A stretch of 64,000 bases of DNA from Occultella glacieicola. Its GTDB lineage: Bacteria; Actinomycetota; Actinomycetes; Actinomycetales; Beutenbergiaceae. Both the position numbers and the translations under genes were made by a program. Each line of letters starts with the position of its first letter. The stretch's first letter is position 1. Where the stretch lies: NCBI RefSeq assembly GCF_004353825.1, contig NZ_SMNA01000005.1:248001-312000 (forward strand), given 5' to 3'. The notes below the pieces were generated by a model. That model was not told the DNA's origin and did not search any database. It was given only the letters and a program-made list of their open reading frames with translations. This document shows, one piece after another, positions 1-64,000 of the stretch.

Positions 1-192
1 GAACTCCGGGGTGAGGACGCTGGCCATCCGTTCCTTGCCTCCGGCGATCTGCAGCTTGGTGGCGTAGTCGGCCTCGCTCCAATGCAGGTCGACCCCGACG
101 TGTTCGAACGTGGCGTTGAACGCGACCCGATGCCCGTCCCGTTCGGTGTCCGCGAGCACACCGTCGCAGTCGAAGATCAGCGTGGCGCTCAC
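1..192 (-). CDS. HAD-superfamily phosphatase, CbbY-like (3' part outside window)
   Basis: Only the first 64 codons are present; the gene runs off the left edge. It starts with GTG at 192, overlapping the aldolase stop as GTGA, so it is the last visible gene of a SorC-aldolase-HAD operon. HAD motif I reads FDCDGVLADTERDGHRVAFN near residues 7-26, with the nucleophile and acid/base aspartates DCD, and this spelling is typical of CbbY-type sugar-phosphate phosphatases. The cap domain begins after it. Family members dephosphorylate sugar phosphates or bisphosphates in the cytoplasm; pairing with a ketose-bisphosphate aldolase suggests removal or salvage of a sugar phosphate. The substrate cannot be told from this fragment. 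Confidence 0.85.
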   Translation of the reverse strand, partial: MSATLIFDCDGVLADTERDGHRVAFNATFEHVGVDLHWSEADYATKLQIAGGKERMASVLTPEF

Positions 193-1052
193 AAGACCTC
201 CCAGGCCTTCCCGGCGCTGCCGAACATCCGGATGTGCTCGGCGGCCATCTCCTGCACCGCCGCGTGCTGCGCCCGGAACAACGAGGGCGGGTCGTAGGTG
301 CCGGGGTTGGCGCTCATGTAGTCGTAGCCGGAGGACATGAACCGGATCTTCAGCGCCGTGGAGATGTTCACCTTCGCGCAGCCGCGGGCGATCAGGTCGG
401 CGAACTGGTCCTCGCTCATCCCGGTGCCGCCGTGCAGGGCCACCGGGATCCCGGCCCGCTCGACGATGTCGGTCACCCGCTGGTTGTCCAGCGTGGGGGT
501 GGCGCGGTACATGCCGTGGGCGTTGCCGATGGCGGGGGCGAACACGTCCACGCCGGTGGCCTCGATGAACGCCAGCGCGGTCTCCAGGCTGAGCTCGGGC
601 GGCGGGGCGTTCCCGGTCAGGTCCTCCACCCGGGCGAACGGCTCGATCTCACCCTCGACCAGGGCGCCGTAGTCGCGAGCCTGAGCGACCACCTCGACGC
701 ACTGGCGCTGGTTCTCCTCGACGCTCAACTTCGAACCGTCGAAGAGCACCGAGTTCCACCCCGCCCGCAGGCACGCGGTGATCAGGTCCCGGTCCGGGCA
801 GTGGTCCAGGTGCAGCGCCACGGGCACGCTCACCGCCTCGGCCAGCTCGGCCCAGAGCACGTAGAGCACGTTCACGCCCATCGCCTCGACCGTCTTCACC
901 GACGTCTGCACGATCAGCGGCGCCTGCAGCTCCTGAGCCGCGGCGAGCACGGCCGCCATGGTCAGGTCGTTGACCACGTTGATCGCGGCGACCCCGTAGC
1001 GCTCCTCGAACGCCCGGTCCACGATGTCCTGCGTTCGCACGATCGGCATCAT
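189..1052 (-). CDS. Class II fructose/tagatose-bisphosphate aldolase family protein
   Basis: 287 residues, normal length for a class II (zinc-dependent) ketose-bisphosphate aldolase. Visible landmarks are HLDH (about residues 81-84; zinc and catalytic region), GEIE with the central Glu, GNAHG (a later zinc-ligand histidine), ALHGGTG (phosphate binding) and KVNIST near the C-terminus. The enzyme would reversibly split a ketose bisphosphate or related sugar phosphate into dihydroxyacetone phosphate and an aldehyde. Two ATGs occur in tandem (1052 and 1049); the GGAGG at 1060-1056 is better spaced for the second. It lies 13 bp after the SorC regulator and overlaps the HAD gene, so all three are probably co-transcribed. 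The exact sugar (fructose, tagatose or a deoxy-inositol intermediate) is not determinable. Confidence 0.9.
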   Translation of the reverse strand: MMPIVRTQDIVDRAFEERYGVAAINVVNDLTMAAVLAAAQELQAPLIVQTSVKTVEAMGVNVLYVLWAELAEAVSVPVALHLDHCPDRDLITACLRAGWNSVLFDGSKLSVEENQRQCVEVVAQARDYGALVEGEIEPFARVEDLTGNAPPPELSLETALAFIEATGVDVFAPAIGNAHGMYRATPTLDNQRVTDIVERAGIPVALHGGTGMSEDQFADLIARGCAKVNISTALKIRFMSSGYDYMSANPGTYDPPSLFRAQHAAVQEMAAEHIRMFGSAGKAWEVL

Positions 1053-1065
1053 CCACCTCCGGCTC

Positions 1066-2052
1066 TCATGACTCCTGCGCCCGGTCCGCCCGCGCCCCCG
1101 ACTGCAGGTTGAGGACGGCCCGGGCGTTGGGCTCGTCCACCACGAGCGCGTCGACGATGCCGGCGCGCAACACCCCGAGGATCGCCAGCGGCTTCTCCGG
1201 TCCGCACGCGACGGCCACGACGGCGGGGATGTTCCGCAGTTCAGTCAGCGACAACCCCATCACCCGTTCCGAGTGAGGCGCGGTGATCGCAGCACCCGCG
1301 GCGTCGAGGTAGGTCCCGAGCACGTCCCCGACCGCACCGCGCGCCCGCAGCCGCGCGATCTCGGCGGCGGACAGGCAGCCGGACCGCACCATGGTGCACT
1401 CGTCGTCGGTCCCGCCGATCCCCACGAGGGCCAGCGCCGCCGTCGCGGCGAGATCGAAGACGCCCCCGACGGCGTCCTGCCGGCGCAGTTGGTCCCGCAC
1501 CTGGCCGTCGGCCACGTAGGCGGGCGCATAGAGACTGTGCGCGGTGCCGTCGGCGGCGTCCGCGAGCACCCGGGCGATCTCGTTCGGGTTGGTCGGAGCG
1601 TCGACCGACGGCGATCCGCCCATCGCGCTGACGAACACGCACCCGGTGGCGGTGGGCTCCCGGAACGCGGCGGCCAGCGCGGCCAGGTCTCGCCCGTGCC
1701 CGACAGCCACCCGCTGCCCGTCCGCCAGGCGCCGCTCCAGGTACCGGGCCGCGCTGCGGCCCACCAGCGCGCGCTGCTCGGCCGGCTCCGCGGCGGCGGG
1801 CGCCACGATCGCGTGGCGGAGCCCGAAGACCTCGGCGAGGCGGTCCTCGAGGCCGAGGTCGAGCCCGCGCGGGGTGTCGATGTGGATGTCGACGACGCCG
1901 GTGGCCCGGGCCCGCTCGAGCAGCCGGCCGACCTTGGGCCGGGACAGCGCGAACTCCTCGGCGATCTGCTCCTGGGTGCGGGCGTCCACATAGGACCGGT
2001 GCGCGATCCGGGCGAGCAGTTCGTGCTCGTCAGGATTCAGTCCCACGGGCAT
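1066..2052 (-). CDS. SorC/DeoR-type sugar-binding transcriptional regulator
   Basis: 328 residues with the two-part layout of the SorC family. An N-terminal helix-turn-helix (about residues 22-50, QEQIAEEFALSRPKVGRLLE) is followed by a sugar-phosphate-binding domain with the motifs AVGHGRDLAAL, VSAMGG, and LVGIGG near residue 210. SorC proteins bind palindromic operators and are released or activated by a phosphorylated sugar. The start ATG has GGAG 7 bases upstream. It heads the operon carrying the aldolase and HAD phosphatase, and a perfect 12-bp inverted repeat lies immediately upstream (2070-2099), so it probably regulates its own operon. The effector is likely a phosphosugar metabolised by the downstream enzymes (inference). 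Confidence 0.9.
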   Translation of the reverse strand: MPVGLNPDEHELLARIAHRSYVDARTQEQIAEEFALSRPKVGRLLERARATGVVDIHIDTPRGLDLGLEDRLAEVFGLRHAIVAPAAAEPAEQRALVGRSAARYLERRLADGQRVAVGHGRDLAALAAAFREPTATGCVFVSAMGGSPSVDAPTNPNEIARVLADAADGTAHSLYAPAYVADGQVRDQLRRQDAVGGVFDLAATAALALVGIGGTDDECTMVRSGCLSAAEIARLRARGAVGDVLGTYLDAAGAAITAPHSERVMGLSLTELRNIPAVVAVACGPEKPLAILGVLRAGIVDALVVDEPNARAVLNLQSGARADRAQES

Positions 2053-2069
2053 GGCCGACTCCGAAACCT

Positions 2070-2099
2070 GAGCATCCGCTCACCACTGAGCGGATGCTC
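2070..2099. promoter_or_regulatory. Perfect 12-bp inverted repeat upstream of sorC-type regulator (probable operator)
   Basis: The arms GAGCATCCGCTC and GAGCGGATGCTC flank a 6-base centre. The element ends 18 bp upstream of the regulator's ATG. Its symmetry, position and neighbour suggest a SorC-family autoregulatory operator; an mRNA hairpin in the leader is the alternative. Confidence 0.6.
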
Positions 2100-2235
2100 G
2101 CCACGGTAGCAGCGCGCGAACCGGATCGGAAGGGGCGCACTGACGCTGAACTCAATGCAGAAGATCGACGATGCGCTCCGTGTCGCGCTGGCCCTCCGTG
2201 TTGGCCGGAGCAGCGGGCGATCTGGCCGGGAGGCA

Positions 2236-4314
2236 TCAGTACGGGAAGCGACCCCCGCCCTGGCCGAGCCCGGTACCGCCGTCGGGCAGTAGGGCGGCCG
2301 CCGGGTCGGAGGCGAGCGCGGCACCGGAGTCCACGACGGTCGGCGCTTCGAACGTCGCCACCCCTTCCTCGGGGACCAGCCGCAGCCGCGGGGTCGGCCG
2401 CGGCGCCCCCTTCGCCACGGCGTCGTCGGCGGTCCAGTCGTCGACTAGAGTGAGCAGCTCATCGACCAGGTGGTTGATCCGATTCCGCTGCCCGGCACCC
2501 GGCTGGTAGGAGGGCAGCGGCGCCTCGGCGCCGGAGCCGGCCAGGTCGGCGTAGTCCGTGGCGCCCGGAACCGGCGTCCGGTAGCCGGTCCCCCATGCGC
2601 CCAGCCAACCGTGCAGGCCGGTGGTCGAAGTTCGCATCCGGATCCACCGATGGTTCTCGAACCCGTAGCCGGGCGTGACACCGGGATCCTCGCCAGCGAA
2701 CTGGTCCACGAGTTTCACCGCGCCGGCCCGGCCGCGGGCGGCGAGGGCGTCGACGATCTCCTTGGGCATGGCCAGGTTCATCCCGCCCTCGGCACCGGAG
2801 TGGTAGATGGTGACCACCCGGTCCCGGTAGCCGGGCAGGACCAGTTGGGCGTTGTCGACCCACACCTGGGAGGTGGTCACCAGGGCGTGCGCGAACCCGA
2901 GCAGTCCGGGCAGGCCCCTCGGCGTGAGCGAGTGCCAGTGGCGCAGCGCGCCGACGGCGTTGTGGGTGGGCAGGAACGTGTTCTTGGCCGGGTCCGGGTC
3001 GGGGGCCCGGCCCTCGGCGAGCTGGCCGAGGTTGATCGCGAACGTGGGCCGCTTCGGCAGCGGGCTGTCGAAGAAGTGCACGGGCAGGTTCGCGCACAGT
3101 CCGCCGTCGGAGAACCAGTTCGGTTCGAACTGCGGCAGCGCGACAAGCGCGGCGAGCGCCTCCTCGACATCCGCGTCCGGGTGCCCACCCAGCCACGCCT
3201 CGGCCTCTTTGCGGTACCGGGCGTTCTCGGCCCGGCTGAAGTCGATCGCCTCCAGCGGTACCGCCGAGATCAGCACCGGGAAGCTCAGGCTCATCCGGGT
3301 CGCGACCACGATCGGGACGTCCGCCGGCGCCGGGAACGGAACCAGCCCGCGGCGCCGCGCACAGGCGTGGGTGAGCTCGGTGTACCGGTCCCGGACCGTG
3401 CCGCCGGTGACGGTGGGCGGGTGCGCCTCGATCCAGGCGACCACATCGTCCGGGAAGTAGCGCCGCCACAGCGCCGGGTCCAGGTAGTACCCGCGGGCCT
3501 CCCACGGCATCGACATCGGCTGGTACCGGGTCACGTTCGTGGTCATCATCCGCAGCGTGATCCCGGCGGCGGCGAGCTGCCCGAACGTCACCGGTCCCGC
3601 GCCGGAGCCACCGGCAGCGCCGGAGCCACCGGCAGCGCTGGCAGCGCCGGACCCGCGGCGCCCGGCCATCGTCTGGATCCGCTCGTGCAGCCACGGGGTC
3701 AGCGCGGGCGCATTGCGGCCCCCGTACCCGGCCATCCCGGTGCACATCCCCCACCCCTGCAGCCGGCCGAGCAGCCCGCCGGCGGCGATGACGAGACCGA
3801 ACACGGCACCGAGCAGGGCCAGGACCACCCCGGCGAGCACCCCGGCCCACCGGCCACCGCCGCCGCCGGAGATGCCGGCGACCACCGCGAGCACCGCGCC
3901 CGGCAGGGCGCCGAGCACCAACGCCCACCAGAACCAACGCAACGTTGCGAACACCTTCGCACGCACCGCCGTCGACCCCTTCGAGCCCATCCCGGCGGTG
4001 GCGACCCCGAACAGCGGGGCCGCCGCCCGGGTCGGCTGGAACAGCCGGAACAGGGTGGACCCACCGGCGGGCGACGGTGCGGTGATGTCGTCCGGCATCC
4101 GCTCCAGCTCGGCGAACCCGCCGCTCGCGCGACCGAGTTCGGCGGCGGCGGCCGCGGCGGCGGCAATCGCCCCGGCGGAGGCGCCACCGACCGACCGCAG
4201 CCGGTAGGTGCGGGCCAGTTCGGTGACCGCCCGCGGGTAGATCACCCCGGAGGTGATCCCGCCCTTCATCACGAGGTCACACTCCAGTTTCGGGTCCGAC
4301 CAGTCCTGACTCAC
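2236..4314 (-). CDS. Patatin-like phospholipase with internal membrane segments
   Basis: 692 residues. The start chosen is GTG at 4314, which has an AGGAGG (4325-4320) five bases upstream; the open frame extends further upstream only by overlapping the HNH gene. Patatin features: an N-terminal KGGITSGVIYP oxyanion-type loop (residues 17-27), nucleophile elbow GGASAG (43-48, Ser46), and the Asp of the Ser-Asp dyad in SDGG near residue 402. Between them, roughly residues 125-185 hold strongly hydrophobic stretches that look like two or three transmembrane helices. Patatins are acyl hydrolases of membrane lipids. It sits 22 bp behind the HNH gene in the same operon, which fits a membrane-attacking effector controlled by the ATPase (inference). 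Lipid turnover unrelated to defence is the alternative. Confidence 0.82.
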   Translation of the reverse strand: MSQDWSDPKLECDLVMKGGITSGVIYPRAVTELARTYRLRSVGGASAGAIAAAAAAAAELGRASGGFAELERMPDDITAPSPAGGSTLFRLFQPTRAAAPLFGVATAGMGSKGSTAVRAKVFATLRWFWWALVLGALPGAVLAVVAGISGGGGGRWAGVLAGVVLALLGAVFGLVIAAGGLLGRLQGWGMCTGMAGYGGRNAPALTPWLHERIQTMAGRRGSGAASAAGGSGAAGGSGAGPVTFGQLAAAGITLRMMTTNVTRYQPMSMPWEARGYYLDPALWRRYFPDDVVAWIEAHPPTVTGGTVRDRYTELTHACARRRGLVPFPAPADVPIVVATRMSLSFPVLISAVPLEAIDFSRAENARYRKEAEAWLGGHPDADVEEALAALVALPQFEPNWFSDGGLCANLPVHFFDSPLPKRPTFAINLGQLAEGRAPDPDPAKNTFLPTHNAVGALRHWHSLTPRGLPGLLGFAHALVTTSQVWVDNAQLVLPGYRDRVVTIYHSGAEGGMNLAMPKEIVDALAARGRAGAVKLVDQFAGEDPGVTPGYGFENHRWIRMRTSTTGLHGWLGAWGTGYRTPVPGATDYADLAGSGAEAPLPSYQPGAGQRNRINHLVDELLTLVDDWTADDAVAKGAPRPTPRLRLVPEEGVATFEAPTVVDSGAALASDPAAALLPDGGTGLGQGGGRFPY

Positions 4315-4336
4315 GACGACCTCCTGGGGTGGGGGC

Positions 4337-5191
4337 TCAGTCCGGCGGGAACAGCCGGTCGTAGTAGGCGGCGACCACCTGCTTGGCCATCGCCGTGTAG
4401 GGCGCGTCGTCCGCGACGAACGTGGCGACGTCGGCCACGCCTCGCGCAAACTGGTCCCGCAGGTCCTGATCGTCCGGATGCCGCCCGATCGCCTCCTTCA
4501 GGAAGGCCAGGCTCTCCAGGTGACCGCGCAGCGCACGCACCACCCGCCGTCGGGTCTCGACCAGCCCACGCCGCTGCAGCGCGCACACGGCGATGGTGGT
4601 CTCCCCCTTGCGGCTCGTCCGCCCGGAGGCGTACCGGTGCGGGAGCACCCACCCCTCGTCGATGCCGGTGGTCTGCCACACGAAGTCGAGGTGCTTCTCG
4701 GGGAAGTCGAGGTAGGGATGCAGGAGCAGCCGCTCCTCCCGCGCCTCCTGCCCCGGTGCGGTGGCCCGGTCGGCCTCGTCACCGATCGGGAACGCGTTCG
4801 CCTTGCCCGCGGTCGCCCGGACGCCGGGCAGGTCCTGCCCCCGGGGGCTGTTGCAGTCCGTGCAGGAGGGCAGCAGGTTGTCCCACTGCGACGCGAGCCA
4901 GTAGTAGCCGGGCGGGGTGCGCACACCGTCGATGGTCACCTCACCCTTGGGCCGGTAGTGCTCGACGGCGACCGGCTGGGTCGCGAGGTAGGAGGACTCG
5001 CAGTAGGCGCACTTGAAGCCGAAGGCCGCCTCGAGGGCGTCCTTCACGTCCGGCGCCTTGTAGATGGCGTACTTGTTGTACTTGTCCACGCCGTTCCAGG
5101 TCGCATAGAACGCGGCCGCGCGGGTGCGTTCGCGCACGGCGCGGTCGGAGGACAACGTGGCCGGCTCGGGCGGGCGCGGCACCCGTCTCAT
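4337..5191 (-). CDS. HNH endonuclease family protein (PtuB-like)
   Basis: 284 residues, starting at the ATG that overlaps the stop of the upstream ATPase gene (ATGA). A zinc-stabilised HNH module is clear: CAYC (Cys61, Cys64), VEHYRPK with His78, WDNLLPSCTDCN with Asn105, Cys110, Cys113 and Asn114. The HYRPK / NLLPSC..CN signature is that of the HNH proteins paired with AAA ATPases in Septu (PtuB) and in some retron modules. The C-terminal half (about residues 150-284) contains the charged alpha-helical region often found in such proteins. It is translationally coupled to the ATPase, so a complex is likely. Expected activity is DNA or RNA cleavage, with catalytic residues intact. Confidence 0.88.
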   Translation of the reverse strand: MRRVPRPPEPATLSSDRAVRERTRAAAFYATWNGVDKYNKYAIYKAPDVKDALEAAFGFKCAYCESSYLATQPVAVEHYRPKGEVTIDGVRTPPGYYWLASQWDNLLPSCTDCNSPRGQDLPGVRATAGKANAFPIGDEADRATAPGQEAREERLLLHPYLDFPEKHLDFVWQTTGIDEGWVLPHRYASGRTSRKGETTIAVCALQRRGLVETRRRVVRALRGHLESLAFLKEAIGRHPDDQDLRDQFARGVADVATFVADDAPYTAMAKQVVAAYYDRLFPPD

Positions 5192-7206
5192 CGCTTCGCC
5201 CCCGACGCCCGAGACGTCGCAGCCGCCCCCGCGGCCCCGGGCAGTCGCGCGGTCCACAGGGCCGCGAGGTCCTCGGTGACTTCCGCGGAGGTGCGCTCGA
5301 CGGCGTCCCCGACCTGACGCCGTCGGGCGATGAACTCGTCGGCGGCGGCGAGCAGCAGGCGGTCCCGCTCGGTGGTGCCGAGCACCCCGATCTCGTCGAG
5401 GCGGGCACGGACCCGGTCCAGCTCGGCCCGCTGGTCGGCGGACCGGCGGGTCAGTCCCTGGAGCCGGTAGTAGGTCGCCCACAGGTCGTCGAGCTCGGGG
5501 TCGTCGGTGCTGCCCAGGCCGAAGTGTTCGGAGGTGAGCAGCTGGTCCACCCGCATGCCCTGCACCGAGGGCAGGTCCGTGATCGCGATGACGTCGGCCT
5601 CGGCGTTGCGGCGGATCACGGTGACCTCGCCGTCGAGCAGGCCGCGCAGGCACAGCGGGTCGTGGGTGGACACGATGAACTGGACCCTCGGCATCAGGAC
5701 GCGCAGCGCGGTCACGATCCGCATCCGCCAGCGTGGGTGCAGGTGCGCACCGAGCTCGTCGATGAGCACGATCCCCTCCGCCAGCTCCACCCGGTCCCAG
5801 CGGGTCAGGACGGTGCGCAGCACGTCGCAGGCCAGCACCAGCATCGACTGGTAGCCGTCGCTGAGCTCGGTCAGCTCGGCGACGGAGTTCAGCTGGTGGA
5901 TCCGCACCACCCGGCGCCGGCGGTCCGCCTCGATGCGGGCGGTCTCGGAGAGCGCAAGCAGGTCCACGAGGCCCTCGGTGACGTCGGCGAACACCGGTTC
6001 CGTCAGGGACAACAGCCAGTGGGTGGGGTCGGTGAGCGGGCGGAACGGGTCGAACAGGTTGTCCACCCAGGCGCTCGCGTGGTCGGTGCGCTCGGGGACC
6101 GGCTCCCGGGGCAGCAGCCGGGTCGCGCCGTAGCCGAGGAGCAGCACCGGGGCGGCCTCGGGCCCGGTGAACTCGGTGTCCCCGGTGCGCCAGGAGAGTT
6201 CGAGCGGGCGCGCCTCCCCGGTGAGGTAGACCTGCACCCGGCCCACCCGCGCGCGGTGGCGCAGGTAGGCGCCGGCGTCCATGGCGAGCTCGCGTCGGTA
6301 GGCGCCGCCGATGAGGGTGAGCGCGATCGCGTGCAGGATCGAGGACTTGCCGCACCCGTTCTCCCCGAGCAGCACGGTCCACGGACCCTCCTGGCTCGTC
6401 GACTTGGAGAAGTCCAGGTCCAGATCCCGGATCGGCCGGAAGTTCTCGATGACCACCCGGTCGATCCACTTCGCCGCGCCGTAGTAGCTCGGCGCCTGGG
6501 TGGGCGCGAGCGGGAGGTTCAGGTCGTAGCTCGGCCGGGGCAACGCGACTGCGGGGGTGTGCCCGACACCGCGTTCGGTCATCGACGGGAACACCGCTGC
6601 GGCCGGGGCCGGTCCGCCCGGCGCGCCTGCGCCGGCCGGCGTCGGAGTGGCCCCGATCTGCCGGGCGCGCCGCTGCACGAGGGCCGACCGGTTCAGCGCC
6701 AGCACCTCGATGGTGACCCGCCCGCGTTCGCTGGCGCCGGCCACGGTGCCGTCGGTCTGGTAGAGGAGGTGGGCGCCGAGGTCCTCCCGGCCCGGGTCCA
6801 GGAGCAGCGCGTCCTCGCTCGCCCACGGTTCATCGGCGTCGGAACGGGCGCCGCGGACCGGGAACCGGCTGCCCTTGGCCCGCACGCAGTCCACGCAGGC
6901 GGGCAGCAGGTTCGTCCAGGTGTATTCCAGCCACCGGTAGTGGCCCGGGCTCACCGACCCGTCCTCGCCGACGGCGTTGCCGGGCGGGCGGTGGTGCGTC
7001 ACAACCGCGGTGGTCACCTCGAGCGGGGACTCGCAGTAGGCGCAGCGGTCGCCGGTCATCTCCAGGAGGCGCTCGATGATCGCCTGCGGCGCCGGCCCGG
7101 GGGCGATCTTGGTGGCCGCCGCCTCGTGCTCGCGCGATGTCAGGCCCGCGTTCTGCGAGCGGGCGCGGGCGAGTTCCTCGGGTTCTGCTGGGCGCACGAG
7201 TCGCAT
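5188..7206 (-). CDS. HNH-AAA ATPase fusion (PtuA/OLD-like ATPase with N-terminal HNH-like module)
   Basis: 672 residues. Residues 50-115 hold an HNH-like zinc module: CAYC (55-58), HHRP (71-74), TNLLPACVDC (98-107); the Asn that follows the last Cys in the neighbour protein is Val here. A Gly/Ala/Pro linker (185-215) leads to an SMC/OLD-type ATPase: IENFRPI, Walker A GENGCGKSS (281-289), signature-like LSDGYQS (449-455), Walker B with VLIDELGAHLHP (480-491), and STHDP (513-517). A helical tail follows; no Toprim domain is visible. PtuA-type ATPases sense phage and control an HNH partner. ATG at 7206 has GGAGG four bases upstream. First of three coupled genes. Confidence 0.85.
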   Translation of the reverse strand: MRLVRPAEPEELARARSQNAGLTSREHEAAATKIAPGPAPQAIIERLLEMTGDRCAYCESPLEVTTAVVTHHRPPGNAVGEDGSVSPGHYRWLEYTWTNLLPACVDCVRAKGSRFPVRGARSDADEPWASEDALLLDPGREDLGAHLLYQTDGTVAGASERGRVTIEVLALNRSALVQRRARQIGATPTPAGAGAPGGPAPAAAVFPSMTERGVGHTPAVALPRPSYDLNLPLAPTQAPSYYGAAKWIDRVVIENFRPIRDLDLDFSKSTSQEGPWTVLLGENGCGKSSILHAIALTLIGGAYRRELAMDAGAYLRHRARVGRVQVYLTGEARPLELSWRTGDTEFTGPEAAPVLLLGYGATRLLPREPVPERTDHASAWVDNLFDPFRPLTDPTHWLLSLTEPVFADVTEGLVDLLALSETARIEADRRRRVVRIHQLNSVAELTELSDGYQSMLVLACDVLRTVLTRWDRVELAEGIVLIDELGAHLHPRWRMRIVTALRVLMPRVQFIVSTHDPLCLRGLLDGEVTVIRRNAEADVIAITDLPSVQGMRVDQLLTSEHFGLGSTDDPELDDLWATYYRLQGLTRRSADQRAELDRVRARLDEIGVLGTTERDRLLLAAADEFIARRRQVGDAVERTSAEVTEDLAALWTARLPGAAGAAATSRASGAKR

Positions 7207-7312
7207 GGGACCTCCGCCGACCGGTGGGCGACATCATCCCACCGGGCGGGTGGCTCCGGTGGGCGTTTGCCAGCGAAGAGGCGGCCGCGAGGGCCGTGAT
7301 ACGGCAGGCGGG

Positions 7313-7552
7313 TCAGGACCGGCTGATGTTCGGCAGTGCGGCGAGCGCGGTGTCCCCGGCGGCGTCGCGGTGCAGCATCGGCACGATCACCCAGCCGGGT
7401 CCGGCGCCACCGGGCCCGGTGACGTGGGCGGACTCGTCATCTGGGGTGGTCCAGTCGGATCGTCGCCATTCGGTCACCACGGCGTCGGCGACATCCCCCA
7501 GCTTCATCACGTGGTCGAGATCGCACACCCACGCACACGCTGTCTCACCCAT
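7313..7552 (-). CDS. Small hypothetical protein upstream of the HNH-AAA operon
   Basis: 79 codons, ATG with a GGGGAG about 8 bases upstream, lying 106 bp before and in line with the ATPase gene. No domain is recognised. The product is soluble-looking, with mixed charge and no signal peptide (MGETACAWVCDLDHVMKLGD at the start). It may be an extra component of the operon, an unrelated small protein, or a chance frame in GC-rich DNA. Confidence 0.4.
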   Translation of the reverse strand: MGETACAWVCDLDHVMKLGDVADAVVTEWRRSDWTTPDDESAHVTGPGGAGPGWVIVPMLHRDAAGDTALAALPNISRS

Positions 7553-7662
7553 GTGCCCACTCCCCGATTCGATCCAATTCGTTCCCTTGAGCGCTCTTCA
7601 CGCTAGTCCGGGATGTGATACAGAGCACTAGTGGGATCGGGTGATCTTGGGGCTGGACGCTC

Positions 7663-7698
7663 CTCACCCCGGGGTGAGCTCGGGGTGAGGTCTCACCC
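7663..7698. promoter_or_regulatory. Cluster of GGGTGAG half-sites, including a perfect 16-bp palindrome
   Basis: CTCACCCCGGGGTGAG is a perfect palindrome at 7663-7678. It is followed at once by another GGGGTGAG and an inverted CTCACCC. The cluster lies in the intergenic region about 100 bp before the L-2-hydroxyglutarate oxidase gene. Repeated half-sites in both orientations suggest a repressor or activator site; the protein is unknown. Confidence 0.45.
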
Positions 7699-7795
7699 TC
7701 CTCCAACCGGATCGGCGGACTCGCCACCGGCGGGCCCCTTCCCTGGCACGATCACTGGTGGCCGAGGCGACGGACGAGGACGGGAGCACTCGATC

Positions 7796-9028
7796 GTGAA
7801 GGTGCTGGTGGTGGGTGCGGGGATCCTCGGGCTGGCGACGGCGGCGCGCCTGGCCCGTCGCGGCGACGAGGTGGTGGTCGTGGACAAGGAGCCCGGGGTG
7901 GCGCACCACCAGACCGGCCACAACTCCGGGGTGATCCATTCCGGTCTGTACTACGCGCCGGGCAGCCTGAAGGCGCGGCTGGGGACCGCGGGCGCGGCCA
8001 GCATGACGGCGTTCGCGCAGGACCACGGCGTGCCGGTGCGGACCTGCGGGAAGCTGGTGGTCGCCGTCGATGACGCCGAGCTGCCCGCCCTGGCCGAACT
8101 GGCCCGGCGGGCCGAGGCGAACGGGGTGCCGGCGCGGCTGATCGACGCCGCCGAGGCCCGTGAGTACGAGCCGAACGTCTCCTGCGTGCGGGCGCTGCGG
8201 GTGGAGAGCACCGGCATCGTGGACTACGTGGGCGTGTGCGAGGTGCTGGCCGGGCAGATCGCCGACGGCGGAGGGCAGGTCCGTTTCGGCCGCACTTTCC
8301 GCGGTGCCCGCACCGTGGGCGGGCGCGTGCGCGCCCGGGTGGACGTGCTGGGCGCCGACGGCGCCGCGACGGACACGGGCCGCGAGGACGTCGTCGCCGA
8401 TGCGCTGGTGGTCTGCGGCGGACTGCACGCCGACCGGCTCGCCGACGCCTGCGATGTGGTGCCGCAGGCCCGGATCGTGCCGTTCCGCGGTGAGTACTTC
8501 GAGCTGGCCCCGGCCAAGACGGACCTGGTCCGCACCCTGATCTATCCGGTGCCAGACCCCCGGTTCCCGTTCCTGGGCGTGCACCTGACCACGATGATCG
8601 GCGGCGGCGTGCACGCCGGCCCGAACGCGGTGCTGGCCCTGGCCCGGGAGGGTTACACCTGGCGGGACGTGAATCTGGCCGACCTGCGCGGCTCGCTGTC
8701 CTGGCCCGGCCTGTGGCACCTCGGGCGCCGCAACCTCGTGCCCGGGGCGAACGAGGTCATCCGGTCCCTGTCCCGGACCCGGTTCGCGGCCAGCCTGTCC
8801 CGGCTGGTCCCGGGCATCACGGCCGCGGACCTAGTGCCGGCTCCGGCCGGGGTGCGGGCCCAGGCGCTGCGCCGGGACGGGTCCCTCGTGGACGACTTCC
8901 TGATCCAGCGGTCCGACCGCCAGCTCCACGTGCTGAACGCTCCTTCGCCGGCGGCGACGGCGTCCCTGGAGATCGCGGCCCACCTCGAGTCGGAACTGGA
9001 CGCGATGCTCGCCGCCGAGGCACGCTGA
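7796..9028 (+). CDS. lhgO: L-2-hydroxyglutarate oxidase (FAD-dependent)
   Basis: About 410 residues from GTG 7796, normal for LhgO; the frame is open further upstream, but the FAD-binding strand begins right at this start. The Rossmann motif is [19 protein letters not shown], followed by the family hallmark [19 protein letters not shown] near residues 41-59. Further conserved stretches are PFRGEYFEL and a C-terminal [14 protein letters not shown]. Family members oxidise L-2-hydroxyglutarate to 2-oxoglutarate, passing electrons to O2 or the quinone pool; in bacteria the enzyme acts in metabolite repair and in lysine/glutarate catabolism. No other glutarate genes are nearby. A GGGAG lies about 10 bases before the start. 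Confidence 0.88.
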
Positions 9029-9032
9029 CCGG

Positions 9033-9473
9033 ATGAGCCACATGGATCAGCAGGTGCATTTCGTCACCCTCGCCACCGCGGACCTGGACGGTGCCCGCCG
9101 GTTCTACGCCGACGGCCTCGGCTGGACGCCCGCCCTGGACGTCCCCGGCGAGATCCTGTTCTTCCAGGTCGCGCCCGGCCAGATGCTCGGGCTCTTCGAC
9201 GCGGTGAAGTTCAACGAGGACCTCGGCGCTCCGGCCGGGCCGGCCTCGGTCTCCGGGGTGACACTGGCCCACAACGTGGCCGGACCGGACGAGGTGCGCG
9301 CCGTGGTCGAGGCCATGACCGACGCCGGGGGCACCGTGCTCAAGGCCCCGCAGCCGGGCGCGTTCGGTGGGGTCTTCCACGCGCACGTGCAGGATCCCAA
9401 CGGGGTGATCTGGGAGATCGCGCACAACCCGGGCTGGACGGTCGACGCCGACGGCACGGTGCGGTTCGGGTAG
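9033..9473 (+). CDS. VOC (glyoxalase/bleomycin-resistance fold) protein
   Basis: 146 residues. Two beta-alpha-beta-beta-beta modules can be traced: the first begins [20 protein letters not shown], and the second ends [19 protein letters not shown], with the metal-ligand-like Glu in WEIA. This fold includes glyoxalases, extradiol dioxygenases and antibiotic-sequestering proteins, so the substrate is open. It starts 4 bp after the LhgO stop, and co-transcription is likely. Confidence 0.8.
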
Positions 9474-9550
9474 GTCCCCGGCAGGCCGGGCCCGGGACCC
9501 GGTCCGCCGGCGCTCGTGGCCGTTGTCGGTGGCGCGTGCCATCGTGAGCC

Positions 9551-9928
9551 ATGACCACCCACACCCACACCATTCCGCTCTCGATCGACTACATCGAGAT
9601 CTCGGTCACCGACCTGCAGGCCGCCAAGGACTTCTACGGCGGGGCGTTCGGCTGGACCTTCACGTCCTACGGGGACGAGTACGCGGGCATCCGCACCCCT
9701 GCCGAGACCGACGGGGAGGAGGCCGGCGGCCTCGCCCTGGTCGCTGAGCCGAGACCGGCCGGCGGACCTCTCGTGCTGCTCTACAGCGGCGACCTCGACG
9801 CCACCGTGCGCGCGGTGACGGGCGCCGGCGGCCGGGTCGTGAACGGGCCCTACGAGTTTCCCGGCGGGCGACGATTCCATTTCACCGACCCGAGCGGTAA
9901 CGAGCTCGGAGTCTGGGGCCCACGGTAG
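9551..9928 (+). CDS. VOC family protein
   Basis: 125 residues, single VOC unit pair: N-terminal IDYIEISVTDLQAAKDFYGG and C-terminal GGRRFHFTDPSGNELGVWGP. It resembles the small glyoxalase-like proteins with one metal-ligand Glu near the end (NELGVW). Same strand as the preceding VOC gene after a 77-bp gap; the two proteins differ enough that a recent duplication is not evident. Substrate unknown. Confidence 0.8.
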   Translation: MTTHTHTIPLSIDYIEISVTDLQAAKDFYGGAFGWTFTSYGDEYAGIRTPAETDGEEAGGLALVAEPRPAGGPLVLLYSGDLDATVRAVTGAGGRVVNGPYEFPGGRRFHFTDPSGNELGVWGPR

Positions 9929-9938
9929 GGCTACAGCA

Positions 9939-10814
9939 GTGACCATAGGAGGCCCGGACCCCACGGTGGACCCGTCGGAGCACGCGATGCTGGCTGACCT
10001 CGGCAGCCGCTCCGGCCTGTGGACCGACCGTACCCAGCCCACGACCGTGGCTCGGGGCAGCGAGAACACCACGTTCGCCGTCGGCGGCTTCATCGTCCGG
10101 CGCACGGTCGACGTCGACGCCCTGACCCGGGAGGTGGCGCTGCTGGAGGCGCTCGCCGGCGAGACCTCGATCCCGGTGCCGGTCCCGCTGGTGCACCGGA
10201 GCGACCTCGGCGTCCTCGTGTACCGGGCCCTGGGCGGCGAGCCGTTGCTGGGTCGGCCGGACCTGATCGGCCCCGCTGTGGAAGGGCCCCTCGTCGACGT
10301 GCTCGGCGCGTTGCGGAGGATCCGCCCGGATCCGCCGTTGGTCGTGGACGACCACCCGAACGATGCGTGGCTCGCCGGGGCCCGCCAGGACTTCGAGACC
10401 GCGCGGTCCCACCTCGGTCCCGAACGGGCGGCGGCCGTGGCGCAGTTCCTGGACCAACCGCCGCCACCGGCCGGACCGGTGCTGGTCCCCCAGCACAACG
10501 ACCTCGGGGCCGAGCACATCCTGGTCGACGATCGCGGACGGGTCAGTGGCGTCATCGACTGGAGCGACGCCGCGCGCACCGAGCCGGCCCGTGACATCGG
10601 GCGGCTCCTGCGGGACCTCGGCCCCGCCATCGCCCTCGCGGTCGCGGCCGGGCTCGACGGCCAGTCGACCGCGGAGGAACGCCTGCGGATGACCTTCCAC
10701 GCGCGGTGCACCTGGCTCGAGGACCTCGCCTACGGCCTCGCGGATCCGGCCGGGCGGTCGGCGTACCTGGCGAACGCCGAGCGCGTGTTCGGGCACGTCT
10801 TCGGCCACGCCTGA
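9939..10814 (+). CDS. Aminoglycoside phosphotransferase (APH)-family kinase-like protein
   Basis: Up to 291 residues. The APH fold is shown by the nucleotide-loop region GSENTTFAVGGFIVRR, the catalytic-loop motif QHNDLGAEHILVDD (Brenner-type HxDxxxxN with an altered second half) and GVIDWSDA, the metal-binding Asp. The family includes antibiotic kinases, homoserine/choline kinases and many uncharacterised small-molecule kinases; resistance should not be assumed. Three in-frame starts are possible: GTG 9939, GTG 9966 (AGGAGG 13 bases upstream) and ATG 9987 (GGAG 6 bases upstream), the last two having better ribosome-binding sites. The stop overlaps a hairpin shared with the convergent ribH. 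Confidence 0.78.
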   Translation: MTIGGPDPTVDPSEHAMLADLGSRSGLWTDRTQPTTVARGSENTTFAVGGFIVRRTVDVDALTREVALLEALAGETSIPVPVPLVHRSDLGVLVYRALGGEPLLGRPDLIGPAVEGPLVDVLGALRRIRPDPPLVVDDHPNDAWLAGARQDFETARSHLGPERAAAVAQFLDQPPPPAGPVLVPQHNDLGAEHILVDDRGRVSGVIDWSDAARTEPARDIGRLLRDLGPAIALAVAAGLDGQSTAEERLRMTFHARCTWLEDLAYGLADPAGRSAYLANAERVFGHVFGHA

Positions 10815-10827
10815 GGACGACCTCAGG
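10810..10827. terminator. Hairpin spanning the ends of two convergent genes
   Basis: CCTGAGG and CCTCAGG form a 7-bp stem with a 4-base loop. The left arm contains the kinase-like gene's TGA and the hairpin abuts the ribH stop on the other strand. It is short and lacks a T-run, so it is a possible compact bidirectional terminator rather than a strong one. Confidence 0.4.
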
Positions 10828-12598
<1,771 letters not shown>

Positions 12599-12602
<4 letters not shown>

Positions 12603-13216
12603 CGTGGCACCAGGGCTTCGAGCCCGGGGAGGAGGTTCTCGACGTACTTGGCCAGGACGTCCACCTCGATGTTCACGCGGGATCCGGCGCCGCGCCGACC
12701 GAGGGTGGTGCGCGTCAGCGTCTCGGGGATCAGGCCGATGGTCACCACGGCGTCCGTCACCGACACGACGGTCAGGCTCACGCCGTCGACGGCGATCGAC
12801 CCACGGTCGACCACGTAGCGAGTGACGCCGTCGGGCAGTGCGATTCGGACCAGGTGCCCACCTCCGCCGCCGGTGTCGGCCTCGACGGCGAGAACCTCGC
12901 CGACACCGTCGACGTGGCCCTGCACGATGTGTCCGCCGAGGCGGGCGTCCGCGCGCAGGGACCGCTCGAGGTTCACCCGGTCGCCTGCCGCGAGGCCGCC
13001 GAGCGAGGTGGCCGCGAGGGTGGTGCCGATGACGTCGGCGCTCCACATCTGGCCGTCGTGCTCGGTGACGGTCAGACAGCAGCCGTTGACGGTGATCGAG
13101 TCGCCGGGTGCGGCGTCGGAGAGGACGAGCGGCGAGCGGATGTGCAGGCGGACGGCCTCGGCCGAGGAGTCGATGCCCTCGACGGTGCCGAGTTCCTCGA
13201 TGATTCCGGTGAACAT
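12599..13216 (-). CDS. ribE: Riboflavin synthase, alpha subunit
   Basis: 205 residues, beginning with the diagnostic MFTGIIEELGTVEG. The two homologous lumazine-binding barrels are visible: GDSITVNGCCLTV in the first and GSIAVDGVSLTV in the second. The enzyme dismutates two 6,7-dimethyl-8-ribityllumazine molecules to riboflavin and the pyrimidine precursor. It lies 19 bp after ribD and overlaps ribBA. RibE/RibC naming differs between species. Confidence 0.95.
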
Positions 13217-13235
13217 GGTGGTCCTTTCGGTTGGG

Positions 13236-14306
13236 TCAGGCGTGAGGTGGCCGCAGGGTCAGTTGGACGTCGGTGCGCCCATCCGGTGAGGTGAGCAGGG
13301 TGGTCTCGACCAGGTCGAAGGCGAGGGCGTCGGCGATGGTGCCGATGCCGAGCGACCCGACCGCCGACGGTCCGGCGCCGAGGAGTTTCGGAGCGAGGTG
13401 GACGATCAGCTCGTCGACTCCTCCCGCGGCGAGGAACGCCGCGATCAGGGTCGGGCCGCCCTCGAGCAGCACGTGGCGCCGGCCGCGAGCATGCAGGTCC
13501 GCCAGGGCCTCGGCCGGGTCGTGGGTGCGCAGGTGCACGGCGGGCACCGCAGGCGCCTGGGTGGGCAGATCCGGGATCCGGCGCAGACCCATCACGGCCC
13601 GGAGCGGTTGCCTCGGGTGCAGCGTGCCATCGGTGCGGCGCGCGGTGAGCGCGGGCCGGTCCGCCCGGGCGGTCCCGGCGCCGACCAGGACCACGTCGCA
13701 GCGGGCCCGAAGGCAGTGCACCTGCTCGCGGGCGGCGCTCCCGGTGATCCACCGGCTCGAGCCATCGGTCGCCGCCACCCGCCCGTCCAGGGTGAGCGCC
13801 AGCTTCGCGGTGACCAGGGGCCGCGCGTGCCGCAGGCCGTGCTCCCAGCCGCGGTTCAGCGCCGCGGCCTCGACTGCGAGTTCGGCGGGCACGTCGGTCT
13901 CCACCTCGACGCCGGCCGCGCGCAGGACCTCGACCCCGCCGGCGGCGACGGCGTTCGGGTCGCGGCGGCCGATCACCACCCGGCGGACCCCGGCGTCGAT
14001 CAGGGCCTGGGTGCAGGGGCCGGTGCGGCCGGTGTGGGCGCACGGTTCGAGGGTGACGACCGCCGTGGCGCCGACTGTGCTCGCCGTGCTCGTCGGGCCC
14101 GCCGCGCCCGCAGCGCCCGCCCGGGCCAGCGCGTCGACCTCGGCGTGGGCCGTTCCGGCGCCGCGGTGGTAGCCCTCGGCGATGACCCGGCCGTCCGTGC
14201 CGAGCAGGACGCAGCCGACGCGCGGGTTCGGTCCGAGGGCAACGGCAGGGTGCGCCGCGATCTCGAGGGCACGGCGCAGTGCGTCGTGTTCCGCCTGGTG
14301 GATCAT
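13236..14306 (-). CDS. ribD: Bifunctional diaminohydroxyphosphoribosylaminopyrimidine deaminase / 5-amino-6-(5-phosphoribosylamino)uracil reductase
   Basis: 356 residues. The N-terminal cytidine-deaminase-like domain shows AHAEVDAL (zinc-ligand His and catalytic Glu) and LEPCAHTGRTGPC (zinc cysteines). The C-terminal reductase domain shows KLALTLDGRVA, SRWITGSAAR and the NADPH-binding LLEGGPTL. It performs the second and third steps of riboflavin formation from GTP. A low-complexity Ala/Gly stretch, AGAAGAAGPTSTASTVGAT, is inserted between the two zinc motifs. First gene after the FMN riboswitch. Confidence 0.95.
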   Translation of the reverse strand: MIHQAEHDALRRALEIAAHPAVALGPNPRVGCVLLGTDGRVIAEGYHRGAGTAHAEVDALARAGAAGAAGPTSTASTVGATAVVTLEPCAHTGRTGPCTQALIDAGVRRVVIGRRDPNAVAAGGVEVLRAAGVEVETDVPAELAVEAAALNRGWEHGLRHARPLVTAKLALTLDGRVAATDGSSRWITGSAAREQVHCLRARCDVVLVGAGTARADRPALTARRTDGTLHPRQPLRAVMGLRRIPDLPTQAPAVPAVHLRTHDPAEALADLHARGRRHVLLEGGPTLIAAFLAAGGVDELIVHLAPKLLGAGPSAVGSLGIGTIADALAFDLVETTLLTSPDGRTDVQLTLRPPHA

Positions 14307-14432
14307 GCCCGCTCCTGAGGTCCGCGATGCTCGCGGTCCGGAGTGAGGGAGGGGTCACGGAGGCGTCGTCCACCAGGGGAATCCACGGTGCACGGGTGCG
14401 CCCTGGGGTCCGTCCGGAGACTCCTCGCGTGC

Positions 14433-14552
14433 GCTTCCCATCCGGACTCTGACCGTCGGTCCAGGAGTTCCACCTGGTCAACCGGTGACCTTGCGGTCAT
14501 CGGGTCGCGGACTATGACCGCCGGCTCGGAATTTCACCGACCCCAGTGCACG
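14433..14552 (-). promoter_or_regulatory. FMN riboswitch (RFN element)
   Basis: Read on the minus strand, the region runs from GGGGTCGGTGAAATTCCG, through CCGGCGGTCATAGTCCGCGA and GGTGGAACTCCTGGACCGAC, to GGTCAGAGTCCGGATGGGAA. These are the conserved blocks of the RFN element in the right order and spacing. It lies about 125 bases before ribD, so FMN should reduce expression of the whole rib operon. Boundaries are approximate. Confidence 0.95.
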
Positions 14553-14715
14553 CGAACTTGTCAGCTCGTCAGTCGCCAGGCTAACAGCGTCCTCCGCAAC
14601 GCTGGACGCGGCGCTGTCCGACGACCGATCCGTGAGACGGACCGCACTCCGAACGCCGCCGCGCCCACCGGGATCGGCGGGGGCGGCGGCCTCCTGGAGA
14701 CGATCGGGATCGGCG

Positions 14716-15207
14716 TCAACGAGCCAGCGACGCGACCCGGCCCCGCAACGCCCGGGCCGCGATCACCACGGCCGCCGCGACCAGGACGATGTCCTTGATG
14801 ATGTACTGCGCCTCCAGGGTGAGCCCCCCGCCGAACAGGTCGCCGGCGAAGAGCACGACCGGGGCGAAGAAGCCGACCGTGGCGCCGCCCATGGCGAGCA
14901 GCCCGAGGCGCAGGAACGTGCCGGTGACGAGGGTGAGCCCGATGAACGTCTCGAGCAGCGCGACGGCCACCATGGCGCCCTGGCCGGAGACGAGCCCGAG
15001 GGACAGGGCTTCGACGGTGTCCATCACCAGGGTCTCGACCGGGCTCGCGCCCGGGAAGAACTTCGGGATGCCGAACACGAGGAAGATCAGGCCGACGGCC
15101 ACGCGCAGCAGCGTGACGCCGTGACGGTCGGCCCAGTCGGCGAACCGGGTCGAGAAGGTGGCCGGCGGCGCAACCGGCGGCGGGCGAAGAGCGGTCTGGG
15201 TGGACAT
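14716..15207 (-). CDS. DoxX family integral membrane protein
   Basis: 163 residues from ATG 15207, which has GGAGG six bases upstream; the open frame extends further but without support. Four hydrophobic helices can be seen (about residues 33-50, 73-92, 95-115 and 130-152), and the FGIPKFFPG loop after the first helix is typical of DoxX/YphA proteins. DoxX proteins have been linked to thiol redox and oxidative stress responses, but the biochemical role here is unknown. It stands alone between the rib riboswitch and the arsenic-related flavoprotein; a second DoxX-like gene lies at the far side of the arsenic region. Confidence 0.8.
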   Translation of the reverse strand: MSTQTALRPPPVAPPATFSTRFADWADRHGVTLLRVAVGLIFLVFGIPKFFPGASPVETLVMDTVEALSLGLVSGQGAMVAVALLETFIGLTLVTGTFLRLGLLAMGGATVGFFAPVVLFAGDLFGGGLTLEAQYIIKDIVLVAAAVVIAARALRGRVASLAR

Positions 15208-15478
15208 GGGAACCTCCGGGATGCGTGCGTTTTCGGACGTTCTCAGCGTCGCCGCGGCGGGCTCCCGGGACATCCGCCGACGAGCGGGTTCGGCACTGCG
15301 TCATCGGTCGAACCGAGGATCGCACCCGGTCGACGCGGAGGCCGCCCCGGGTACGTCAGCAGGCGCAGCCGACCCTGACGCGTGCGTGGGTGATGACCCC
15401 GATCAACGGCATCTCAGACGGCCCGCCGACAGCCGTACCACACTCGGGTGTCCGCGGCGCTGTGCGGCCGACTTCCGC
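15208..15478. other. Intergenic region without recognisable gene
   Basis: 271 bp separating the DoxX gene start from the flavoprotein stop (both minus strand). Short frames read through it, but none has a ribosome-binding site or recognisable product. It should contain the DoxX promoter. Confidence 0.5.
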
Positions 15479-16885
15479 TCAGAGGTCCCCGGACCGGCCG
15501 TGCGCCATCCCGGTCGCGAAGCCCACGCCGACGCCCGCCCCGAGAGTGACGGGTTGGGGTCCGGTGGGTGCACTGCCGCAGCACGAGCCCGCCACGCCGG
15601 AGTCGTCGGCCTCGAGGGCGAGGTCGCTCGAACAGACACCCGTCGCGGGAAGGGCCAGTTCGACGGCGTCGGCGCCGGCCCGGTCTCCGGCGAGGGCTGC
15701 GGCAATGGACCGGACCTGTTCGTAGCCCGTCGCCAGGAGGAACGTGGGGGCTCGCCCGTAGGACTTCATGCCGGCCAGGTAGAAGCCCTCGTCGGGGTGA
15801 GCCAGGACGCGCTCCCCGTGCGGGGGGACGGTGCCGCAGGAGTGCTGGTTCGGGTCGATCAGCGGGGCCAGAGCGGTCGGCGCCTCCACGACCGGGTCGA
15901 GGTCCAGCCGCACCTCGCGCAGCATGTCCAGGTCGGGCCGGAAGCCGGTCGCGTTGACGATGGAATGCACGTCCAACTCGAGGGTGTCCTCACGGGCCGC
16001 GCCGAGCACGCGGACGGACTCGGGACCCGGCACGACCTTCTCGATCGACACCCGGGTGAGCAGTCGCAGCTGCCCTGCCTCGACGGCGCCCTTGAGCCGG
16101 GTACCGAGCAGTCCACGCGCGGGCAGTTCGTCGTCGGTCCCACCTCCGAACAGGCGACGAGCCGATCCGCCGCGGATCGCCCAGGTGATCGTCGTGGCCG
16201 GTTCGGATGCCGCCAGTTCGACCAGGCTCAGCAGAGTGTTCGCGGCCGAGTGGCCCATGCCCACGACCAACGTGTGCCGACCCGCGAACCGGGCCCGGTC
16301 CGTGCCGAGCACCTCCGGAAGTGGCCCGGTGAGGAACTGTGCCGCGTCGTCCTCCCCGGCTGCGGGAAGGCCGCTCACACCCAAGGGGTTCGACTGTCCG
16401 TACGTGCCCGAGGCGTCGATCACGGCCCGGGCCAGCAGGTCCGCCACGGCGCCGCCGGCGTCCACGGTGCGCACGCGGTAGGCCCGCCGCTCCCGGCCAA
16501 GGCTGTGCGTCTTGTCGGCGCCATCGCGAGCCACGGCCACCACCCGGGTCCCGGTCCGCAGCCGGGTAGCGATCGCCTCGGTCTGCGCCAGCGGCACCAG
16601 GTAGTGCGTCACGAGCTCGGTGCCGGTCGGCAGCGCATCCAGATCTGGGCGGATCCATCCGGTCGGCTCCAGGAGTCGCGCCGCCGCGTCGTCGATGTCG
16701 TAGCGCCACGGCGAGAACAGCCGAACCTGCCCCCACGACGAGATCGCGGCACCGGGCCCGGCCCCCGCCTCGAGCACGAGCGGCTCGAGCCCGCGTTCGA
16801 GCAGGTGGGCCGCGGCCGCCAGACCTACCGGCCCTGCCCCGATCACCACGACCGGCAGGTCCTCGCGCGCAACGTGCCTCATCAC
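15479..16885 (-). CDS. ArsO-like FAD/NAD(P)-dependent flavoprotein
   Basis: 468 residues. The N-terminal FAD Rossmann motif is VVVIGAGPVGLAAAAHLLERG (read as VIGAGPVGLAAAAHLLERG, residues 13-31). A second nucleotide-binding motif is VVGMGHSAANTLL near 205-217, and NATGFRPD near 310 is typical of flavin monooxygenase-like enzymes. Residues after about 440 add a tail with SCCGSAP, a vicinal cysteine pair. Such flavoproteins are commonly linked to arsR genes, which is the case here: it diverges from an ArsR regulator across 81 bp holding paired operator-like repeats. A role in arsenic redox or organoarsenical modification is plausible but unproven. Start GTG 16885 or ATG 16882. Confidence 0.78.
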   Translation of the reverse strand: MMRHVAREDLPVVVIGAGPVGLAAAAHLLERGLEPLVLEAGAGPGAAISSWGQVRLFSPWRYDIDDAAARLLEPTGWIRPDLDALPTGTELVTHYLVPLAQTEAIATRLRTGTRVVAVARDGADKTHSLGRERRAYRVRTVDAGGAVADLLARAVIDASGTYGQSNPLGVSGLPAAGEDDAAQFLTGPLPEVLGTDRARFAGRHTLVVGMGHSAANTLLSLVELAASEPATTITWAIRGGSARRLFGGGTDDELPARGLLGTRLKGAVEAGQLRLLTRVSIEKVVPGPESVRVLGAAREDTLELDVHSIVNATGFRPDLDMLREVRLDLDPVVEAPTALAPLIDPNQHSCGTVPPHGERVLAHPDEGFYLAGMKSYGRAPTFLLATGYEQVRSIAAALAGDRAGADAVELALPATGVCSSDLALEADDSGVAGSCCGSAPTGPQPVTLGAGVGVGFATGMAHGRSGDL

Positions 16886-16895
16886 TACTCCTCAT

Positions 16896-16948
16896 ATCGA
16901 GAAACATCAATGAGTCGAGCCTGCACCCATACATCGAAGAATGTCAAT
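16896..16948. promoter_or_regulatory. Paired ArsR-type operator repeats between divergent genes
   Basis: ATCGAGAAACATCAAT (16896-16911) and ATCGAAGAATGTCAAT (16933-16948) are imperfect direct repeats (12 of 16 identical) spaced 37 bp apart start to start, between the flavoprotein and arsR starts. AT-rich against a GC-rich background, with the ATCGA...TCAAT form of ArsR-family sites. Likely bound by the adjacent ArsR. Confidence 0.6.
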
Positions 16949-16966
16949 CTGTGGGACGATGATGCC

Positions 16967-17335
16967 GTGACGACGACCGACACCACACCGGCAACGACCG
17001 GCGCCGACTGCTGCACGCCTGCGGTCGCACAGGCCCTCGCCCCTGAGGTCGCCCGTGGCGTTGCGCGGGCGTTCAAGGCCCTGTCCGATCCGGCTCGCGT
17101 GCAACTCCTGGCGATCATCGCCGCACAGCCCGACGGCGAGGCTTGCGTGTGCGACCTCACCGAACCGGTGGCACTCACCCAGCCGACCGTCAGTCATCAC
17201 CTCAAGATCCTCGTCGAGGCGGGACTTCTGGCCCGGGAACAGCGGGGCCGCTGGGCCTACTACACGATCCAGCCCACCGCCCTGACCCGGTTGGCCGCCG
17301 GCCTCGCGGGCACCGGGAGCACCGCGGCGCCATAG
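16967..17335 (+). CDS. arsR: ArsR-family metalloregulator
   Basis: 122 residues from GTG 16967. Winged-helix core: VARAFKALSDPARVQLLAII, then EACVCDLTEP with the Cys-X-Cys pair of As(III)/Sb(III) sensors, and the recognition helix TQPTVSHHLKILVEAGLL. A further vicinal pair, DCC, lies at residues 14-16 of the N-terminal arm and could give the third thiolate. Such repressors leave DNA when arsenite binds. Divergent from the flavoprotein it probably regulates; its own stop is 31 bp from the convergent SulP gene. Confidence 0.9.
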   Translation: MTTTDTTPATTGADCCTPAVAQALAPEVARGVARAFKALSDPARVQLLAIIAAQPDGEACVCDLTEPVALTQPTVSHHLKILVEAGLLAREQRGRWAYYTIQPTALTRLAAGLAGTGSTAAP

Positions 17336-17366
17336 CCGTGGCGACCGTGACGGCGAGCGGGGCGGG

Positions 17367-18923
17367 TCAGTGTCCCGCGCCGAGGTTGCCGGAGAGCCTG
17401 GTGTGGCGGCTGGCACTGTCGGGATTCATGCCCACGATGGTGACGCTCTTGCCCTTGGTCTCGTACTTGTGGGTGATGGCGTCGAGGGACGCTACGGTCG
17501 AGGCGTCCCAGATGTGCGCGCGGGTCATGTCGATGACGATGTTCTGCGGGTCCCCGGTGTAGTCGAACTGGTAGACGAGGTCGTTGGACGAGGCGAAGAA
17601 CAACTCGCCCTCGACGGCGTAGACCCGTTCATTGTCCTGGTCGCTGGCGTCCAGGCGGGTGACCGAGGTGACGTGCGCGACGCGCCTGGCGAAGAGCACC
17701 ATGGCGACGAGAACCCCGGCAAGCACGCCGTAGGCGAGGTTATGGGTCGCGACGGTGATGACGACGGTCGCGAGCATCACGGCCAGTTCGGACTTGGGCA
17801 TCCGGCGAAGGGTCGCAGGGTGGATCGAGTGCCAGTCGAAGGTGCCGACCGAGACCATGATCATCACCGCGACGAGCGCGGCCATGGGAATGGTCGCGAC
17901 GACGTCGCCCAAACCCACCACAAGGACCAGCAGGAACGCTCCGGCCAGGAAGGTGGAGATCCGGGTGCGCGCGCCGGAGGCCTTCACATTGATCATCGTC
18001 TGGCCGATCATCGCGCAACCGCCCATGCCGCCGAGGAAGCCGGTGATGATGTTGGCTGCCCCTTGGCCCCACGCTTCCCGCGTCTTGTTCGAGTGGGTGT
18101 CCGTGATGTCGTCCACCAGTTTGGCGGTGAGCAGCGACTCGAGGATCCCGACCAGTGCCATCGCCAGCGCGAACGGGGCGATGATCTGCAGGGTCTCCAG
18201 CGTCAGCGGCACGTTCGGGAACAACAGTGACGGGAGAGAGTCGGGCAACGCGCCCTCGTCGCCGACGGTCGGGATGTCGTTCAAGCCGGCCAGCACGACG
18301 GCCGCCGTCAGCAGCACGATCGCCACCAGCGGGGCCGGGACCACCTTGGTCCAACGGGGCAGCAGCACCATGATCACGATGCCGACGGCCACCAGTGGAT
18401 ACACGAGCCACGGCACGCCGGTCAGGTGCGGAATCTGTGACAAGAAGATCAGAATGGCGAGGGCGTTGACGAAGCCGACCATCACCATGCGCGGGATGAA
18501 CCGCATGAGTTTGGCGACACCGAGCACGCCCAAGGCCACCTGGAACACTCCGCCCAGGATCACGGTGGCGATGAGGTAGTCGAGGCCGTACCGCTGCATC
18601 ACGGGCGCGATGACCAGAGCGATGGCACCGGTGGCCGCGGAGATCATCGCCGGGCGACCGCCCAGGAACGAGATCGAGACGGCCATGGTGAACGCGGCGA
18701 ACAGTCCCACCCGAGGGTCCACACCGGCGATGATCGAGAACGCGATGGCCTCCGGGATCAGCGCCAGGGCGACCACGAGGCCGGCCAACACCTCGGTCCT
18801 GAGGCGCCGTGGCGAGCGCAGCGCAGCGCGGACGGAGAACGTCTCGCCCGCTTCCGGTGTCATGACGGCGGCGCGACTCAAGCGACGTGGCCCAGATCCA
18901 GCGGGTCGCGACTCGTTCGACAT
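17367..18923 (-). CDS. SulP-family anion transporter with STAS domain
   Basis: About 518 residues from ATG 18923 (alternatives TTG 19043 and ATG 18863; none has a clear ribosome-binding site). Ten or more membrane helices start with EVLAGLVVALALIPEAIAFS, and FLGGMGGCAMIGQTMINVKA is the conserved SulP segment. The C-terminal 110 residues form a STAS domain (IVIDMTRAHIWDASTVASLD) with the usual loop, here ending DAS. The family carries sulfate, bicarbonate or other anions. It diverges from a MerR regulator and their shared region holds a MerR-type dyad, a pairing recurrent in actinobacteria. Sitting among arsenic genes hints at oxyanion exchange, but the substrate is not identified. Confidence 0.88.
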   Translation of the reverse strand: MSNESRPAGSGPRRLSRAAVMTPEAGETFSVRAALRSPRRLRTEVLAGLVVALALIPEAIAFSIIAGVDPRVGLFAAFTMAVSISFLGGRPAMISAATGAIALVIAPVMQRYGLDYLIATVILGGVFQVALGVLGVAKLMRFIPRMVMVGFVNALAILIFLSQIPHLTGVPWLVYPLVAVGIVIMVLLPRWTKVVPAPLVAIVLLTAAVVLAGLNDIPTVGDEGALPDSLPSLLFPNVPLTLETLQIIAPFALAMALVGILESLLTAKLVDDITDTHSNKTREAWGQGAANIITGFLGGMGGCAMIGQTMINVKASGARTRISTFLAGAFLLVLVVGLGDVVATIPMAALVAVMIMVSVGTFDWHSIHPATLRRMPKSELAVMLATVVITVATHNLAYGVLAGVLVAMVLFARRVAHVTSVTRLDASDQDNERVYAVEGELFFASSNDLVYQFDYTGDPQNIVIDMTRAHIWDASTVASLDAITHKYETKGKSVTIVGMNPDSASRHTRLSGNLGAGH

Positions 18924-19062
18924 GCGGGGAATCCGATCAGGTGTGCGGTGGGGCGTGGGGGACTCAGCCGTGACATCGGACCCGCCATCGGAGTTCGAAT
19001 CGTCGGCCTGTGCTGACGTCGCTGGGAGCGGACAGGGGAGCAATAGCGCGACGGATGAAACC

Positions 19063-19082
19063 CTACCCTAACGTAAGGGTAG
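19063..19082. promoter_or_regulatory. MerR-type operator dyad
   Basis: CTACCCT and AGGGTAG are 7-bp inverted arms around a 6-base centre. The dyad lies 28 bp before the merR start and about 140 bp before the sulP start. MerR-family proteins bind such dyads inside promoters with long spacers. It likely controls both divergent genes. Confidence 0.7.
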
Positions 19083-19110
19083 AGTTTCTGACTGTCTGAG
19101 AGACTGGACC

Positions 19111-19536
19111 ATGCGCACTCCGCAGCAGCCGACGCCGCACGGCGTGGGCGTCGGCGCGCCGCCGGCTGATGCTGAGGCTACGCAGCACATCGGAGCCGTG
19201 GCCGAACGTACCGGTCTGTCCCTGCGAACGCTTCGCCACTACGACGACGTCGGGCTCCTGCGACCCTCGGCACGATCCGAGGGCGGGTACCGCCTCTACA
19301 CCGACAGCGATGTTGAGCGGATCCTGCTGATCAAACGCATGAAGCCGCTCGGCTTCACCCTTGACGAGATGGCCGACCTGCTCGACGCCGTCGCCACCTT
19401 GGACATCGATGCCGAGGACGCCACGGCCAGAGCCAAGGTCGCGGACTACACCCGTTCCGCGGAAGAGCGACGGCACAAGCTTGCACGCACCCTGGACATG
19501 GCGGACGAGTTCATCGCCCTGCTCCGCGCCACCTGA
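19111..19536 (+). CDS. MerR-family transcriptional regulator
   Basis: 141 residues. After a 25-residue Pro/Ala-rich lead, the MerR winged helix is clear: IGAVAERTGLSLRTLRHYDDVGLLRPSARSE (20-residue core GLSLRTLRHYDDVGLLRPSA), GGYRLYTDSDVERILLIKRM and a dimerising coiled coil to the end. There is no metal-binding cysteine loop, so a drug, redox or organic effector is more likely than a metal. Divergent from sulP, with the dyad in between. Confidence 0.88.
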   Translation: MRTPQQPTPHGVGVGAPPADAEATQHIGAVAERTGLSLRTLRHYDDVGLLRPSARSEGGYRLYTDSDVERILLIKRMKPLGFTLDEMADLLDAVATLDIDAEDATARAKVADYTRSAEERRHKLARTLDMADEFIALLRAT

Positions 19537-19676
19537 GTTCCGTCGGGTCGCTGAGCGGTCGTTCCACAGGCGGAACATCCCGCAACGATCGACGGACCGG
19601 GAGGATCGTCGACCGACCGCGGAACCGGGAGCCCCGAGGCGCCTTGCGGCCGCTTCCCGACAACCGCTTGCAGGTC

Positions 19677-19712
19677 ATATCGACGTATGTCAACATAGAC
19701 ACATGCCGATAT
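19677..19712. promoter_or_regulatory. Inverted-repeat operator upstream of trx-ACR3-arsC operon
   Basis: ATATCGACGTATGT and ACACATGCCGATAT form an imperfect AT-rich inverted repeat of about 14 bp per arm, 44 bp before the thioredoxin start. It resembles ArsR operators and is the probable target of the ArsR domain encoded three genes downstream. Confidence 0.6.
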
Positions 19713-19755
19713 AAGCCCGGTGGCACCTCACGTGCCCGGCTGTGGAGGAGATCCG

Positions 19756-20085
19756 ATGAGCACGAACACCGTCTCGGTGACCGATGAGACCTTCGCGGAG
19801 GTCGTCCTGGGCTCCCAGGTGCCTGTGCTCGTGGACTTCTGGGCGGCGTGGTGCGGCCCGTGCCGGCAGGTCGCTCCGATCCTGGAGTCGCTTGGCGCCG
19901 AGTACGCCGGTCGGCTGGTCATCGCCAAGCTTGACGCCGACGCGAACCCCAAGTCCCTGGCCGACGCAGGGGTGGTGTCCATTCCGACCCTGAACTTCTA
20001 CGCCGACGGTCAGTTGATGAAGTCGGTGGTGGGAGCACGCCCCAAGAATGCGCTGATCACCGAGATCGAGGAGATCCTGGCGTGA
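19756..20085 (+). CDS. Thioredoxin
   Basis: 109 residues with the classical active site FWAAWCGPCRQVAP (Cys33-Gly-Pro-Cys36 region) and cis-Pro loop SIPTLNFYADG. ATG at 19756 follows GGAGGAG by five bases. The gene opens the second arsenic operon and overlaps the ACR3 gene (GTGA), so it probably serves the operon's arsenate reductases as electron donor or repairs thiols under arsenic stress, rather than being the housekeeping thioredoxin (inference). Confidence 0.92.
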   Translation: MSTNTVSVTDETFAEVVLGSQVPVLVDFWAAWCGPCRQVAPILESLGAEYAGRLVIAKLDADANPKSLADAGVVSIPTLNFYADGQLMKSVVGARPKNALITEIEEILA

Positions 20086-21206
20086 GCGAGACCATGCTGG
20101 CTCCGGTCACGCAACGCACGCAGGCCCGCCGGCTCTCCACGCTCGACCGGTGGCTGCCCGCGTGGATCGGGCTGGCCATGGTCGCCGGCCTGGTCCTGGG
20201 CCGGTTCGTGCCGGGCCTTGCCGACGTGCTGACGGCGCTGGAGGTCGGTGGGATGTCCGTCCCGATCGGGCTTGGCCTGCTGGTCATGATGTACCCGGTA
20301 CTGGCCAAGGTCCGCTATGACAAGGTCGGCGCAGTCACCGGTGACACGAGGCTGCTGGTCAGTTCGCTGGCGCTGAACTGGCTGCTCGGCCCCGCGCTGA
20401 TGTTCGCCCTGGCCTGGACGCTGTTGCCGGATCTGCCGGAGTACCGGACCGGGCTGATCATCGTGGGTCTGGCCCGGTGCATCGCGATGGTCGTGATCTG
20501 GAACGACCTCGCCTGCGGTGACAGGGAGGCGGCCGCCGTTCTCGTGGCGATCAACTCCGTGTTCCAGGTCATCGCGTTCTCCCTCCTCGGCTACTTCTAC
20601 CTGACGGTGCTACCCGGCTGGCTCGGCCTGGACACCCAGGGCTTGGACGTGTCCGTGGGACAGATCGCGCTCAACGTCCTGGTCTTCCTCGGGCTACCGC
20701 TCCTGGCCGGGTTCGCGTCCCGCTGGCTCGGTGAACGCACGAGGGGACGCCATTGGTACGAAGCCCGGTTCGTCCCCCGGATCGGTCCGTGGGCTCTGTA
20801 CGGCCTACTGTTCACGATCGTGCTGCTGTTCGCCCTCCAGGGCGAGGCCGTGACCTCCAACCCGCTGGACGTGGCCCGCATCGCGCTGCCCCTGCTGGTC
20901 TACTTCGCGCTCATGTGGGGCATCGGGATCGTGCTCGGGAAGGCACTGGGCCTGGGCTATGCCCGCTCCAGCACGCTCGCGTTCACCGCGGCCGGCAACA
21001 ACTTCGAGCTCGCGATCGCCGTGGCGATCGGCACCTTCGGGGCAGCGTCCGGACAGGCACTCGCCGGGGTGGTCGGCCCCCTGATCGAGGTCCCGGTCCT
21101 GGTCGGCCTCGTCTACGTCTCGCTCTGGCTCTCTCGCCGCCTGTTCCACACCGACCCCGACGGTCTGCGCGGCAGCACGCCACCTATGGAAGGGGCACAA
21201 CCATGA
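20082..21206 (+). CDS. acr3: Arsenite efflux permease, ACR3 family
   Basis: 374 residues from GTG 20082, with ten hydrophobic helices. Family landmarks include GLGLLVMMYPVLAKVRYDKV in the second helix, LARCIAMVVIWNDLACGD with the conserved transport Cys, and FTAAGNNFELAIAVAIGTFG near helix 9. ACR3 exports As(III) from the cytoplasm with the proton gradient. It overlaps the preceding thioredoxin and the following ArsR-ArsC gene by 4 bp each, forming a tightly coupled operon. Confidence 0.93.
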   Translation: MSETMLAPVTQRTQARRLSTLDRWLPAWIGLAMVAGLVLGRFVPGLADVLTALEVGGMSVPIGLGLLVMMYPVLAKVRYDKVGAVTGDTRLLVSSLALNWLLGPALMFALAWTLLPDLPEYRTGLIIVGLARCIAMVVIWNDLACGDREAAAVLVAINSVFQVIAFSLLGYFYLTVLPGWLGLDTQGLDVSVGQIALNVLVFLGLPLLAGFASRWLGERTRGRHWYEARFVPRIGPWALYGLLFTIVLLFALQGEAVTSNPLDVARIALPLLVYFALMWGIGIVLGKALGLGYARSSTLAFTAAGNNFELAIAVAIGTFGAASGQALAGVVGPLIEVPVLVGLVYVSLWLSRRLFHTDPDGLRGSTPPMEGAQP

Positions 21207-22225
21207 CCACCTCCGACGACGTGCGGCCCATGTCCGACGTGACCGACCCGGATTGCACCCCGCAGACCGAGTCCCATGCGATTGCCACCGAGGCCGCCAC
21301 CACGGTGGCCACCACGCTGAAGGCACTTGCCGAACCGCTCCGGTTGCGGATGCTGTCCTTCATCGCCACCGCCCCGACCGGCGAGGCCTGCGTGTGCGAC
21401 CTCGCCGCCCTGACCGACGTCTCCCAGCCGACCGTCTCCCACCACCTGAAAGTCCTACGTGAGGTGGGGATCCTCACCTCCGAACGGCGCGGCACCTGGG
21501 TCTGGTATCGCATCGAACCCGGCTACCGCGGCGCGGTCGCGACACTGCTGGACTCCTTCGCACCGGCCGCCCTCGAGGCACCACACCGTCGGCAGGCACT
21601 CGGTGGCCTGCAGGCCGTCGATCCGGTGCTCGATCGCATGGCCACCGAACTTGCGCCCTCCTTCCCCGGCGTTCACGTCGACGTGGTGCAGCGGATCGTC
21701 CGCGAGTCCTACACCGGCCTCGCCCGCACCGCGAAGGTGTCTGCGCACCTGATCTCGCTCGCCGAGCGGTTCGCTCGGCAGCGGCTCACCGACACCACCC
21801 GGGAGGCCACAACCTCGGTCCCGCAGGTGCTGTTCGTCTGTGTCGCGAACGCCGGTCGCTCCCAACTCGCCGCGGCCCTGATGCACCGCTACGCGGGCGA
21901 CCGCGTCACCGTCCGTTCTGCCGGTTCCACCCCCGCCGCCGACGTCCACACCGGGGTCCGTGAGGCCCTGGCCAACCTCGGCACCACCGACGCCTACCCC
22001 AAGCCCCTCACCGATGACGCCGTCCGCGCGGCCGATGTCGTGATCACGATGGGCTGCGGTGATGTCTGCCCGATCCTGCCCGGCATCCGCTATGAGGACT
22101 GGCTGGTGGGCGACCCCGCGCTGGCCTCACCCGCCGGCATCGCCGCGATCCGCGCCGACCTCGACACCCGCGTCCGGGGTCTCCTCGCCGACCTGCTGCC
22201 CGACCTCACGCTGCCCACCACCTGA
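21203..22225 (+). CDS. ArsR-arsenate reductase (LMW phosphatase) fusion protein
   Basis: 340 residues with three parts. Residues 25-115 are an ArsR winged helix (TLKALAEPLRLRMLSFI, EACVCDLAAL with a Cys-X-Cys metal site, SQPTVSHHLKVLREVGIL). About 125-200 form a helical segment like the N-terminal helical domain of some actinobacterial phosphatases. From about 208 to the end is a low-molecular-weight phosphatase/arsenate reductase domain: VLFVCVANAGRSQLAAAL (P-loop nucleophile Cys, CVANAGRS), SAGSTPA, VITMGCGDVCPILPG with later cysteines. A single polypeptide would thus sense As(III) and reduce As(V). ATG overlaps the ACR3 stop (ATGA); no frameshift or internal stop separates the parts. Confidence 0.88.
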   Translation: MTTSDDVRPMSDVTDPDCTPQTESHAIATEAATTVATTLKALAEPLRLRMLSFIATAPTGEACVCDLAALTDVSQPTVSHHLKVLREVGILTSERRGTWVWYRIEPGYRGAVATLLDSFAPAALEAPHRRQALGGLQAVDPVLDRMATELAPSFPGVHVDVVQRIVRESYTGLARTAKVSAHLISLAERFARQRLTDTTREATTSVPQVLFVCVANAGRSQLAAALMHRYAGDRVTVRSAGSTPAADVHTGVREALANLGTTDAYPKPLTDDAVRAADVVITMGCGDVCPILPGIRYEDWLVGDPALASPAGIAAIRADLDTRVRGLLADLLPDLTLPTT

Positions 22226-22243
22226 GCCATTGGAGCCAACGTC

Positions 22244-22675
22244 ATGACCACCACCCCCCAGGCGTCCGCACTGTTCGTGTGTGTCCACAACGCCGGCCGC
22301 TCGCAGATGGCCGCCGGGTTCCTGCGCACCCTCTCCGGCGGGCGAGTCGACGTCCGCTCCGCCGGGTCCACGCCCGCCGACCAGGTCAACCCGGTCGCCG
22401 TCCAGGCGATGGCCGAGGTCGGCATCGACATCGGCGCCGAACAGCCCAAGGTCCTGACGACCGACGCCGTGCGGGCCTCGGACGTCGTCATCACCATGGG
22501 CTGCGGCGACGCCTGCCCCATCTTCCCTGGCAAGCGCTACGAGGACTGGACCCTCGAGGACCCGGCCGGGCAGGGCATCGAATCCGTCCGCGAGATCCGC
22601 GATGAGATCCGAGCGCGAGTGCTGACACTGCTCGACGAACTGGGAGTCAACCCTGACGCTCCCGGCCGTCAGTAG
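22244..22675 (+). CDS. arsC: Arsenate reductase, LMW-phosphatase type
   Basis: 143 residues. P-loop VCVHNAGRSQMAAGFL with nucleophile Cys, then SAGSTPAD, and the resolving-cysteine segment VVITMGCGDACPIFPGKRYE. This is the actinobacterial ArsC form thought to use mycothiol/mycoredoxin or thioredoxin to turn arsenate into arsenite for ACR3. It follows the fusion gene by 18 bp and is similar to that protein's C-terminal domain, which suggests duplication inside the operon. Confidence 0.92.
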   Translation: MTTTPQASALFVCVHNAGRSQMAAGFLRTLSGGRVDVRSAGSTPADQVNPVAVQAMAEVGIDIGAEQPKVLTTDAVRASDVVITMGCGDACPIFPGKRYEDWTLEDPAGQGIESVREIRDEIRARVLTLLDELGVNPDAPGRQ

Positions 22676-22811
22676 CCCCGTGCTCTGACCCGATCAGCAG
22701 GAGGGCGATCGAACCAGCATCTCTCCCGGGCTTCAATGGGTCGCACCGGACCGGCTGGTACGGTCCCGGCATGGCTGTGACGACCCCGCGTCCTCCGACC
22801 CGGGCCCGGTC

Positions 22812-23171
22812 ATGACCTCGCTGCCCGAGCCCGTCTGGCCGATGGTGCTGCTCGCCCTCATCCAACTGGTCGACGGGGCACTATGCCTCAAGCCGGCAAG
22901 GTTCATCGCCGAGTGTTTCGAGGACGTGCACTTCCCCCGGCGGTTCTGGTGGGTGACCCCGCCGATCAAGTTCGCCGCCGCGGCCGGGCTGGTCGCAGGC
23001 ATCTGGATCCCCTATCTCGGCGCCCTCACCTGCGGCGCGCTGGTCCTGTACTTCGTGGTCGCCATCTCGGCGCACCTGCGGGCGAGGGACTTCGGCCGGA
23101 ACCTCTTCGTCAACGCCACCGGCATGCTCGTGGTCTGCGTCGCCACCGGCCTCTTCTGCTTCGTGCTCTGA
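22812..23171 (+). CDS. DoxX-like small membrane protein
   Basis: 119 residues with four hydrophobic segments: VWPMVLLALIQLVDGALCL, IKFAAAAGLVAGIWIPYLGA, LTCGALVLYFVVAISAHLRA and FVNATGMLVVCVATGLFCFV. The four-helix layout and the HLRARD loop match DoxX-like (DUF4870/DoxX) proteins. No known enzyme motif. It lies 136 bp after arsC and ends 9 bp from the convergent histidine kinase gene. ATG 22812 lacks a strong ribosome-binding site. Confidence 0.65.
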   Translation: MTSLPEPVWPMVLLALIQLVDGALCLKPARFIAECFEDVHFPRRFWWVTPPIKFAAAAGLVAGIWIPYLGALTCGALVLYFVVAISAHLRARDFGRNLFVNATGMLVVCVATGLFCFVL

Positions 23172-23180
23172 GCGCCGCCG

Positions 23181-24275
23181 TCAGGCACCGTCGTCCGGTG
23201 CGGCCGCGGGCAGGCGCACCGTCACCCGAAGTCCACCCTCGGCGAGGGCGGTGAGCGCGAGCGTCCCGTCGTGCGCCGACGCGATGCTCTTCACGATCGC
23301 GAGGCCGAGTCCGACTCCGCCGTGGTCGTGGCGGATGCGTTGGGTGCCACGCTGGAACGGCTCGGTGAGCGTGGTGACCTGGGCCGGGGTCAGCACGGCG
23401 CCGGTGTTCTCGACCGTGAGCAGCACGGTGTCCGGCCGGGCGTCGGTACCGACGTGCACGGTGCCGTGGTCGGGCAGGTTGTGGACGATCGCGTTGTGCA
23501 CGAGGTTCGTGGTCAGCTGCAGCAGGAGCGCAGGCGAGCCGGTCGTGGCGGCGGTGGCCCCGCCGGCCTCGATGCTGACGCCACGTGCCTCCGCGAGCGG
23601 CAAGAGGGTCTCGGTGGCGTCCTCCACGAGCAGCGACAGGTCGACGCGTTCGCGGGTGAAGGAGCGCTGGTCGGCCCGGCTGAGCAGGAGCAGCGCCTCG
23701 GTCAGCTCGATCGCGCGGGTGTTCACGGCGCGCAGGTGTTCCTCGAGTTCGCCGCCGCTGCGGTCGGGGTCGTCGCGGGCGACGTCCAGGAGCGCCTGCG
23801 TGATCGCCAATGGGGTGCGCAGTTCATGGGACGCGTTCGCCGCGAACCTGCGCTGCTCGTCGACGTGCGCCTCGAGCCGGGCGAGCATGTCGTCGAAGCT
23901 GTCGGCGAGCTCGCGGAACTCGTCCCGGCGTCCCTCCAGGTCGATCCGGTGGGAGAGCGATCCGGTCGAGGCCTTGCGGGTAGCGCGGGTGATCCGTCGC
24001 AGGGGTGCCAGCATCCGGCCGGCCAGGAACCATCCTCCGACCAGGCCGAAGACCAGCAGGAACGCCAGCGCCCAGGCCACCCGGGGGGCGAATGCCCGGA
24101 TCAGGTCGCCGCGGCCGGGTACGAACCCGCCGCGGGTCGGGATCGCCTCCTCGGGCACGTAGCGCAGGAGGAACGCCCACACGACCGCGAGCAACAGCGC
24201 ACCCGCCACCATGAGGAACCCGGCGTAGCTCAGGGTGAGCTTGAGACGAACGCTCGGGCCGGGTGCCCTAGCCAC
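23181..24275 (-). CDS. Two-component sensor histidine kinase
   Basis: About 364 residues from GTG 24275 (GGAG five bases upstream), overlapping the response regulator stop; ATG 24329 is a longer alternative. Two membrane helices (near residues 13-33 and 60-82) flank a short extracytoplasmic loop, then a HAMP linker, the H-box FAANASHELRTPLAITQALL, the N-box TTNLVHNAIVHN and the G-box GGVGLGLAIVKSIASAHDG. A short sensor loop implies membrane or intramembrane sensing. The stimulus is unknown; the divergent VanY-like peptidase hints at cell-wall stress (inference). Confidence 0.9.
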   Translation of the reverse strand: MARAPGPSVRLKLTLSYAGFLMVAGALLLAVVWAFLLRYVPEEAIPTRGGFVPGRGDLIRAFAPRVAWALAFLLVFGLVGGWFLAGRMLAPLRRITRATRKASTGSLSHRIDLEGRRDEFRELADSFDDMLARLEAHVDEQRRFAANASHELRTPLAITQALLDVARDDPDRSGGELEEHLRAVNTRAIELTEALLLLSRADQRSFTRERVDLSLLVEDATETLLPLAEARGVSIEAGGATAATTGSPALLLQLTTNLVHNAIVHNLPDHGTVHVGTDARPDTVLLTVENTGAVLTPAQVTTLTEPFQRGTQRIRHDHGGVGLGLAIVKSIASAHDGTLALTALAEGGLRVTVRLPAAAPDDGA

Positions 24276-24963
24276 GGTCGCTCCGCGGGGCACCGGACTC
24301 CGGGCCGGCGTCGATGCGGTAGCCGACACCGGGCACGGTGGCGATCAGCCAGGGTTCGCCGAGTCGTTTGCGAAGCGCGGACACCGTGATCCGTACGGCG
24401 TTCGTGAAGGGATCGGCGTTCTCGTCCCAGGCCCGTTCCAGGAGTTCCTCGGCGCTGATGACCCCGCCCTCGGCCGCGACCAGCACCTCGAGGACGGCGA
24501 ACTGCTTCCTGGTGAGCGCGACGTGCCGGCCGTCCCGGTAGACCTCGCGGCGGAACGGGTCCAGCCGCAGGCCGGCGATCTCCCGCACCGGTGGTCGGCT
24601 GTGCGCCCGCCGGCGGTCGAGGGCGCGGAGCCGGAGTACGAGCTCACGCATCTCGAACGGCTTCGTGAGGTAGTCGTCCGCGCCGAGCTCGAAGCCGGAG
24701 GCCTTGTCGTCGAGCCGGTCGGCCGCGGTCAGCATCAGGATCGGGGTGCCGGCACCCGAGGAGACGATGTGTGCGGCGACAGCGTCGCCGGAGGGTCCGG
24801 GGATGTCCCGGTCGAGCACGGCGATGTCGTAGGTGTTGACGCTCAGAAGTTCCAGCGCGGCGTCGCCGTCGCCGGCGATGTCGGCGGCGATCGCCGCCAG
24901 CCGGAGCCCGTCGCGCACGGCCTGCGCCATCAGGGGCTCGTCCTCGACGACCAAGACACGCAT
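24268..24963 (-). CDS. OmpR-family response regulator
   Basis: 231 residues. Receiver domain: VLVVEDEP (acidic pocket), AVLDRDIPG with the phospho-acceptor Asp near 52, MLTAAD and KPFEMREL. The C-terminal winged helix includes LTRKQFAVLEVLVAAEGGVI and TNAVRITVSALRKRLGEP. Partner of the overlapping histidine kinase. Its start faces the VanY-like gene across 87 bp, a suitable place for its target promoter. Confidence 0.93.
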   Translation of the reverse strand: MRVLVVEDEPLMAQAVRDGLRLAAIAADIAGDGDAALELLSVNTYDIAVLDRDIPGPSGDAVAAHIVSSGAGTPILMLTAADRLDDKASGFELGADDYLTKPFEMRELVLRLRALDRRRAHSRPPVREIAGLRLDPFRREVYRDGRHVALTRKQFAVLEVLVAAEGGVISAEELLERAWDENADPFTNAVRITVSALRKRLGEPWLIATVPGVGYRIDAGPESGAPRSDRG

Positions 24964-25050
24964 GCGTCCGATGCTACGAGCCCGTACCTATCGTGGGCAT
25001 ATCGGAAACCGCATACGGGGCGGCAACATCCCGCTCGCTTGACTGACGCC

Positions 25051-25710
25051 ATGCGTCGACGGAACCCACCACCAGCACGGACCCACACGACCTTCTGGAC
25101 CACCGCCGTCGGGCTCCTGGTCGTCCTCGCGGCGATCGCCGGCCTGCTCGGACACCGGTCCGGGCCGACGGCGGCGGCCCCGCCGTCGACGTCGTGGTCG
25201 CTCGAGGGCATCGTCGGCGAGGGCGAGGCGGCCGAGGCGCCCGACGACGGAACGATCGGTCCCGAGGACGGCGTCCTGCCCGAGGGCACGTCCGTCTTCG
25301 ACGACCGGTTCGCCGGTGTCGTCAACGTCGACCCGGCGCTGCTGCAGGCCTTGCGCGACGCGGCGGCGGATGCCGCCGAGCGCGACATCGCGTTCGAGCT
25401 GAACAGCGGCTGGCGCTCCCCCGAGTACCAGGATCAGCTCCTGGAGGAGGCGGTCACCGAGTACGGGTCACGAGCGGAGGCGGCCCGATGGGTCGCCACC
25501 GCGGACACGTCGCCGCACGTCTCCGGGGACGCCGTCGACGTCGGGCCGTACGCGGCGATGGACTGGTTGGCCCAGCACGGCGACGAGTACGGGCTGTGCC
25601 AGATCTACGGGAACGAGCCCTGGCACTACGAGCTGCGCCCGGAGGCGGTCGACGGCCGGTGCCCGCGGATGTACGCCGACCCGACGGAGGATCCCCGGAT
25701 GGCCCCATGA
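25051..25710 (+). CDS. M15-family (VanY-like) D,D-carboxypeptidase, membrane anchored
   Basis: 219 residues. One N-terminal membrane segment, TTAVGLLVVLAAIAGLLGHR (about 15-34), then an acidic linker and an M15 peptidase domain: NSGWRSPEYQ, SPHVSGDAVDVG with the zinc-ligand His and Asp (SxHxxGxAxD) and EPWHYEL with catalytic Glu and zinc His. VanY enzymes trim the terminal D-Ala from peptidoglycan pentapeptides. The protein should sit outside the membrane. It is divergent from an OmpR-type two-component system, like VanR/VanS-controlled genes, although no other van gene is present. Confidence 0.88.
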   Translation: MRRRNPPPARTHTTFWTTAVGLLVVLAAIAGLLGHRSGPTAAAPPSTSWSLEGIVGEGEAAEAPDDGTIGPEDGVLPEGTSVFDDRFAGVVNVDPALLQALRDAAADAAERDIAFELNSGWRSPEYQDQLLEEAVTEYGSRAEAARWVATADTSPHVSGDAVDVGPYAAMDWLAQHGDEYGLCQIYGNEPWHYELRPEAVDGRCPRMYADPTEDPRMAP

Positions 25711-25767
25711 CCCGTTCCGGGAGGTCGGGGAGGCTGTGCGCCCAGATGCGCCATTCCGGCAAGACGT

Positions 25768-25780
25768 GATAAGAGGTATC
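25768..25780. promoter_or_regulatory. Short dyad upstream of toxin-antitoxin operon
   Basis: GATA-agagg-TATC lies 10 bp before the antitoxin start in a locally AT-rich stretch. It may be the core promoter or an autoregulatory site. Arms are only 4 bp, so support is weak. Confidence 0.3.
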
Positions 25781-25789
25781 GTACGTTGC

Positions 25790-26365
25790 ATGACAGCGTT
25801 CCACTCCCCCGAGATCGAGGCCGCTGCCGACCGGCACGGACTCGACACCGACGCGTTCCTCGCCGCGCTCGACGACCTCGTCAACTCCACCGCCACCGCC
25901 ACACAGACCGAGAAGGACTACCTCCTCACCCACGGCGGGATCGGGCCCGAGACACTCACCCCACACGCGCAAGCGCACGCACTGCGCGTCATCGAGGTCG
26001 CCACCGAAGCCGCCGACCGCGACGCCACCGAACAAGGGATCAGCACGGCAGACGTAGCTGCCCGGTACAGCTACCAGAAGTCGAACATCAGCCGCATGGT
26101 CGCCAACCGCGACCTCTACGCACTCAAGCAGGCCCGAGGCGCTGGATCGGTGTTCCCGTCCTGGCAGTTCACCGACACCGGGCCACTGCCAGGGCTGCGG
26201 CACGTCCTGCCCGAGTTCCCAGACGACTACCACCCCCTCGACATCGCCGCGTTCATGACCACCCCCACCGACGGTCTCGAAGGCCGGACGCCGCGGGGCT
26301 GGCTCGCCACCGGCGGAGACCCGGCACGGGTCGCGAGCCTCGTCGCCGAGCTCGCGATCGCATGA
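25790..26365 (+). CDS. Xre/MbcA/ParS-type antitoxin of a RES toxin
   Basis: 191 residues from ATG 25790. A middle helix-turn-helix-like segment (about 84-105, ISTADVAARYSYQKSNISRM) precedes a C-terminal toxin-binding domain with the pattern LPGLRHVLPEFPDDYHP...TPRGWLATGGDPARVASL, typical of MbcA/Xre antitoxins. These bind and block RES toxins and repress the operon. The stop overlaps the toxin start (ATGA). The N-terminal 75 residues are extra compared with compact MbcA proteins. Confidence 0.78.
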   Translation: MTAFHSPEIEAAADRHGLDTDAFLAALDDLVNSTATATQTEKDYLLTHGGIGPETLTPHAQAHALRVIEVATEAADRDATEQGISTADVAARYSYQKSNISRMVANRDLYALKQARGAGSVFPSWQFTDTGPLPGLRHVLPEFPDDYHPLDIAAFMTTPTDGLEGRTPRGWLATGGDPARVASLVAELAIA

Positions 26366-27006
26366 CTGGCAAGAACCCACAGACCCCACCTGCGCCGCTC
26401 ACCGCAGACCCCGCCGATTTCACCACCCACACCGACCCGCTGTGGAGGATCCACCGCACCACCGGCGCGTATCGGCAACGCTGGGACGAGATGCGCACCG
26501 TCGGCCCCCTCGTCCAGATGCGATGGGACCCACACCACCCAGCTGGTCCAGGGCCGGTGCGGGCGGTGACGTACACCGCCACCGATGTGCTCACAGCGTT
26601 CGGGGAGGCGTTCCAGACGCGGCGCCGGATCGTGCTGTCCGAGCACCAGTCGCTCGTCTCATGGGTGCCTTCCCGCCCGCTTCGGCTGCTGAGTCTGCTG
26701 CCCCCGACGACCCCGACCGGGACGCCCTGGGCGCTGCGCAACGGTGCGTCAGCATCGCTGGACTCCGCCCCGAAATCGACGTGCCGTGCGTGGGCGCGGT
26801 CGATCGCAGAGACCTGGCCTGATCTCGACGGTATCCACGTGCGTTCGCCCGTCACCGGACAGCCCATGGTCACGCTGTTCGCACCCGCCGCCACCACCTA
26901 CCCCGTTGACCCGGCCTACTCCCGCCGGCTCGATGACTCTGCGGTCGCCGCCATCGCCGTCCATGTCGCCATCGCCCTCAACTGGACCCCACCGGTCAGA
27001 GGCTGA
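26362..27006 (+). CDS. RES-domain toxin (NAD+-degrading type)
   Basis: 214 residues. The RES-domain landmarks are in order: LWRIHR (Arg), TYTATDVLTAFGEAFQTRR (Glu) and LVSWV/RLLSL region (Ser), followed by ARSIAETWPDLDGIHVRSPV. RES toxins such as MbcT consume NAD+ and stop growth. Encoded directly behind, and overlapping, its antitoxin. Codons and GC match the neighbours, so recent acquisition is not evident. Some conserved positions are judged by eye only. Confidence 0.75.
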   Translation: MTGKNPQTPPAPLTADPADFTTHTDPLWRIHRTTGAYRQRWDEMRTVGPLVQMRWDPHHPAGPGPVRAVTYTATDVLTAFGEAFQTRRRIVLSEHQSLVSWVPSRPLRLLSLLPPTTPTGTPWALRNGASASLDSAPKSTCRAWARSIAETWPDLDGIHVRSPVTGQPMVTLFAPAATTYPVDPAYSRRLDDSAVAAIAVHVAIALNWTPPVRG

Positions 27007-27131
27007 CCACACTCCGCATGACGGCAGCAAGCCCGGAATCTCAACGATCCAGACCCTTGCCGCGCGGCGCCGCAACCCTCGCTCGGGCCGGCGGTGGTTC
27101 GAACCATCGCATGGCCACAGACACGAGGAAG

Positions 27132-27158
27132 CCCCGCCAAACCAGCGGTTCAGCGGGG
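27132..27158 (-). terminator. Hairpin downstream of tRNA-Ala
   Basis: CCCCGC and GCGGGG form a 6-bp GC stem with a 15-base loop, 10 bases past the tRNA CCA end on the minus strand. It is a possible transcription end for the tRNA. Confidence 0.4.
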
Positions 27159-27167
27159 TCCTCCATC

Positions 27168-27243
27168 TGGTGGAGCTAGGGGGATTCGAACCCCCGACCT
27201 TCTCATTGCGAACGAGACGCGCTACCAACTGCGCCATAGCCCC
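27168..27243 (-). tRNA. tRNA-Ala (anticodon CGC)
   Basis: The minus strand folds as a cloverleaf: acceptor GGGGCTA paired with TAGCTCC, D arm GCGCAGTTGGTAGCGC, anticodon arm TCTCG-TTCGCAA-TGAGA with CGC at positions 34-36, and T arm GGGGGTTCGAATCCCCC. CCA is encoded (27170-27168). Identity Ala from CGC and the G3:U70 pair in the acceptor stem. Confidence 0.95.
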
Positions 27244-27306
27244 AAGATCGACGTTCAGATTACCACCTCGCGCAGGCCCGTTGCGACGCCGCGGACGTGG
27301 CCGGGA

Positions 27307-28395
27307 TCACTGCCCGGAGGCGCGGCGGCGGGCCAGCACGGCCTGCAGGTTCATCGCCGGAGCGGCGGGTTCTGCCGGTGCGTCGGCCGGGTCGTGCTCC
27401 GTGGCCTCGGCGGTCGCGTCCAGGCTGGTCTCGGACGGCGCGGGCACCTCGGTGTCAGCCTCGTCGGTCGCGCTCGCGGCCGTGGTCTGCTCGTCCGTCT
27501 CGAACGGAGCGACCTCCCGACGGCGCACGGCCGGCTTGAGCGTGTAGGTGGGGGCGGGCACGGGCACCGGGGTCCAGCCCTCACCCTCGGGCAGCTCCGG
27601 ACCGGCACGATGCGCGACCGGCTCCTCCGGCAGCAGGGACGCCGGGTCGACGTCGATGCGCAGGCTGGGCCGGGTGCCGGTGGCCGCGGCCGGGCGGGCC
27701 CGCCGCTCGGTCCGCTCCGTGCGCTCGGTCCGTTCGGGGCCGGGGGTCGTCGAGCCCGTGCCCGGGCGCTCGGCGGCACCGTCCCGGCGGGTTCCCTTGG
27801 AGTGCCGCACGGGGGCCTCGGCGCGGTCGATCGTGCCGACCGGGGCGAACGGGTCACGGGTGTCGCGGGCCACCTCGGCGCGCCAGCGTGCGTCGGCGAC
27901 CGCCGCCCGGGCCGAGGCACGACGGCCGGCGACGACCACGGCGAGCAGGAGCACGGAGGGCACGATCGCGGCGGCGACCGGCAGCGACGCGACGGCGAAC
28001 AGGGTCCAGGTCACGGCGGTGGCACCGAGCAGCAGCAGGGTCAGGGCGAGCCGACGGCGGGCGGCCGCGGCCCGGCGGCTCGCGGCGGCGGCGCGTGCGG
28101 CCCGGGAGGCGGCGGCACGGCGGGCATCGGCAGCGGCGAGCCGGTCGCCGCGGGCCACGGGCGTGTGCATGGGTGCCTCCGGTTGTTCGATCCGCGGGTG
28201 GACGTATCCGCGGTTACTGCGCTCGGCCTTGGGCTCGGGCGGGTCGCCCGCCCTCGCCACCACTCGGAGGTCCTCGGAGAACCGGTCCTCGACCCGGGAG
28301 TCGAGAACCACCTGCCGGGACCGGATCACGGACGGCAGCAGGAAGGCGAAGAACATGACGAGGATCGCCGTCACCGCATAGCCGCCGAAACTCAC
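27307..28395 (-). CDS. GlpR/SepX-like divisome membrane protein
   Basis: 362 residues. An N-terminal membrane helix (GYAVTAILVMFFAFLLPSVI, residues 5-24) is followed by a cytoplasmic VLDSRVEDRFSEDLRVVAR segment, an Ala/Arg-rich helical region, two hydrophobic segments (about 115-155) and a long acidic, disordered, Pro/Glu-rich tail ending NLQAVLARRRASGQ. The place next to rimJ and glp matches Rv0996 of Mycobacterium tuberculosis, GlpR of Corynebacterium and SepX of Streptomyces, membrane partners of Glp in FtsZ-ring assembly. Assignment rests on layout and synteny more than on residue identity. Confidence 0.72.
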   Translation of the reverse strand: MSFGGYAVTAILVMFFAFLLPSVIRSRQVVLDSRVEDRFSEDLRVVARAGDPPEPKAERSNRGYVHPRIEQPEAPMHTPVARGDRLAAADARRAAASRAARAAAASRRAAAARRRLALTLLLLGATAVTWTLFAVASLPVAAAIVPSVLLLAVVVAGRRASARAAVADARWRAEVARDTRDPFAPVGTIDRAEAPVRHSKGTRRDGAAERPGTGSTTPGPERTERTERTERRARPAAATGTRPSLRIDVDPASLLPEEPVAHRAGPELPEGEGWTPVPVPAPTYTLKPAVRRREVAPFETDEQTTAASATDEADTEVPAPSETSLDATAEATEHDPADAPAEPAAPAMNLQAVLARRRASGQ

Positions 28396-28458
28396 ATCCC
28401 GACGGTAGAACGCGCAGGTCCCGCTACTGCCGACCGGCCCCGGCGTGTCGGGCGAAGA

Positions 28459-29022
28459 TCAGGGCAGGCGCGCCGTCAGACCGCCCCGAGCCTCCTCGAC
28501 CGTCAGCGCGAACGTGCGGTGGTCCGCCCACGTCCCGTTGATGTGCAGGTAGCGCTCCCGGATGCCCTCGTCCCGGAATCCGAGCTTGGCGACGACCCGC
28601 AGGCTCGCCGCGTTCTCCGGCCGGATGTTGATCTCCACGCGGTGCAGCCCGAGCTCGAGGAAGCAGTAGTCGGTCGCGAGGGCCACACAGACGGGCACGA
28701 TCCCACGGCCGGCCATCTCCTCGGCGATCCAGTAGCCGATGGTCGCCGATTGCAACGAGCCCCGGGTCACCGACGAGACCGTCAGCTGCCCGACCATCCG
28801 CCGGTCCACCTCGATCACGGCGGCGTAGCCCTCACCGCGCCGGGCTGCCCGGTTCTGGCCCCGCACGTACTGGGCGAAGGTGGGCCGGAACGCGTTCGCC
28901 TCCGGTGAGGTCGCCTCCCAGGGCCGCAGCCAGCCGGCGTTGCGCATCCTCAGGTCGTCCCAGGCGACCCGGTCGCGCAACCGCAGCGGGCGCAGCCGGA
29001 TGCCACCGTGGACGAGGTCCAT
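28459..29022 (-). CDS. rimJ: RimJ/RimL-type GNAT N-acetyltransferase
   Basis: 187 residues. GNAT fold: IRLRPLRLRDRVAWDDLRM at the start, IGYWIAEEMAGRGIVPVCVAL with the acetyl-CoA pyrophosphate loop (residues around 93-113), and LHRVEINIRPENAASLRVVAKLGF (central motif RPENAASLRVVAKLGF). Family members acetylate protein N-termini or small amines. The start overlaps the glp stop by one base, in the conserved glp-rimJ-glpR order. The target is unknown. Confidence 0.88.
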   Translation of the reverse strand: MDLVHGGIRLRPLRLRDRVAWDDLRMRNAGWLRPWEATSPEANAFRPTFAQYVRGQNRAARRGEGYAAVIEVDRRMVGQLTVSSVTRGSLQSATIGYWIAEEMAGRGIVPVCVALATDYCFLELGLHRVEINIRPENAASLRVVAKLGFRDEGIRERYLHINGTWADHRTFALTVEEARGGLTARLP

Positions 29023-30236
29023 CAACTCTCCAGGACCAGGCAGTGCAGTTCGTCGTCGACGCCGACGGCCGTGGTGTCCTCGGCGACCACCGCGAGCGCG
29101 TTCGCCCGCGCCATCGCGGTCAGCAGCAGCCCACCCGGCGGGCCGACAGGGGTGGCCCGGTAGCCGTGGTCCGGGGATCCCACGAGGGTCACCGGCACGA
29201 ACTGGCGCCGACCCCTCGGCGACGTCCACGCCGTCGTCATCCGCGCCGACACGGTGGGCCGGTAGAACTCGGCGTGGCCGGCCATCGCCAGCAACGCGGG
29301 CCGTACGAACACCTCGTAGGCGACCTGCGCACTGACCGGGTCCCCGGGCAGGCACAGGATCGGAGTCTCCTCCCCCACCACTCCGACGCCGAACTGTCGC
29401 CCGGGTGTGATCGCGACGTTGTCGAAGCGGACGGTGCCCAGCGGGCTGAGGACCTCCTTGACGGTGTCGTTCGCGCCGTAGCTGAGTCCGCCGGTGGTGA
29501 TGATCAGGTCCGCGCGGACGAGCTGGTCCTCGAGCGTCTCCCGCAGCGCACCCCGCTCGTCCGGCACCGCGGCGACGCGGAACGTGGTCCCACCGGCGTC
29601 CTGGACGGCGGTGGCGAGGGCATGCCCGTTGGCGTCGAACACCTGACCCTCGGTGGCGCGGCGGCCCGGCTCGACGAGTTCGTCGCCGACCGAGATCAGC
29701 ACCACCCGCGGCCGCGGGTGCACCGGTACCCGGGAGCGGCCGAGCGCGGCCAGCAGGGCGATCTGCCGGGCACCGACGCGCACCCCCGAGGCCAGCGCGA
29801 TCTCGGTCTCGCGCAGGTCCTCGCCGGCGCGGCGGATGTTGTCGCCGACGGCGCAGGTCGCCGTGATCGTCACGGAGGCGGTCCCGGAGTCGGTCGCGTC
29901 GAGCGGCACCACGCAGTCCGCCTCGGCCGGTACCGGGGCACCGGAGGCGATCCGCACGCAGGCGTGCGCGACGAGCCGGGTCGGGTCGGTGTGCCCGGCC
30001 CGGACCTCGTCCAGCACGCGCAGCACGACCGGCCGGTCCGGGGCGGCGCCGTCGATGTCGGCGAACCGGACCGCGTACCCGTCGAGGGCGGCCAGGTCGC
30101 GCCGGGGCAGGTCCGCGGGTGCGGTCACGTCGGCCGCGAGGACACACCCGACGGCGTCGTGCAGCACCACCTCGAGCGGCGGCAGCGGGCGAAGGAGCTC
30201 GAGGACCGCGGCGAGGTGCTCGGAGACCGCCTTCAT
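29022..30236 (-). CDS. glp: Glp, MoeA/gephyrin-like cell-division protein
   Basis: 404 residues from ATG 30236, in line with MoeA proteins; the open frame upstream is Pro/Ala-rich and unlikely to be coding. MoeA domains are visible: DLPRRDLAALDGYAVRFAD (substrate loop), GAPVPAEADCVVPLD, VLISVGDELVEPG and IITTGGLSYGANDTVKEVL. No other molybdenum-cofactor gene is nearby. In Corynebacterium and Streptomyces the MoeA-like protein at this locus, Glp, binds FtsZ and the membrane protein GlpR/SepX, so a division role is more likely than cofactor synthesis. The usual upstream galU is absent. Confidence 0.85.
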   Translation of the reverse strand: MKAVSEHLAAVLELLRPLPPLEVVLHDAVGCVLAADVTAPADLPRRDLAALDGYAVRFADIDGAAPDRPVVLRVLDEVRAGHTDPTRLVAHACVRIASGAPVPAEADCVVPLDATDSGTASVTITATCAVGDNIRRAGEDLRETEIALASGVRVGARQIALLAALGRSRVPVHPRPRVVLISVGDELVEPGRRATEGQVFDANGHALATAVQDAGGTTFRVAAVPDERGALRETLEDQLVRADLIITTGGLSYGANDTVKEVLSPLGTVRFDNVAITPGRQFGVGVVGEETPILCLPGDPVSAQVAYEVFVRPALLAMAGHAEFYRPTVSARMTTAWTSPRGRRQFVPVTLVGSPDHGYRATPVGPPGGLLLTAMARANALAVVAEDTTAVGVDDELHCLVLES

Positions 30237-30418
30237 CTGCGGGGGCCTGGCTGCGCGCGGCCCAGCCGGCACTGGCGGCACTGCCGGCCCTGCCGGGCCC
30301 CGAGGGCCGAGGAGAACGGTGCGACGAACATGAAGGCAGGCTAGTAGATGCCACACCGTGCGCTTCGCCATCAGCGAATCGGTGGCGGAATGTCTGTCCG
30401 CCCTGACAAGGTGGAGGC

Positions 30419-31039
30419 ATGTGGTCAGTGGCGAACACCCTCCCCCGTGATGCTCATCTGGAGATGGAGGACGCCAAGCAGATCATGCGTGACTCCGTGC
30501 GGGCGCACCGCACCGAGCGGTCCGACCGGGAGCGCCGCGAGGCCGCCGAGGCGATCGCCGTGCACGCCGCGGAACTCCTCGAGGACGTGCGCTGCGTCGC
30601 CACCTACGCCGCCCGCCGGACCGAGCCGGACACGGCCCCGTTGCTGGAGACCCTCGACCGGGCCGGGATCTCGATCCTGCTGCCGATGCTCGGGCCGGGC
30701 CTCAGCCGGGACTGGGCGCGGTACCGGCCCGGTGACCCCCTGGAGGTCCGGGCACCCGGTCGGCCGCCCGACCCCGAGGGCCCAGGTCTCGGCGCCGAGG
30801 CCCTGGCCGAGGCGGACCTCATCCTCACCCCCGCGCTGAGCGTGGACGCCGCCGGTAACCGTCTCGGTCAGGGCGGCGGGTGGTACGACCGCGCGCTCGC
30901 GCACGCCCGCCCGGACGCCCGGGTGATCGCGATCCTGTTCGACGACGAGGTCTCCACCGAACCGCTGCCGGTCGCCCCGCATGACCGCAGGGTCGACGGC
31001 GTGCTGACGCCACGGGGGATCGTCCGCGCCACCCGCTGA
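30419..31039 (+). CDS. 5-formyltetrahydrofolate cyclo-ligase
   Basis: Up to 206 residues (an in-frame ATG at 30464 is an alternative). The family motif GQGGGWYDRALAHARP and the preceding ILTPALSVDAAGNRLG are present, as is the N-terminal RDSVRAHRTERSDRERREAA helix. The enzyme turns 5-formyl-THF into 5,10-methenyl-THF with ATP. Divergent from glp across 182 bp, as in Mycobacterium tuberculosis (Rv0992c beside galU-moeA1). It ends 16 bp from the convergent acylase gene. Confidence 0.9.
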   Translation: MWSVANTLPRDAHLEMEDAKQIMRDSVRAHRTERSDRERREAAEAIAVHAAELLEDVRCVATYAARRTEPDTAPLLETLDRAGISILLPMLGPGLSRDWARYRPGDPLEVRAPGRPPDPEGPGLGAEALAEADLILTPALSVDAAGNRLGQGGGWYDRALAHARPDARVIAILFDDEVSTEPLPVAPHDRRVDGVLTPRGIVRATR

Positions 31040-31055
31040 GCGCGGGTGACCCCGG

Positions 31056-33767
31056 TCAGCCCGGCGGGGCGAGGGTCAGGGTCCGGTCCTCGGACTCCTC
31101 GACGGCGGCCCGGGTGAAGGCCCACGGGTAGGGCTCACCCGACGCCCACCGGTCGAACTGGTCGTCGTAGTTGCCGGACGTCGGGTGCCCGGAGCTGCCC
31201 AGGAAGTTCTGCCACGTGGAGGCGTCCCGGTCGGCGAGGTCGACGACCATTCGCATGGACGGCCCGGAGGTCACCGACAGGTCCGGGTAGCCACCGGCCC
31301 AGGCGCTCGCGTCCCAACTGGTCGCGTTCACCGATGAGCTGCCGCCGCCGATCGCGAAGGGATCGGGGTTGAAGTAGTTCGAGACCACACCGGGTACCCC
31401 GTCGCCGCCGAGCAGGGCGTGCGTGGGCGCGATCTGATGGGACCGGCCCCACCGCCAGTCCGCGGGATCCTTGCCCTGCGAGACGGTCAGCTGGGCCCGG
31501 GCGTCCACGAGGGCGAGCCCGAGGATCTCGTCGCGCTGCTCGACCACGGTCAGGGTGGCCCGGTCGTCCCACCATGGGCTCGCCTCGTCCTCGAGCAGGT
31601 TCCGGATCACGTCGAGCGAGACGCTGCCGCCGCTCGGCCGCTGAGCCTCGGGCACCTGGTCCCAGAACGTGAGCCGGAGCAGGTTCGTCCACACCGCGGC
31701 GAAGTAGGCGGCGGCGGGCGAGTCGGCGTCGTTGACGCGGTCCCAGTCGTCGAAGAGGTCGACGGCCTCGGCCACGAAGTCGTTCGGGACCCGGATCCGT
31801 TGCAGCACCGGGACGAGCATCTGCGCGTAGGGATTGACCTCGTCGAGCTGGATCCGGGTCATGTCCGCCGCGGTGAACGGCTCGCCGGCCGCGATCTGCT
31901 CGGTGATCAGGTCCCGGATCCGCTGGGCCCGGTAGCCCCGGTCCACATCGGTCGCGAGGTCCGGGGTGTTCCCGGGTGAGGTCACGGCCTGGTTGGCCGT
32001 CACGATGAAACCCTCCGCCGGGTCGACGACCGACGGCATCTGCTCCGGGGCCACGAGGCCCTGCCAGTCGTAGGCCGGGTCCCAGCCCAGACGCGGCCAT
32101 CGCCCGTCCGAGGGCACCACGGCGCCGGGCACGTCGGCACGGATCGGCATCGCACCCGCGGCCTGGTAGCCGATCTGGCCGTCCGCCGTCGCGAACACGA
32201 AACTCTGCGACGGCGAGTCGAAGAGCGCGGCCGCGGCGGCCACGTCGTCGGCGTCCACGGCGCGGTTCATCGCGAACAGGGCGTCCGCCGTCCGACCCGG
32301 GGTCAGCGCCGTCCAGCTCAGCGCGATCGCGTACCCGGACAGGCCGGTCGGCGGGGCTCCGTCGGGCAGCGGGGCGTCCCCGGCGGCGCGGCTGCCGAGG
32401 ATCGCGTCCGAGATGATCGGGCCGTGCGGGGTGGACTGCACCGTGATCGTCACGTCGTCGCCGCCGTTGACCTCGATCACCTCGGTCCGCTCGGTCAGCG
32501 GGAGCCGGTCACCGGCCCGCAGGTACGTGCCGTCGGAGTAGACGCGCTCGAGGAAGAAGTCGCTCGCGTCGGACGTCAGGTTCGTCAGCCCCCAGGCGAG
32601 GTCGGCGTTCTGTCCGATCACCACGCCGGGCAGCCCCGAGAAGCTGAACCCGGCCACGTCGAACGGGCACTGCTCCGAGACGGTGCGGCAGTGCAGGCCG
32701 ACCTGGTACCAGATCCCCGGTGCACCGAGGCCGAGGTGCGGGTCGTTCGCCAGCAGCGGCCGGCCGGACACCGTGTGCTCGCCCGAGACCACCCACGAGT
32801 TCGAGCCCAGGCCCTCACCCGTGCCGAGCAGCGCGGGGATCGCATCCAGGGCGGTTCGCACCGCCTCGCCGGCGTCCGCGGCCAGGGCGGTGGGATACGG
32901 GTCCGAGGCGACCCCGGACCCCGCCTCGGCCCGGTCGGAGTCACCGCCGGTCAGGTCCATGCCCTGGGCCTGCGTCTCCTCCGCCGCGGCAGCCTCCTCC
33001 TGCGCCGTGACCTCGGCCGCGGTGGGCAGGATCGGCAGGTTCCGGGAGCTGTCGTAGGCGGGATAGAGCGCGTCGACCATGTCCAGGTCTCCGACCTGGC
33101 CGAACACGGCGGCTCGTCCGAGCTCGTCACCGTAGTTCGAGAGGAGGTCCCAGGACATCGCCTTCAGCCAGGCCAGCGAGTCGACCGGGTCCCAGGGTTC
33201 GATCGTGCCGACGTCCACGGACATCCCGAGCACGGTGTACTCCAGCCCCAGTTGGCTGGGCTGGCGCGACTCGAGGTAGGCATTCACCCCGTCGGCGTAG
33301 GCGGTCAGGTAGGAACGGCTCGCGGGGTCGAGCAGGTCGAACTCCTGCTCGGCGACCTGGCGCCAGCCGAGCGTCCGGGTCACGGTGTCGGCGGCGAGCG
33401 CCGCGTCGACGGGGCCCACCAGCTCGGACAGCCGCCCGGCCGTGACGTGGCGGCGGTAGTCCATCTCGAAGAACCGGTCCTGGGCGTGCACGTAACCCTG
33501 AGCCATGAACAGGTCCTCGGCGTCGTCCGCGTAGATCTGCGGGATCCCGAGCCGGTCGCGGATGATCTCCACCTCGGCGCTGAGCCCGTCGACCTGCTGG
33601 GTGCCGCTGTGGCTCGGCAGGGGGCGGCGCACGAAGATCACCGTGGTGATCACCCCGGCGACGAGGACCACGACGAGGAAGACGGCCACGGCCAGAGCAA
33701 TGCGTCGAGCAACGGAGATCCCAGCCACGCTCCGAGAGTAGCCGCCGCGGGAGTGCGGGTGAGGCAC
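31056..33767 (-). CDS. Penicillin acylase family (Ntn hydrolase), membrane anchored
   Basis: 903 residues. A membrane anchor (IALAVAVFLVVVLVAGVITT, about 23-42) is followed by the A chain (IIRDRLGIPQIYADDAEDLF, FEMDYRRHVTAGRLSELVG). An acidic spacer ends at GLGSNSWVVSG near residue 320, where Ser is the expected N-terminal nucleophile after self-cleavage, then the B chain (ANDPHLGL, WGLTNLTSDASDFF). These enzymes hydrolyse side-chain amides, including some beta-lactams and acyl-homoserine lactones; the natural substrate here is unknown. Located outside the membrane. Start GTG 33767; GTG 33728 is also possible. Confidence 0.9.
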   Translation of the reverse strand: MPHPHSRGGYSRSVAGISVARRIALAVAVFLVVVLVAGVITTVIFVRRPLPSHSGTQQVDGLSAEVEIIRDRLGIPQIYADDAEDLFMAQGYVHAQDRFFEMDYRRHVTAGRLSELVGPVDAALAADTVTRTLGWRQVAEQEFDLLDPASRSYLTAYADGVNAYLESRQPSQLGLEYTVLGMSVDVGTIEPWDPVDSLAWLKAMSWDLLSNYGDELGRAAVFGQVGDLDMVDALYPAYDSSRNLPILPTAAEVTAQEEAAAAEETQAQGMDLTGGDSDRAEAGSGVASDPYPTALAADAGEAVRTALDAIPALLGTGEGLGSNSWVVSGEHTVSGRPLLANDPHLGLGAPGIWYQVGLHCRTVSEQCPFDVAGFSFSGLPGVVIGQNADLAWGLTNLTSDASDFFLERVYSDGTYLRAGDRLPLTERTEVIEVNGGDDVTITVQSTPHGPIISDAILGSRAAGDAPLPDGAPPTGLSGYAIALSWTALTPGRTADALFAMNRAVDADDVAAAAALFDSPSQSFVFATADGQIGYQAAGAMPIRADVPGAVVPSDGRWPRLGWDPAYDWQGLVAPEQMPSVVDPAEGFIVTANQAVTSPGNTPDLATDVDRGYRAQRIRDLITEQIAAGEPFTAADMTRIQLDEVNPYAQMLVPVLQRIRVPNDFVAEAVDLFDDWDRVNDADSPAAAYFAAVWTNLLRLTFWDQVPEAQRPSGGSVSLDVIRNLLEDEASPWWDDRATLTVVEQRDEILGLALVDARAQLTVSQGKDPADWRWGRSHQIAPTHALLGGDGVPGVVSNYFNPDPFAIGGGSSSVNATSWDASAWAGGYPDLSVTSGPSMRMVVDLADRDASTWQNFLGSSGHPTSGNYDDQFDRWASGEPYPWAFTRAAVEESEDRTLTLAPPG

Positions 33768-33871
33768 CGCATCGCGCTCGCGTGAGAGGTATCGCCGACG
33801 GCGCGTAGAATATGCGATCGGGCCAGCGACGCACGCCGGCCCGATCGCCTGTTGGTTACCCGGAGGACCCT

Positions 33872-34249
33872 GTGCCGACCTACGCCTACGCCTGCCAGAA
33901 CTGCGGCCACGCGTTCGACATCTATCAGTCCTTCAGCGACGACGCGCTCACCGAGTGCCCCAACTGTCACGAGCCACGGCTGCGTAAGGTGTTCTCCCCG
34001 GTCGGCGTGGTCTTCAAGGGTTCGGGCTTCTACCGCACGGACTCGCGCGGGTCCTCCTCCTCCACCACGGGCGCCGGCAAGTCCGAGTCCGGCTCGTCCT
34101 CGAAGCCCGCGTCGTCGGACTCCTCGAGCGGGTCGTCCTCGAGCGGGTCGTCCTCGGGCGGGTCGTCGAACGGCACCTCGTCGAGCGGCTCCTCCTCGAA
34201 GGACTCCTCCAGCAGCGGCAGCAAGTCCCCGGCACCTGCCGCGAAGTAG
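33872..34249 (+). CDS. FmdB-family zinc-ribbon protein with Ser/Gly tail (Ruc-like)
   Basis: 125 residues from GTG 33872, with GGAGG five bases upstream. The N-terminal 60 residues are the FmdB zinc ribbon, PTYAYACQNCGHAFDIYQSF...CPNCHE, with four zinc cysteines. Residues 65-125 are a low-complexity Ser/Gly/Lys tail built of SSSGSS-like units. In Mycobacterium tuberculosis the protein at the same syntenic place, Rv0991c (Ruc), is a redox-regulated unfolded-protein chaperone with a zinc site and disordered tail. A similar role is an inference; the tail here is Ser-rich. Confidence 0.82.
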   Translation: MPTYAYACQNCGHAFDIYQSFSDDALTECPNCHEPRLRKVFSPVGVVFKGSGFYRTDSRGSSSSTTGAGKSESGSSSKPASSDSSSGSSSSGSSSGGSSNGTSSSGSSSKDSSSSGSKSPAPAAK

Positions 34250-34402
34250 CCGTACCCGAGCTGCCGGCGCGGGACCCTCGAGGCCCAGCGCCGTGCTCGG
34301 CCAATCGGTCAACGGTCCACAGGGCCGGTCGGGCGTCGCCTCGTGCACAGGCCCGACGTGGCCCGGGCACACCCCGCACGTGACCTGACTACCGTCGGCG
34401 CG

Positions 34403-35089
34403 ATGAGAGCCGACCGGAGATCCCACCCCGAGCGCCCCGGCTCACGCGCGCGCCGCTGGCGGGCCGTCCTGTGGCGCTACCGGTTCGTGCTCGCCGCCGC
34501 CTGCCTGGGCTGGGCCCTGGTCCTGGTGCTCGCCGACCTGCGCCCACCGGCGGCCGCGACCACTCCGGTGCTCGTGGTCACCGGCACCCTGCCGGCCGGG
34601 TCGGTCCTGACCGAGACGGACGTGGAGGTCCGGCAGGTCCGGGACCCGCCACCGTCGACGGTGTCATTCGAGGAGGCGGTGGGATCGCCGCTCGCGATCG
34701 GAGTCGGCCCCGGCACGCCGGTGGTGCCGACCCTGCTGGTCGGGCCGGGCCTGACCGGGTCGGCTCCGGCCGGGACCGTGGTGCTGCCGATCCGGCTCGC
34801 CGACCCCGCCCTGGCCCAGTTGGTGCGCGTCGGCGACCGGCTGGACCTGTACCTGGCCCCGGTGGACTCCGGTGGGCAGGTGCTCGAGTCCGAACTGATC
34901 ACGGCCGGTGCCCTGATCCTGAGCCGGGTCGACGAACCGGCGGCCGATCCGTCGCTGTTCGGGGCCACCGACCCGGCCGGCGGCCCGACGGGGGTGGTGA
35001 TCGCCGCCGTCGCCGCCTCCGACGCCGCCCGGGTGAGCGGTGCCAGCGCGGTGGCGCCGTTTCGAGCCGTCCTCATCGACGAGGGCTGA
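34403..35089 (+). CDS. SAF-domain protein (CpaB/RcpC-like)
   Basis: About 228 residues from ATG 34403. One membrane segment (RFVLAAACLGWALVLVLADL) precedes a SAF domain (TPVLVVTGTLPAGSVLTETDVEVRQVR, read in blocks) and a second beta-rich domain, VVLPIRLADPALAQLVRVGDRLDLYL. SAF proteins of the CpaB type help pilus assembly, but no tad/pilus genes are in the window and stand-alone copies are common in actinobacteria. Function unknown. The ATG has no strong ribosome-binding site. Confidence 0.7.
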   Translation: MRADRRSHPERPGSRARRWRAVLWRYRFVLAAACLGWALVLVLADLRPPAAATTPVLVVTGTLPAGSVLTETDVEVRQVRDPPPSTVSFEEAVGSPLAIGVGPGTPVVPTLLVGPGLTGSAPAGTVVLPIRLADPALAQLVRVGDRLDLYLAPVDSGGQVLESELITAGALILSRVDEPAADPSLFGATDPAGGPTGVVIAAVAASDAARVSGASAVAPFRAVLIDEG

Positions 35090-35140
35090 GTGCGCTGCGC
35101 CCGCCCGTGGGCCGCCGGACCGCAGGGTGGGGCCGACGCG

Positions 35141-35166
35141 CCCGCACCCCGCGCGACGGGTGCGGG
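35141..35166. terminator. Bidirectional terminator between SAF gene and mscL
   Basis: CCCGCACCC and GGGTGCGGG form a perfect 9-bp stem with an 8-base loop, between convergent genes (51 bp after one stop, 25 bp after the other). No clear T-run, as common in GC-rich actinobacteria. Confidence 0.6.
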
Positions 35167-35190
35167 CTCGCCCCCATCGGCCGGTCGGGA

Positions 35191-35565
35191 TCAGCCCTGG
35201 GTGCCCGAGCGCAGCGAGTCGCGGATCTCACGCAGCAGCGCGATCTCCTCCGCGGCCTCGGCCGCCTCCTCGTCGGCCGGCGTGACGAACCGGGCCTTGA
35301 CGGCCTCGTAGGGCTTGACGATCCCGAAGTAGACGATGAAGGCCAGGATGATGAAGGCCACGAGGGCCGTCAGGAACGGACCGACGGTCGTGAAGCCACC
35401 CGGGGCCCACTCGTCGAAGTTCGGCGCCCCGCCGGCCTTCGCGATGATCTCGAGAATGATGTTCGTGAAGGCCGTGACAACCGCGGCGAACGACGTGGCC
35501 ATGATGAAGGCCACGGCGAGTTCGACCAGGTTGCCCCGCATGATGAAGTCCTTGAAACCGCCCAC
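35191..35565 (-). CDS. mscL: Large-conductance mechanosensitive channel MscL
   Basis: 124 residues from GTG 35565, with GAGGGGA about six bases upstream; the open frame extends further without support. Family motifs: GFKDFIMRGNLVELAVAFIM (N-terminal helix and TM1), then FLTALVAFIILAFIVYFGIV (TM2) and the cytoplasmic helix ALLREIRDSLRS. It opens under membrane tension to release solutes during hypo-osmotic shock. Same glp-region synteny as in mycobacteria. Confidence 0.95.
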   Translation of the reverse strand: MGGFKDFIMRGNLVELAVAFIMATSFAAVVTAFTNIILEIIAKAGGAPNFDEWAPGGFTTVGPFLTALVAFIILAFIVYFGIVKPYEAVKARFVTPADEEAAEAAEEIALLREIRDSLRSGTQG

Positions 35566-35755
35566 GGCAGGTCCCCTCTCTGATTGCTGCGCGGCCGGAC
35601 GAAGCGACGTCATGGCCGCACACTCGGGATGAAGTTGTGTGCGGGACCCACCGTAGCCACTCCGGTCCCTGAAGCCTTGAACGCTCAAAGTCACGGGTCC
35701 GAACGTGTCGGAGGGTCATCGGTACCGAAGTCCGGGCCGGCGCCGGCCGGGCGAC

Positions 35756-38700
35756 TCAGGACCAGTGCGGCGGGACGTCGCGACGGAGCCGTTCGTCGTC
35801 GGAGTCCGACGAGCCTTCCCCCCAGGCGCGGTCCTCGTCCTCCCAGGCCCGGTTCGGGATCGTCGGCTCGGCTCGCCCGGCCGTGCCGGTTCGGGGCGCG
35901 TCCGGGTGCGCGTCGGTGGATCCGGCGTCGGCGCCGCCATCGCCCTGCGTGTCGTCGGCAGGCTCCTCGCCGGCAGCCTGGGCGTCGCCGGCGAGCTCAT
36001 CGTCGGCGGCCTCGGCGTTGCCGACGGGCTCATCGTCGGCGGCCTCGGCGTCGCCGGCGAGCTCATCGTCGGCGGCCTCGGCGTCGCCGGCGAGCTCATT
36101 GCCGGCAGCCTCGGCGTTGCCCGCGAGCTCATCGTCGGCGGCCGCGGCGGCCTCCGCCGGGGGCGAGCCGTCCGCCCCGGTGACGTCGCCGCCGTCGGCC
36201 TCCCCGGCCGCTCGCGTTGCGTCGGTGGCGGCCGGGGAGTCCGGAGCGGACCCGAGCCCCGAGCGCCGCACCGCGGCGCCGAGAACGGCGTCCACGTGGG
36301 TGCCGCGCTTGGCGATGCCCAGCTCGGCGCGGAGTTCCTCGCGCAACGCCTCGCTCGAGCGGGGCTCGCCGTCCGAGGCGAGCCACCCGACCAGGGCGTC
36401 GAGTTCGTCGTCGCCGTACCGGCTCAGCGGCTGTCCCGGCGGCACGTCGGGCCGGTCCCCGCGCAGTCCGGCGATCGGGGACCTGGTGCCGGGCCGGGTC
36501 GGCTGCTCACCGACCATGGCGATGCCGCGGGCGGACGTCGTGGGACGGGCCGCGGAATCACGGTCCGGTTCCTCCTCCCCGGCGACCTCGTCCACGAGAT
36601 CCGTGGGCGGGATCCCGGACGCCGGGCTCGTGACCGTCACGTTCCGCTCGGCGAGCACGGCCCGCACGTCCTGCGCGATCCGTTCCGCCTCGCCCTGCGG
36701 ATCCATGAACACCGCCGTGGAGAAGACCATCCGGACCCGCCATCCGCGGTTCTGCAGCCGTTGCACCCAGTGCCGGTCACGCCGTCGCAGGCTCGGTTCG
36801 GCGACGTACTCCGGGTCGTCGGTGAGGACCGCGACCAGCAGCTCCCCCGGCAGGTCCGGGTGCCCGATCGCGAGCGGGATGCGTACGCCCCCGGGCACGC
36901 CGTAGCGGGGCACCACGGTGAGGCCGAGGCGCCAGAGCCGCTCGGCGAGGTCGACGAGCAGTCGATCGGGGGCGTGATCGTCGGTGTCCTCGTCGAGTTC
37001 GGCCCGGCCGGCCGCGGCGAGGGCGAGCACGTCCTTGAGCATCCTGGACCCCTCGGACCGCAGCCGTGCCGGGTCCAGGTCCTCGGCTGCGAGGCAGCTG
37101 ACCACGGTGAACCGGTGCCGCACCGCGTCGAGCGCGTCCACGAGGTACTCGGCCCCGTCGCGTCCGGAGACGGCCCCGAACCGGTGCAGCACCCGCCCGT
37201 GCGGCGTCTTGCCGTAGCCGAGGCTGAAGATGATCGCGTCCCGGCGCAGGCCGGCGACCGACTCGATGTCGACGACGGTGAACGCGTCCGTGCCGGACTG
37301 GTCGAAGAACGCGGACATCGCGGTGCTGCCGGCCGCCGTGGAGAGCACCGCCTCACGGACCCGGTCCGCATGCCGGCTGTTCAGTGCGATCACGGCGAGG
37401 GACTGTTCCGGCCGGGTCAGTGCGTGGTCGATGACGAGGTCGACGACGCGGTCCACCTCGGCCTGCACGCTCTCGACCACGTCCGAGCCCGGAGCCGGCA
37501 TCCCGGTGCCGTCGACCAGGTCCAGGGTGATCCGAGGGCTGTGCGGCGGGGCCGGCACCGGCCGGATGATGTCCGCATAGCCGTGCCGGGCGAGGAACGC
37601 GGCGATGTCGGTGTCCTGGTCCACCCGGTCCCCGGGCAGCGTTGCCCGCGGCAGGAGGTCCAGGGCCCGGACGGTCCCGGTGCCGCCACGGCGGGTGTCG
37701 CCGAAGACGACCACCTGCTTCGCCCGGACGATCGCGGAGATCACCTGCTCCACGGGCAGGTGCTGCACGGCGTCGAGCACGAGCAGGTCCACGTCACGGC
37801 CGGGCGGGAGCACCTGCGGCACCACCATCGGTGGCACGATCCACACCGGCCGGGGTGCCCAGGCCACCTCGCCGAACCGGTTCAGCAGGGCCTTGAGGTC
37901 GGTGGCCCCACGCATCACCGTGCGGTAGAACTCCTGCGCGCGGGGACGGTCGGCGGAGATCGCGGCGCGCACCCGGGCGGCCGATCCGGCCAGCACCGGT
38001 GCGACCAGGCTCGCGGTCTGGGTCTCGTCCAGAGCCCGCAGCCGCGCGGCCGCCTCGTCCAGGGACTCCGCCTCGAGGCCGGCCATGGCCGGGTCCTCGG
38101 CGAGCATCTCCTCCAGCACACTCGACCACCAGGCGAGGTCGAACTCCGCGCCCACGAGGCTCGTCGGAACCCGCCGCTGGCCCAGGTCGGCCACCAGCGG
38201 CGCGAGACCGAGGCCGTTGAGCTTCGCGATCACCGCGGCCCGCTCCGGCATCTGCCGGACCGCCGCGTCGTCGGTACCCAACCGTTCGATGCGGTTGGCG
38301 AGTTCGGCCAGCGGCACCTCGGACAGGGTACGGCCACCCAGGGTGGGGGCCAGCACGGGCGCGAGTCGGCCGACGAGGTCGGTGACCTCCTGCGCCGTCC
38401 GGACGATCGCCGTCATCCCCTCGGGAACCCGCGGCCAGCCGCCCCCGGCGCAGTGCCGACGCCAGACGTCGCGGCGGGTGGCGACCTCGACCAGTTCCGC
38501 GTGCAGATCACCGACCGTGACCCCGGGTCGGAGCAGGTCCTTGGCCTGCTTGCGCAGCCGGCGCCGGGCACCCCAGGCGAGGTCGACCTGGTGCTGCGCT
38601 CGCCAGGCGCGGCTGGCGGTGGCGGCGACCATGTCCGTGGCCGACCGCTCGAACACCTGCGGCGTGAAGACGTCCAGGGAGGACTGGATCCCGTCGAGCA

Positions 38701-40555
38701 GGGTGAGCTGCTCGGACCACTGCTCGAGCGTCTGGGCCTCGTCGAGTCCCGTCTGAGCCGCGGCCGCGTCGACCTGCTCCCGCAGCCTCGGCAGCACCTC
38801 GTTCAGGGCGCGCACGTCCGCGAGCGTGGCGGTCGCGTGGTCGGCGCTGGTCAGCTCGGCGCCGAACCACGGCGTGTCCGAGGCTCGCAGCTGGAACGCC
38901 CCGAGCGCTCCGGCTCGGGCGAGCTCCTCGCGGGCCCGCTCGCGTTCGTCGGAGTCCATCGAGCGCACCGCCGTGCCGGACAGGCGCACCTGGGTGCGCG
39001 GACCGGGGCGCTGCGCGGTGAGCTCGGCCAGGGCCTGGAGCGCCTGGTACGCGCTCGCCGACCAGGGCGGACGCGGGGTGTGCAGGGCGTTGATGTATCC
39101 GGCGAGCTTCGTCCGGGCCGCCAGCAGGGCCTCGCGGTCCTTCGCGACCGCGGCCGGATCCACCGAAGGCTCGGGCGGGTTCAGCCCGTCCACCAGGCGC
39201 CGGGCCGCCGTGCGGTTCCAGCTCGGGTCGTTGCTCAGGTCGAGGGCGAGGTCGCCCACCCCGACGGCCCGCATCGCGTCCAGGAGGGCCCGGGCGGCCC
39301 GGCGGGTGCCGGGCACGTACAGCACCCGCTTGCCCTCGGCGGCGGCCTGCGCCACCACAGCCGTGACGGTGGCGGGCACATCCACCCCGGGCGGGGCGTC
39401 GACGAGCACGTGACCGCCGGCGCCGACGGCGTCCAGAACCCGGTGCTGGCCGGCGTCCAGGTCCCCGGCGCCACGTTCGGCCCCGGGGTCGCGGTCGCCG
39501 TCACCGGCCGAGGGCAGGGTCGACCGGAGCGCCGACTTGGCCTCGTCGTCGCCCGCGAGTGCGGCGACCACGTCGTGTGCGGCGAGCGCGCTCTGCTGGG
39601 CCTCGAGGTCGTCCGCGAGGGCCTGACCCGGGTGCACGAACGCGCCGACGATGATCCGGGAATCCATCCGGAACTCGGGCAGGGCCTTGCCGAGCTCCGC
39701 GATCGTGGCCAGGGCCGGACTGGGCGAGAAGCCGTGCGTACCCATGGTGGACCGTGCGATCTCGGCCGGGTCCAGGTCCACCCCGTGGGCGCGCAACTCG
39801 CGCACGAGCACCGAGTTGAGCTCGACGGCGGGATCGAGTTCGAGGTCGATCTCGGCATCCGAGCCCGGTCCGGTCAGGCGGACCGGCCGCAGCAGCACGG
39901 GAGCGTGCACGAGGCGGGGCGCCGGGGCGCGTGTGCCGGACGCCGGGGTCGCGGGGTCCTCGGCCAGAGCGGGCGTCGTGCCGGCGTCCTCGGCCAGCAC
40001 GGTCGTCGCGTCCGGGTCGGGCTGCGCGGCCGATTCGGACCCGCGGGCCGCCGCCGGGTCCGACCCGGGCTGCGCCGTCGACCCCTCGTCCGGACCCGGC
40101 GCGGGCCGGCCGGGTGCCGCGTCGCTGTGCTCACCGTGTGACTCCGCGCGCCAGGTGGCGACGCCGACGGCCACGTACGTCGGGGCGACCCCGTAGCGCT
40201 GAGCGAGCTCCTCGGTCCGCGCGCCCATCACTCGGGCCCGCCGCCGGGCCTGGGTCAGCGCGGACCCCTCCCGCACCAGGTTCGACAACCGGGTGGCGCG
40301 CCCGGCGAACAGTTGCGCGATCCCGCTCGGGTGGGCGGCGGTCAGGTCGACGAGGGCGTCACCGAGTGCGTCCACGTCCCAGAGGGCGCTGCCGCCGGCG
40401 AGATCCGCGAGCCGGTTGCGCCACTGTGCCGCGGCGCCGGAGACCGCACGTTCGCGCGCGGTCGGTTCCGGGGCCGTCGGCTCCACCTCCGGAGGCTGCG
40501 GCGCCGACGAGGCCTTGCGGCCGCCGGGCAGTGGGAATCGAACGGGCGGGGTCAC
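35756..40555 (-). CDS. Very large SF1-helicase / Vsr-like nuclease homologue with degraded catalytic motifs
   Basis: 1,599 residues. An N-terminal WRNRLADLAGGSALWDVDAL is like the start of DUF4011-type proteins. The helicase core can be traced, but key residues differ: motif I region VDAPPGVDVPATV (about 386-398) lacks GKS/T; motif II region LLVLDAVQHLPVEQV (about 920-934) lacks DE; the late motifs IESVAGLRRDAIIFSLGYG (about 1098) and GAEYLVDALDAVRHRF lack the usual QG.ERD and TRAR residues. Residues 1218-1285 match the Vsr/MTES_1575 endonuclease fold (RDRHWVQRLQNRGWRVRMVF), with the acidic metal motif altered to LTDDPEY. The tail carries acidic 11-residue repeats. Intact frame, so a maintained non-enzymatic role is likely. 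Confidence 0.72.
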   Translation of the reverse strand: MTPPVRFPLPGGRKASSAPQPPEVEPTAPEPTARERAVSGAAAQWRNRLADLAGGSALWDVDALGDALVDLTAAHPSGIAQLFAGRATRLSNLVREGSALTQARRRARVMGARTEELAQRYGVAPTYVAVGVATWRAESHGEHSDAAPGRPAPGPDEGSTAQPGSDPAAARGSESAAQPDPDATTVLAEDAGTTPALAEDPATPASGTRAPAPRLVHAPVLLRPVRLTGPGSDAEIDLELDPAVELNSVLVRELRAHGVDLDPAEIARSTMGTHGFSPSPALATIAELGKALPEFRMDSRIIVGAFVHPGQALADDLEAQQSALAAHDVVAALAGDDEAKSALRSTLPSAGDGDRDPGAERGAGDLDAGQHRVLDAVGAGGHVLVDAPPGVDVPATVTAVVAQAAAEGKRVLYVPGTRRAARALLDAMRAVGVGDLALDLSNDPSWNRTAARRLVDGLNPPEPSVDPAAVAKDREALLAARTKLAGYINALHTPRPPWSASAYQALQALAELTAQRPGPRTQVRLSGTAVRSMDSDERERAREELARAGALGAFQLRASDTPWFGAELTSADHATATLADVRALNEVLPRLREQVDAAAAQTGLDEAQTLEQWSEQLTLLDGIQSSLDVFTPQVFERSATDMVAATASRAWRAQHQVDLAWGARRRLRKQAKDLLRPGVTVGDLHAELVEVATRRDVWRRHCAGGGWPRVPEGMTAIVRTAQEVTDLVGRLAPVLAPTLGGRTLSEVPLAELANRIERLGTDDAAVRQMPERAAVIAKLNGLGLAPLVADLGQRRVPTSLVGAEFDLAWWSSVLEEMLAEDPAMAGLEAESLDEAAARLRALDETQTASLVAPVLAGSAARVRAAISADRPRAQEFYRTVMRGATDLKALLNRFGEVAWAPRPVWIVPPMVVPQVLPPGRDVDLLVLDAVQHLPVEQVISAIVRAKQVVVFGDTRRGGTGTVRALDLLPRATLPGDRVDQDTDIAAFLARHGYADIIRPVPAPPHSPRITLDLVDGTGMPAPGSDVVESVQAEVDRVVDLVIDHALTRPEQSLAVIALNSRHADRVREAVLSTAAGSTAMSAFFDQSGTDAFTVVDIESVAGLRRDAIIFSLGYGKTPHGRVLHRFGAVSGRDGAEYLVDALDAVRHRFTVVSCLAAEDLDPARLRSEGSRMLKDVLALAAAGRAELDEDTDDHAPDRLLVDLAERLWRLGLTVVPRYGVPGGVRIPLAIGHPDLPGELLVAVLTDDPEYVAEPSLRRRDRHWVQRLQNRGWRVRMVFSTAVFMDPQGEAERIAQDVRAVLAERNVTVTSPASGIPPTDLVDEVAGEEEPDRDSAARPTTSARGIAMVGEQPTRPGTRSPIAGLRGDRPDVPPGQPLSRYGDDELDALVGWLASDGEPRSSEALREELRAELGIAKRGTHVDAVLGAAVRRSGLGSAPDSPAATDATRAAGEADGGDVTGADGSPPAEAAAAADDELAGNAEAAGNELAGDAEAADDELAGDAEAADDEPVGNAEAADDELAGDAQAAGEEPADDTQGDGGADAGSTDAHPDAPRTGTAGRAEPTIPNRAWEDEDRAWGEGSSDSDDERLRRDVPPHWS
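35950..36145 (-). repeat. In-frame 33-bp tandem repeats (acidic 11-residue units)
   Basis: About six copies of a unit encoding DELAGDAEAAD and variants (DELAGNAEAAG, DEPVGNAEAAD, DELAGDAQAAG) near the C-terminus of the large helicase-like protein. Units are 33 bp and highly similar at DNA level (gagctcatcgtcggcggcct on the plus strand), so copy number is likely variable between strains. Confidence 0.8.
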
Positions 40556-40777
40556 CCGTCCACGCTAACCGCCTACGGGCCCGGATAGCACCGTGACCCG
40601 CCGGGCTGGGGCGGTACCGGGCTGGAACCGGCCCATTCCGGGCGCTCCGGCGCACCCGGCGTCCGCGCCCGGATCCGGACATGGAAGGACGGTGTGCGCC
40701 ACGCAGGGGGCAGGCGACGCACACCGCCGTGGAAGAGTGTGTACCCACGCTGCCCGGAATGCAAACCGCCTCCCGGC

Positions 40778-41113
40778 TCAGCCCTCGAGGTAGCGCCTCA
40801 GGACCACGGCCTGGTTGTGTTCGGTGTCCCTCGCGCCGTACAGGAGGGTGGCGCCGGAGTGCGCGGCGATCAGGTCGCGGAGCCGGTCGACGGCGTCGTT
40901 TCCGGCGAGTTCCTCGGTGTAGCGGTGGGCGAACTCGTCGAACTTCGGGGCCTCGTGCCGGAACCAGTTCCGCAGGTCGTCGCTCGGGGCGACGTCCTTG
41001 AGCCAGACGTCGACGCGGTCCTTGCGCACCCCACGGGGCCAGAGCCGGTCCACGAGGATGCCGTGCCCCTCGTCCGCGGTGCGAGCCTCGTAGACCCGCT
41101 TGATCGCGATCAT
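40778..41113 (-). CDS. DUF488 (YeaO-like) protein
   Basis: 111 residues. The family pattern is complete: IAIKRVYEARTADEGHGILVDRLWPRGVRKD, WLKDVAPSDDLRNWFRH and LLYGARDTEHNQAVVLRRYL (read in blocks). DUF488 proteins are small, soluble and of unknown function. It lies 40 bp after the NarL-type regulator on the same strand and may be the last gene of that operon. Confidence 0.85.
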   Translation of the reverse strand: MIAIKRVYEARTADEGHGILVDRLWPRGVRKDRVDVWLKDVAPSDDLRNWFRHEAPKFDEFAHRYTEELAGNDAVDRLRDLIAAHSGATLLYGARDTEHNQAVVLRRYLEG

Positions 41114-41153
41114 GTCGACTCCCTACTCCCGGGCGGCGTGTCCGCCCACATCG

Positions 41154-41783
41154 TCACCCGCGGGACGTGAGGTAGCCAAGGGAGAACGCGGTGGCGACGG
41201 CGGCGGCTCGGTCGTTCACGCCGAGCTTGGCGTAGGCGTGCAACAGGTGCGTCTTGACCGTCGCCTCACTGATGAACAGCGTGCGTGCGGCCTCGCGGTT
41301 CGTCGAACCGCCCGCGATCAGCTCCAGCACCTCCAGCTCGCGCTGGGAGAGCGGATCGACCGGCGGTCGGCGGCGCTGCCCGAGGAGCCTCGTCGCGACG
41401 ACCGGGGAGAGCACCGCGGTCCCGGCGGCGGCCGCCTCCACCGCCCGGAACAACTCCTCGCGCGGCGCGTCCTTCAGCAGGTAGCCGGTGGCGCCCGCGT
41501 CGATGGCGGGCAGCACGTCGCCGTCCGTGTCGTAGGTGGTGAGCACCAGTACCCGGGCCGGCACCCCTCGCTCGGTCAGGGTCCTGATCGCATCGACCCC
41601 GTCCATCCCGGGCATCCGGAGGTCCATCAGGATCACATCGGGCCCGAGGTGCTCGGCGGCGGCGACCGCCTCGGCGCCGTCGCCCGCCTCACCGAGGACC
41701 TCGAACCGGGGATCCGCGCTGAACATGCTGCGCAGCCCGTCCCGGACCACCGGGTGGTCGTCCACGATCAACACCGAGATCAT
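41154..41783 (-). CDS. NarL/LuxR-type response regulator
   Basis: 209 residues. Receiver: VLIVDDHPVVRDGLRSMF, VILMDLRMPGMDG with the phospho-acceptor Asp near 54, and LKDAP. The C-terminal LuxR helix-turn-helix is LSQRELEVLELIAGGSTNREAA...ISEATVKTHLLHAYAKLGV. The ATG overlaps the kinase stop (ATGA). Likely controls the ABC exporter genes of the same operon. Confidence 0.93.
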   Translation of the reverse strand: MISVLIVDDHPVVRDGLRSMFSADPRFEVLGEAGDGAEAVAAAEHLGPDVILMDLRMPGMDGVDAIRTLTERGVPARVLVLTTYDTDGDVLPAIDAGATGYLLKDAPREELFRAVEAAAAGTAVLSPVVATRLLGQRRRPPVDPLSQRELEVLELIAGGSTNREAARTLFISEATVKTHLLHAYAKLGVNDRAAAVATAFSLGYLTSRG

Positions 41784-43045
41784 CGCGCGCTGCCCGCCGG
41801 GATCGCGGGTACGGTGGCCGAGATCGCGGTGCCGCCGCCGGGCTCGGACTCGATGTCGAGCCGGCCGGCCAGGCGCTGCACCCGCTGCCGCATGCCGGCA
41901 AGCCCGAACCCGCCGGTACCGGCACCGTCGGCGCGGCCGGCTTCGGGATCGAACCCGACGCCGTCGTCCCGGATATCGAGCGTGACCAGGTCCTCCATGT
42001 AGGACAGGGTCAGGCCCACCCGGGAGGCTCCGGCGTGCTTGGCCACGTTCGCGAGTCCTTCCTGCGCGGCCCGCAGCAGGGTGAGCTCGACGTCGACACG
42101 CATGGGCCGAGGATCACCCGTGGTGGTCAGGGCAGCCTCGATGTGGTGCACCTGCGCCCATCGTGCGGTCACGTCGTCGATCGCGTCGGGGAGCCGGGCA
42201 CCGGCGAGCACCTGCGGCTCCACCGCATGGACCGTCCGTCGTGCCTCGACGAGGCTCTCCCGGGCCAGACCGACGGCGGTGGTCACGTGCCGGCGGACCG
42301 CGTCCGGTCTCTGAATCGTCTGTTCGGCCGCCTGGAGCTGGGTGAGGATCCCCGCCAGGCTCTGCGCCAGGGTGTCGTGGATCTCGCGCGCCATCCTCTG
42401 CCGTTCGTCCAGCACGCCGGCCTCGCGCGCCTGATCCAGGAGTTGCGCGTGCAGCCCGGCGTTCTCCGCCAGTGCGGCCTCCAGTCGCAGGTTGGCCTCG
42501 TGCAGCTCGGCGAGGGCACGCTGCTGCCGCCGGCCGTGCTGGTCGCTGCTCGCGAGGATGTGGAAGAAGATCAGGGACAGGCCGACGCTGACGGTGCTGA
42601 CCGCGGCCCACAGCCACCAGTCGTCCGCGACGATGTTCGCGACGCCCCCGACGTAGGTCACCGCCATGATCAGCGACGTGGCGACCACTCCGACGTACCG
42701 CCAGCGACCACGCAGATACAGGAACGCGTGGACGTAGCCGATGAACGCGAAGATGCCGTACGAAGGTGCGAGCGCCACCAGGGCGGCGGTCCACACCGTC
42801 AGCCCGGCGAAGTACAGCCCGAGCAGCCTGACGTCGGGATCCGGTCGGCGGTCGAGGCGACCCAGCCAGACCAGCCAGCCGGCAGCCACGGCGGTGAGGC
42901 CGAGCACCGCCGGCGCGGGCGCCGGTCCCATCAGGGCGATGACCGTGCTGACCGCGAGCAGGGCGTACGGAAGCACCCTGATCACGGCCGCCTCGCGATG
43001 CTCCGCACGGGCGTACTCACGGCGCAGTTCGGCCTCGATGCTCAT
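41780..43045 (-). CDS. HisKA_3-type sensor histidine kinase
   Basis: 421 residues from ATG 43045, with GGGAG eight bases upstream. Five or six hydrophobic helices fill residues 25-165, then a coiled coil, the dimerisation box ERQRMAREIHDTLAQSLAGI with the phospho-His, and a GHKL ATPase domain ending FGLAGMRQRVQRLAG. The multi-helix sensor with no large outside domain resembles DesK/LiaS kinases, which sense the membrane or the linked transporter. It lies 21 bp after the ABC permease gene. Confidence 0.92.
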   Translation of the reverse strand: MSIEAELRREYARAEHREAAVIRVLPYALLAVSTVIALMGPAPAPAVLGLTAVAAGWLVWLGRLDRRPDPDVRLLGLYFAGLTVWTAALVALAPSYGIFAFIGYVHAFLYLRGRWRYVGVVATSLIMAVTYVGGVANIVADDWWLWAAVSTVSVGLSLIFFHILASSDQHGRRQQRALAELHEANLRLEAALAENAGLHAQLLDQAREAGVLDERQRMAREIHDTLAQSLAGILTQLQAAEQTIQRPDAVRRHVTTAVGLARESLVEARRTVHAVEPQVLAGARLPDAIDDVTARWAQVHHIEAALTTTGDPRPMRVDVELTLLRAAQEGLANVAKHAGASRVGLTLSYMEDLVTLDIRDDGVGFDPEAGRADGAGTGGFGLAGMRQRVQRLAGRLDIESEPGGGTAISATVPAIPAGSAR

Positions 43046-43065
43046 CGTCCCCGCTCCCGGTGGCT

Positions 43066-43806
43066 CTACTCCCACCGAAAGTACCGCGCGGCCAGGCCGC
43101 CGGCCACGATCGCCCAGCCGAGCATGACGGCGACGAGAAGCAACTGCGGCCAGCCCCCTCCGGTCGCGTCCTGCAGCGACTGGACACCGGCGCCCAATGG
43201 GCTCGCGTCCGAGATGTTGCGCAGCACACCACTCATCGACTCGCGCGGGATCCACAGGCCGGCGAAGAACAGGAACGGGAAGAACAGCACCAGGCCGATC
43301 GCGCCCGCGCCTGCAGCACCTGGCGCCAGCGCGGCCACGAGCAGTCCGATCGCCAGCATCGAGACCGCGGTCAGCGCGAACGCCACCAGGTACCCGAGCG
43401 GGTTGCCGGGCAGCTCGACGGCGAACACCAGGCGGGCGATGACCAGGACCACCACGGTCGTGGCGAAGGACATCAGCACGGACATGAGCAGCTGCGCGCC
43501 GAGCAGGAGGGCCGGCCGGGCCGGGGTGGTGCGCAGCCGACGCAGGACACCCTTCTCCCGGTAGGTCGCGAGTTGTTGCGGGAGGCTGGTCAGCGCGACG
43601 GTCGCGATGGCGATCGCGACCACCAACGGGGTGTACAGGTCGATCACCCGGCGGCCACCGAGGTCGGGATCGGGCTCACGGAACGCCGGGACGGCGCCGA
43701 GGACGATGAGCAGGACCGGGGGCAGGGCGAGAGCGAAGAGCACGCTGATCGGCTCGCGGAGGAAGAGCTTCGTCTCGGTCACGGTGAGTCTCAGCAGGGC
43801 GGACAC
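43066..43806 (-). CDS. ABC-2 type exporter permease
   Basis: 246 residues from GTG 43806, with GAGGAG seven bases upstream. Six hydrophobic helices; the cytoplasmic loop TYREKGVLRRLRTTPARPALLLGAQL and the segment FLFFAGLWIPRESMSGVLRN are typical of ABC-2 permeases of the DrrB/NatB kind. Partner of the ATPase that ends 10 bp upstream. Substrate (drug, peptide, lipid) unknown. Confidence 0.9.
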   Translation of the reverse strand: MSALLRLTVTETKLFLREPISVLFALALPPVLLIVLGAVPAFREPDPDLGGRRVIDLYTPLVVAIAIATVALTSLPQQLATYREKGVLRRLRTTPARPALLLGAQLLMSVLMSFATTVVVLVIARLVFAVELPGNPLGYLVAFALTAVSMLAIGLLVAALAPGAAGAGAIGLVLFFPFLFFAGLWIPRESMSGVLRNISDASPLGAGVQSLQDATGGGWPQLLLVAVMLGWAIVAGGLAARYFRWE

Positions 43807-43816
43807 GGTGGTCTCC

Positions 43817-44725
43817 TCAGTCGTGGATGGGGCGGCCGGTGAGCGCGACGAACGCGTCATCGAGCGAGGGCTGATCGACACGGAGGTCGGCGGGGACGAT
43901 CTGGTTGCGGGCGAGCGCGGTCGTCACCGCGAGCAGGAGATCGCCGGTGCCGGTCACGAGGACCTGGTCTCCGGACCGCTCCACCGACGCGACCTCGGGC
44001 AGCGCGGTCAGCGTGGCGCCGTCCAGCGGCGCCGACGGCCGGAACCGGATCCGCTGCCGCCCGCCGGACCGCTCGATGAGGCCGGCCGGGGTGTCGAGCG
44101 CGACGAGCCGCCCCGAGTCGATCAGGGCGATCCGGTCGCAGAGCCGCTCTGCCTCCTCCATGAAGTGCGTGACCAGCAGGATCGTGACCCCGCGGTCCCG
44201 GATCGTCTCGATGAGGTCCCAGGTGTCACGGCGGGCCTGCGGGTCCAGGCCCGTGGTGAGTTCGTCGAGGACCGCCACCCTCGGGTTGCCGACCACGGCA
44301 AGGGCGATGGACAGACGCTGCTGCTGACCGCCGGACAGGTGCCGGAACTGGGTGTCGACCTTGTCGGTGAGTCGCAGGGCGGAGATCAGTTCCCGCCAGT
44401 CGACCGGGTCGCGGTAGAACGAGCTGTACAGGGCCATCGCCTCACCGACGGTGAGCTTGTCGGGCAGTTCACTCTCCTGCAGTTGCGCGCCGAGGACATG
44501 CTGCAGTTCGCGGTCGCCGCCCTGCGGGTCGATACCGCAGACCCGGATCGTGCCGGCATCCGGGGTGCGCAGACCCTCGATGCACTCCACCGTGGTGGAC
44601 TTGCCGGCCCCGTTCGGTCCGAGGATCCCGAAGATCTCACCGCGCTCGACGGCGAAACTGACCCCGTTCACCGCGGTGTGCGGTCCGTAGCGTTTGAGCA
44701 GGTGGTCCACCTCGATGATTGCCAT
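43817..44725 (-). CDS. ABC exporter ATP-binding protein
   Basis: 302 residues. Walker A GPNGAGKSTT, Q-loop LGAQLQESELPDKLTV, signature LSGGQQQRLSIALAVVG, Walker B VAVLDELTTGLDPQ (the usual Pro after Asp-Glu is Leu) and H-loop LLVTHFMEEA. The C-terminal DrrA-type extension follows. First gene of a four- or five-gene operon: ATPase, permease, kinase, regulator, DUF488. Powers export by the adjacent permease. Confidence 0.93.
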   Translation of the reverse strand: MAIIEVDHLLKRYGPHTAVNGVSFAVERGEIFGILGPNGAGKSTTVECIEGLRTPDAGTIRVCGIDPQGGDRELQHVLGAQLQESELPDKLTVGEAMALYSSFYRDPVDWRELISALRLTDKVDTQFRHLSGGQQQRLSIALAVVGNPRVAVLDELTTGLDPQARRDTWDLIETIRDRGVTILLVTHFMEEAERLCDRIALIDSGRLVALDTPAGLIERSGGRQRIRFRPSAPLDGATLTALPEVASVERSGDQVLVTGTGDLLLAVTTALARNQIVPADLRVDQPSLDDAFVALTGRPIHD

Positions 44726-44893
44726 GCCTCAACGGTGCCCGGCGGCACCGCGCACCGGATCGGCCACCTGGCCGGAGACCGCCGCCGCTGCGGTGGATGC
44801 GGGCATCAACCGATCGGTGGATGCGCAGCACGGCCCGACCCGCAGGTGGAGCGGCCTGGAATAGGCCTCGTGCGCAGGCGGTTCGCCCCTGAC

Positions 44894-45712
44894 ATGGAAC
44901 TCGAAATGGTGCTGCCCGACGAGTCGCCGTCGATTCCCGTGCGCACGCTCGTCGAGCTGGCCCGGACGGCCGAGGACCTCGGTTACACCACGGCGTGGCT
45001 GCCCGAGCACGTGCTACCGCCGCCGGGTGAGTTCGGCGCGACGTTCGGCGGGGTGTACGAGCCGCTGGTGACGATCGGGCACCTGGCCGCGGTAACCGAG
45101 CGGCTGCGGCTCGGCACGTCCGTACTGATCGCCCCGCTGCGCAACCCGTTCGTGCTCGCCAAGCAGGTCGCCACCCTGCACCAGCTCTCGGCGGGCCGGG
45201 TGGTGCTGGGCCTCGGGGTCGGCTGGATCGAGCAGGAGTTCGATGCCGTCGGGGCCGACTATCACCACCGAGGCGCCATCACCGACGACGTGATCGCCCT
45301 GCTGCGCCACCTCTTCGACGGCGGCACGGCGCCCTACCGGGGCCGGCGGTTCGCCTACGAGCAGGGCGTGTTCGCCCCGGTCCCGGACGGCCGGGTGCCG
45401 ATCATGGTGGGCGGCAACAGCGACGCGGCGCTGCGCCGCGCGGCCCGGTCCGCCGACGTCTGGCAGGGCATTCCGGACGGCCCCGGCGCCTTCGCCGAGC
45501 GGGCGCGGCGGCTGGCCGAGCTCACGGCCGGTCGTCCTGAGGTCGTGGCCGCGGTGCGGCTCGGCTGGGACGGCGGCGCGCAGGTCGGGCGGGTCGCCGA
45601 CGAGATCCGCGCCTACGCCGAAGCCGGAGCGCAGCGGGTGGCCGTGCACTTCGGTGACCACGGCGGCACCCGGGAACGGATGGAAGCGCTGGCCACGGCC
45701 CTGGGCCGCTGA
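44894..45712 (+). CDS. LLM-class (luciferase-like) flavin oxidoreductase, probably F420-dependent
   Basis: 272 residues from ATG 44894. TIM-barrel LLM landmarks: TAEDLGYTTAWLPEHVLPPP, RLRLGTSVLIAPLRNPFVLAKQVATL (read in blocks), GRVVLGLGVGWIEQEFDAVG and VPIMVGGNSDAALRRAAR. This TIGR03619-like pattern is usual for F420-dependent enzymes of actinobacteria; FMN use is the alternative. Reaction unknown. Divergent from the ABC operon across 168 bp and followed by tRNA-Arg. Confidence 0.85.
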   Translation: MELEMVLPDESPSIPVRTLVELARTAEDLGYTTAWLPEHVLPPPGEFGATFGGVYEPLVTIGHLAAVTERLRLGTSVLIAPLRNPFVLAKQVATLHQLSAGRVVLGLGVGWIEQEFDAVGADYHHRGAITDDVIALLRHLFDGGTAPYRGRRFAYEQGVFAPVPDGRVPIMVGGNSDAALRRAARSADVWQGIPDGPGAFAERARRLAELTAGRPEVVAAVRLGWDGGAQVGRVADEIRAYAEAGAQRVAVHFGDHGGTRERMEALATALGR

Positions 45713-45741
45713 CCGTCCCGGACCTCGGCGGCCGGCCTGCG

Positions 45742-45814
45742 TGCCCCCGGCGCGATTCGAACGCGCGACCTACCGCTTAGGAGGCGGTTGCTCTATCCCC
45801 TGAGCTACGGGGGC
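45742..45814 (-). tRNA. tRNA-Arg (anticodon CCT)
   Basis: The minus strand folds as acceptor GCCCCCG/CGGGGGC, D arm GCTCAGGGGATAGAGC, anticodon arm ACCGC-CTCCTAA-GCGGT with CCT at 34-36, and T arm GCGCGTTCGAATCGCGC. CCA is not encoded. Reads AGG. Confidence 0.95.
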
Positions 45815-45887
45815 CACGGTGGAAGAGTACCGGCCCACCGGCGGTCGAAGCGAAGCGGCCCCGGCGTCGGTGTGGCACCGTGGGGGC

Positions 45888-46355
45888 GTGCCCGCCACCG
45901 TCACCTCCCGCGTGATCGGCCTGGACGCCGTTGCCCTGTTCGACCGGGTCACGGCGCTCGCGAACCACGAGCGGCTGATCCCGCTGACGCGCGTGCACGC
46001 GCCGCACCGCCGGCCCCGGGTGGGCGACCGGGTCGTCGCCACCTCCGCGGGAGTGCTACGGGACGTCATGCTGCTCACGCAGTACGAGAGGCCCGACGGC
46101 GTCGCGGACCCACGCTCCGCCGTCGCCGGGGTGGGACGGGCCGTCTACCGCAAACTCGGCCCGGTCCTGCTCGGCCGCGCCGAGATCGTGGTCACCGCGC
46201 TCGGACCGGCCACGGCCCGGGTCGACTGGACCGAGGACGTGCGCCTGGTGGACCCGTGGCGGCCGGCCGAGGCGATCGTGTGCCCGTTGCTCGCGGTGAT
46301 GACGGCGCGGGCGCTGCGGCTGCTCGCCGAGGCGACCGACGGCGAGCGCGGCTGA
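45888..46355 (+). CDS. SRPBCC (START/polyketide-cyclase-like) protein
   Basis: About 155 residues from GTG 45888. The pattern ATVTSRVIGLDAVALFDRVT, GDRVVATSAGVLRDVMLLTQYE, ARVDWTEDVRLVD and a long C-terminal helix suits the SRPBCC ligand-binding fold. No ligand or enzyme activity can be inferred. It lies just beyond tRNA-Arg on the opposite strand. The upstream in-frame start would overlap the tRNA region and is less likely. Confidence 0.65.
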   Translation: MPATVTSRVIGLDAVALFDRVTALANHERLIPLTRVHAPHRRPRVGDRVVATSAGVLRDVMLLTQYERPDGVADPRSAVAGVGRAVYRKLGPVLLGRAEIVVTALGPATARVDWTEDVRLVDPWRPAEAIVCPLLAVMTARALRLLAEATDGERG

Positions 46356-46595
46356 CCCCGACTCCCCCGCCACCACCCGCCCCGACTCCCCTGACGGCCC
46401 GTCGAACGCGCACTTCCCACGGTGGACCGCGGCCGCAACCGGGGGCAACAACGCGGTCGGCCGAGGTGGGCGAGACCGAGGTGGGGGGAGGTCGTGGTGG
46501 AACGTGCGGTGGCGAATGGGGGCGCCGATCGCTAGCCGGGCCGTGTCTCAACATGTGAGAATGACGGGACTTCCGCACACCCAACTGGAGGTTCG
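46356..46595 (+). promoter_or_regulatory. Intergenic region with palindrome before the rocD leader ORF
   Basis: 240 bp with no supported gene. Near its end, TCTCA-acatg-TGAGA (46546-46560) is an inverted repeat 36 bp before the leader ORF. It may be the operator of the rocD promoter, the type used by Lrp/AsnC or GntR regulators, but the binding protein is unknown. Confidence 0.45.
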
Positions 46596-46709
46596 ATGTT
46601 GCACCCCCGCCACCGGACGTGCCCATCCGCGCACGTCGGGGCCCGCCCGGTCCACCCCGCCACCGGCCGCCGTCCGGTCCCCGCGCGAACGGAGGTGGTT
46701 CCGTCATGA
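46596..46709 (+). CDS. 37-codon leader ORF translationally coupled to ornithine aminotransferase
   Basis: ATG 46596 follows GGAGG by four bases and the TGA overlaps the rocD ATG (ATGA). The peptide begins MLHPRHRTCPSAHVGARPVH and is rich in Arg, Pro and His; seven of 37 codons are Arg. It may be a regulatory leader peptide or a small protein. Too short to be certain, but the good ribosome-binding site and exact overlap argue against chance. Confidence 0.5.
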   Translation: MLHPRHRTCPSAHVGARPVHPATGRRPVPARTEVVPS

Positions 46710-47872
46710 GCGCACTCGCGGTCAACTACGCCCCGCTCGACATCGACATCGCCGACGGCGAGGGGGTGTGGATCACCGACACCGCCGGCAACCGCTACAT
46801 CGACTGCCTGGCCGGCTACTCGGCCCTGAACTTCGGGCACCGCAACCCCGAGCTGACCGCGGCCGCGCACGCCCAGCTCGACCGGGTCACGCTGACCGCG
46901 CGGGCGATCGGCAACGACCGGCTGCTCCCGTTCGCGGAGGCCGTGACCGCGCTCACCGGCACCGAGATGCTGCTGCCGATGAACACCGGGGCGGAGGCGG
47001 TGGAGACCGCCATCAAGACGTCCCGCAAGTGGGGCTACGACGTCAAGGGCGTGCCTCGCTACGACGCGACCATCGTGGTCGCCGCGAACGCCTTCCACGG
47101 CCGGACCACCACGATCGTCTCGATGTCGACCGACCCGGAGGCCCGCGACGGGTTCGGTCCGTACACCCCTGGGTTCCGGGTGGTGCCGTACGGGGACGCC
47201 GCGGCCGTCGCGGACGCCATCGACGAGACCACGGTCGCGGTGCTCGTGGAGCCGGTCCAGGGCGAGGCCGGGGTGATCATCCCGCCCGAGGACTACCTCG
47301 GCGCCCTGCGGGCCACCTGCACGGCCGCGAACGTGCTCCTGGTCCTGGACGAGATCCAGTCCGGGCTCGGCCGCACGGGGGCCACCCTCACCCAGGACCT
47401 GTCCGGGGTGCGGGCGGACCTGACCACGCTCGGCAAGGCGCTCGGCGGTGGCATCATCCCGACCTCGGCTCTCGTCGGCCGCGCGGATGTCATCGAGGTG
47501 GTCACCGCGGGCACCCACGGATCCACGTTCGGGGGGAACCCGCTCGCGTGCGCCGTGGGCCTGGCGGTCACGAAGATCCTCGGCACTGGGTACTACCAGG
47601 AGCGGGCCCGCACCCTGAGCCCGATCCTGGCCGAGCGGGCCAAGGACCTCGTGGCCGAGGGGCTGCTCACCGACGTGCGCTGCCTCGGCCTGTGGATGGG
47701 CGTGGACGTCGCGAACCTCACCGGGCGCCAGGTCAGCATCAGGCTCGCCGAACGGGGCGTGATCGCGAAGGAGACCCACGGCAACACCATCCGGTTCGCG
47801 CCGCCGTTGTGCGTCACCGAGGACGAACTGCACCAGGTCATGGACGCGCTCACGGCGGCCCTACGGGCCTGA
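46706..47872 (+). CDS. rocD: Ornithine-oxo-acid aminotransferase
   Basis: 388 residues from ATG 46706. Class III aminotransferase landmarks: YIDCLAGYSALNFGHRNPEL, NTGAEAVETAIKTSRKWGY (the ornithine aminotransferase spelling), AFHGRTTTIVSMSTDP, VLDEIQSGLGRTG and TLGKALGGGIIPTSAL with the PLP lysine. It converts ornithine and 2-oxoglutarate to glutamate semialdehyde and glutamate in arginine breakdown. Preceded by the coupled leader ORF; GGAGG lies within that ORF about ten bases before the start. Other arginine genes are not in the window. Confidence 0.92.
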   Translation: MSALAVNYAPLDIDIADGEGVWITDTAGNRYIDCLAGYSALNFGHRNPELTAAAHAQLDRVTLTARAIGNDRLLPFAEAVTALTGTEMLLPMNTGAEAVETAIKTSRKWGYDVKGVPRYDATIVVAANAFHGRTTTIVSMSTDPEARDGFGPYTPGFRVVPYGDAAAVADAIDETTVAVLVEPVQGEAGVIIPPEDYLGALRATCTAANVLLVLDEIQSGLGRTGATLTQDLSGVRADLTTLGKALGGGIIPTSALVGRADVIEVVTAGTHGSTFGGNPLACAVGLAVTKILGTGYYQERARTLSPILAERAKDLVAEGLLTDVRCLGLWMGVDVANLTGRQVSIRLAERGVIAKETHGNTIRFAPPLCVTEDELHQVMDALTAALRA

Positions 47873-47897
47873 GGGGGCGGCGCCGGCCCGGCCCCGG

Positions 47898-48830
47898 TCA
47901 GGGCCGGCGCTTCCACCCCATCGCGATCGGCGGGAGACCCTCGTCGGCCACCCGGGTCGGCACCACCATCACCGGGCACGCCGAGTGGTGCAACACCTGC
48001 TGGGAGGTGGAGCCGAGCAGCATCCCGGCGAACCCCCCGCGCCCACGGGAGCCCACCACCACCAGGTCGACGGCGGTGGAGAACTCCGAGAGCAGCGCGG
48101 CACCGTTGCCGTCCAGGGCGTGCCGGCGCACGGTCAGGTCCCGTCCCTCGAGGGCGTGGTCGACGGCGACGTTCAGCCCCTCCTTGACGTCGGCGAGCAC
48201 CCCCTCCCGGTCGACGGACGCGGGCAGCCAGCCGAGCAGACCCGCGCCCGCGCCGATCGGCACCGCGACGACCGCCGTCAGCTCCGCACCCCAGACCTCG
48301 GCCTCCTCGATCGCCCGACCGAGGGCGACCTTCGCGGACTCCGAGCCGTCGACCCCGACCACGATCCGCTTCACCGGCAGCGGGGTCTCCTCGCCCTCCC
48401 GCAGTGGCACCACCACCGTGGGGCAGTGCGCGTGCGCGGGCAGCGCCGAGGAGACGGTGCCGAGGATCCGCTCGGCGAACCCGCTCGTCCCCCGGGTGCC
48501 CACCACCGCGAGGCACACCTGCTTGGACAGGTCCACCAGGACCCCGGCCGCGTCGCCGGTCTCCAGCGCGCTGGTGACGTCCACCCCTCGGCCGTCGACC
48601 CGCGCCAGCGCCTCGTCGAGGACGGCCTGGGCGCCCTCCCGGATCGCCGTGTCGTCCAACGTGGCGTAGCCACCGTCGAGCGACGCCGCCGCGAACGTGG
48701 GCAGGGCGTACGCGCACACCAGGTGTAGCCGCCAACCGACCCGCTTCGCCTGGGCGACCGCCCAGTCCAGGGCGTTCAGGCTCGCCGCTGAGCCGTCCAC
48801 CCCGACGAGGATCACCTGTTCATGCTCCAT
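47898..48830 (-). CDS. Universal stress protein with two UspA domains
   Basis: 310 residues, two tandem UspA domains. First: ILVGVDGSAASLNALDWAVA with nucleotide-loop VVGTRGTSGFAERILGTVSS. Second: IVVGVDGSESAKVALGRAIE with VVGSRGRGGFAGMLLGSTSQ. Both loops keep the G-2x-G-9x-G(S/T) ATP-binding pattern. Such proteins bind ATP and rise under hypoxia or stress in actinobacteria. Convergent with rocD, 25 bp apart. Confidence 0.93.
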   Translation of the reverse strand: MEHEQVILVGVDGSAASLNALDWAVAQAKRVGWRLHLVCAYALPTFAAASLDGGYATLDDTAIREGAQAVLDEALARVDGRGVDVTSALETGDAAGVLVDLSKQVCLAVVGTRGTSGFAERILGTVSSALPAHAHCPTVVVPLREGEETPLPVKRIVVGVDGSESAKVALGRAIEEAEVWGAELTAVVAVPIGAGAGLLGWLPASVDREGVLADVKEGLNVAVDHALEGRDLTVRRHALDGNGAALLSEFSTAVDLVVVGSRGRGGFAGMLLGSTSQQVLHHSACPVMVVPTRVADEGLPPIAMGWKRRP

Positions 48831-48944
48831 GACCGCTTCACCGCCGTCCCTTGGGAATCTCTTTGACTATTGTGCCCCGTCCGGGCGCGCCCCGCAGCGT
48901 TCCCCACGCGGGGAAACGAGAACGTTACCGGCCTGGAACGACGA

Positions 48945-48975
48945 ATGGCCCGCCCCCGGTCGGGGGGCGGGCCAT
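48945..48975 (-). terminator. Strong hairpin terminator after the NlpC/P60 gene
   Basis: ATGGCCCGCCCCC and GGGGGCGGGCCAT pair perfectly over 13 bp with a 5-base loop, 18 bp past the hydrolase stop. It may serve transcription from both sides. Confidence 0.75.
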
Positions 48976-48992
48976 CCGTTGGGAGAGCGTGC

Positions 48993-49772
48993 TCAGAGAA
49001 CCCGGATGAAGGTGGGGTTCGAGCGGTAGATCGGGCCGGCGGTCAGCGGGGTACCGGGGTTGCGCGCAGCGATGTGCTGGTTGCCACCGAGGTAGATGCC
49101 GACGTGGCCGGGCCACCAGATCAGGTCACCGGGCTGCGCCTCGGACGCCGAGACCACGGTGCCCGAGCCGCGCTGCGCGGAGGAGCTGCGCGGCAGGCTG
49201 ATGCCCACCTGGGCGAACACGTAGGACGTGAACCCGGAGCAGTCGAAGCCGGACGGGGTGCCACCGCCGTACACGTACGGGGTGCCCACGTAGCGGTAGG
49301 CGATGTCGATCACGGCTGCGGCCGAGGCCGAGGTGACCTGCGGAGCGGGGGCGGCCTCCTCGACAGCCTCGCGCTCGGTGCTGCGCGACGCCTGCGTGGT
49401 GGTGCTGCGGCTCGTGGTCTCGGTGCGCACGACCGGCGGCGGGGGCGGCGGCGGGGCGGCCTCGGACGTCGCCTCCACGGCGGTGAACGTCCACGCGGCG
49501 TCGGCGGCCACGGTGACGGTCTCGGCGGTGGTGCCCGGCGCGTCCAGGTTGGCGGCCGCGGCGGCCGTCAGGTTCGCGGTCTGCACCGGCGCCACGTTGT
49601 TCGGGGCGGCGATGCCTGCGGAGGCGCTCAGCGTGAGGATGATCCCCGAGGAAGCCACAGCGGCAGCGGTGCGGCGACCGACGGTCCCTGCAACGGCCTG
49701 ACCGAACGTGGTCAAGGGGGTGACGGGACGGCGGGCGGCTCGGTGCCGCGCGCCTGCGGTGCATTCAGTCAA
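48993..49772 (-). CDS. Secreted NlpC/P60 peptidoglycan endopeptidase
   Basis: 259 residues from TTG 49772, chosen because AGGAGAGG lies seven bases upstream and family context favours it. A long signal peptide reaches TAAAVASSGIILTLSASAGIAAP (cleavage near AGIA-AP). After a Pro/Thr-rich linker, the catalytic domain has GGGTPSGFDCSGFTSYVF (nucleophile Cys), GDLIWWPGHVGIYLG (catalytic His) and a later polar residue in IAARNPG. It cuts peptide stems of peptidoglycan during growth or division. A c-di-AMP riboswitch in its leader would link expression to osmotic and cell-wall signals, as for Streptomyces rpf/NlpC genes. Confidence 0.9.
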   Translation of the reverse strand: MTECTAGARHRAARRPVTPLTTFGQAVAGTVGRRTAAAVASSGIILTLSASAGIAAPNNVAPVQTANLTAAAAANLDAPGTTAETVTVAADAAWTFTAVEATSEAAPPPPPPPVVRTETTSRSTTTQASRSTEREAVEEAAPAPQVTSASAAAVIDIAYRYVGTPYVYGGGTPSGFDCSGFTSYVFAQVGISLPRSSSAQRGSGTVVSASEAQPGDLIWWPGHVGIYLGGNQHIAARNPGTPLTAGPIYRSNPTFIRVL

Positions 49773-49781
49773 AGTGGTACC

Positions 49782-49975
49782 TCTCCTGACGCCTACGAGG
49801 TGAGCTGTCGGGTTCGGGTGGGAGATCACCCGGTCTGCCGGACCTCACGATCCGGCGGGACTTCACCCCAAGGAGTTCATCGACAACCTGAACACCAGAA
49901 GGATTGGGTCCCCCGTCCCTGTCGCTTGCTGTACGGGACCTCGTTCGGTGACAGGGCTAGGCGTCCGTCCGAGGT
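49782..49975 (-). promoter_or_regulatory. c-di-AMP riboswitch (ydaO-yuaA type)
   Basis: On the minus strand the conserved blocks occur in order: CACCGAACGAGG, GACGGGGGACCCAA, CTTGGGGTGAAGTCC, GAACCCGACAGCTCACCTCG and GTAGGCG just before the ribosome-binding site. These match the ydaO motif, which senses c-di-AMP and usually turns genes off. Ends are approximate. Confidence 0.9.
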
Positions 49976-50111
49976 ACTCGCCGAAGGAGGGTTTCGTCGA
50001 GCGAGGTTGAGGCTACATGACGCTCGCGGCAATTGTCACGTTCCGGTCACGAAGTGTGTCCGGACGGGCACCGCGACCCGGTCGCTCGGCTCGAAAGCGG
50101 CTCGGGCCCGA

Positions 50112-50798
50112 CTACTTCACCGACCTCACGAACAGGTGGCGCGCGGTGTCCTCGGGTACCTCGAGGGCGTACTCGGCGCCCTCGACACTGACCGTGATGA
50201 CGTCCTGGGAGCGCTGCGACGTCAGCACGGCGCCCGGTCGGACGCCGGCCTCGCTGAACCGGGCGAGCAGTTCCACGTCGACCTGCAGCGGCTCCCCGAT
50301 GCGGGTCAGCACGAACTCGACCCGGTCGCCGGTGACCGCGTCCGCGAGTGCGACGCCCAGGTCCGGGACCGGCCGGGCCTCCCCGAACTCCTCGAGCCCC
50401 GGGATCGGGTTGCCGTACGGGTCGTGGTCGGGGTGGTTCATCAGAGTGAGCAGGCGCTCCTCGACCTGGCGGCTCATGACGTGCTCCCAGCGGCAGGCCT
50501 CCTCGTGCACGTGCGGCCAGTCCAGCCCGATCACGTCGGTGAGCAGCCGTTCGGCCAGGCGGTGCTTGCGCATCACCCGGGTGGCACGCGCCAGGCCCTC
50601 CTCGGTCAGTTCCAGATGACGGTCGCCGGTGACGATCATCAGGCCATCGCGCTCCAACCGTGCGACGGTCTGGGAGACGGTCGGGCCGGAATGACCGAGA
50701 CGCTCGGCGATCCTGGCCCGGAGCGGCACGATGCCGTCCTCCATGAGCTCGAACACCGTCTTCAGATACATCTCGGTCGTGTCGATCAGATCGGCCAT
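50112..50798 (-). CDS. DtxR/IdeR-family metal-dependent repressor
   Basis: 228 residues. N-terminal winged helix (TTEMYLKTVFELMEDGIVPL, GHSGPTVSQTVARLERDGLM), dimerisation and metal region with RHLELTEEGLARATRVMRKH, HEEACRWEHVMS and ERLLTLMNHPDHDPYGNPIP, then a C-terminal SH3-like/FeoA domain. The sequence keeps the His, Glu and Cys metal ligands expected for Fe(II)- or Mn(II)-responsive repressors. ATG 50798; divergent from the citrate-synthase-like gene. Confidence 0.93.
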   Translation of the reverse strand: MADLIDTTEMYLKTVFELMEDGIVPLRARIAERLGHSGPTVSQTVARLERDGLMIVTGDRHLELTEEGLARATRVMRKHRLAERLLTDVIGLDWPHVHEEACRWEHVMSRQVEERLLTLMNHPDHDPYGNPIPGLEEFGEARPVPDLGVALADAVTGDRVEFVLTRIGEPLQVDVELLARFSEAGVRPGAVLTSQRSQDVITVSVEGAEYALEVPEDTARHLFVRSVK

Positions 50799-50966
50799 GA
50801 CGTCCTATCCATCCCCTTGCTCCGCGAACCTGGCCCAACCTTAGTCGCTGCGCCCCGACATCCGACCTCGGGCGCCGCACGGCCCGCCGACGCCGCTCCC
50901 GAACGCCAGGCGGACCGCGCCCCGGCTGGTCCGGACGGGCCCCGCCGATCACCTACCCTCAGCGTG

Positions 50967-53085
<2,119 letters not shown>

Positions 53086-53086
<1 letters not shown>

Positions 53087-53895
53087 TGCGCGGGCTCGTG
53101 GGCCGGGTGGCCCTGGTCACCGGCGCCGGACACGGCATCGGCGCAGCGATCGCCGGCCGGCTCGCCGCCGAGGGTGTGCGGGTGGTCGCCGCGGACCTGG
53201 ACCTGCCGGCAGCGGAGGCGGTCGTCTCGGAGCTCCCGACGGCGGGTCGCGCCCTGCGCATGGACGTCACCGACCGGGCCGGGGTGGAGGCGGCGGTCGC
53301 CGCCGCGGTCGAGGAGTTCGGCGGCATCGACATCCTCGTCAACAACGTCGGGGTCGCGGGTGGGCGCCCGTTCGACCAGCTCGACGACGCCGAGTGGGAC
53401 CGCCAGGTGGAGCCGACCCTGCGCGGCGCGCTGCGGTGCATCCAGGTCTGCCTTCCGGAACTGCTGCGGGCCGCCGGCGGCGGCCGGATCGTCTCGATCT
53501 CCTCCGTGAACGGGATGACGGCCGTGGGCGACGTGCCGTACTCGGCCGCGAAGGCCGCCCTGATCAACGCGTCGATGAACATCGCGGTGGAGTACGGGCC
53601 CAAGGCACTGGGCACCGCGAGCGGCGGCTCCGGCTGGGTCCGCGCGAACGTCGTCGCCCCGGGGACGATCGTGACCCGGAACTGGACCGAGAACGGCCCC
53701 GAGCAGTTGCAGATGCTGGAGTCGATGTCCCAGCTCTACCCGATGGGCCGGGTGGGCCAACCGGACGAGGTGGCGGCCGCCGTCGCCTTCCTGGCCTCCG
53801 ACGACGCGTCCTGGATCACCGGGATCACGCTGCCGGTCGACGGCGGCTTCCTGACCGGACCCCTGGTCCGGATCCGCGACTTCGCGGGCGACTGA
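53086..53895 (+). CDS. Short-chain dehydrogenase/reductase
   Basis: 269 residues. Classical SDR: nucleotide motif VTGAGHGIGAAIAGRLAAEG, VNNVGVAGG, catalytic Ser in ISSVNGM, Tyr and Lys in YSAAKAAL, and a C-terminal ASWITGITLPVDGGFLTG. NAD(P)-dependent alcohol/ketone oxidoreductase of unknown substrate. The start overlaps the serC stop by one base, so it belongs to the same operon. Stops 7 bp from the convergent ykoC-like gene. Confidence 0.9.
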
Positions 53896-53902
53896 CCCCG
53901 GC

Positions 53903-54760
53903 TCAGCCGAACACGCCGAGAGCACCCCAGCCGGCCAGGAGGCCGGCGTGCCGACTGACGAGCAGCACCAGCGTGACCACCGCGAGCACGACGCCCGTGA
54001 GCACCGCGTCGCCGGGGGTCAACCGGGCCGGGTCATGGATCGTGCGGCGGCCGGCGCCGAGGCCGCGGGTCTCGAGGGCGATCGACATCCGTTCCCCGCG
54101 GCGCAGGGTCGTGACCAGAAGCGTGAACGCGGCGCGGGTGAGCGCCCGGGGCGAGCGGGGCAGTGCGACGGGACGATGCGGGGCACGCGAGCCGCGCCGC
54201 TGTACCCCTCGGCCGGGCGCGCGCGTGCGGCGCATCGCCTGCGCCTGGCGGATCGTCTGCCATTGCTGCGGCAGCTGCTCCAGGAGCCGGTACCCGGCCA
54301 GCACCGCGTAGGCGAAGGCGCCGGACAGCCGCACGTGCTGGTGCAGGCTGGTCATCAGCCGGGCGCCGTCGGTGGTGAGCACGAACCCGAGCGACAGGGT
54401 GCCGATGAGCAGGGTCCGGACCGCGAGGGACGCCCCGATGGCCAGGCCCGGCGCGGTCACGTCGAAGGGGCCGAGCGTGCCGACCACCTCACCCTGCCGG
54501 GTGAGCGCGTTGACGGTGAACAGGCTGAGCCCGAACAGTGCGAACGGCACGTGCGCGCGGGCCAGGGTGCGCGGCGGGATCCGGCCGGCGACGGCGACCG
54601 CGGGCAGCGCGATCAGGTACAGGGCCGTGGGCGTCCAGGGGTCGAACACACCGGTGACGACGGCGGAGGTCACCAGCACGAGGGCGAGCTTGACGGCCGG
54701 GTCCCGCCGGTGCAGGAGCGAGTCCACGTCCAGGGGGCGGCCGAAGGCGGTCGCGCTCAC
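53903..54760 (-). CDS. ykoC: ECF transporter transmembrane (T) component, YkoC-like
   Basis: 285 residues from GTG 54760, overlapping the ATPase stop. Five or six hydrophobic helices; the coupling helices show the ECF-T signatures in AQAMRRTRAPGR (Ala-Arg type box) and LETRGLGAGRR. Between them, the loop RGVQRRGSRAPHRPVALPRS is longer and more basic than usual. Joins the ATPase to the substrate-binding YkoE component. Last gene of the TPP-riboswitch operon. Confidence 0.88.
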   Translation of the reverse strand: MSATAFGRPLDVDSLLHRRDPAVKLALVLVTSAVVTGVFDPWTPTALYLIALPAVAVAGRIPPRTLARAHVPFALFGLSLFTVNALTRQGEVVGTLGPFDVTAPGLAIGASLAVRTLLIGTLSLGFVLTTDGARLMTSLHQHVRLSGAFAYAVLAGYRLLEQLPQQWQTIRQAQAMRRTRAPGRGVQRRGSRAPHRPVALPRSPRALTRAAFTLLVTTLRRGERMSIALETRGLGAGRRTIHDPARLTPGDAVLTGVVLAVVTLVLLVSRHAGLLAGWGALGVFG

Positions 54761-56481
54761 GCCGGGACCGCCCGGCCCGGCCGGTCCAGCCCAGTGGCGG
54801 CGTCCAGGGTCTCGAGCAGGTCCCGCAGCGGCAGGCCGCTGCCGCGCCACCCCTCGAGCAGCGGTGGCAGCGCCAGCCCGGCCCGATCGAGGGCGGCGCC
54901 GGCGAGCACCTCGTCCACCCCTCCGCGGGCGAGCACCCCGCCGGGCAGCGGGATCCCCCCGGGCCGCACCTCGCCGCCGCCGAGGACCACCACCTCATCG
55001 GCCAGGGTGGCCACCAGACGCAGGTCGTGACTGACCAGGACCACGCCCCGCCCGTCGTCGGCGAGCCCGCGCAGGGCCCGGGCGACGGCGGCCGTGGTGC
55101 GCCGGTCCTGCCCGAACGTGGGCTCGTCCGCGAGGAAGACCTCGTCGTCGCAGACCGCCATGGCGGCGAGCGAGAGCCGGCGCTGCTGCCCGCCGGAGAG
55201 CCGGAACGGGTCCCGGTCGGCGACCGCGGCGAGGTGGTAGCGCGCCAGGGCGGCCTCGACGACCCCGGGACGGGTCGCGTCCGCCCCGTGCGCCACCTCG
55301 GCGCGCACCGAGCGCGCGAGAAACTGGTGCTCGGGATTCTGGAACACCAGGCCGGCCGGTGGGCCGTCGATCGTGCCGGTGAACGGCAGCAGCCCGGCGA
55401 GGGCGAGCAGCAGGCTCGACTTCCCGGACCCGTTCGCCCCGAGGACCGCGGTGATCCGGCCGCGGTGCACGTCCAGGTCGACGCCGGTCAGGACCGGCGT
55501 CGCCGCGCGGTGCACGCCGAGCCCGCGGGCGCGCAGGAGCGCCCCACCGGCCGGACCCTTCGACGACGTGGCCGACGGTGCCGAGGGTGACCGACGTGCG
55601 CTGCGCCGTCGGGCCATCAGCTCGAGCAGCCCCGCGCGCAGCGCGGCGACCCCGGGGGCGACCTCACGCCCCAGCGCCGCCCCGACCTCGACCCGAGCCG
55701 GCAGCCACGCCCCGGCGGCCGTCAGGTCCGCGCCGTGCTCGCGCAACACCTGCTGCGTCGGACCGGCGGCCCGGACCCGGCCGGCGTCGTCGAGGACGAC
55801 CACCCGCTCGGGCAGCCTGCCCAGCTCGTCGAGTCGGTGCTCGATGAGCACCTGGGCCGGCCCGGGATCGGCGAGCAGGGCGCCGATCCGCCGGGCCGCC
55901 GCGGTGTCCAGCAACGCCGTCGGCTCGTCGAGGAGCAGCACCTCGGGACGGGCCACGAGCGCCGCGGCGAGCGCGACCCGCTGCCCCTGCCCGCCGGAGA
56001 GCTCACCGGTGCGCCGCCCGGCCAGGTGCGCCGCCCCGACGGCCGCGAGCGCGGCACGCACCCGCGGGCCGATCCGCTCCGGTGGCACGGCCCGGTTCTC
56101 GCAGGCGAACGCGACCTCGTCCGTCACGGTGGGCAGGCACAGCTGGTCGGCGGGGTCCTGGGTGAGGGTGCCGACCCGGGCGGCCAGGACCGGCACCGGC
56201 GTGGTGGTGGGATCCGCCCCGGCGATGGCGACCCGGCCGGTCACCTCGGCGTCGATGGTCCCCGGGACCACCCCGGCGAGGACCCGCAGCACCGTGCTCT
56301 TCCCGGAGCCCGATGAGCCCATCAGCAGCAGCCGCTGCCCGGCGGGCACGTCGAGGTCGACACCGTCGAGGGTGGGCTCCGCCGCCGTCGGGTAGTGCAC
56401 GCGCAGGTCCGCTGCCGTGACCGCAGCGGGGGCGCCCGGTCCCGCACGCCGGTCGGTCGCCGGCGACGGAGCGGCCGTCAT
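54757..56481 (-). CDS. ykoD: ECF transporter ATPase, two fused ABC domains, YkoD-like
   Basis: 574 residues with two complete ABC cassettes. First: MGSSGSGKSTVLRVL, ELSGGQGQRVALAAALV and VLLLDEPTALLD. Second (from about 330): LGANGSGKSSLLLALAG, RLSGGQQRRLSLAAMAV and VFLADEPTFGQD. The linker carries a Ser/Arg/Ala-rich stretch, MARRRSARRSPSAPSATSSK. A single protein replaces the EcfA/EcfA' pair. Drives uptake of thiamine or its HMP precursor. Overlaps ykoE (ATGA) and ykoC (GTGA). Confidence 0.92.
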   Translation of the reverse strand: MTAAPSPATDRRAGPGAPAAVTAADLRVHYPTAAEPTLDGVDLDVPAGQRLLLMGSSGSGKSTVLRVLAGVVPGTIDAEVTGRVAIAGADPTTTPVPVLAARVGTLTQDPADQLCLPTVTDEVAFACENRAVPPERIGPRVRAALAAVGAAHLAGRRTGELSGGQGQRVALAAALVARPEVLLLDEPTALLDTAAARRIGALLADPGPAQVLIEHRLDELGRLPERVVVLDDAGRVRAAGPTQQVLREHGADLTAAGAWLPARVEVGAALGREVAPGVAALRAGLLELMARRRSARRSPSAPSATSSKGPAGGALLRARGLGVHRAATPVLTGVDLDVHRGRITAVLGANGSGKSSLLLALAGLLPFTGTIDGPPAGLVFQNPEHQFLARSVRAEVAHGADATRPGVVEAALARYHLAAVADRDPFRLSGGQQRRLSLAAMAVCDDEVFLADEPTFGQDRRTTAAVARALRGLADDGRGVVLVSHDLRLVATLADEVVVLGGGEVRPGGIPLPGGVLARGGVDEVLAGAALDRAGLALPPLLEGWRGSGLPLRDLLETLDAATGLDRPGRAVPA

Positions 56482-57158
56482 CGGCGCTGTGCCCGGGCCG
56501 CGGCCCGCTCCGCCCGGCCGATCGCGTAGTTGTCGAGTACCCCGGTGCGCAGCAGGGCGTCGCCGATCACCTTCGCGAGGAGCCCGCAGAGCAGGATGCC
56601 GCTGGCGAACTGCAGGCCCACGCGCAGCGCGAAGAAGTCCTGACCGGCCCAGCCGAACCGGACCACGCCGAGCATCAGGTTGAACAGGGCGGCGCTGATC
56701 CCGGACGCCACGAACACGCTCCAGCCGAACCGGCGGTACCGGGTCAGCGCGAACGGGAGCTCGGCGCCGACCCCCTGGATCAGGCCGACCAGGAGCAGCA
56801 TCGGGCCCACCGGTGAGGCCAGGAACACGACCTCGACGATCGCGGCGATGATCTCGACGACGACCCCGACGCCCGGCTTGCGGACGATGTAGACCGCGAG
56901 CGGGGCGACCACCATCCACCCGCCGGCGAGGGCGTTCTGGGCGAGGTCGCCGAACGGGCCCATCGCCACCTGCAGCCAGCCCCAGAGCTGCACCAGGGCC
57001 CAGTACAGGAACCCGAAGACGACGGCAAGCGCGGCCAGCAGGACCAGGTCGTGGAGGGTGATCGGGGAGCGGCGGGGTGCCGTGGGCCGCGGGCTGTGTC
57101 CGTTCGGCCCGGCCGGGCTCGGGGTGTCGCGGCGTGGCCCGTCGGTACGGGCGCTCAT
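56478..57158 (-). CDS. ykoE: ECF transporter S component, YkoE family (thiamine/HMP)
   Basis: 226 residues. A charged N-terminal 35 residues precede five or six membrane helices; conserved YkoE stretches are VVFGFLYWALVQLWGWLQVA, GPFGDLAQNALAGGWMVVAP, GVGAELPFALTRYRRFGW and a C-terminal TGVLDNYAIGR. It is the substrate-binding membrane subunit for a thiamine-related compound, probably hydroxymethylpyrimidine. Overlaps the YkoF gene (ATGA). Confidence 0.92.
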   Translation of the reverse strand: MSARTDGPRRDTPSPAGPNGHSPRPTAPRRSPITLHDLVLLAALAVVFGFLYWALVQLWGWLQVAMGPFGDLAQNALAGGWMVVAPLAVYIVRKPGVGVVVEIIAAIVEVVFLASPVGPMLLLVGLIQGVGAELPFALTRYRRFGWSVFVASGISAALFNLMLGVVRFGWAGQDFFALRVGLQFASGILLCGLLAKVIGDALLRTGVLDNYAIGRAERAAARAQRR

Positions 57159-57886
57159 CGGTCGCCCGCAGAGGTCGGGGCGCTGGGCGAGTCCACCGAG
57201 CTCGGCGAGTTCAGGGAGATCGTCGCGTGGGTGGCGACGTGCCGGACGGACCGTCCGACGGTCAGCCAGGCGTCCCCGATCGTGGTCAGGACGTCGGCGA
57301 GATCGCCGTCCAGACGGGTCGCGAAGTGCTCGCCACGGGTGAGGGTGCCGCGCCTGCGGGCTCCCTCGATCGCGGCGTAGATCGCGGTCATGTGATCGCC
57401 GTCGGGCCCGTCGTGCAGCGGGTACAGCGACCAGTGCGCGGCCGCGCGCAGCCCGGTGGCCGGGATCGGGGCGAGTGGCGCCGGGGCGTACGCGACGCCG
57501 TCGGCCACCTCGCAGGCGACCTCGCCCGGGCAGCCGCGGGACAGCAGCACCTGGGCGACCGTGTGTACGCCGGTGCGCCCGGCCCGCGCGATCACCGCGG
57601 TGAGGTAGCCGAGCACGTCGGACTCCGGCCCGCGCACGAACGTCGAGACGTCGTCGGTGACCACCTCGAGCCCGGCTCGCAGCTCCGGGTCCACGGCGAG
57701 CGCGTCGGTGATGACTGCCACGAAGTCGTCCGTGAGCGGCAGCAGCGTGAACCGGGCACCGACGCCGTACTCCTCCGGCGTGGGCGAGGTGGGTCGCTGG
57801 GCCGGGGCGGGTGCGTGGGCATCGGTCTGGGCCGGCGGGCCGGCTGCCGGCGAAACGGCCGGGGTGTCGATCTGCTGGGTGCGCAT
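57155..57886 (-). CDS. ykoF: YkoF-like thiamine/HMP-binding protein
   Basis: 243 residues. After an Ala/Pro-rich 35-residue lead it has two ACT-like halves: GARFTLLPLTDDFVAVITDA to TVAQVLLSRGCPGE, and LRAAAHWSLYPLHDGPDGDH to [20 protein letters not shown], the latter with the conserved HWSLYPL. YkoF binds thiamine and HMP in the cytoplasm and is encoded with YkoEDC transporters. First gene after the TPP riboswitch. Confidence 0.9.
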   Translation of the reverse strand: MRTQQIDTPAVSPAAGPPAQTDAHAPAPAQRPTSPTPEEYGVGARFTLLPLTDDFVAVITDALAVDPELRAGLEVVTDDVSTFVRGPESDVLGYLTAVIARAGRTGVHTVAQVLLSRGCPGEVACEVADGVAYAPAPLAPIPATGLRAAAHWSLYPLHDGPDGDHMTAIYAAIEGARRRGTLTRGEHFATRLDGDLADVLTTIGDAWLTVGRSVRHVATHATISLNSPSSVDSPSAPTSAGDR

Positions 57887-57984
57887 CGTGGGTCCTCTCG
57901 TGGAAGGACCCCCGGCGAGTGCACGACGCCGGGCCCCTCCCGCGCCCGAGACTGCGCACGCGGGTGGTGCCCGACAACTGCCCT

Positions 57985-58071
57985 ACTCCCTACGCTGGTG
58001 CTAACCAGGTCAGGTTCCTCGGGTCTGCGGCCGGTGTACCGACCGCACTCTCAGCGCCAACGCGCTCCCCG
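57985..58071 (-). promoter_or_regulatory. TPP riboswitch (THI element)
   Basis: On the minus strand: GGGGAGCGCG, GCGCTGAGAGTGCGG with the CUGAGA box, GACCCGAGGAACCTGACCTG and GGTTAGCACCAGCGTAGGGA. These are the conserved THI blocks in order. It precedes ykoF by about 100 bases and should shut the transporter operon when thiamine pyrophosphate is plentiful. Confidence 0.95.
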
Positions 58072-58217
58072 GGGGCTGTGTCCGGGCCAGCCTAGCCCCG
58101 AGGACGCCGCGCCCGGCAAGGCGCGTCCACGGTGTGGACGGCGCCGAAGGCATCCGGCTCATGTGCTGCCCTGGCCTGACCCGCGGCACGCCGGACCGCC
58201 TCAGGGCGGGCGGGCTG

Positions 58218-59549
58218 TCAGGCGGCCTGGCCACCGTCGGCGGCCTGCTGGGAGGCCACCTCGACCTGCGCGCGCTCCCGGGCGGCGCGCTCCTCGGCGT
58301 TGGTGAGGACCAGATGCGGGCGGCGGCCCATCCGGTAGGAGACCTCGACCTGCCAGTGCCGGCGGGCCCACAGGGCGGCGGCTGCGGCGATGAGCACGGA
58401 GGCGATCGCGCCGATCCCGATGGACCAGCGCGGTCCCCAGGCCTCGGCGACCCAGCCCACGAACGGCGAGCCGATCGGGTTCCCGGCGAACAGCACCACC
58501 ACGTACAGGCTCATCACCCGGCCGCGGATCGCGGGGTCGGTGCTGATCTGGATGGCGGCGTTCGCGGAGGTGAGCATGGTGATGGAGAAGAACCCCACCG
58601 GGATGCAGGCGAGCGCGTACAACTCGTAGGTGGGCGCGATCGACATCAGGCCGGAGAACAGTCCGAACAAGGCGGCCGAGGCGATCACGCTGCGGACCCG
58701 GGGCCGCTTGCGCCGGGCGGCCAGGAGCGCGCCGGCGAGGGAACCGATCGCCAGGATCGAGCCGAGGATGCCGTACTCGCCGGCGTCCCTGCCGAACTCG
58801 ATCCGGGCCATCACCGCGGAGGTGAGCTGGAAGTTCAGCCCGAGGCCGCCCACCACGAACACGATGATCATGATCATCGTGATGTCGGTGCGGCGCCGGA
58901 CATACGACAGCCCGGCCCGCAGCTGTCCCTTGGCACGGCCGACGCGCGGCGACACGTGCAGCTCGCCGACCCGCATGATCGCCATCACGAAGATCGTGGC
59001 GGCGAACGAGGCGGCGTTGATGAGGAACACCCAGCCCGGTCCCACCAGGGCGATCAGCAGCCCCGCGGCGCCCGGTCCGATCAGCCGGGCAGCGTTGAAG
59101 GACGCGCTGTTCAGGGCCACGGCGTTGGCCAGTCCGCTCGCCGGCACCAGTTCGGAGACGAACGTCTGCCGGGCCGGGGCGTCGAACGCGCTCGCCACCC
59201 CGAGCAGGGTCGCGAAGACGTACACGTGCCACAACTCGGCGTGGCCGAACAGCACCAGGACGCCGAGCGCGGCGGCGAGGACCCCCAGGATCCCCTGCGT
59301 GGCCATCAGCAGCTTGCGCCGGTCGATCCGGTCGGCGAGCAGTCCCGCGTACGGGCTGAGCAGCACCGACGGTGCGAACTGCAGGCCGGTGACGATCCCG
59401 ACGGCGAGGCCGGAGTCGTCGGACAGCTCGGTCAGGACCAGCCAGTCCTGGGCGATCCGCTGCATCCAGGTGCCCACGTTGGCGACGAGGGCACCGGCGA
59501 ACCACAGCCGGTAGTTGTAGAGCCTCAACGAGGCGAACATCGAACTCAC
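58218..59549 (-). CDS. MFS exporter (DHA3/EntS-like)
   Basis: 443 residues from GTG 59549, overlapping the marR stop (ATG 59540 is an alternative). Twelve hydrophobic helices start with YNYRLWFAGALVANVGTWMQRIAQDWLV (key part RIAQDWLV). The loop DRIDRRKLLMATQGIL is the MFS loop 2-3 motif, and DAPARQTFVSELVP is typical of DHA3/EntS-type exporters. Exports an unknown drug, siderophore or metabolite, controlled by the coupled MarR regulator. Confidence 0.9.
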   Translation of the reverse strand: MSSMFASLRLYNYRLWFAGALVANVGTWMQRIAQDWLVLTELSDDSGLAVGIVTGLQFAPSVLLSPYAGLLADRIDRRKLLMATQGILGVLAAALGVLVLFGHAELWHVYVFATLLGVASAFDAPARQTFVSELVPASGLANAVALNSASFNAARLIGPGAAGLLIALVGPGWVFLINAASFAATIFVMAIMRVGELHVSPRVGRAKGQLRAGLSYVRRRTDITMIMIIVFVVGGLGLNFQLTSAVMARIEFGRDAGEYGILGSILAIGSLAGALLAARRKRPRVRSVIASAALFGLFSGLMSIAPTYELYALACIPVGFFSITMLTSANAAIQISTDPAIRGRVMSLYVVVLFAGNPIGSPFVGWVAEAWGPRWSIGIGAIASVLIAAAAALWARRHWQVEVSYRMGRRPHLVLTNAEERAARERAQVEVASQQAADGGQAA

Positions 59550-60046
59550 TGGGTGTAGATCCTCCGCATGATCTCCTCGGCGTCGGACAGCGTCTGACGT
59601 TCGGCGGGCGTCAGGGACGCCAGCCGTCGGGAGAGCCACTGGTCGCGGCGGCGCCGCGTGGCGATGATGTGCTGCTCGCCCCCCTCGGTGAGCGAGACGA
59701 TCACCTGCCGCTTGTCCTGCGGGTGGGGCGCCTTGGTCACCATGCCGAGTTCGACGAGGGTCTGGATCGTCCTGGTCATGGTCGGCGCGCTCACGTGCTC
59801 CCGCTCGGCGAGCGCGGTGGGGCTCTGCGGGCCCTGGTTGAACAGGCTGCCGAGCACTGCTCCCTGCGCCTCGCTGACGGCGTTGGACCGCTCCGCGCGC
59901 AGCCGCCGGGACGTGCGCAGCAGGGTGACCCGCAAGCGCGCTGCGAGGCCGCCGTCTCCGCGGTTCTGCTGGCGGCGACTCGGCACCACGGGGTCCTCGG
60001 GACCGACGGCGGAACTCGCCTGCGGGAGAGGGCTGGAGTCGGTCAC
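59546..60046 (-). CDS. MarR-family transcriptional regulator
   Basis: 166 residues. Winged-helix core: QSPTALAEREHVSAPTMTRTIQTLVELGMV, then the wing PHPQDKRQVIVSLTEGGEQ with the conserved Asp-Lys-Arg, and dimer helices at both ends. Represses or activates the coupled MFS gene (stop overlaps its GTG), with release by a small aromatic ligand typical of the family. A dyad sits just upstream of its start. Confidence 0.93.
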   Translation of the reverse strand: MTDSSPLPQASSAVGPEDPVVPSRRQQNRGDGGLAARLRVTLLRTSRRLRAERSNAVSEAQGAVLGSLFNQGPQSPTALAEREHVSAPTMTRTIQTLVELGMVTKAPHPQDKRQVIVSLTEGGEQHIIATRRRRDQWLSRRLASLTPAERQTLSDAEEIMRRIYTQ

Positions 60047-60056
60047 GGTACCTCAT

Positions 60057-60079
60057 CTTAGATGATTAGTTCGGCTAAG
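60057..60079. promoter_or_regulatory. Probable MarR operator
   Basis: CTTAG at 60057-60061 and CTAAG at 60075-60079 form an inverted repeat in an AT-rich stretch (around atgattagttcggctaagta) 11 bp upstream of marR. Its length and base content suit a MarR autoregulatory site; the arms are short. Confidence 0.5.
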
Positions 60080-60249
60080 TAAATTCCAACACCGGAGGAT
60101 CGTGGGGCGCCCCGGCGATTTAGCGCACGTTCAGGCGGCGTAAATCGGCCGTTCCCGAACTGTCAACGACTGGTCACGGGGCGTTCACCCGGCCCGCCCC
60201 GGGGCGGCCTAGCGTCCCTAGCGTCCCCATCCTGTGAAGGAGCAGTCCC

Positions 60250-62298
60250 ATGCCGACCTCCCCTCGCAAGCTGTTGCCGCTGCTGCCCAACCACAGCAGC
60301 AACCGCTCGCCCATGACCTGCCTGTACCGCTGCGGAGACGCGTGCTTCCACGAGGTGCCGAACGCGTCCGCCGGTGCCTACCTCGGCGACATCATCGCCG
60401 CTGGGCTCTCCCGCCGGAGCCTGCTGAAGGTGGGCGCCGTCGTCGCGGTGGCCGGCGCGGGCGCCGCCGCGCTCGGGGCCCAGCCCGCGTCCGCGGCCCC
60501 GAACCGGGCCGCCCGGGGGCTCGCCTTCACCCCCGTCGCACCGAACTCCGAGCACGCCGTGACCGTGCCCGAGGGGTACACCTCCAAGGTCCTCGTCCGC
60601 TGGGGCGACCCGCTCTTCTCCGACGCGCCGGAGTTCGACCCCGAGAACCAGACGGCCGCCGGCCAGGCGCGCCAGTTCGGCTACAACAACGACCACCTCG
60701 ACCTCTTCGAGATCCGCCGCGACGAGCACGTCATGGTGATCAACCACGAGTACACGAACGAGGAGATCATGTTTCCCGGGTACGACCCGGCGGCACCGAC
60801 GCAGGAGCAGGTGGAGATCGCCTGGGCCGCGCACGGCCTCACCGTCGTGGGCGTCACGGGCGCCGCCCGGGGACGCCCCTCCGGCGAGCTGACCACCGTC
60901 GTGGACCACCGCCTGAACCGCCGCCTCACCGCGACCACGGAGTTCCGGCTCTCGGGTCCCGTGGTCGGCAGCGACTACGTCAAGACCGCCGCGGACCCCC
61001 GCGGCCGCGACGTGCTCGGCACCCTGAACAACTGCGCCGGCGGCATCACCCCGTGGAACACCTGGTTGACCGCCGAGGAGAACTTCAACCAGTACTTCGC
61101 CAACGCGGACGCGGTCACCGACCCGGTGGTTCGCGAGCGGCTGCGCCGCTACGGGTTGGGTGGCGGCGCCTCCCAGCGCAAGTGGGAGGCGTACGACTCC
61201 CGCTTCGACCTCGGCCAGGAGCCGAACGAGGTGAACCGGTTCGGCTGGATCGTCGAGGTCGACCCGTTCGACCCCGAGTCCACCCCGCGCAAGCGCACCG
61301 CGCTCGGCCGGTTCAAGCACGAGGCGGCCAACGTCCACCTGGGTCAGCACAACCACGTGGTCGCCTACATGGGCGACGACGAACGGTTCGACTACCTGTA
61401 CAAGTTCGTCTCCCGCGATCAGTTCCGCCGGAACGACCCGGAGCACAACGACACCCTGCTGGACAACGGCACGCTCTACGTGGCCAGGTTCACCGGCAAC
61501 TCCCCGGCCGAGGAGATCGACGGGTCCGGCACGCTGCCCAGCGACGGCGCGTTCGACGGCGCCGGCGAGTGGATCCCGCTGGTCACCAGCGACGAACGTG
61601 GCGCAACCTCGCACGTGGAGGGCATGACCGGCATCGAGGTGCTCGTGTTCACCCGGCAGGCCGGCGACGCCGTCCAGGCCACGAAGATGGACCGGCCCGA
61701 GGACGTCGAGACGAACCCGCTGACCGGGGTGCTGTACGTGGCACTGACCAACAACAGCAACCGCGGCACCGGAACGAACCCCGGCCCGGACGAGACGAAC
61801 CCCCGCTCGACGAACCGGCACGGCCACGTGATCGAACTCCTGGAGACCGGCAACGACCCGCTCGCCCTCGCCTTCGGCTGGCGGATCTTCCTGCTCTGCG
61901 GGGACCCGAACGACCCGAGCACCTACTTCGCCGGGTACGACAAGTCACAGGTCTCCCCGATCTCCTGCCCGGACAACGTCACGTTCGACCCGTACGGGAA
62001 TCTCTGGATCAGCACCGACGGCAACGCCCTCGGCACGAACGACGGCCTGTTCGGGGTCGCCGTCGACGGGGAGTACCGGGGTCAGGTCAAGCAGTTCCTG
62101 ACCGTGCCGACCTCCGCGGAGACCTGCGGTCCGAAGGTCACCGAGACCCGCGTGCTGGTGTGCGTGCAGCACCCGGGCGAGGCGTCCGGCGCCTCGTTCG
62201 AGAACCAGTTCTCGCACTGGCCCGACGGCGGCACGTCCGTCCCGCGGCCGTCGGTCGTCGTGGCGTGGCGTCCGGACGGCATCCGGATCGGCCGCTGA
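60250..62298 (+). CDS. PhoX-family (DUF839) phosphatase, Tat-exported
   Basis: 682 residues. A twin-arginine signal appears at SRRSLLKVGAVVAVAGAGAA (residues 54-73) after an unusually long 53-residue lead that contains CLYRCGDACFHEV, seen in PhoX homologues. The body has PhoX stretches such as NDHLDLFEI, NHEYTNEEIMFPGY, GGITPWNTWLTAEENFN, KHEAANVHL and TKMDRPEDVETNPLTGVLYV. PhoX enzymes are calcium/iron-dependent alkaline phosphatases active outside the cell under phosphate need. ATG follows GAAGGAG by about eight bases. No PHO-box is identified with confidence. Confidence 0.9.
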   Translation: MPTSPRKLLPLLPNHSSNRSPMTCLYRCGDACFHEVPNASAGAYLGDIIAAGLSRRSLLKVGAVVAVAGAGAAALGAQPASAAPNRAARGLAFTPVAPNSEHAVTVPEGYTSKVLVRWGDPLFSDAPEFDPENQTAAGQARQFGYNNDHLDLFEIRRDEHVMVINHEYTNEEIMFPGYDPAAPTQEQVEIAWAAHGLTVVGVTGAARGRPSGELTTVVDHRLNRRLTATTEFRLSGPVVGSDYVKTAADPRGRDVLGTLNNCAGGITPWNTWLTAEENFNQYFANADAVTDPVVRERLRRYGLGGGASQRKWEAYDSRFDLGQEPNEVNRFGWIVEVDPFDPESTPRKRTALGRFKHEAANVHLGQHNHVVAYMGDDERFDYLYKFVSRDQFRRNDPEHNDTLLDNGTLYVARFTGNSPAEEIDGSGTLPSDGAFDGAGEWIPLVTSDERGATSHVEGMTGIEVLVFTRQAGDAVQATKMDRPEDVETNPLTGVLYVALTNNSNRGTGTNPGPDETNPRSTNRHGHVIELLETGNDPLALAFGWRIFLLCGDPNDPSTYFAGYDKSQVSPISCPDNVTFDPYGNLWISTDGNALGTNDGLFGVAVDGEYRGQVKQFLTVPTSAETCGPKVTETRVLVCVQHPGEASGASFENQFSHWPDGGTSVPRPSVVVAWRPDGIRIGR

Positions 62299-62327
62299 CC
62301 GACCCGCACCGGCCCGCACTCGAACCG

Positions 62328-62358
62328 AGGGCCACCCGCCGAGCCGGCGGGTGGCCCT
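62328..62358. terminator. Bidirectional terminator between phoX-like and NCS2 genes
   Basis: AGGGCCACCCGCC and GGCGGGTGGCCCT pair perfectly over 13 bp around a 5-base loop, between two convergent genes (30 bp and 19 bp from the stops). Confidence 0.8.
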
Positions 62359-62376
62359 CCTGGCGTCGTCCGCCCG

Positions 62377-63852
62377 TCAGCCGAACCAGACCTGCAGCGG
62401 TCCCCGGATGTAGTACAGGACGAACAGGATGGCCGCGCCCCACATCAGCGGGTGCACCTTCGCCGCCTTGCCGACCGCGACCTTGATGACCACGAACGCG
62501 ATGAACCCGGCGCCCATGCCCGCAGTGATCGAGAAGGTGAACGGCATCAGCACGATCGCCAGGAACGCCGGCAACGAGACCTCGATGTTCTTCCAGTCGA
62601 TCCCGGTGACCTGGGACATCATCAGGAAGCCGACCAGCACCAGCGCCGGGGTGGCGGCCTCCGAGGGGACGATGTCCACGATCGGGGACAGGAACGTGGC
62701 GAGCAGGAACGCGATCCCGGTCACCACCGAGGCGAGCCCGGTCCGGGCCCCCTCCCCCACACCGGCCGCGGACTCGATGTAGCTGGTGTTGGACGAGACC
62801 GACCCGGCGCCACCGGCGGCCGCGGCGATGGAGTCGACCACGAGGATCGCCCGGGTCCGCGGCGGGTTGCCCTGCTCGTCCAGCAGCCCGGCCTCGCTGC
62901 CGACCGCGACCATCGTGCCCATCGTGTCGAAGAAGTCGGCGAGCAGCAGGGAGAACACGAGCAGGACGACCGTGATCAGGCCGACCTTCTCGATCGAGCC
63001 GAACAGCGAGAAGTTCCCGAGCAGGTCGAAGTCCGGCACCGCGACCGGCGAGTCCGGGATGGCCGGGGTGTTCAGCTTCCACCCGTCCGCGTTCGACCCG
63101 TCCGGAACCTGCGGACCGACCTGCGCGATCGCCTCGATGATGATCGCCAGGACGGTGGCGGCGATGATCGAGATGAGCAGGGCGCCCTTCACCTTCTTGA
63201 CCCAGAGCACGATCGTCAGGAGCAGCCCGAGCACGAACACCAGCATCGGCCAGCCGACCAGGGAGCCGCCGATCCCGAGCTCCACCGGGGTGGCCAGGGA
63301 GGCCGGGATCCGGACGATGCCCGCGTCGACGAAGCCGATGAACGCGATGAACAGCCCGATGCCCACGCTGATCGCGGTCTTGAGTTCGACCGGCACCGCC
63401 TTGAACACGGCCTCCCGGAACCCGGTGAGCACCAGGACTCCGATGATGATGCCCTCGATCACCACGATGCCCATGGCGTCCGCCCAGGTCATGTCCGGCA
63501 GGATCGCGATCGAGAACGCGACCACGGCGTTCAACCCGAGTCCGGCGGCGATCGCGATCGGGAAGTTCGCGAACACCCCCATGGCGACGGACATCACGCC
63601 GGCGATCAGCGCGGTCGCGGCGGCCACCTTGGCGACCGACGTCGCCTCGTCGCCGCCGAGGAAGGCGCCCGTGCCGTCCGCGACGGTGCCGATGATCAAC
63701 GGGTTCAGCACGATGATGTAGCTCATCGCGAAGAACGTGACCAGGCCACCGCGGATCTCCCGGCCGACGGTCGAACCACGCTCGGTGATCTTGAAGAACC
63801 TGTCCAGGGGACCGGAGGTCGCGGGCGCGCTCTCGGTGCGAGGGGTGCTCAT
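62377..63852 (-). CDS. NCS2-family purine permease (AzgA/PbuG-like)
   Basis: 491 residues from ATG 63852. About 13 hydrophobic helices; conserved stretches are GLVTFFAMSYIIVLNPLIIG, FPIAIAAGLGLNAVVAFSI (AzgA-type GxGLNA), LLVFSLLLADFFDTMGTMVA (the acidic FFDTxGT motif) and SSNTSYIESAAGVGEGARTG. This is the hypoxanthine/guanine/adenine branch of NCS2, a proton-driven importer. A polar loop of about 45 residues (ADGWKLNTPAIPDSP) between helices is longer than usual. Confidence 0.93.
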   Translation of the reverse strand: MSTPRTESAPATSGPLDRFFKITERGSTVGREIRGGLVTFFAMSYIIVLNPLIIGTVADGTGAFLGGDEATSVAKVAAATALIAGVMSVAMGVFANFPIAIAAGLGLNAVVAFSIAILPDMTWADAMGIVVIEGIIIGVLVLTGFREAVFKAVPVELKTAISVGIGLFIAFIGFVDAGIVRIPASLATPVELGIGGSLVGWPMLVFVLGLLLTIVLWVKKVKGALLISIIAATVLAIIIEAIAQVGPQVPDGSNADGWKLNTPAIPDSPVAVPDFDLLGNFSLFGSIEKVGLITVVLLVFSLLLADFFDTMGTMVAVGSEAGLLDEQGNPPRTRAILVVDSIAAAAGGAGSVSSNTSYIESAAGVGEGARTGLASVVTGIAFLLATFLSPIVDIVPSEAATPALVLVGFLMMSQVTGIDWKNIEVSLPAFLAIVLMPFTFSITAGMGAGFIAFVVIKVAVGKAAKVHPLMWGAAILFVLYYIRGPLQVWFG

Positions 63853-63941
63853 GGGTCGCCATCTTGGCAGAGGCCGGCGGCCGGGCAACACCTTTCGGAC
63901 TCCCCGCCCGGGCGGATGCCGACCTGTCCTACGATCGGGGG

Positions 63942-64000
63942 GTGCTCCCCTCCCCCGACCGCCCGGCGCCGAAGGAACTCGCGCCCGCCCGGGTGAACGC
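63942..64000 (+). CDS. Start of an unidentified gene (runs off right edge)
   Basis: GTG 63942 follows a GGGGG run and opens a frame to the window end, encoding about 19 residues (VLPSPDRPAPKELAPARVN). It diverges from the NCS2 permease. Too short to identify; a small membrane protein of the DUF2530 kind beside NCS2 genes is one guess. Confidence 0.35.
   Translation, partial: MLPSPDRPAPKELAPARVN

Follow-up and report, generated by a model that had tools for sequence, protein, structure and literature searches.

Background

Septu consists of an ATPase (PtuA) and a nuclease (PtuB), and the patatin CapV is an effector of CBASS. According to the available part of PMC8565338, Septu type II, or the type I-A retron, combines a reverse transcriptase (RT) with PtuA and PtuB, and the available part of PMC11980606 describes ptuXYZ as a PtuA-like ATPase, a DUF262 nuclease and a PIN-BECR toxin. 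CBASS phospholipase effectors are named in the accessible text of PMC12948488. No system joining Septu to a patatin was found in the accessible parts of the literature.

Here we analysed three adjoining genes, denoted A, B and C, in a window of 64 kb (the whole stretch of DNA that was analysed) from Occultella glacieicola. We consider it likely that the trio is an anti-phage Septu system with a fused PtuA, to which a membrane-anchored patatin phospholipase has been added as third component or effector.

Comparison with described systems

As in Septu type I, an ATPase and an HNH nuclease stand in the same order and are translationally coupled. The locus differs in that the N-terminus of PtuA is itself HNH-like, a form that PADLOC profiles already include, and in that a third gene follows, which encodes a patatin with a hydrophobic hairpin. 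Septu type II and the type I-A retron, as far as the available part of PMC8565338 goes, likewise have PtuAB and a third gene, but the third gene here is a lipase and not an RT. In the window, 41 genes hit 11 PADLOC families at E 1e-5, and no RT model was among these families; in positions 1-12000 no Rfam family reached its gathering score, a result that covers msr-msd within the scope of Rfam. A retron-type Septu was rejected on these two results. The operon ptuXYZ is also a three-gene arrangement around a PtuA-like ATPase, but its nuclease is reportedly unlike PtuB, and where the present locus has a patatin it has an RNase-like toxin (PMC11980606, available part).

The likeness to CBASS (CapV) lies in a patatin-type phospholipase as presumed membrane effector, and the difference in the hydrophobic hairpin of C and in its lack of any PADLOC 2.0.0 match at E up to 1; by profile, C did not come out as a CapV-type patatin. 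No CD-NTase was found among the 11 families hit by the 41 window genes at E 1e-5, nor for A and B in the best 25 of 202 and the best 25 of 57 families, respectively. With neither a CD-NTase nor a PADLOC match for C, CBASS was rejected as well.

Organization of the locus

The trio lies on one strand, 7206-2236 (-), and its gene content, motifs and coupling are as follows:

5188..7206, minus strand: gene A, PtuA-type ABC/AAA ATPase with N-terminal PtuB-like HNH region (ATG, 672 aa, profile matches)
6637..7206, minus strand: fused HNH-like region of A, residues about 1-190 (Cys motifs kept)
5191..6501, minus strand: ATPase part of A, residues about 236-672 (GENGCGKSS, VLIDELGAHLHP)
4337..5191, minus strand: gene B, PtuB-type HNH endonuclease, 284 aa (ATG at 5191, stop 4337, PDLC00328)
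2236..4314, minus strand: gene C, patatin-like acyl hydrolase, 692 aa (GTG at 4314, stop 2236, motifs and model)
3766..3930, minus strand: helical hairpin of C, residues 129-183 (two hydrophobic helices, from hydrophobicity and model)
4177..4179, minus strand: codon of C Ser46 (GASAG), predicted nucleophile (motif)
3106..3108, minus strand: codon of C Asp403 (DGG), predicted catalytic (motif)
4320..4325, minus strand: AGGAGG, ribosome-binding-like, ahead of C (direct reading)
7313..7552, minus strand: small ORF, 79 aa, upstream of A

The three tightly spaced same-strand genes of the original prediction were confirmed: A and B overlap by 4 bp (ATGA), and 22 bp separate B from C. A longer C from a TTG (4449) overlaps B and seems less likely than the GTG start at 4314.

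Components of the trio

Gene A matches the PADLOC PtuA profile PDLC00292 (E 7.7e-190) and PtuA in the PDB by profile (5.2e-31). PtuA structures were also the first fold matches of its model (about 2e-15), which has low confidence (mean pLDDT 61.6). The PtuA-type ABC/AAA ATPase of Septu is thus represented by A, by profile and by a low-confidence fold. Residues 41-184 match PtuB1 (PDLC00339, E 8.7e-30), and a PtuB-like N-terminus is already part of the PADLOC PtuA profile itself. This HNH region keeps its Cys motifs and reads THHRPP where EHYRPK is expected; in Occultella the His is kept and the Glu is changed to Thr. Among 26 readable rows of the family, the Glu is kept in two (L053 and L215), the His in nine, and both together in none. 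Most family members thus seem to have a degenerate fused HNH, so that a second active nuclease inside A is doubtful; it is unlikely family-wide but may exist in Occultella, which keeps the His. Of the SMC/OLD-type ATPase with its own HNH-like module, as originally predicted, the PtuA-like ATPase and the HNH-like region stand, and the module is doubtful as a second active nuclease.

Gene B had been proposed as a PtuB-like HNH protein with intact motifs, and this is supported: it matches the PADLOC PtuB profile PDLC00328 (E 8.2e-66), its motifs read CAYCE...EHYRPKG...WDNLLPSCTDC, and the Glu-His is kept in 29/29 aligned rows. A PtuB HNH endonuclease beside PtuA, as in Septu, is therefore seen in the profile, in the intact Glu-His and Cys motifs and in the 4-bp overlap. 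The profile search suggested with the prediction, when run, assigned A to PtuA, B to PtuB and C to no PADLOC model. By sequence, A and B are Septu itself, and the idea of the ATPase-HNH part as a new system was abandoned; the new part is the trio with the patatin.

Gene C has a patatin fold with a Ser-Asp dyad (GxSxG, DG[GA]). It falls just under the gathering cutoff of Pfam patatin PF01734 (1.6e-5, 25.7 bits against 27.7). The fold of its confident model (mean pLDDT 89.3) matches PlpD (probability 1.00) and plant patatin (0.92), with a query TM of 0.2 because of large additions to the fold. The Asp predicted as catalytic is invariant in 54/54 aligned family members, and the Ser is kept in at least 90%. 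Hydrophobic peaks at 131-149 and 159-177 coincide with model helices at 129-148 and 153-183, which supports an internal hydrophobic hairpin where membrane helices were first proposed; the hairpin sits between the predicted catalytic Ser46 and Asp403. From the model, C looks like a membrane-anchored patatin phospholipase. Carriage of C by phages was rejected, as the phage collection gave no match and viral contigs gave only 2 relatives at 30% identity. The A family had 61 loci in viral contigs, at 24-50% identity and mostly as short matches.

Distribution and repeated assembly

The trio was found in all four Occultella genomes in the same order and with similar spacing. Elsewhere, four conjugative plasmids of different rhizobia carry it in full, B and C being separated by 12-15 nt. 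The trio is present in 10/79 named patatin loci (10/73 when at least 1 kb is available on both sides), in the orders A-B-C (8) and C-A-B (2), and in 10 of the 28 plasmid records that carry A. The nearest start codons place A and B in overlap, or at most 1 base apart, in 18/18 trio loci measured. The trio is a real arrangement and not due to chance, because its order is kept in 4/4 Occultella genomes with similar spacing and it recurs in other taxa; an accident of this window is refuted by the same observations. Neither a Septu pair nor its remnant adjoins the patatin at 68/79 loci (6 of the 68 at contig edges), and no patatin was found within 5-6 kb flanks of 12 further plasmid A-B loci outside the trio groups. 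The condition named as refuting the prediction, a patatin not kept beside the other two genes, did not hold within the genus or in several other taxa, but the closest relative in the family (L025, 66% identical) carries C alone.

Full-length fused A is uncommon. It was found in at least 2/394 genomes of the class, own genome included (9 had any match at E 1e-25), a lower bound with 2 candidates scored per genome. In the order, A was present in 4/297 genomes, all Occultella (4 candidates scored per genome). A PDLC00292 search of 396 genomes of the phylum gave the own genome only, again a lower bound with 2 candidates per genome.

On the A tree the trio label needs 3 changes, of which at least 2 are forced. 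A single trio clade is rejected on the A tree (p 2e-5, all 17 trio rows), and one clade of the two larger trio groups, actinobacterial A-B-C and alphaproteobacterial, on the C tree (p 0.0097, 15/17 rows). A single vertical family of trios was accordingly rejected, with the qualification that the groups were defined once the first trees had been seen and that the rows include near-copies. When patatin neighbours were clustered, Septu genes formed the largest cluster; no other cluster was found on the same strand and within 100 bp of the patatin at three or more loci. The association is repeated. Judged from the sequences, distant bacteria seem to have acquired the trio by more than one assembly event. 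This points to a variant that may target membranes as well as nucleic acid.

Genomic surroundings

In Occultella the trio occupies a single fixed chromosomal site among metabolic genes. Proximity to defence genes, proposed earlier as a check, holds for the plasmid trios and fails for the Occultella window, whose surroundings are mainly metabolic and not a defence island; defence models were matched to neighbours of the plasmid trios, and ORFs around the chromosomal trios were read by eye. On two rhizobial plasmids the trio adjoins Gabija or IetAS genes. Of nine flanking proteins of four plasmid trios, chosen for interesting-looking annotation, seven hit defence models with E values of 1.8e-19 or lower (IetA, IetS, GajA, GajB, PDC-S73, MTase_II and LmuB-like); the other two had a weak match (6.4e-11) or none. 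Other patatin-family members are found within or close to other defence-like genes.

Discussion

By homology, A would oligomerise as a PtuA-type ATPase and recruit B as the nuclease, its own HNH-like region serving mainly as a structural, intramolecular relative of PtuB. Infection would release or activate the PtuAB assembly, and B would then cut nucleic acid, either DNA of the phage or tRNA of the host, the targets reported for studied Septu and retron PtuAB. Gene linkage suggests that C, held in the membrane by its helical hairpin, may be switched on by the PtuAB complex or by the resulting state. Active C might then hydrolyse phospholipid, so that membrane damage adds to abortive infection, as linkage and the example of CBASS patatins would suggest. 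From this we infer control of the patatin by PtuAB, with the two effectors under one ATPase that the original prediction had proposed.

A role for C within the operon could also be one of tuning or restraint, by membrane anchoring, by sensing envelope damage from phage entry or by limiting toxicity. The hairpin would also suit an anchor or a sensor, and the tight coupling and the co-divergence of A and C (Spearman 0.80 of identities over 17 loci, relatedness not removed) show linkage and not role. We nevertheless consider this rather unlikely: with the conservation of the predicted catalytic Asp and Ser, catalysis seems needed, and 12/12 further plasmid A-B pairs live without C, so such pairs do not depend on C as a brake. 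That C is an independent housekeeping lipase, next to Septu by hitch-hiking, would agree with the many patatin loci without Septu genes and with the closest family relative carrying C alone. It is improbable in view of the separate trio groups in both trees with two gene orders, the four rhizobial conjugative plasmids with the full trio and its short B-C gap, and the rarity of full-length fused A.

The least probable reading is that the Occultella trio has been domesticated for a task other than phage defence, such as responding to plasmids or to damaged DNA. Its presence throughout the sampled genus is in line with this, as are the flanks, which are alike in three genomes, with the same aldolase gene near the trio in the fourth and no mobile gene noticed beside it. 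Against it, the motifs are intact, A is patchy elsewhere, and the trio is found on conjugative plasmids in other bacteria.

Beyond the likely fused-PtuA Septu with an added patatin, a wider proposal is tentative, and we hold it at somewhat less than even probability: PtuA may be a general platform, triggered by infection, that drives a membrane-lytic effector in addition to the PtuB nuclease, the nuclease-plus-lipase Septu having been assembled independently at least two times from local fused-PtuA pairs and local members of one patatin family, which serves several defence modules. If a lipase partner recurs and was assembled repeatedly, PtuA would be able to control effectors of different chemistry, and a Septu-lipase trio would extend patatin effectors beyond cyclic-nucleotide signalling. 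The trio raises the question of whether one ATPase licenses both nucleic-acid cleavage and membrane attack. The locus further indicates a patatin family, with occasional links to defence, that PADLOC 2.0.0 does not recognise.

Other features of the window

A promoter and terminator scan gave no lead. The 79-aa ORF upstream of A was present in Occultella only, among the loci compared. Elsewhere in the PADLOC results, mad3 (1.5e-46), mad8 (6.1e-22), AriA (4.7e-13) and weaker families were each matched by one window gene.

Gene organization

The three genes described here are real and conserved, and form a variant of Septu partnered by a patatin. In the window they are arranged as follows:

7206-5188, (-): gene A, PtuA-type ATPase with an N-terminal HNH-like region, 672 aa
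5191-4337, (-): gene B, PtuB-type HNH endonuclease, 284 aa
4314-2236, (-): gene C, patatin-like acyl hydrolase, 692 aa, GTG start

The prediction of three tightly spaced genes on the same strand was borne out: A and B overlap in a common ATGA, and C starts 22 bp past B, with AGGAGG five bases ahead of its GTG. A is preceded at short distance by a same-strand ORF of 79 aa (window 7313-7552, (-)), which is 84-85% identical to its counterparts in the other Occultella loci and was found in none of the compared loci outside Occultella. A weak guanidine-II riboswitch match (window 10809-10857, (+); 22.1 bits vs a gathering threshold of 32) is probably due to chance.

Similarity of A and B to PtuA and PtuB

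PADLOC assigns A to PtuA (E 7.7e-190; profile PDLC00292, 726 positions), and both the N-terminal region of A (8.7e-30) and B (8.2e-66) to PtuB1. Pfam finds AAA_21/AAA_15 in A, and a PDB search with a profile built from nine A proteins returned PtuA (5.2e-31) as well as PtuB chains (3e-8 to 2e-7). The HNH-AAA fusion had been listed as part of a candidate new operon. B also matches positions 1-244 of PDLC00292 (1.6e-45), and the N-terminal end of A aligns to positions 33-194, so that the PtuB-like N-terminus sits within the PADLOC PtuA profile and belongs to this PtuA subfamily, the fusion being already known.

We aligned 28 of 30 A N-termini (two short ones were dropped, and two of the 28 were unreadable) with 29 B rows. 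The Glu-His ahead of the RPK motif is kept in all 29 B rows, in agreement with the predicted PtuB-like protein with intact HNH motifs. Of 26 rows for the fused region of A, none retains both residues, nine retain His (including the window's clade, THHRPP) and two retain Glu. Judging from this alignment, B is most likely the nuclease of the pair, and the fused copy in A is probably structural. For PtuB of Septu EcB88, His and Asn of the H-N-H motif are reported to be required for defence (PMC13096335); the putative catalytic residue is assigned here by alignment.

Features of the patatin-like protein

The Pfam patatin match in C reaches 25.7 bits, just under the cutoff of 27.7, and C has no PADLOC or NCBIfam match. 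The predicted catalytic dyad consists of Ser46 (GASAG) and Asp403 (DGG). In an alignment of 54 members (the window and 53 of 79 named loci) D403-G404-G405 is invariant and S46 is conserved at 90% or more, and GxSxG is present in 99 of 102 patatin rows. At least two hydrophobic segments precede residue 260 in 90 of these 102 rows, and one segment in the other 12. In the AlphaFold model (mean pLDDT 89.3, pTM 0.88) helices 129-148 and 153-183 form a long hairpin, which is predicted to span the membrane. Foldseek matched the model to patatin folds, with two chains at E <0.001; PlpD had probability 1.00 with a target TM of about 0.6, and plant patatin 0.92. The query TM, however, is no more than about 0.2, with a large rmsd across these gapped alignments. 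The modelled fold consists of a patatin core and large additions to it.

Distribution

Among 99 relatives, C was found in 13, its own genome included (four Occultella, one other of the family and eight of the order). The trio proved to be conserved, being kept in all four Occultella genomes and found in other taxa. Its flanks are alike in the three Occultella genomes read, and the fourth has the same aldolase gene nearby. G022, the remaining member of the family, carries C but neither A nor B. A search of 297 genomes of the order at E 1e-30, with four candidates scored per genome, detected A in four, each of them an Occultella. Named genomes that carry C were also scanned; the best 80 of at least 258 relatives, hence not a random sample, gave 79 loci, 10 of which hold complete trios. 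Six loci lie at contig edges, and trios make up 10 of the 73 flanked on both sides by 1 kb or more.

Complete trios among the named loci
A-B-C: Tessaracoccus oleiagri, Tessaracoccus MC1679, Arachnia, Propionibacteriaceae MAG, Occultella gossypii, Ensifer MPMI2T, two Tabrizicola MAGs
C-A-B: Nocardioides astragali, Acidimicrobiia MAG

The locus of Mesorhizobium dw_380 (L117 3481-5544, (+)) is probably the remains of a trio, as no more than a C-terminal piece of B was found beside a patatin that looks intact. Among plasmids, the window's A found a relative in 29 records, with C about 1 kb on in eight, and a rhizobial A found C beside A in 10 of 28 records; five of these ten trios were checked with annotation and five rest on coordinates. 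No C was seen in the 5-6 kb flanks of 12 further A-B loci read from plasmids (Klebsiella, Gluconobacter, Priestia, Roseovarius, Mesorhizobium, Phaeobacter, Janthinobacterium, Sphingomonas and four rhizobia). On a Rhizobium indicum plasmid (L043 5794-8020, (+)) A is annotated as two ORFs, an HNH part and an ATPase part, and may therefore be interrupted; two further records likewise match A in two pieces. On a Priestia megaterium plasmid (L056 4119-8272) fused PtuA and PtuB adjoin an opposite-strand gene annotated as a retron St85 family reverse transcriptase.

Origin of the association

On the tree built from 30 A proteins, 17 of them trio rows, the trio label needs three changes, at least two of them forced by well-supported branches; none of 500 label shuffles reaches so few, and a single clade of the 17 rows is rejected (p 2e-5). 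In a tree of 102 patatins, a quick tree with some long branches, the label needs seven changes, or six without eight edge or remnant rows. One clade of the 15 actinobacterial A-B-C and alphaproteobacterial trio patatins, leaving out the two C-A-B rows, is rejected (p 0.0097); clades for the tests were named after the first tree was seen. It follows that the pair acquired C on more than one occasion, or else that C was repeatedly lost and swapped. When neighbours of the patatin loci were clustered (five uncallable), the largest cluster was that of Septu genes, and no other cluster was both same-strand and within 100 bp of C in more than two loci. Other clusters were on the opposite strand, farther off, or confined to close relatives (e.g. 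Pseudomonas, Stenotrophomonas).

Possible mechanism and known systems

The studied PtuAB complex of Septu comprises a PtuA hexamer with two PtuB (PMC12198126, PMC12948488), and PtuAB systems are reported to degrade phage DNA or host tRNA-Tyr (PMC11555353, PMC13096335). From homology, A and B are expected to act like the studied PtuAB. C, with its intact dyad and predicted membrane hairpin, would hydrolyse phospholipids once the complex fires, a coupling that we infer from the repeated gene linkage. The extra gene of Septu type II (PADLOC) is a reverse transcriptase, and ptuXYZ adds other partners. Among the best-ranked literature matches, mostly outside subscription journals, we found no paper on a Septu-patatin combination; the single match with both whole words, Septu and patatin, uses them apart. 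An earlier description may exist.

Defence context

Closeness to defence genes, proposed as a check, was seen at plasmid trios but not at the trio in the window. Nine flanking proteins of four plasmid trios were chosen by annotation and then scored with PADLOC; seven match at 1.8e-19 or better, one weakly and one not at all. To these seven R. beringeri contributes IetA and IetS, Rhizobium CB3060 GajA and GajB, R. indicum PDC-S73 (about 2.4 kb upstream), and R. etli NXC12 a type II methyltransferase together with an LmuB-like ATPase. Flanks of chromosomal trios were read by eye only. Neighbours in the window are mainly metabolic (class II aldolase, sugar-binding-domain regulator, FAD oxidoreductase, riboflavin genes), and the strongest PADLOC match around the trio, PDC-S37, lies about 29 kb off. 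This 1599-aa protein (window 35756-40555, (-); candidate PDC-S37 E 1.9e-105, Hhe 1.8e-35) is possibly a second defence gene.

C-family patatins were also seen beside other genes. In a Coriobacteriaceae MAG (L068 1138-7050, (+)) one lies directly behind an LmuA/Avs1a-like metallo-beta-lactamase gene (E 2e-64), in a group with a 945-aa protein that has no Pfam or PADLOC match; this group is possibly another defence operon. On a Deinococcus plasmid (L049 2122-11338) one lies near an E2-E1-JAB gene and an LmuA-like metallo-beta-lactamase gene (weak match, 1.5e-13). On a Mesorhizobium plasmid (L050 4457-7608, (+)) one directly follows a gene annotated pYEATS, whose Pfam match is just under its cutoff.
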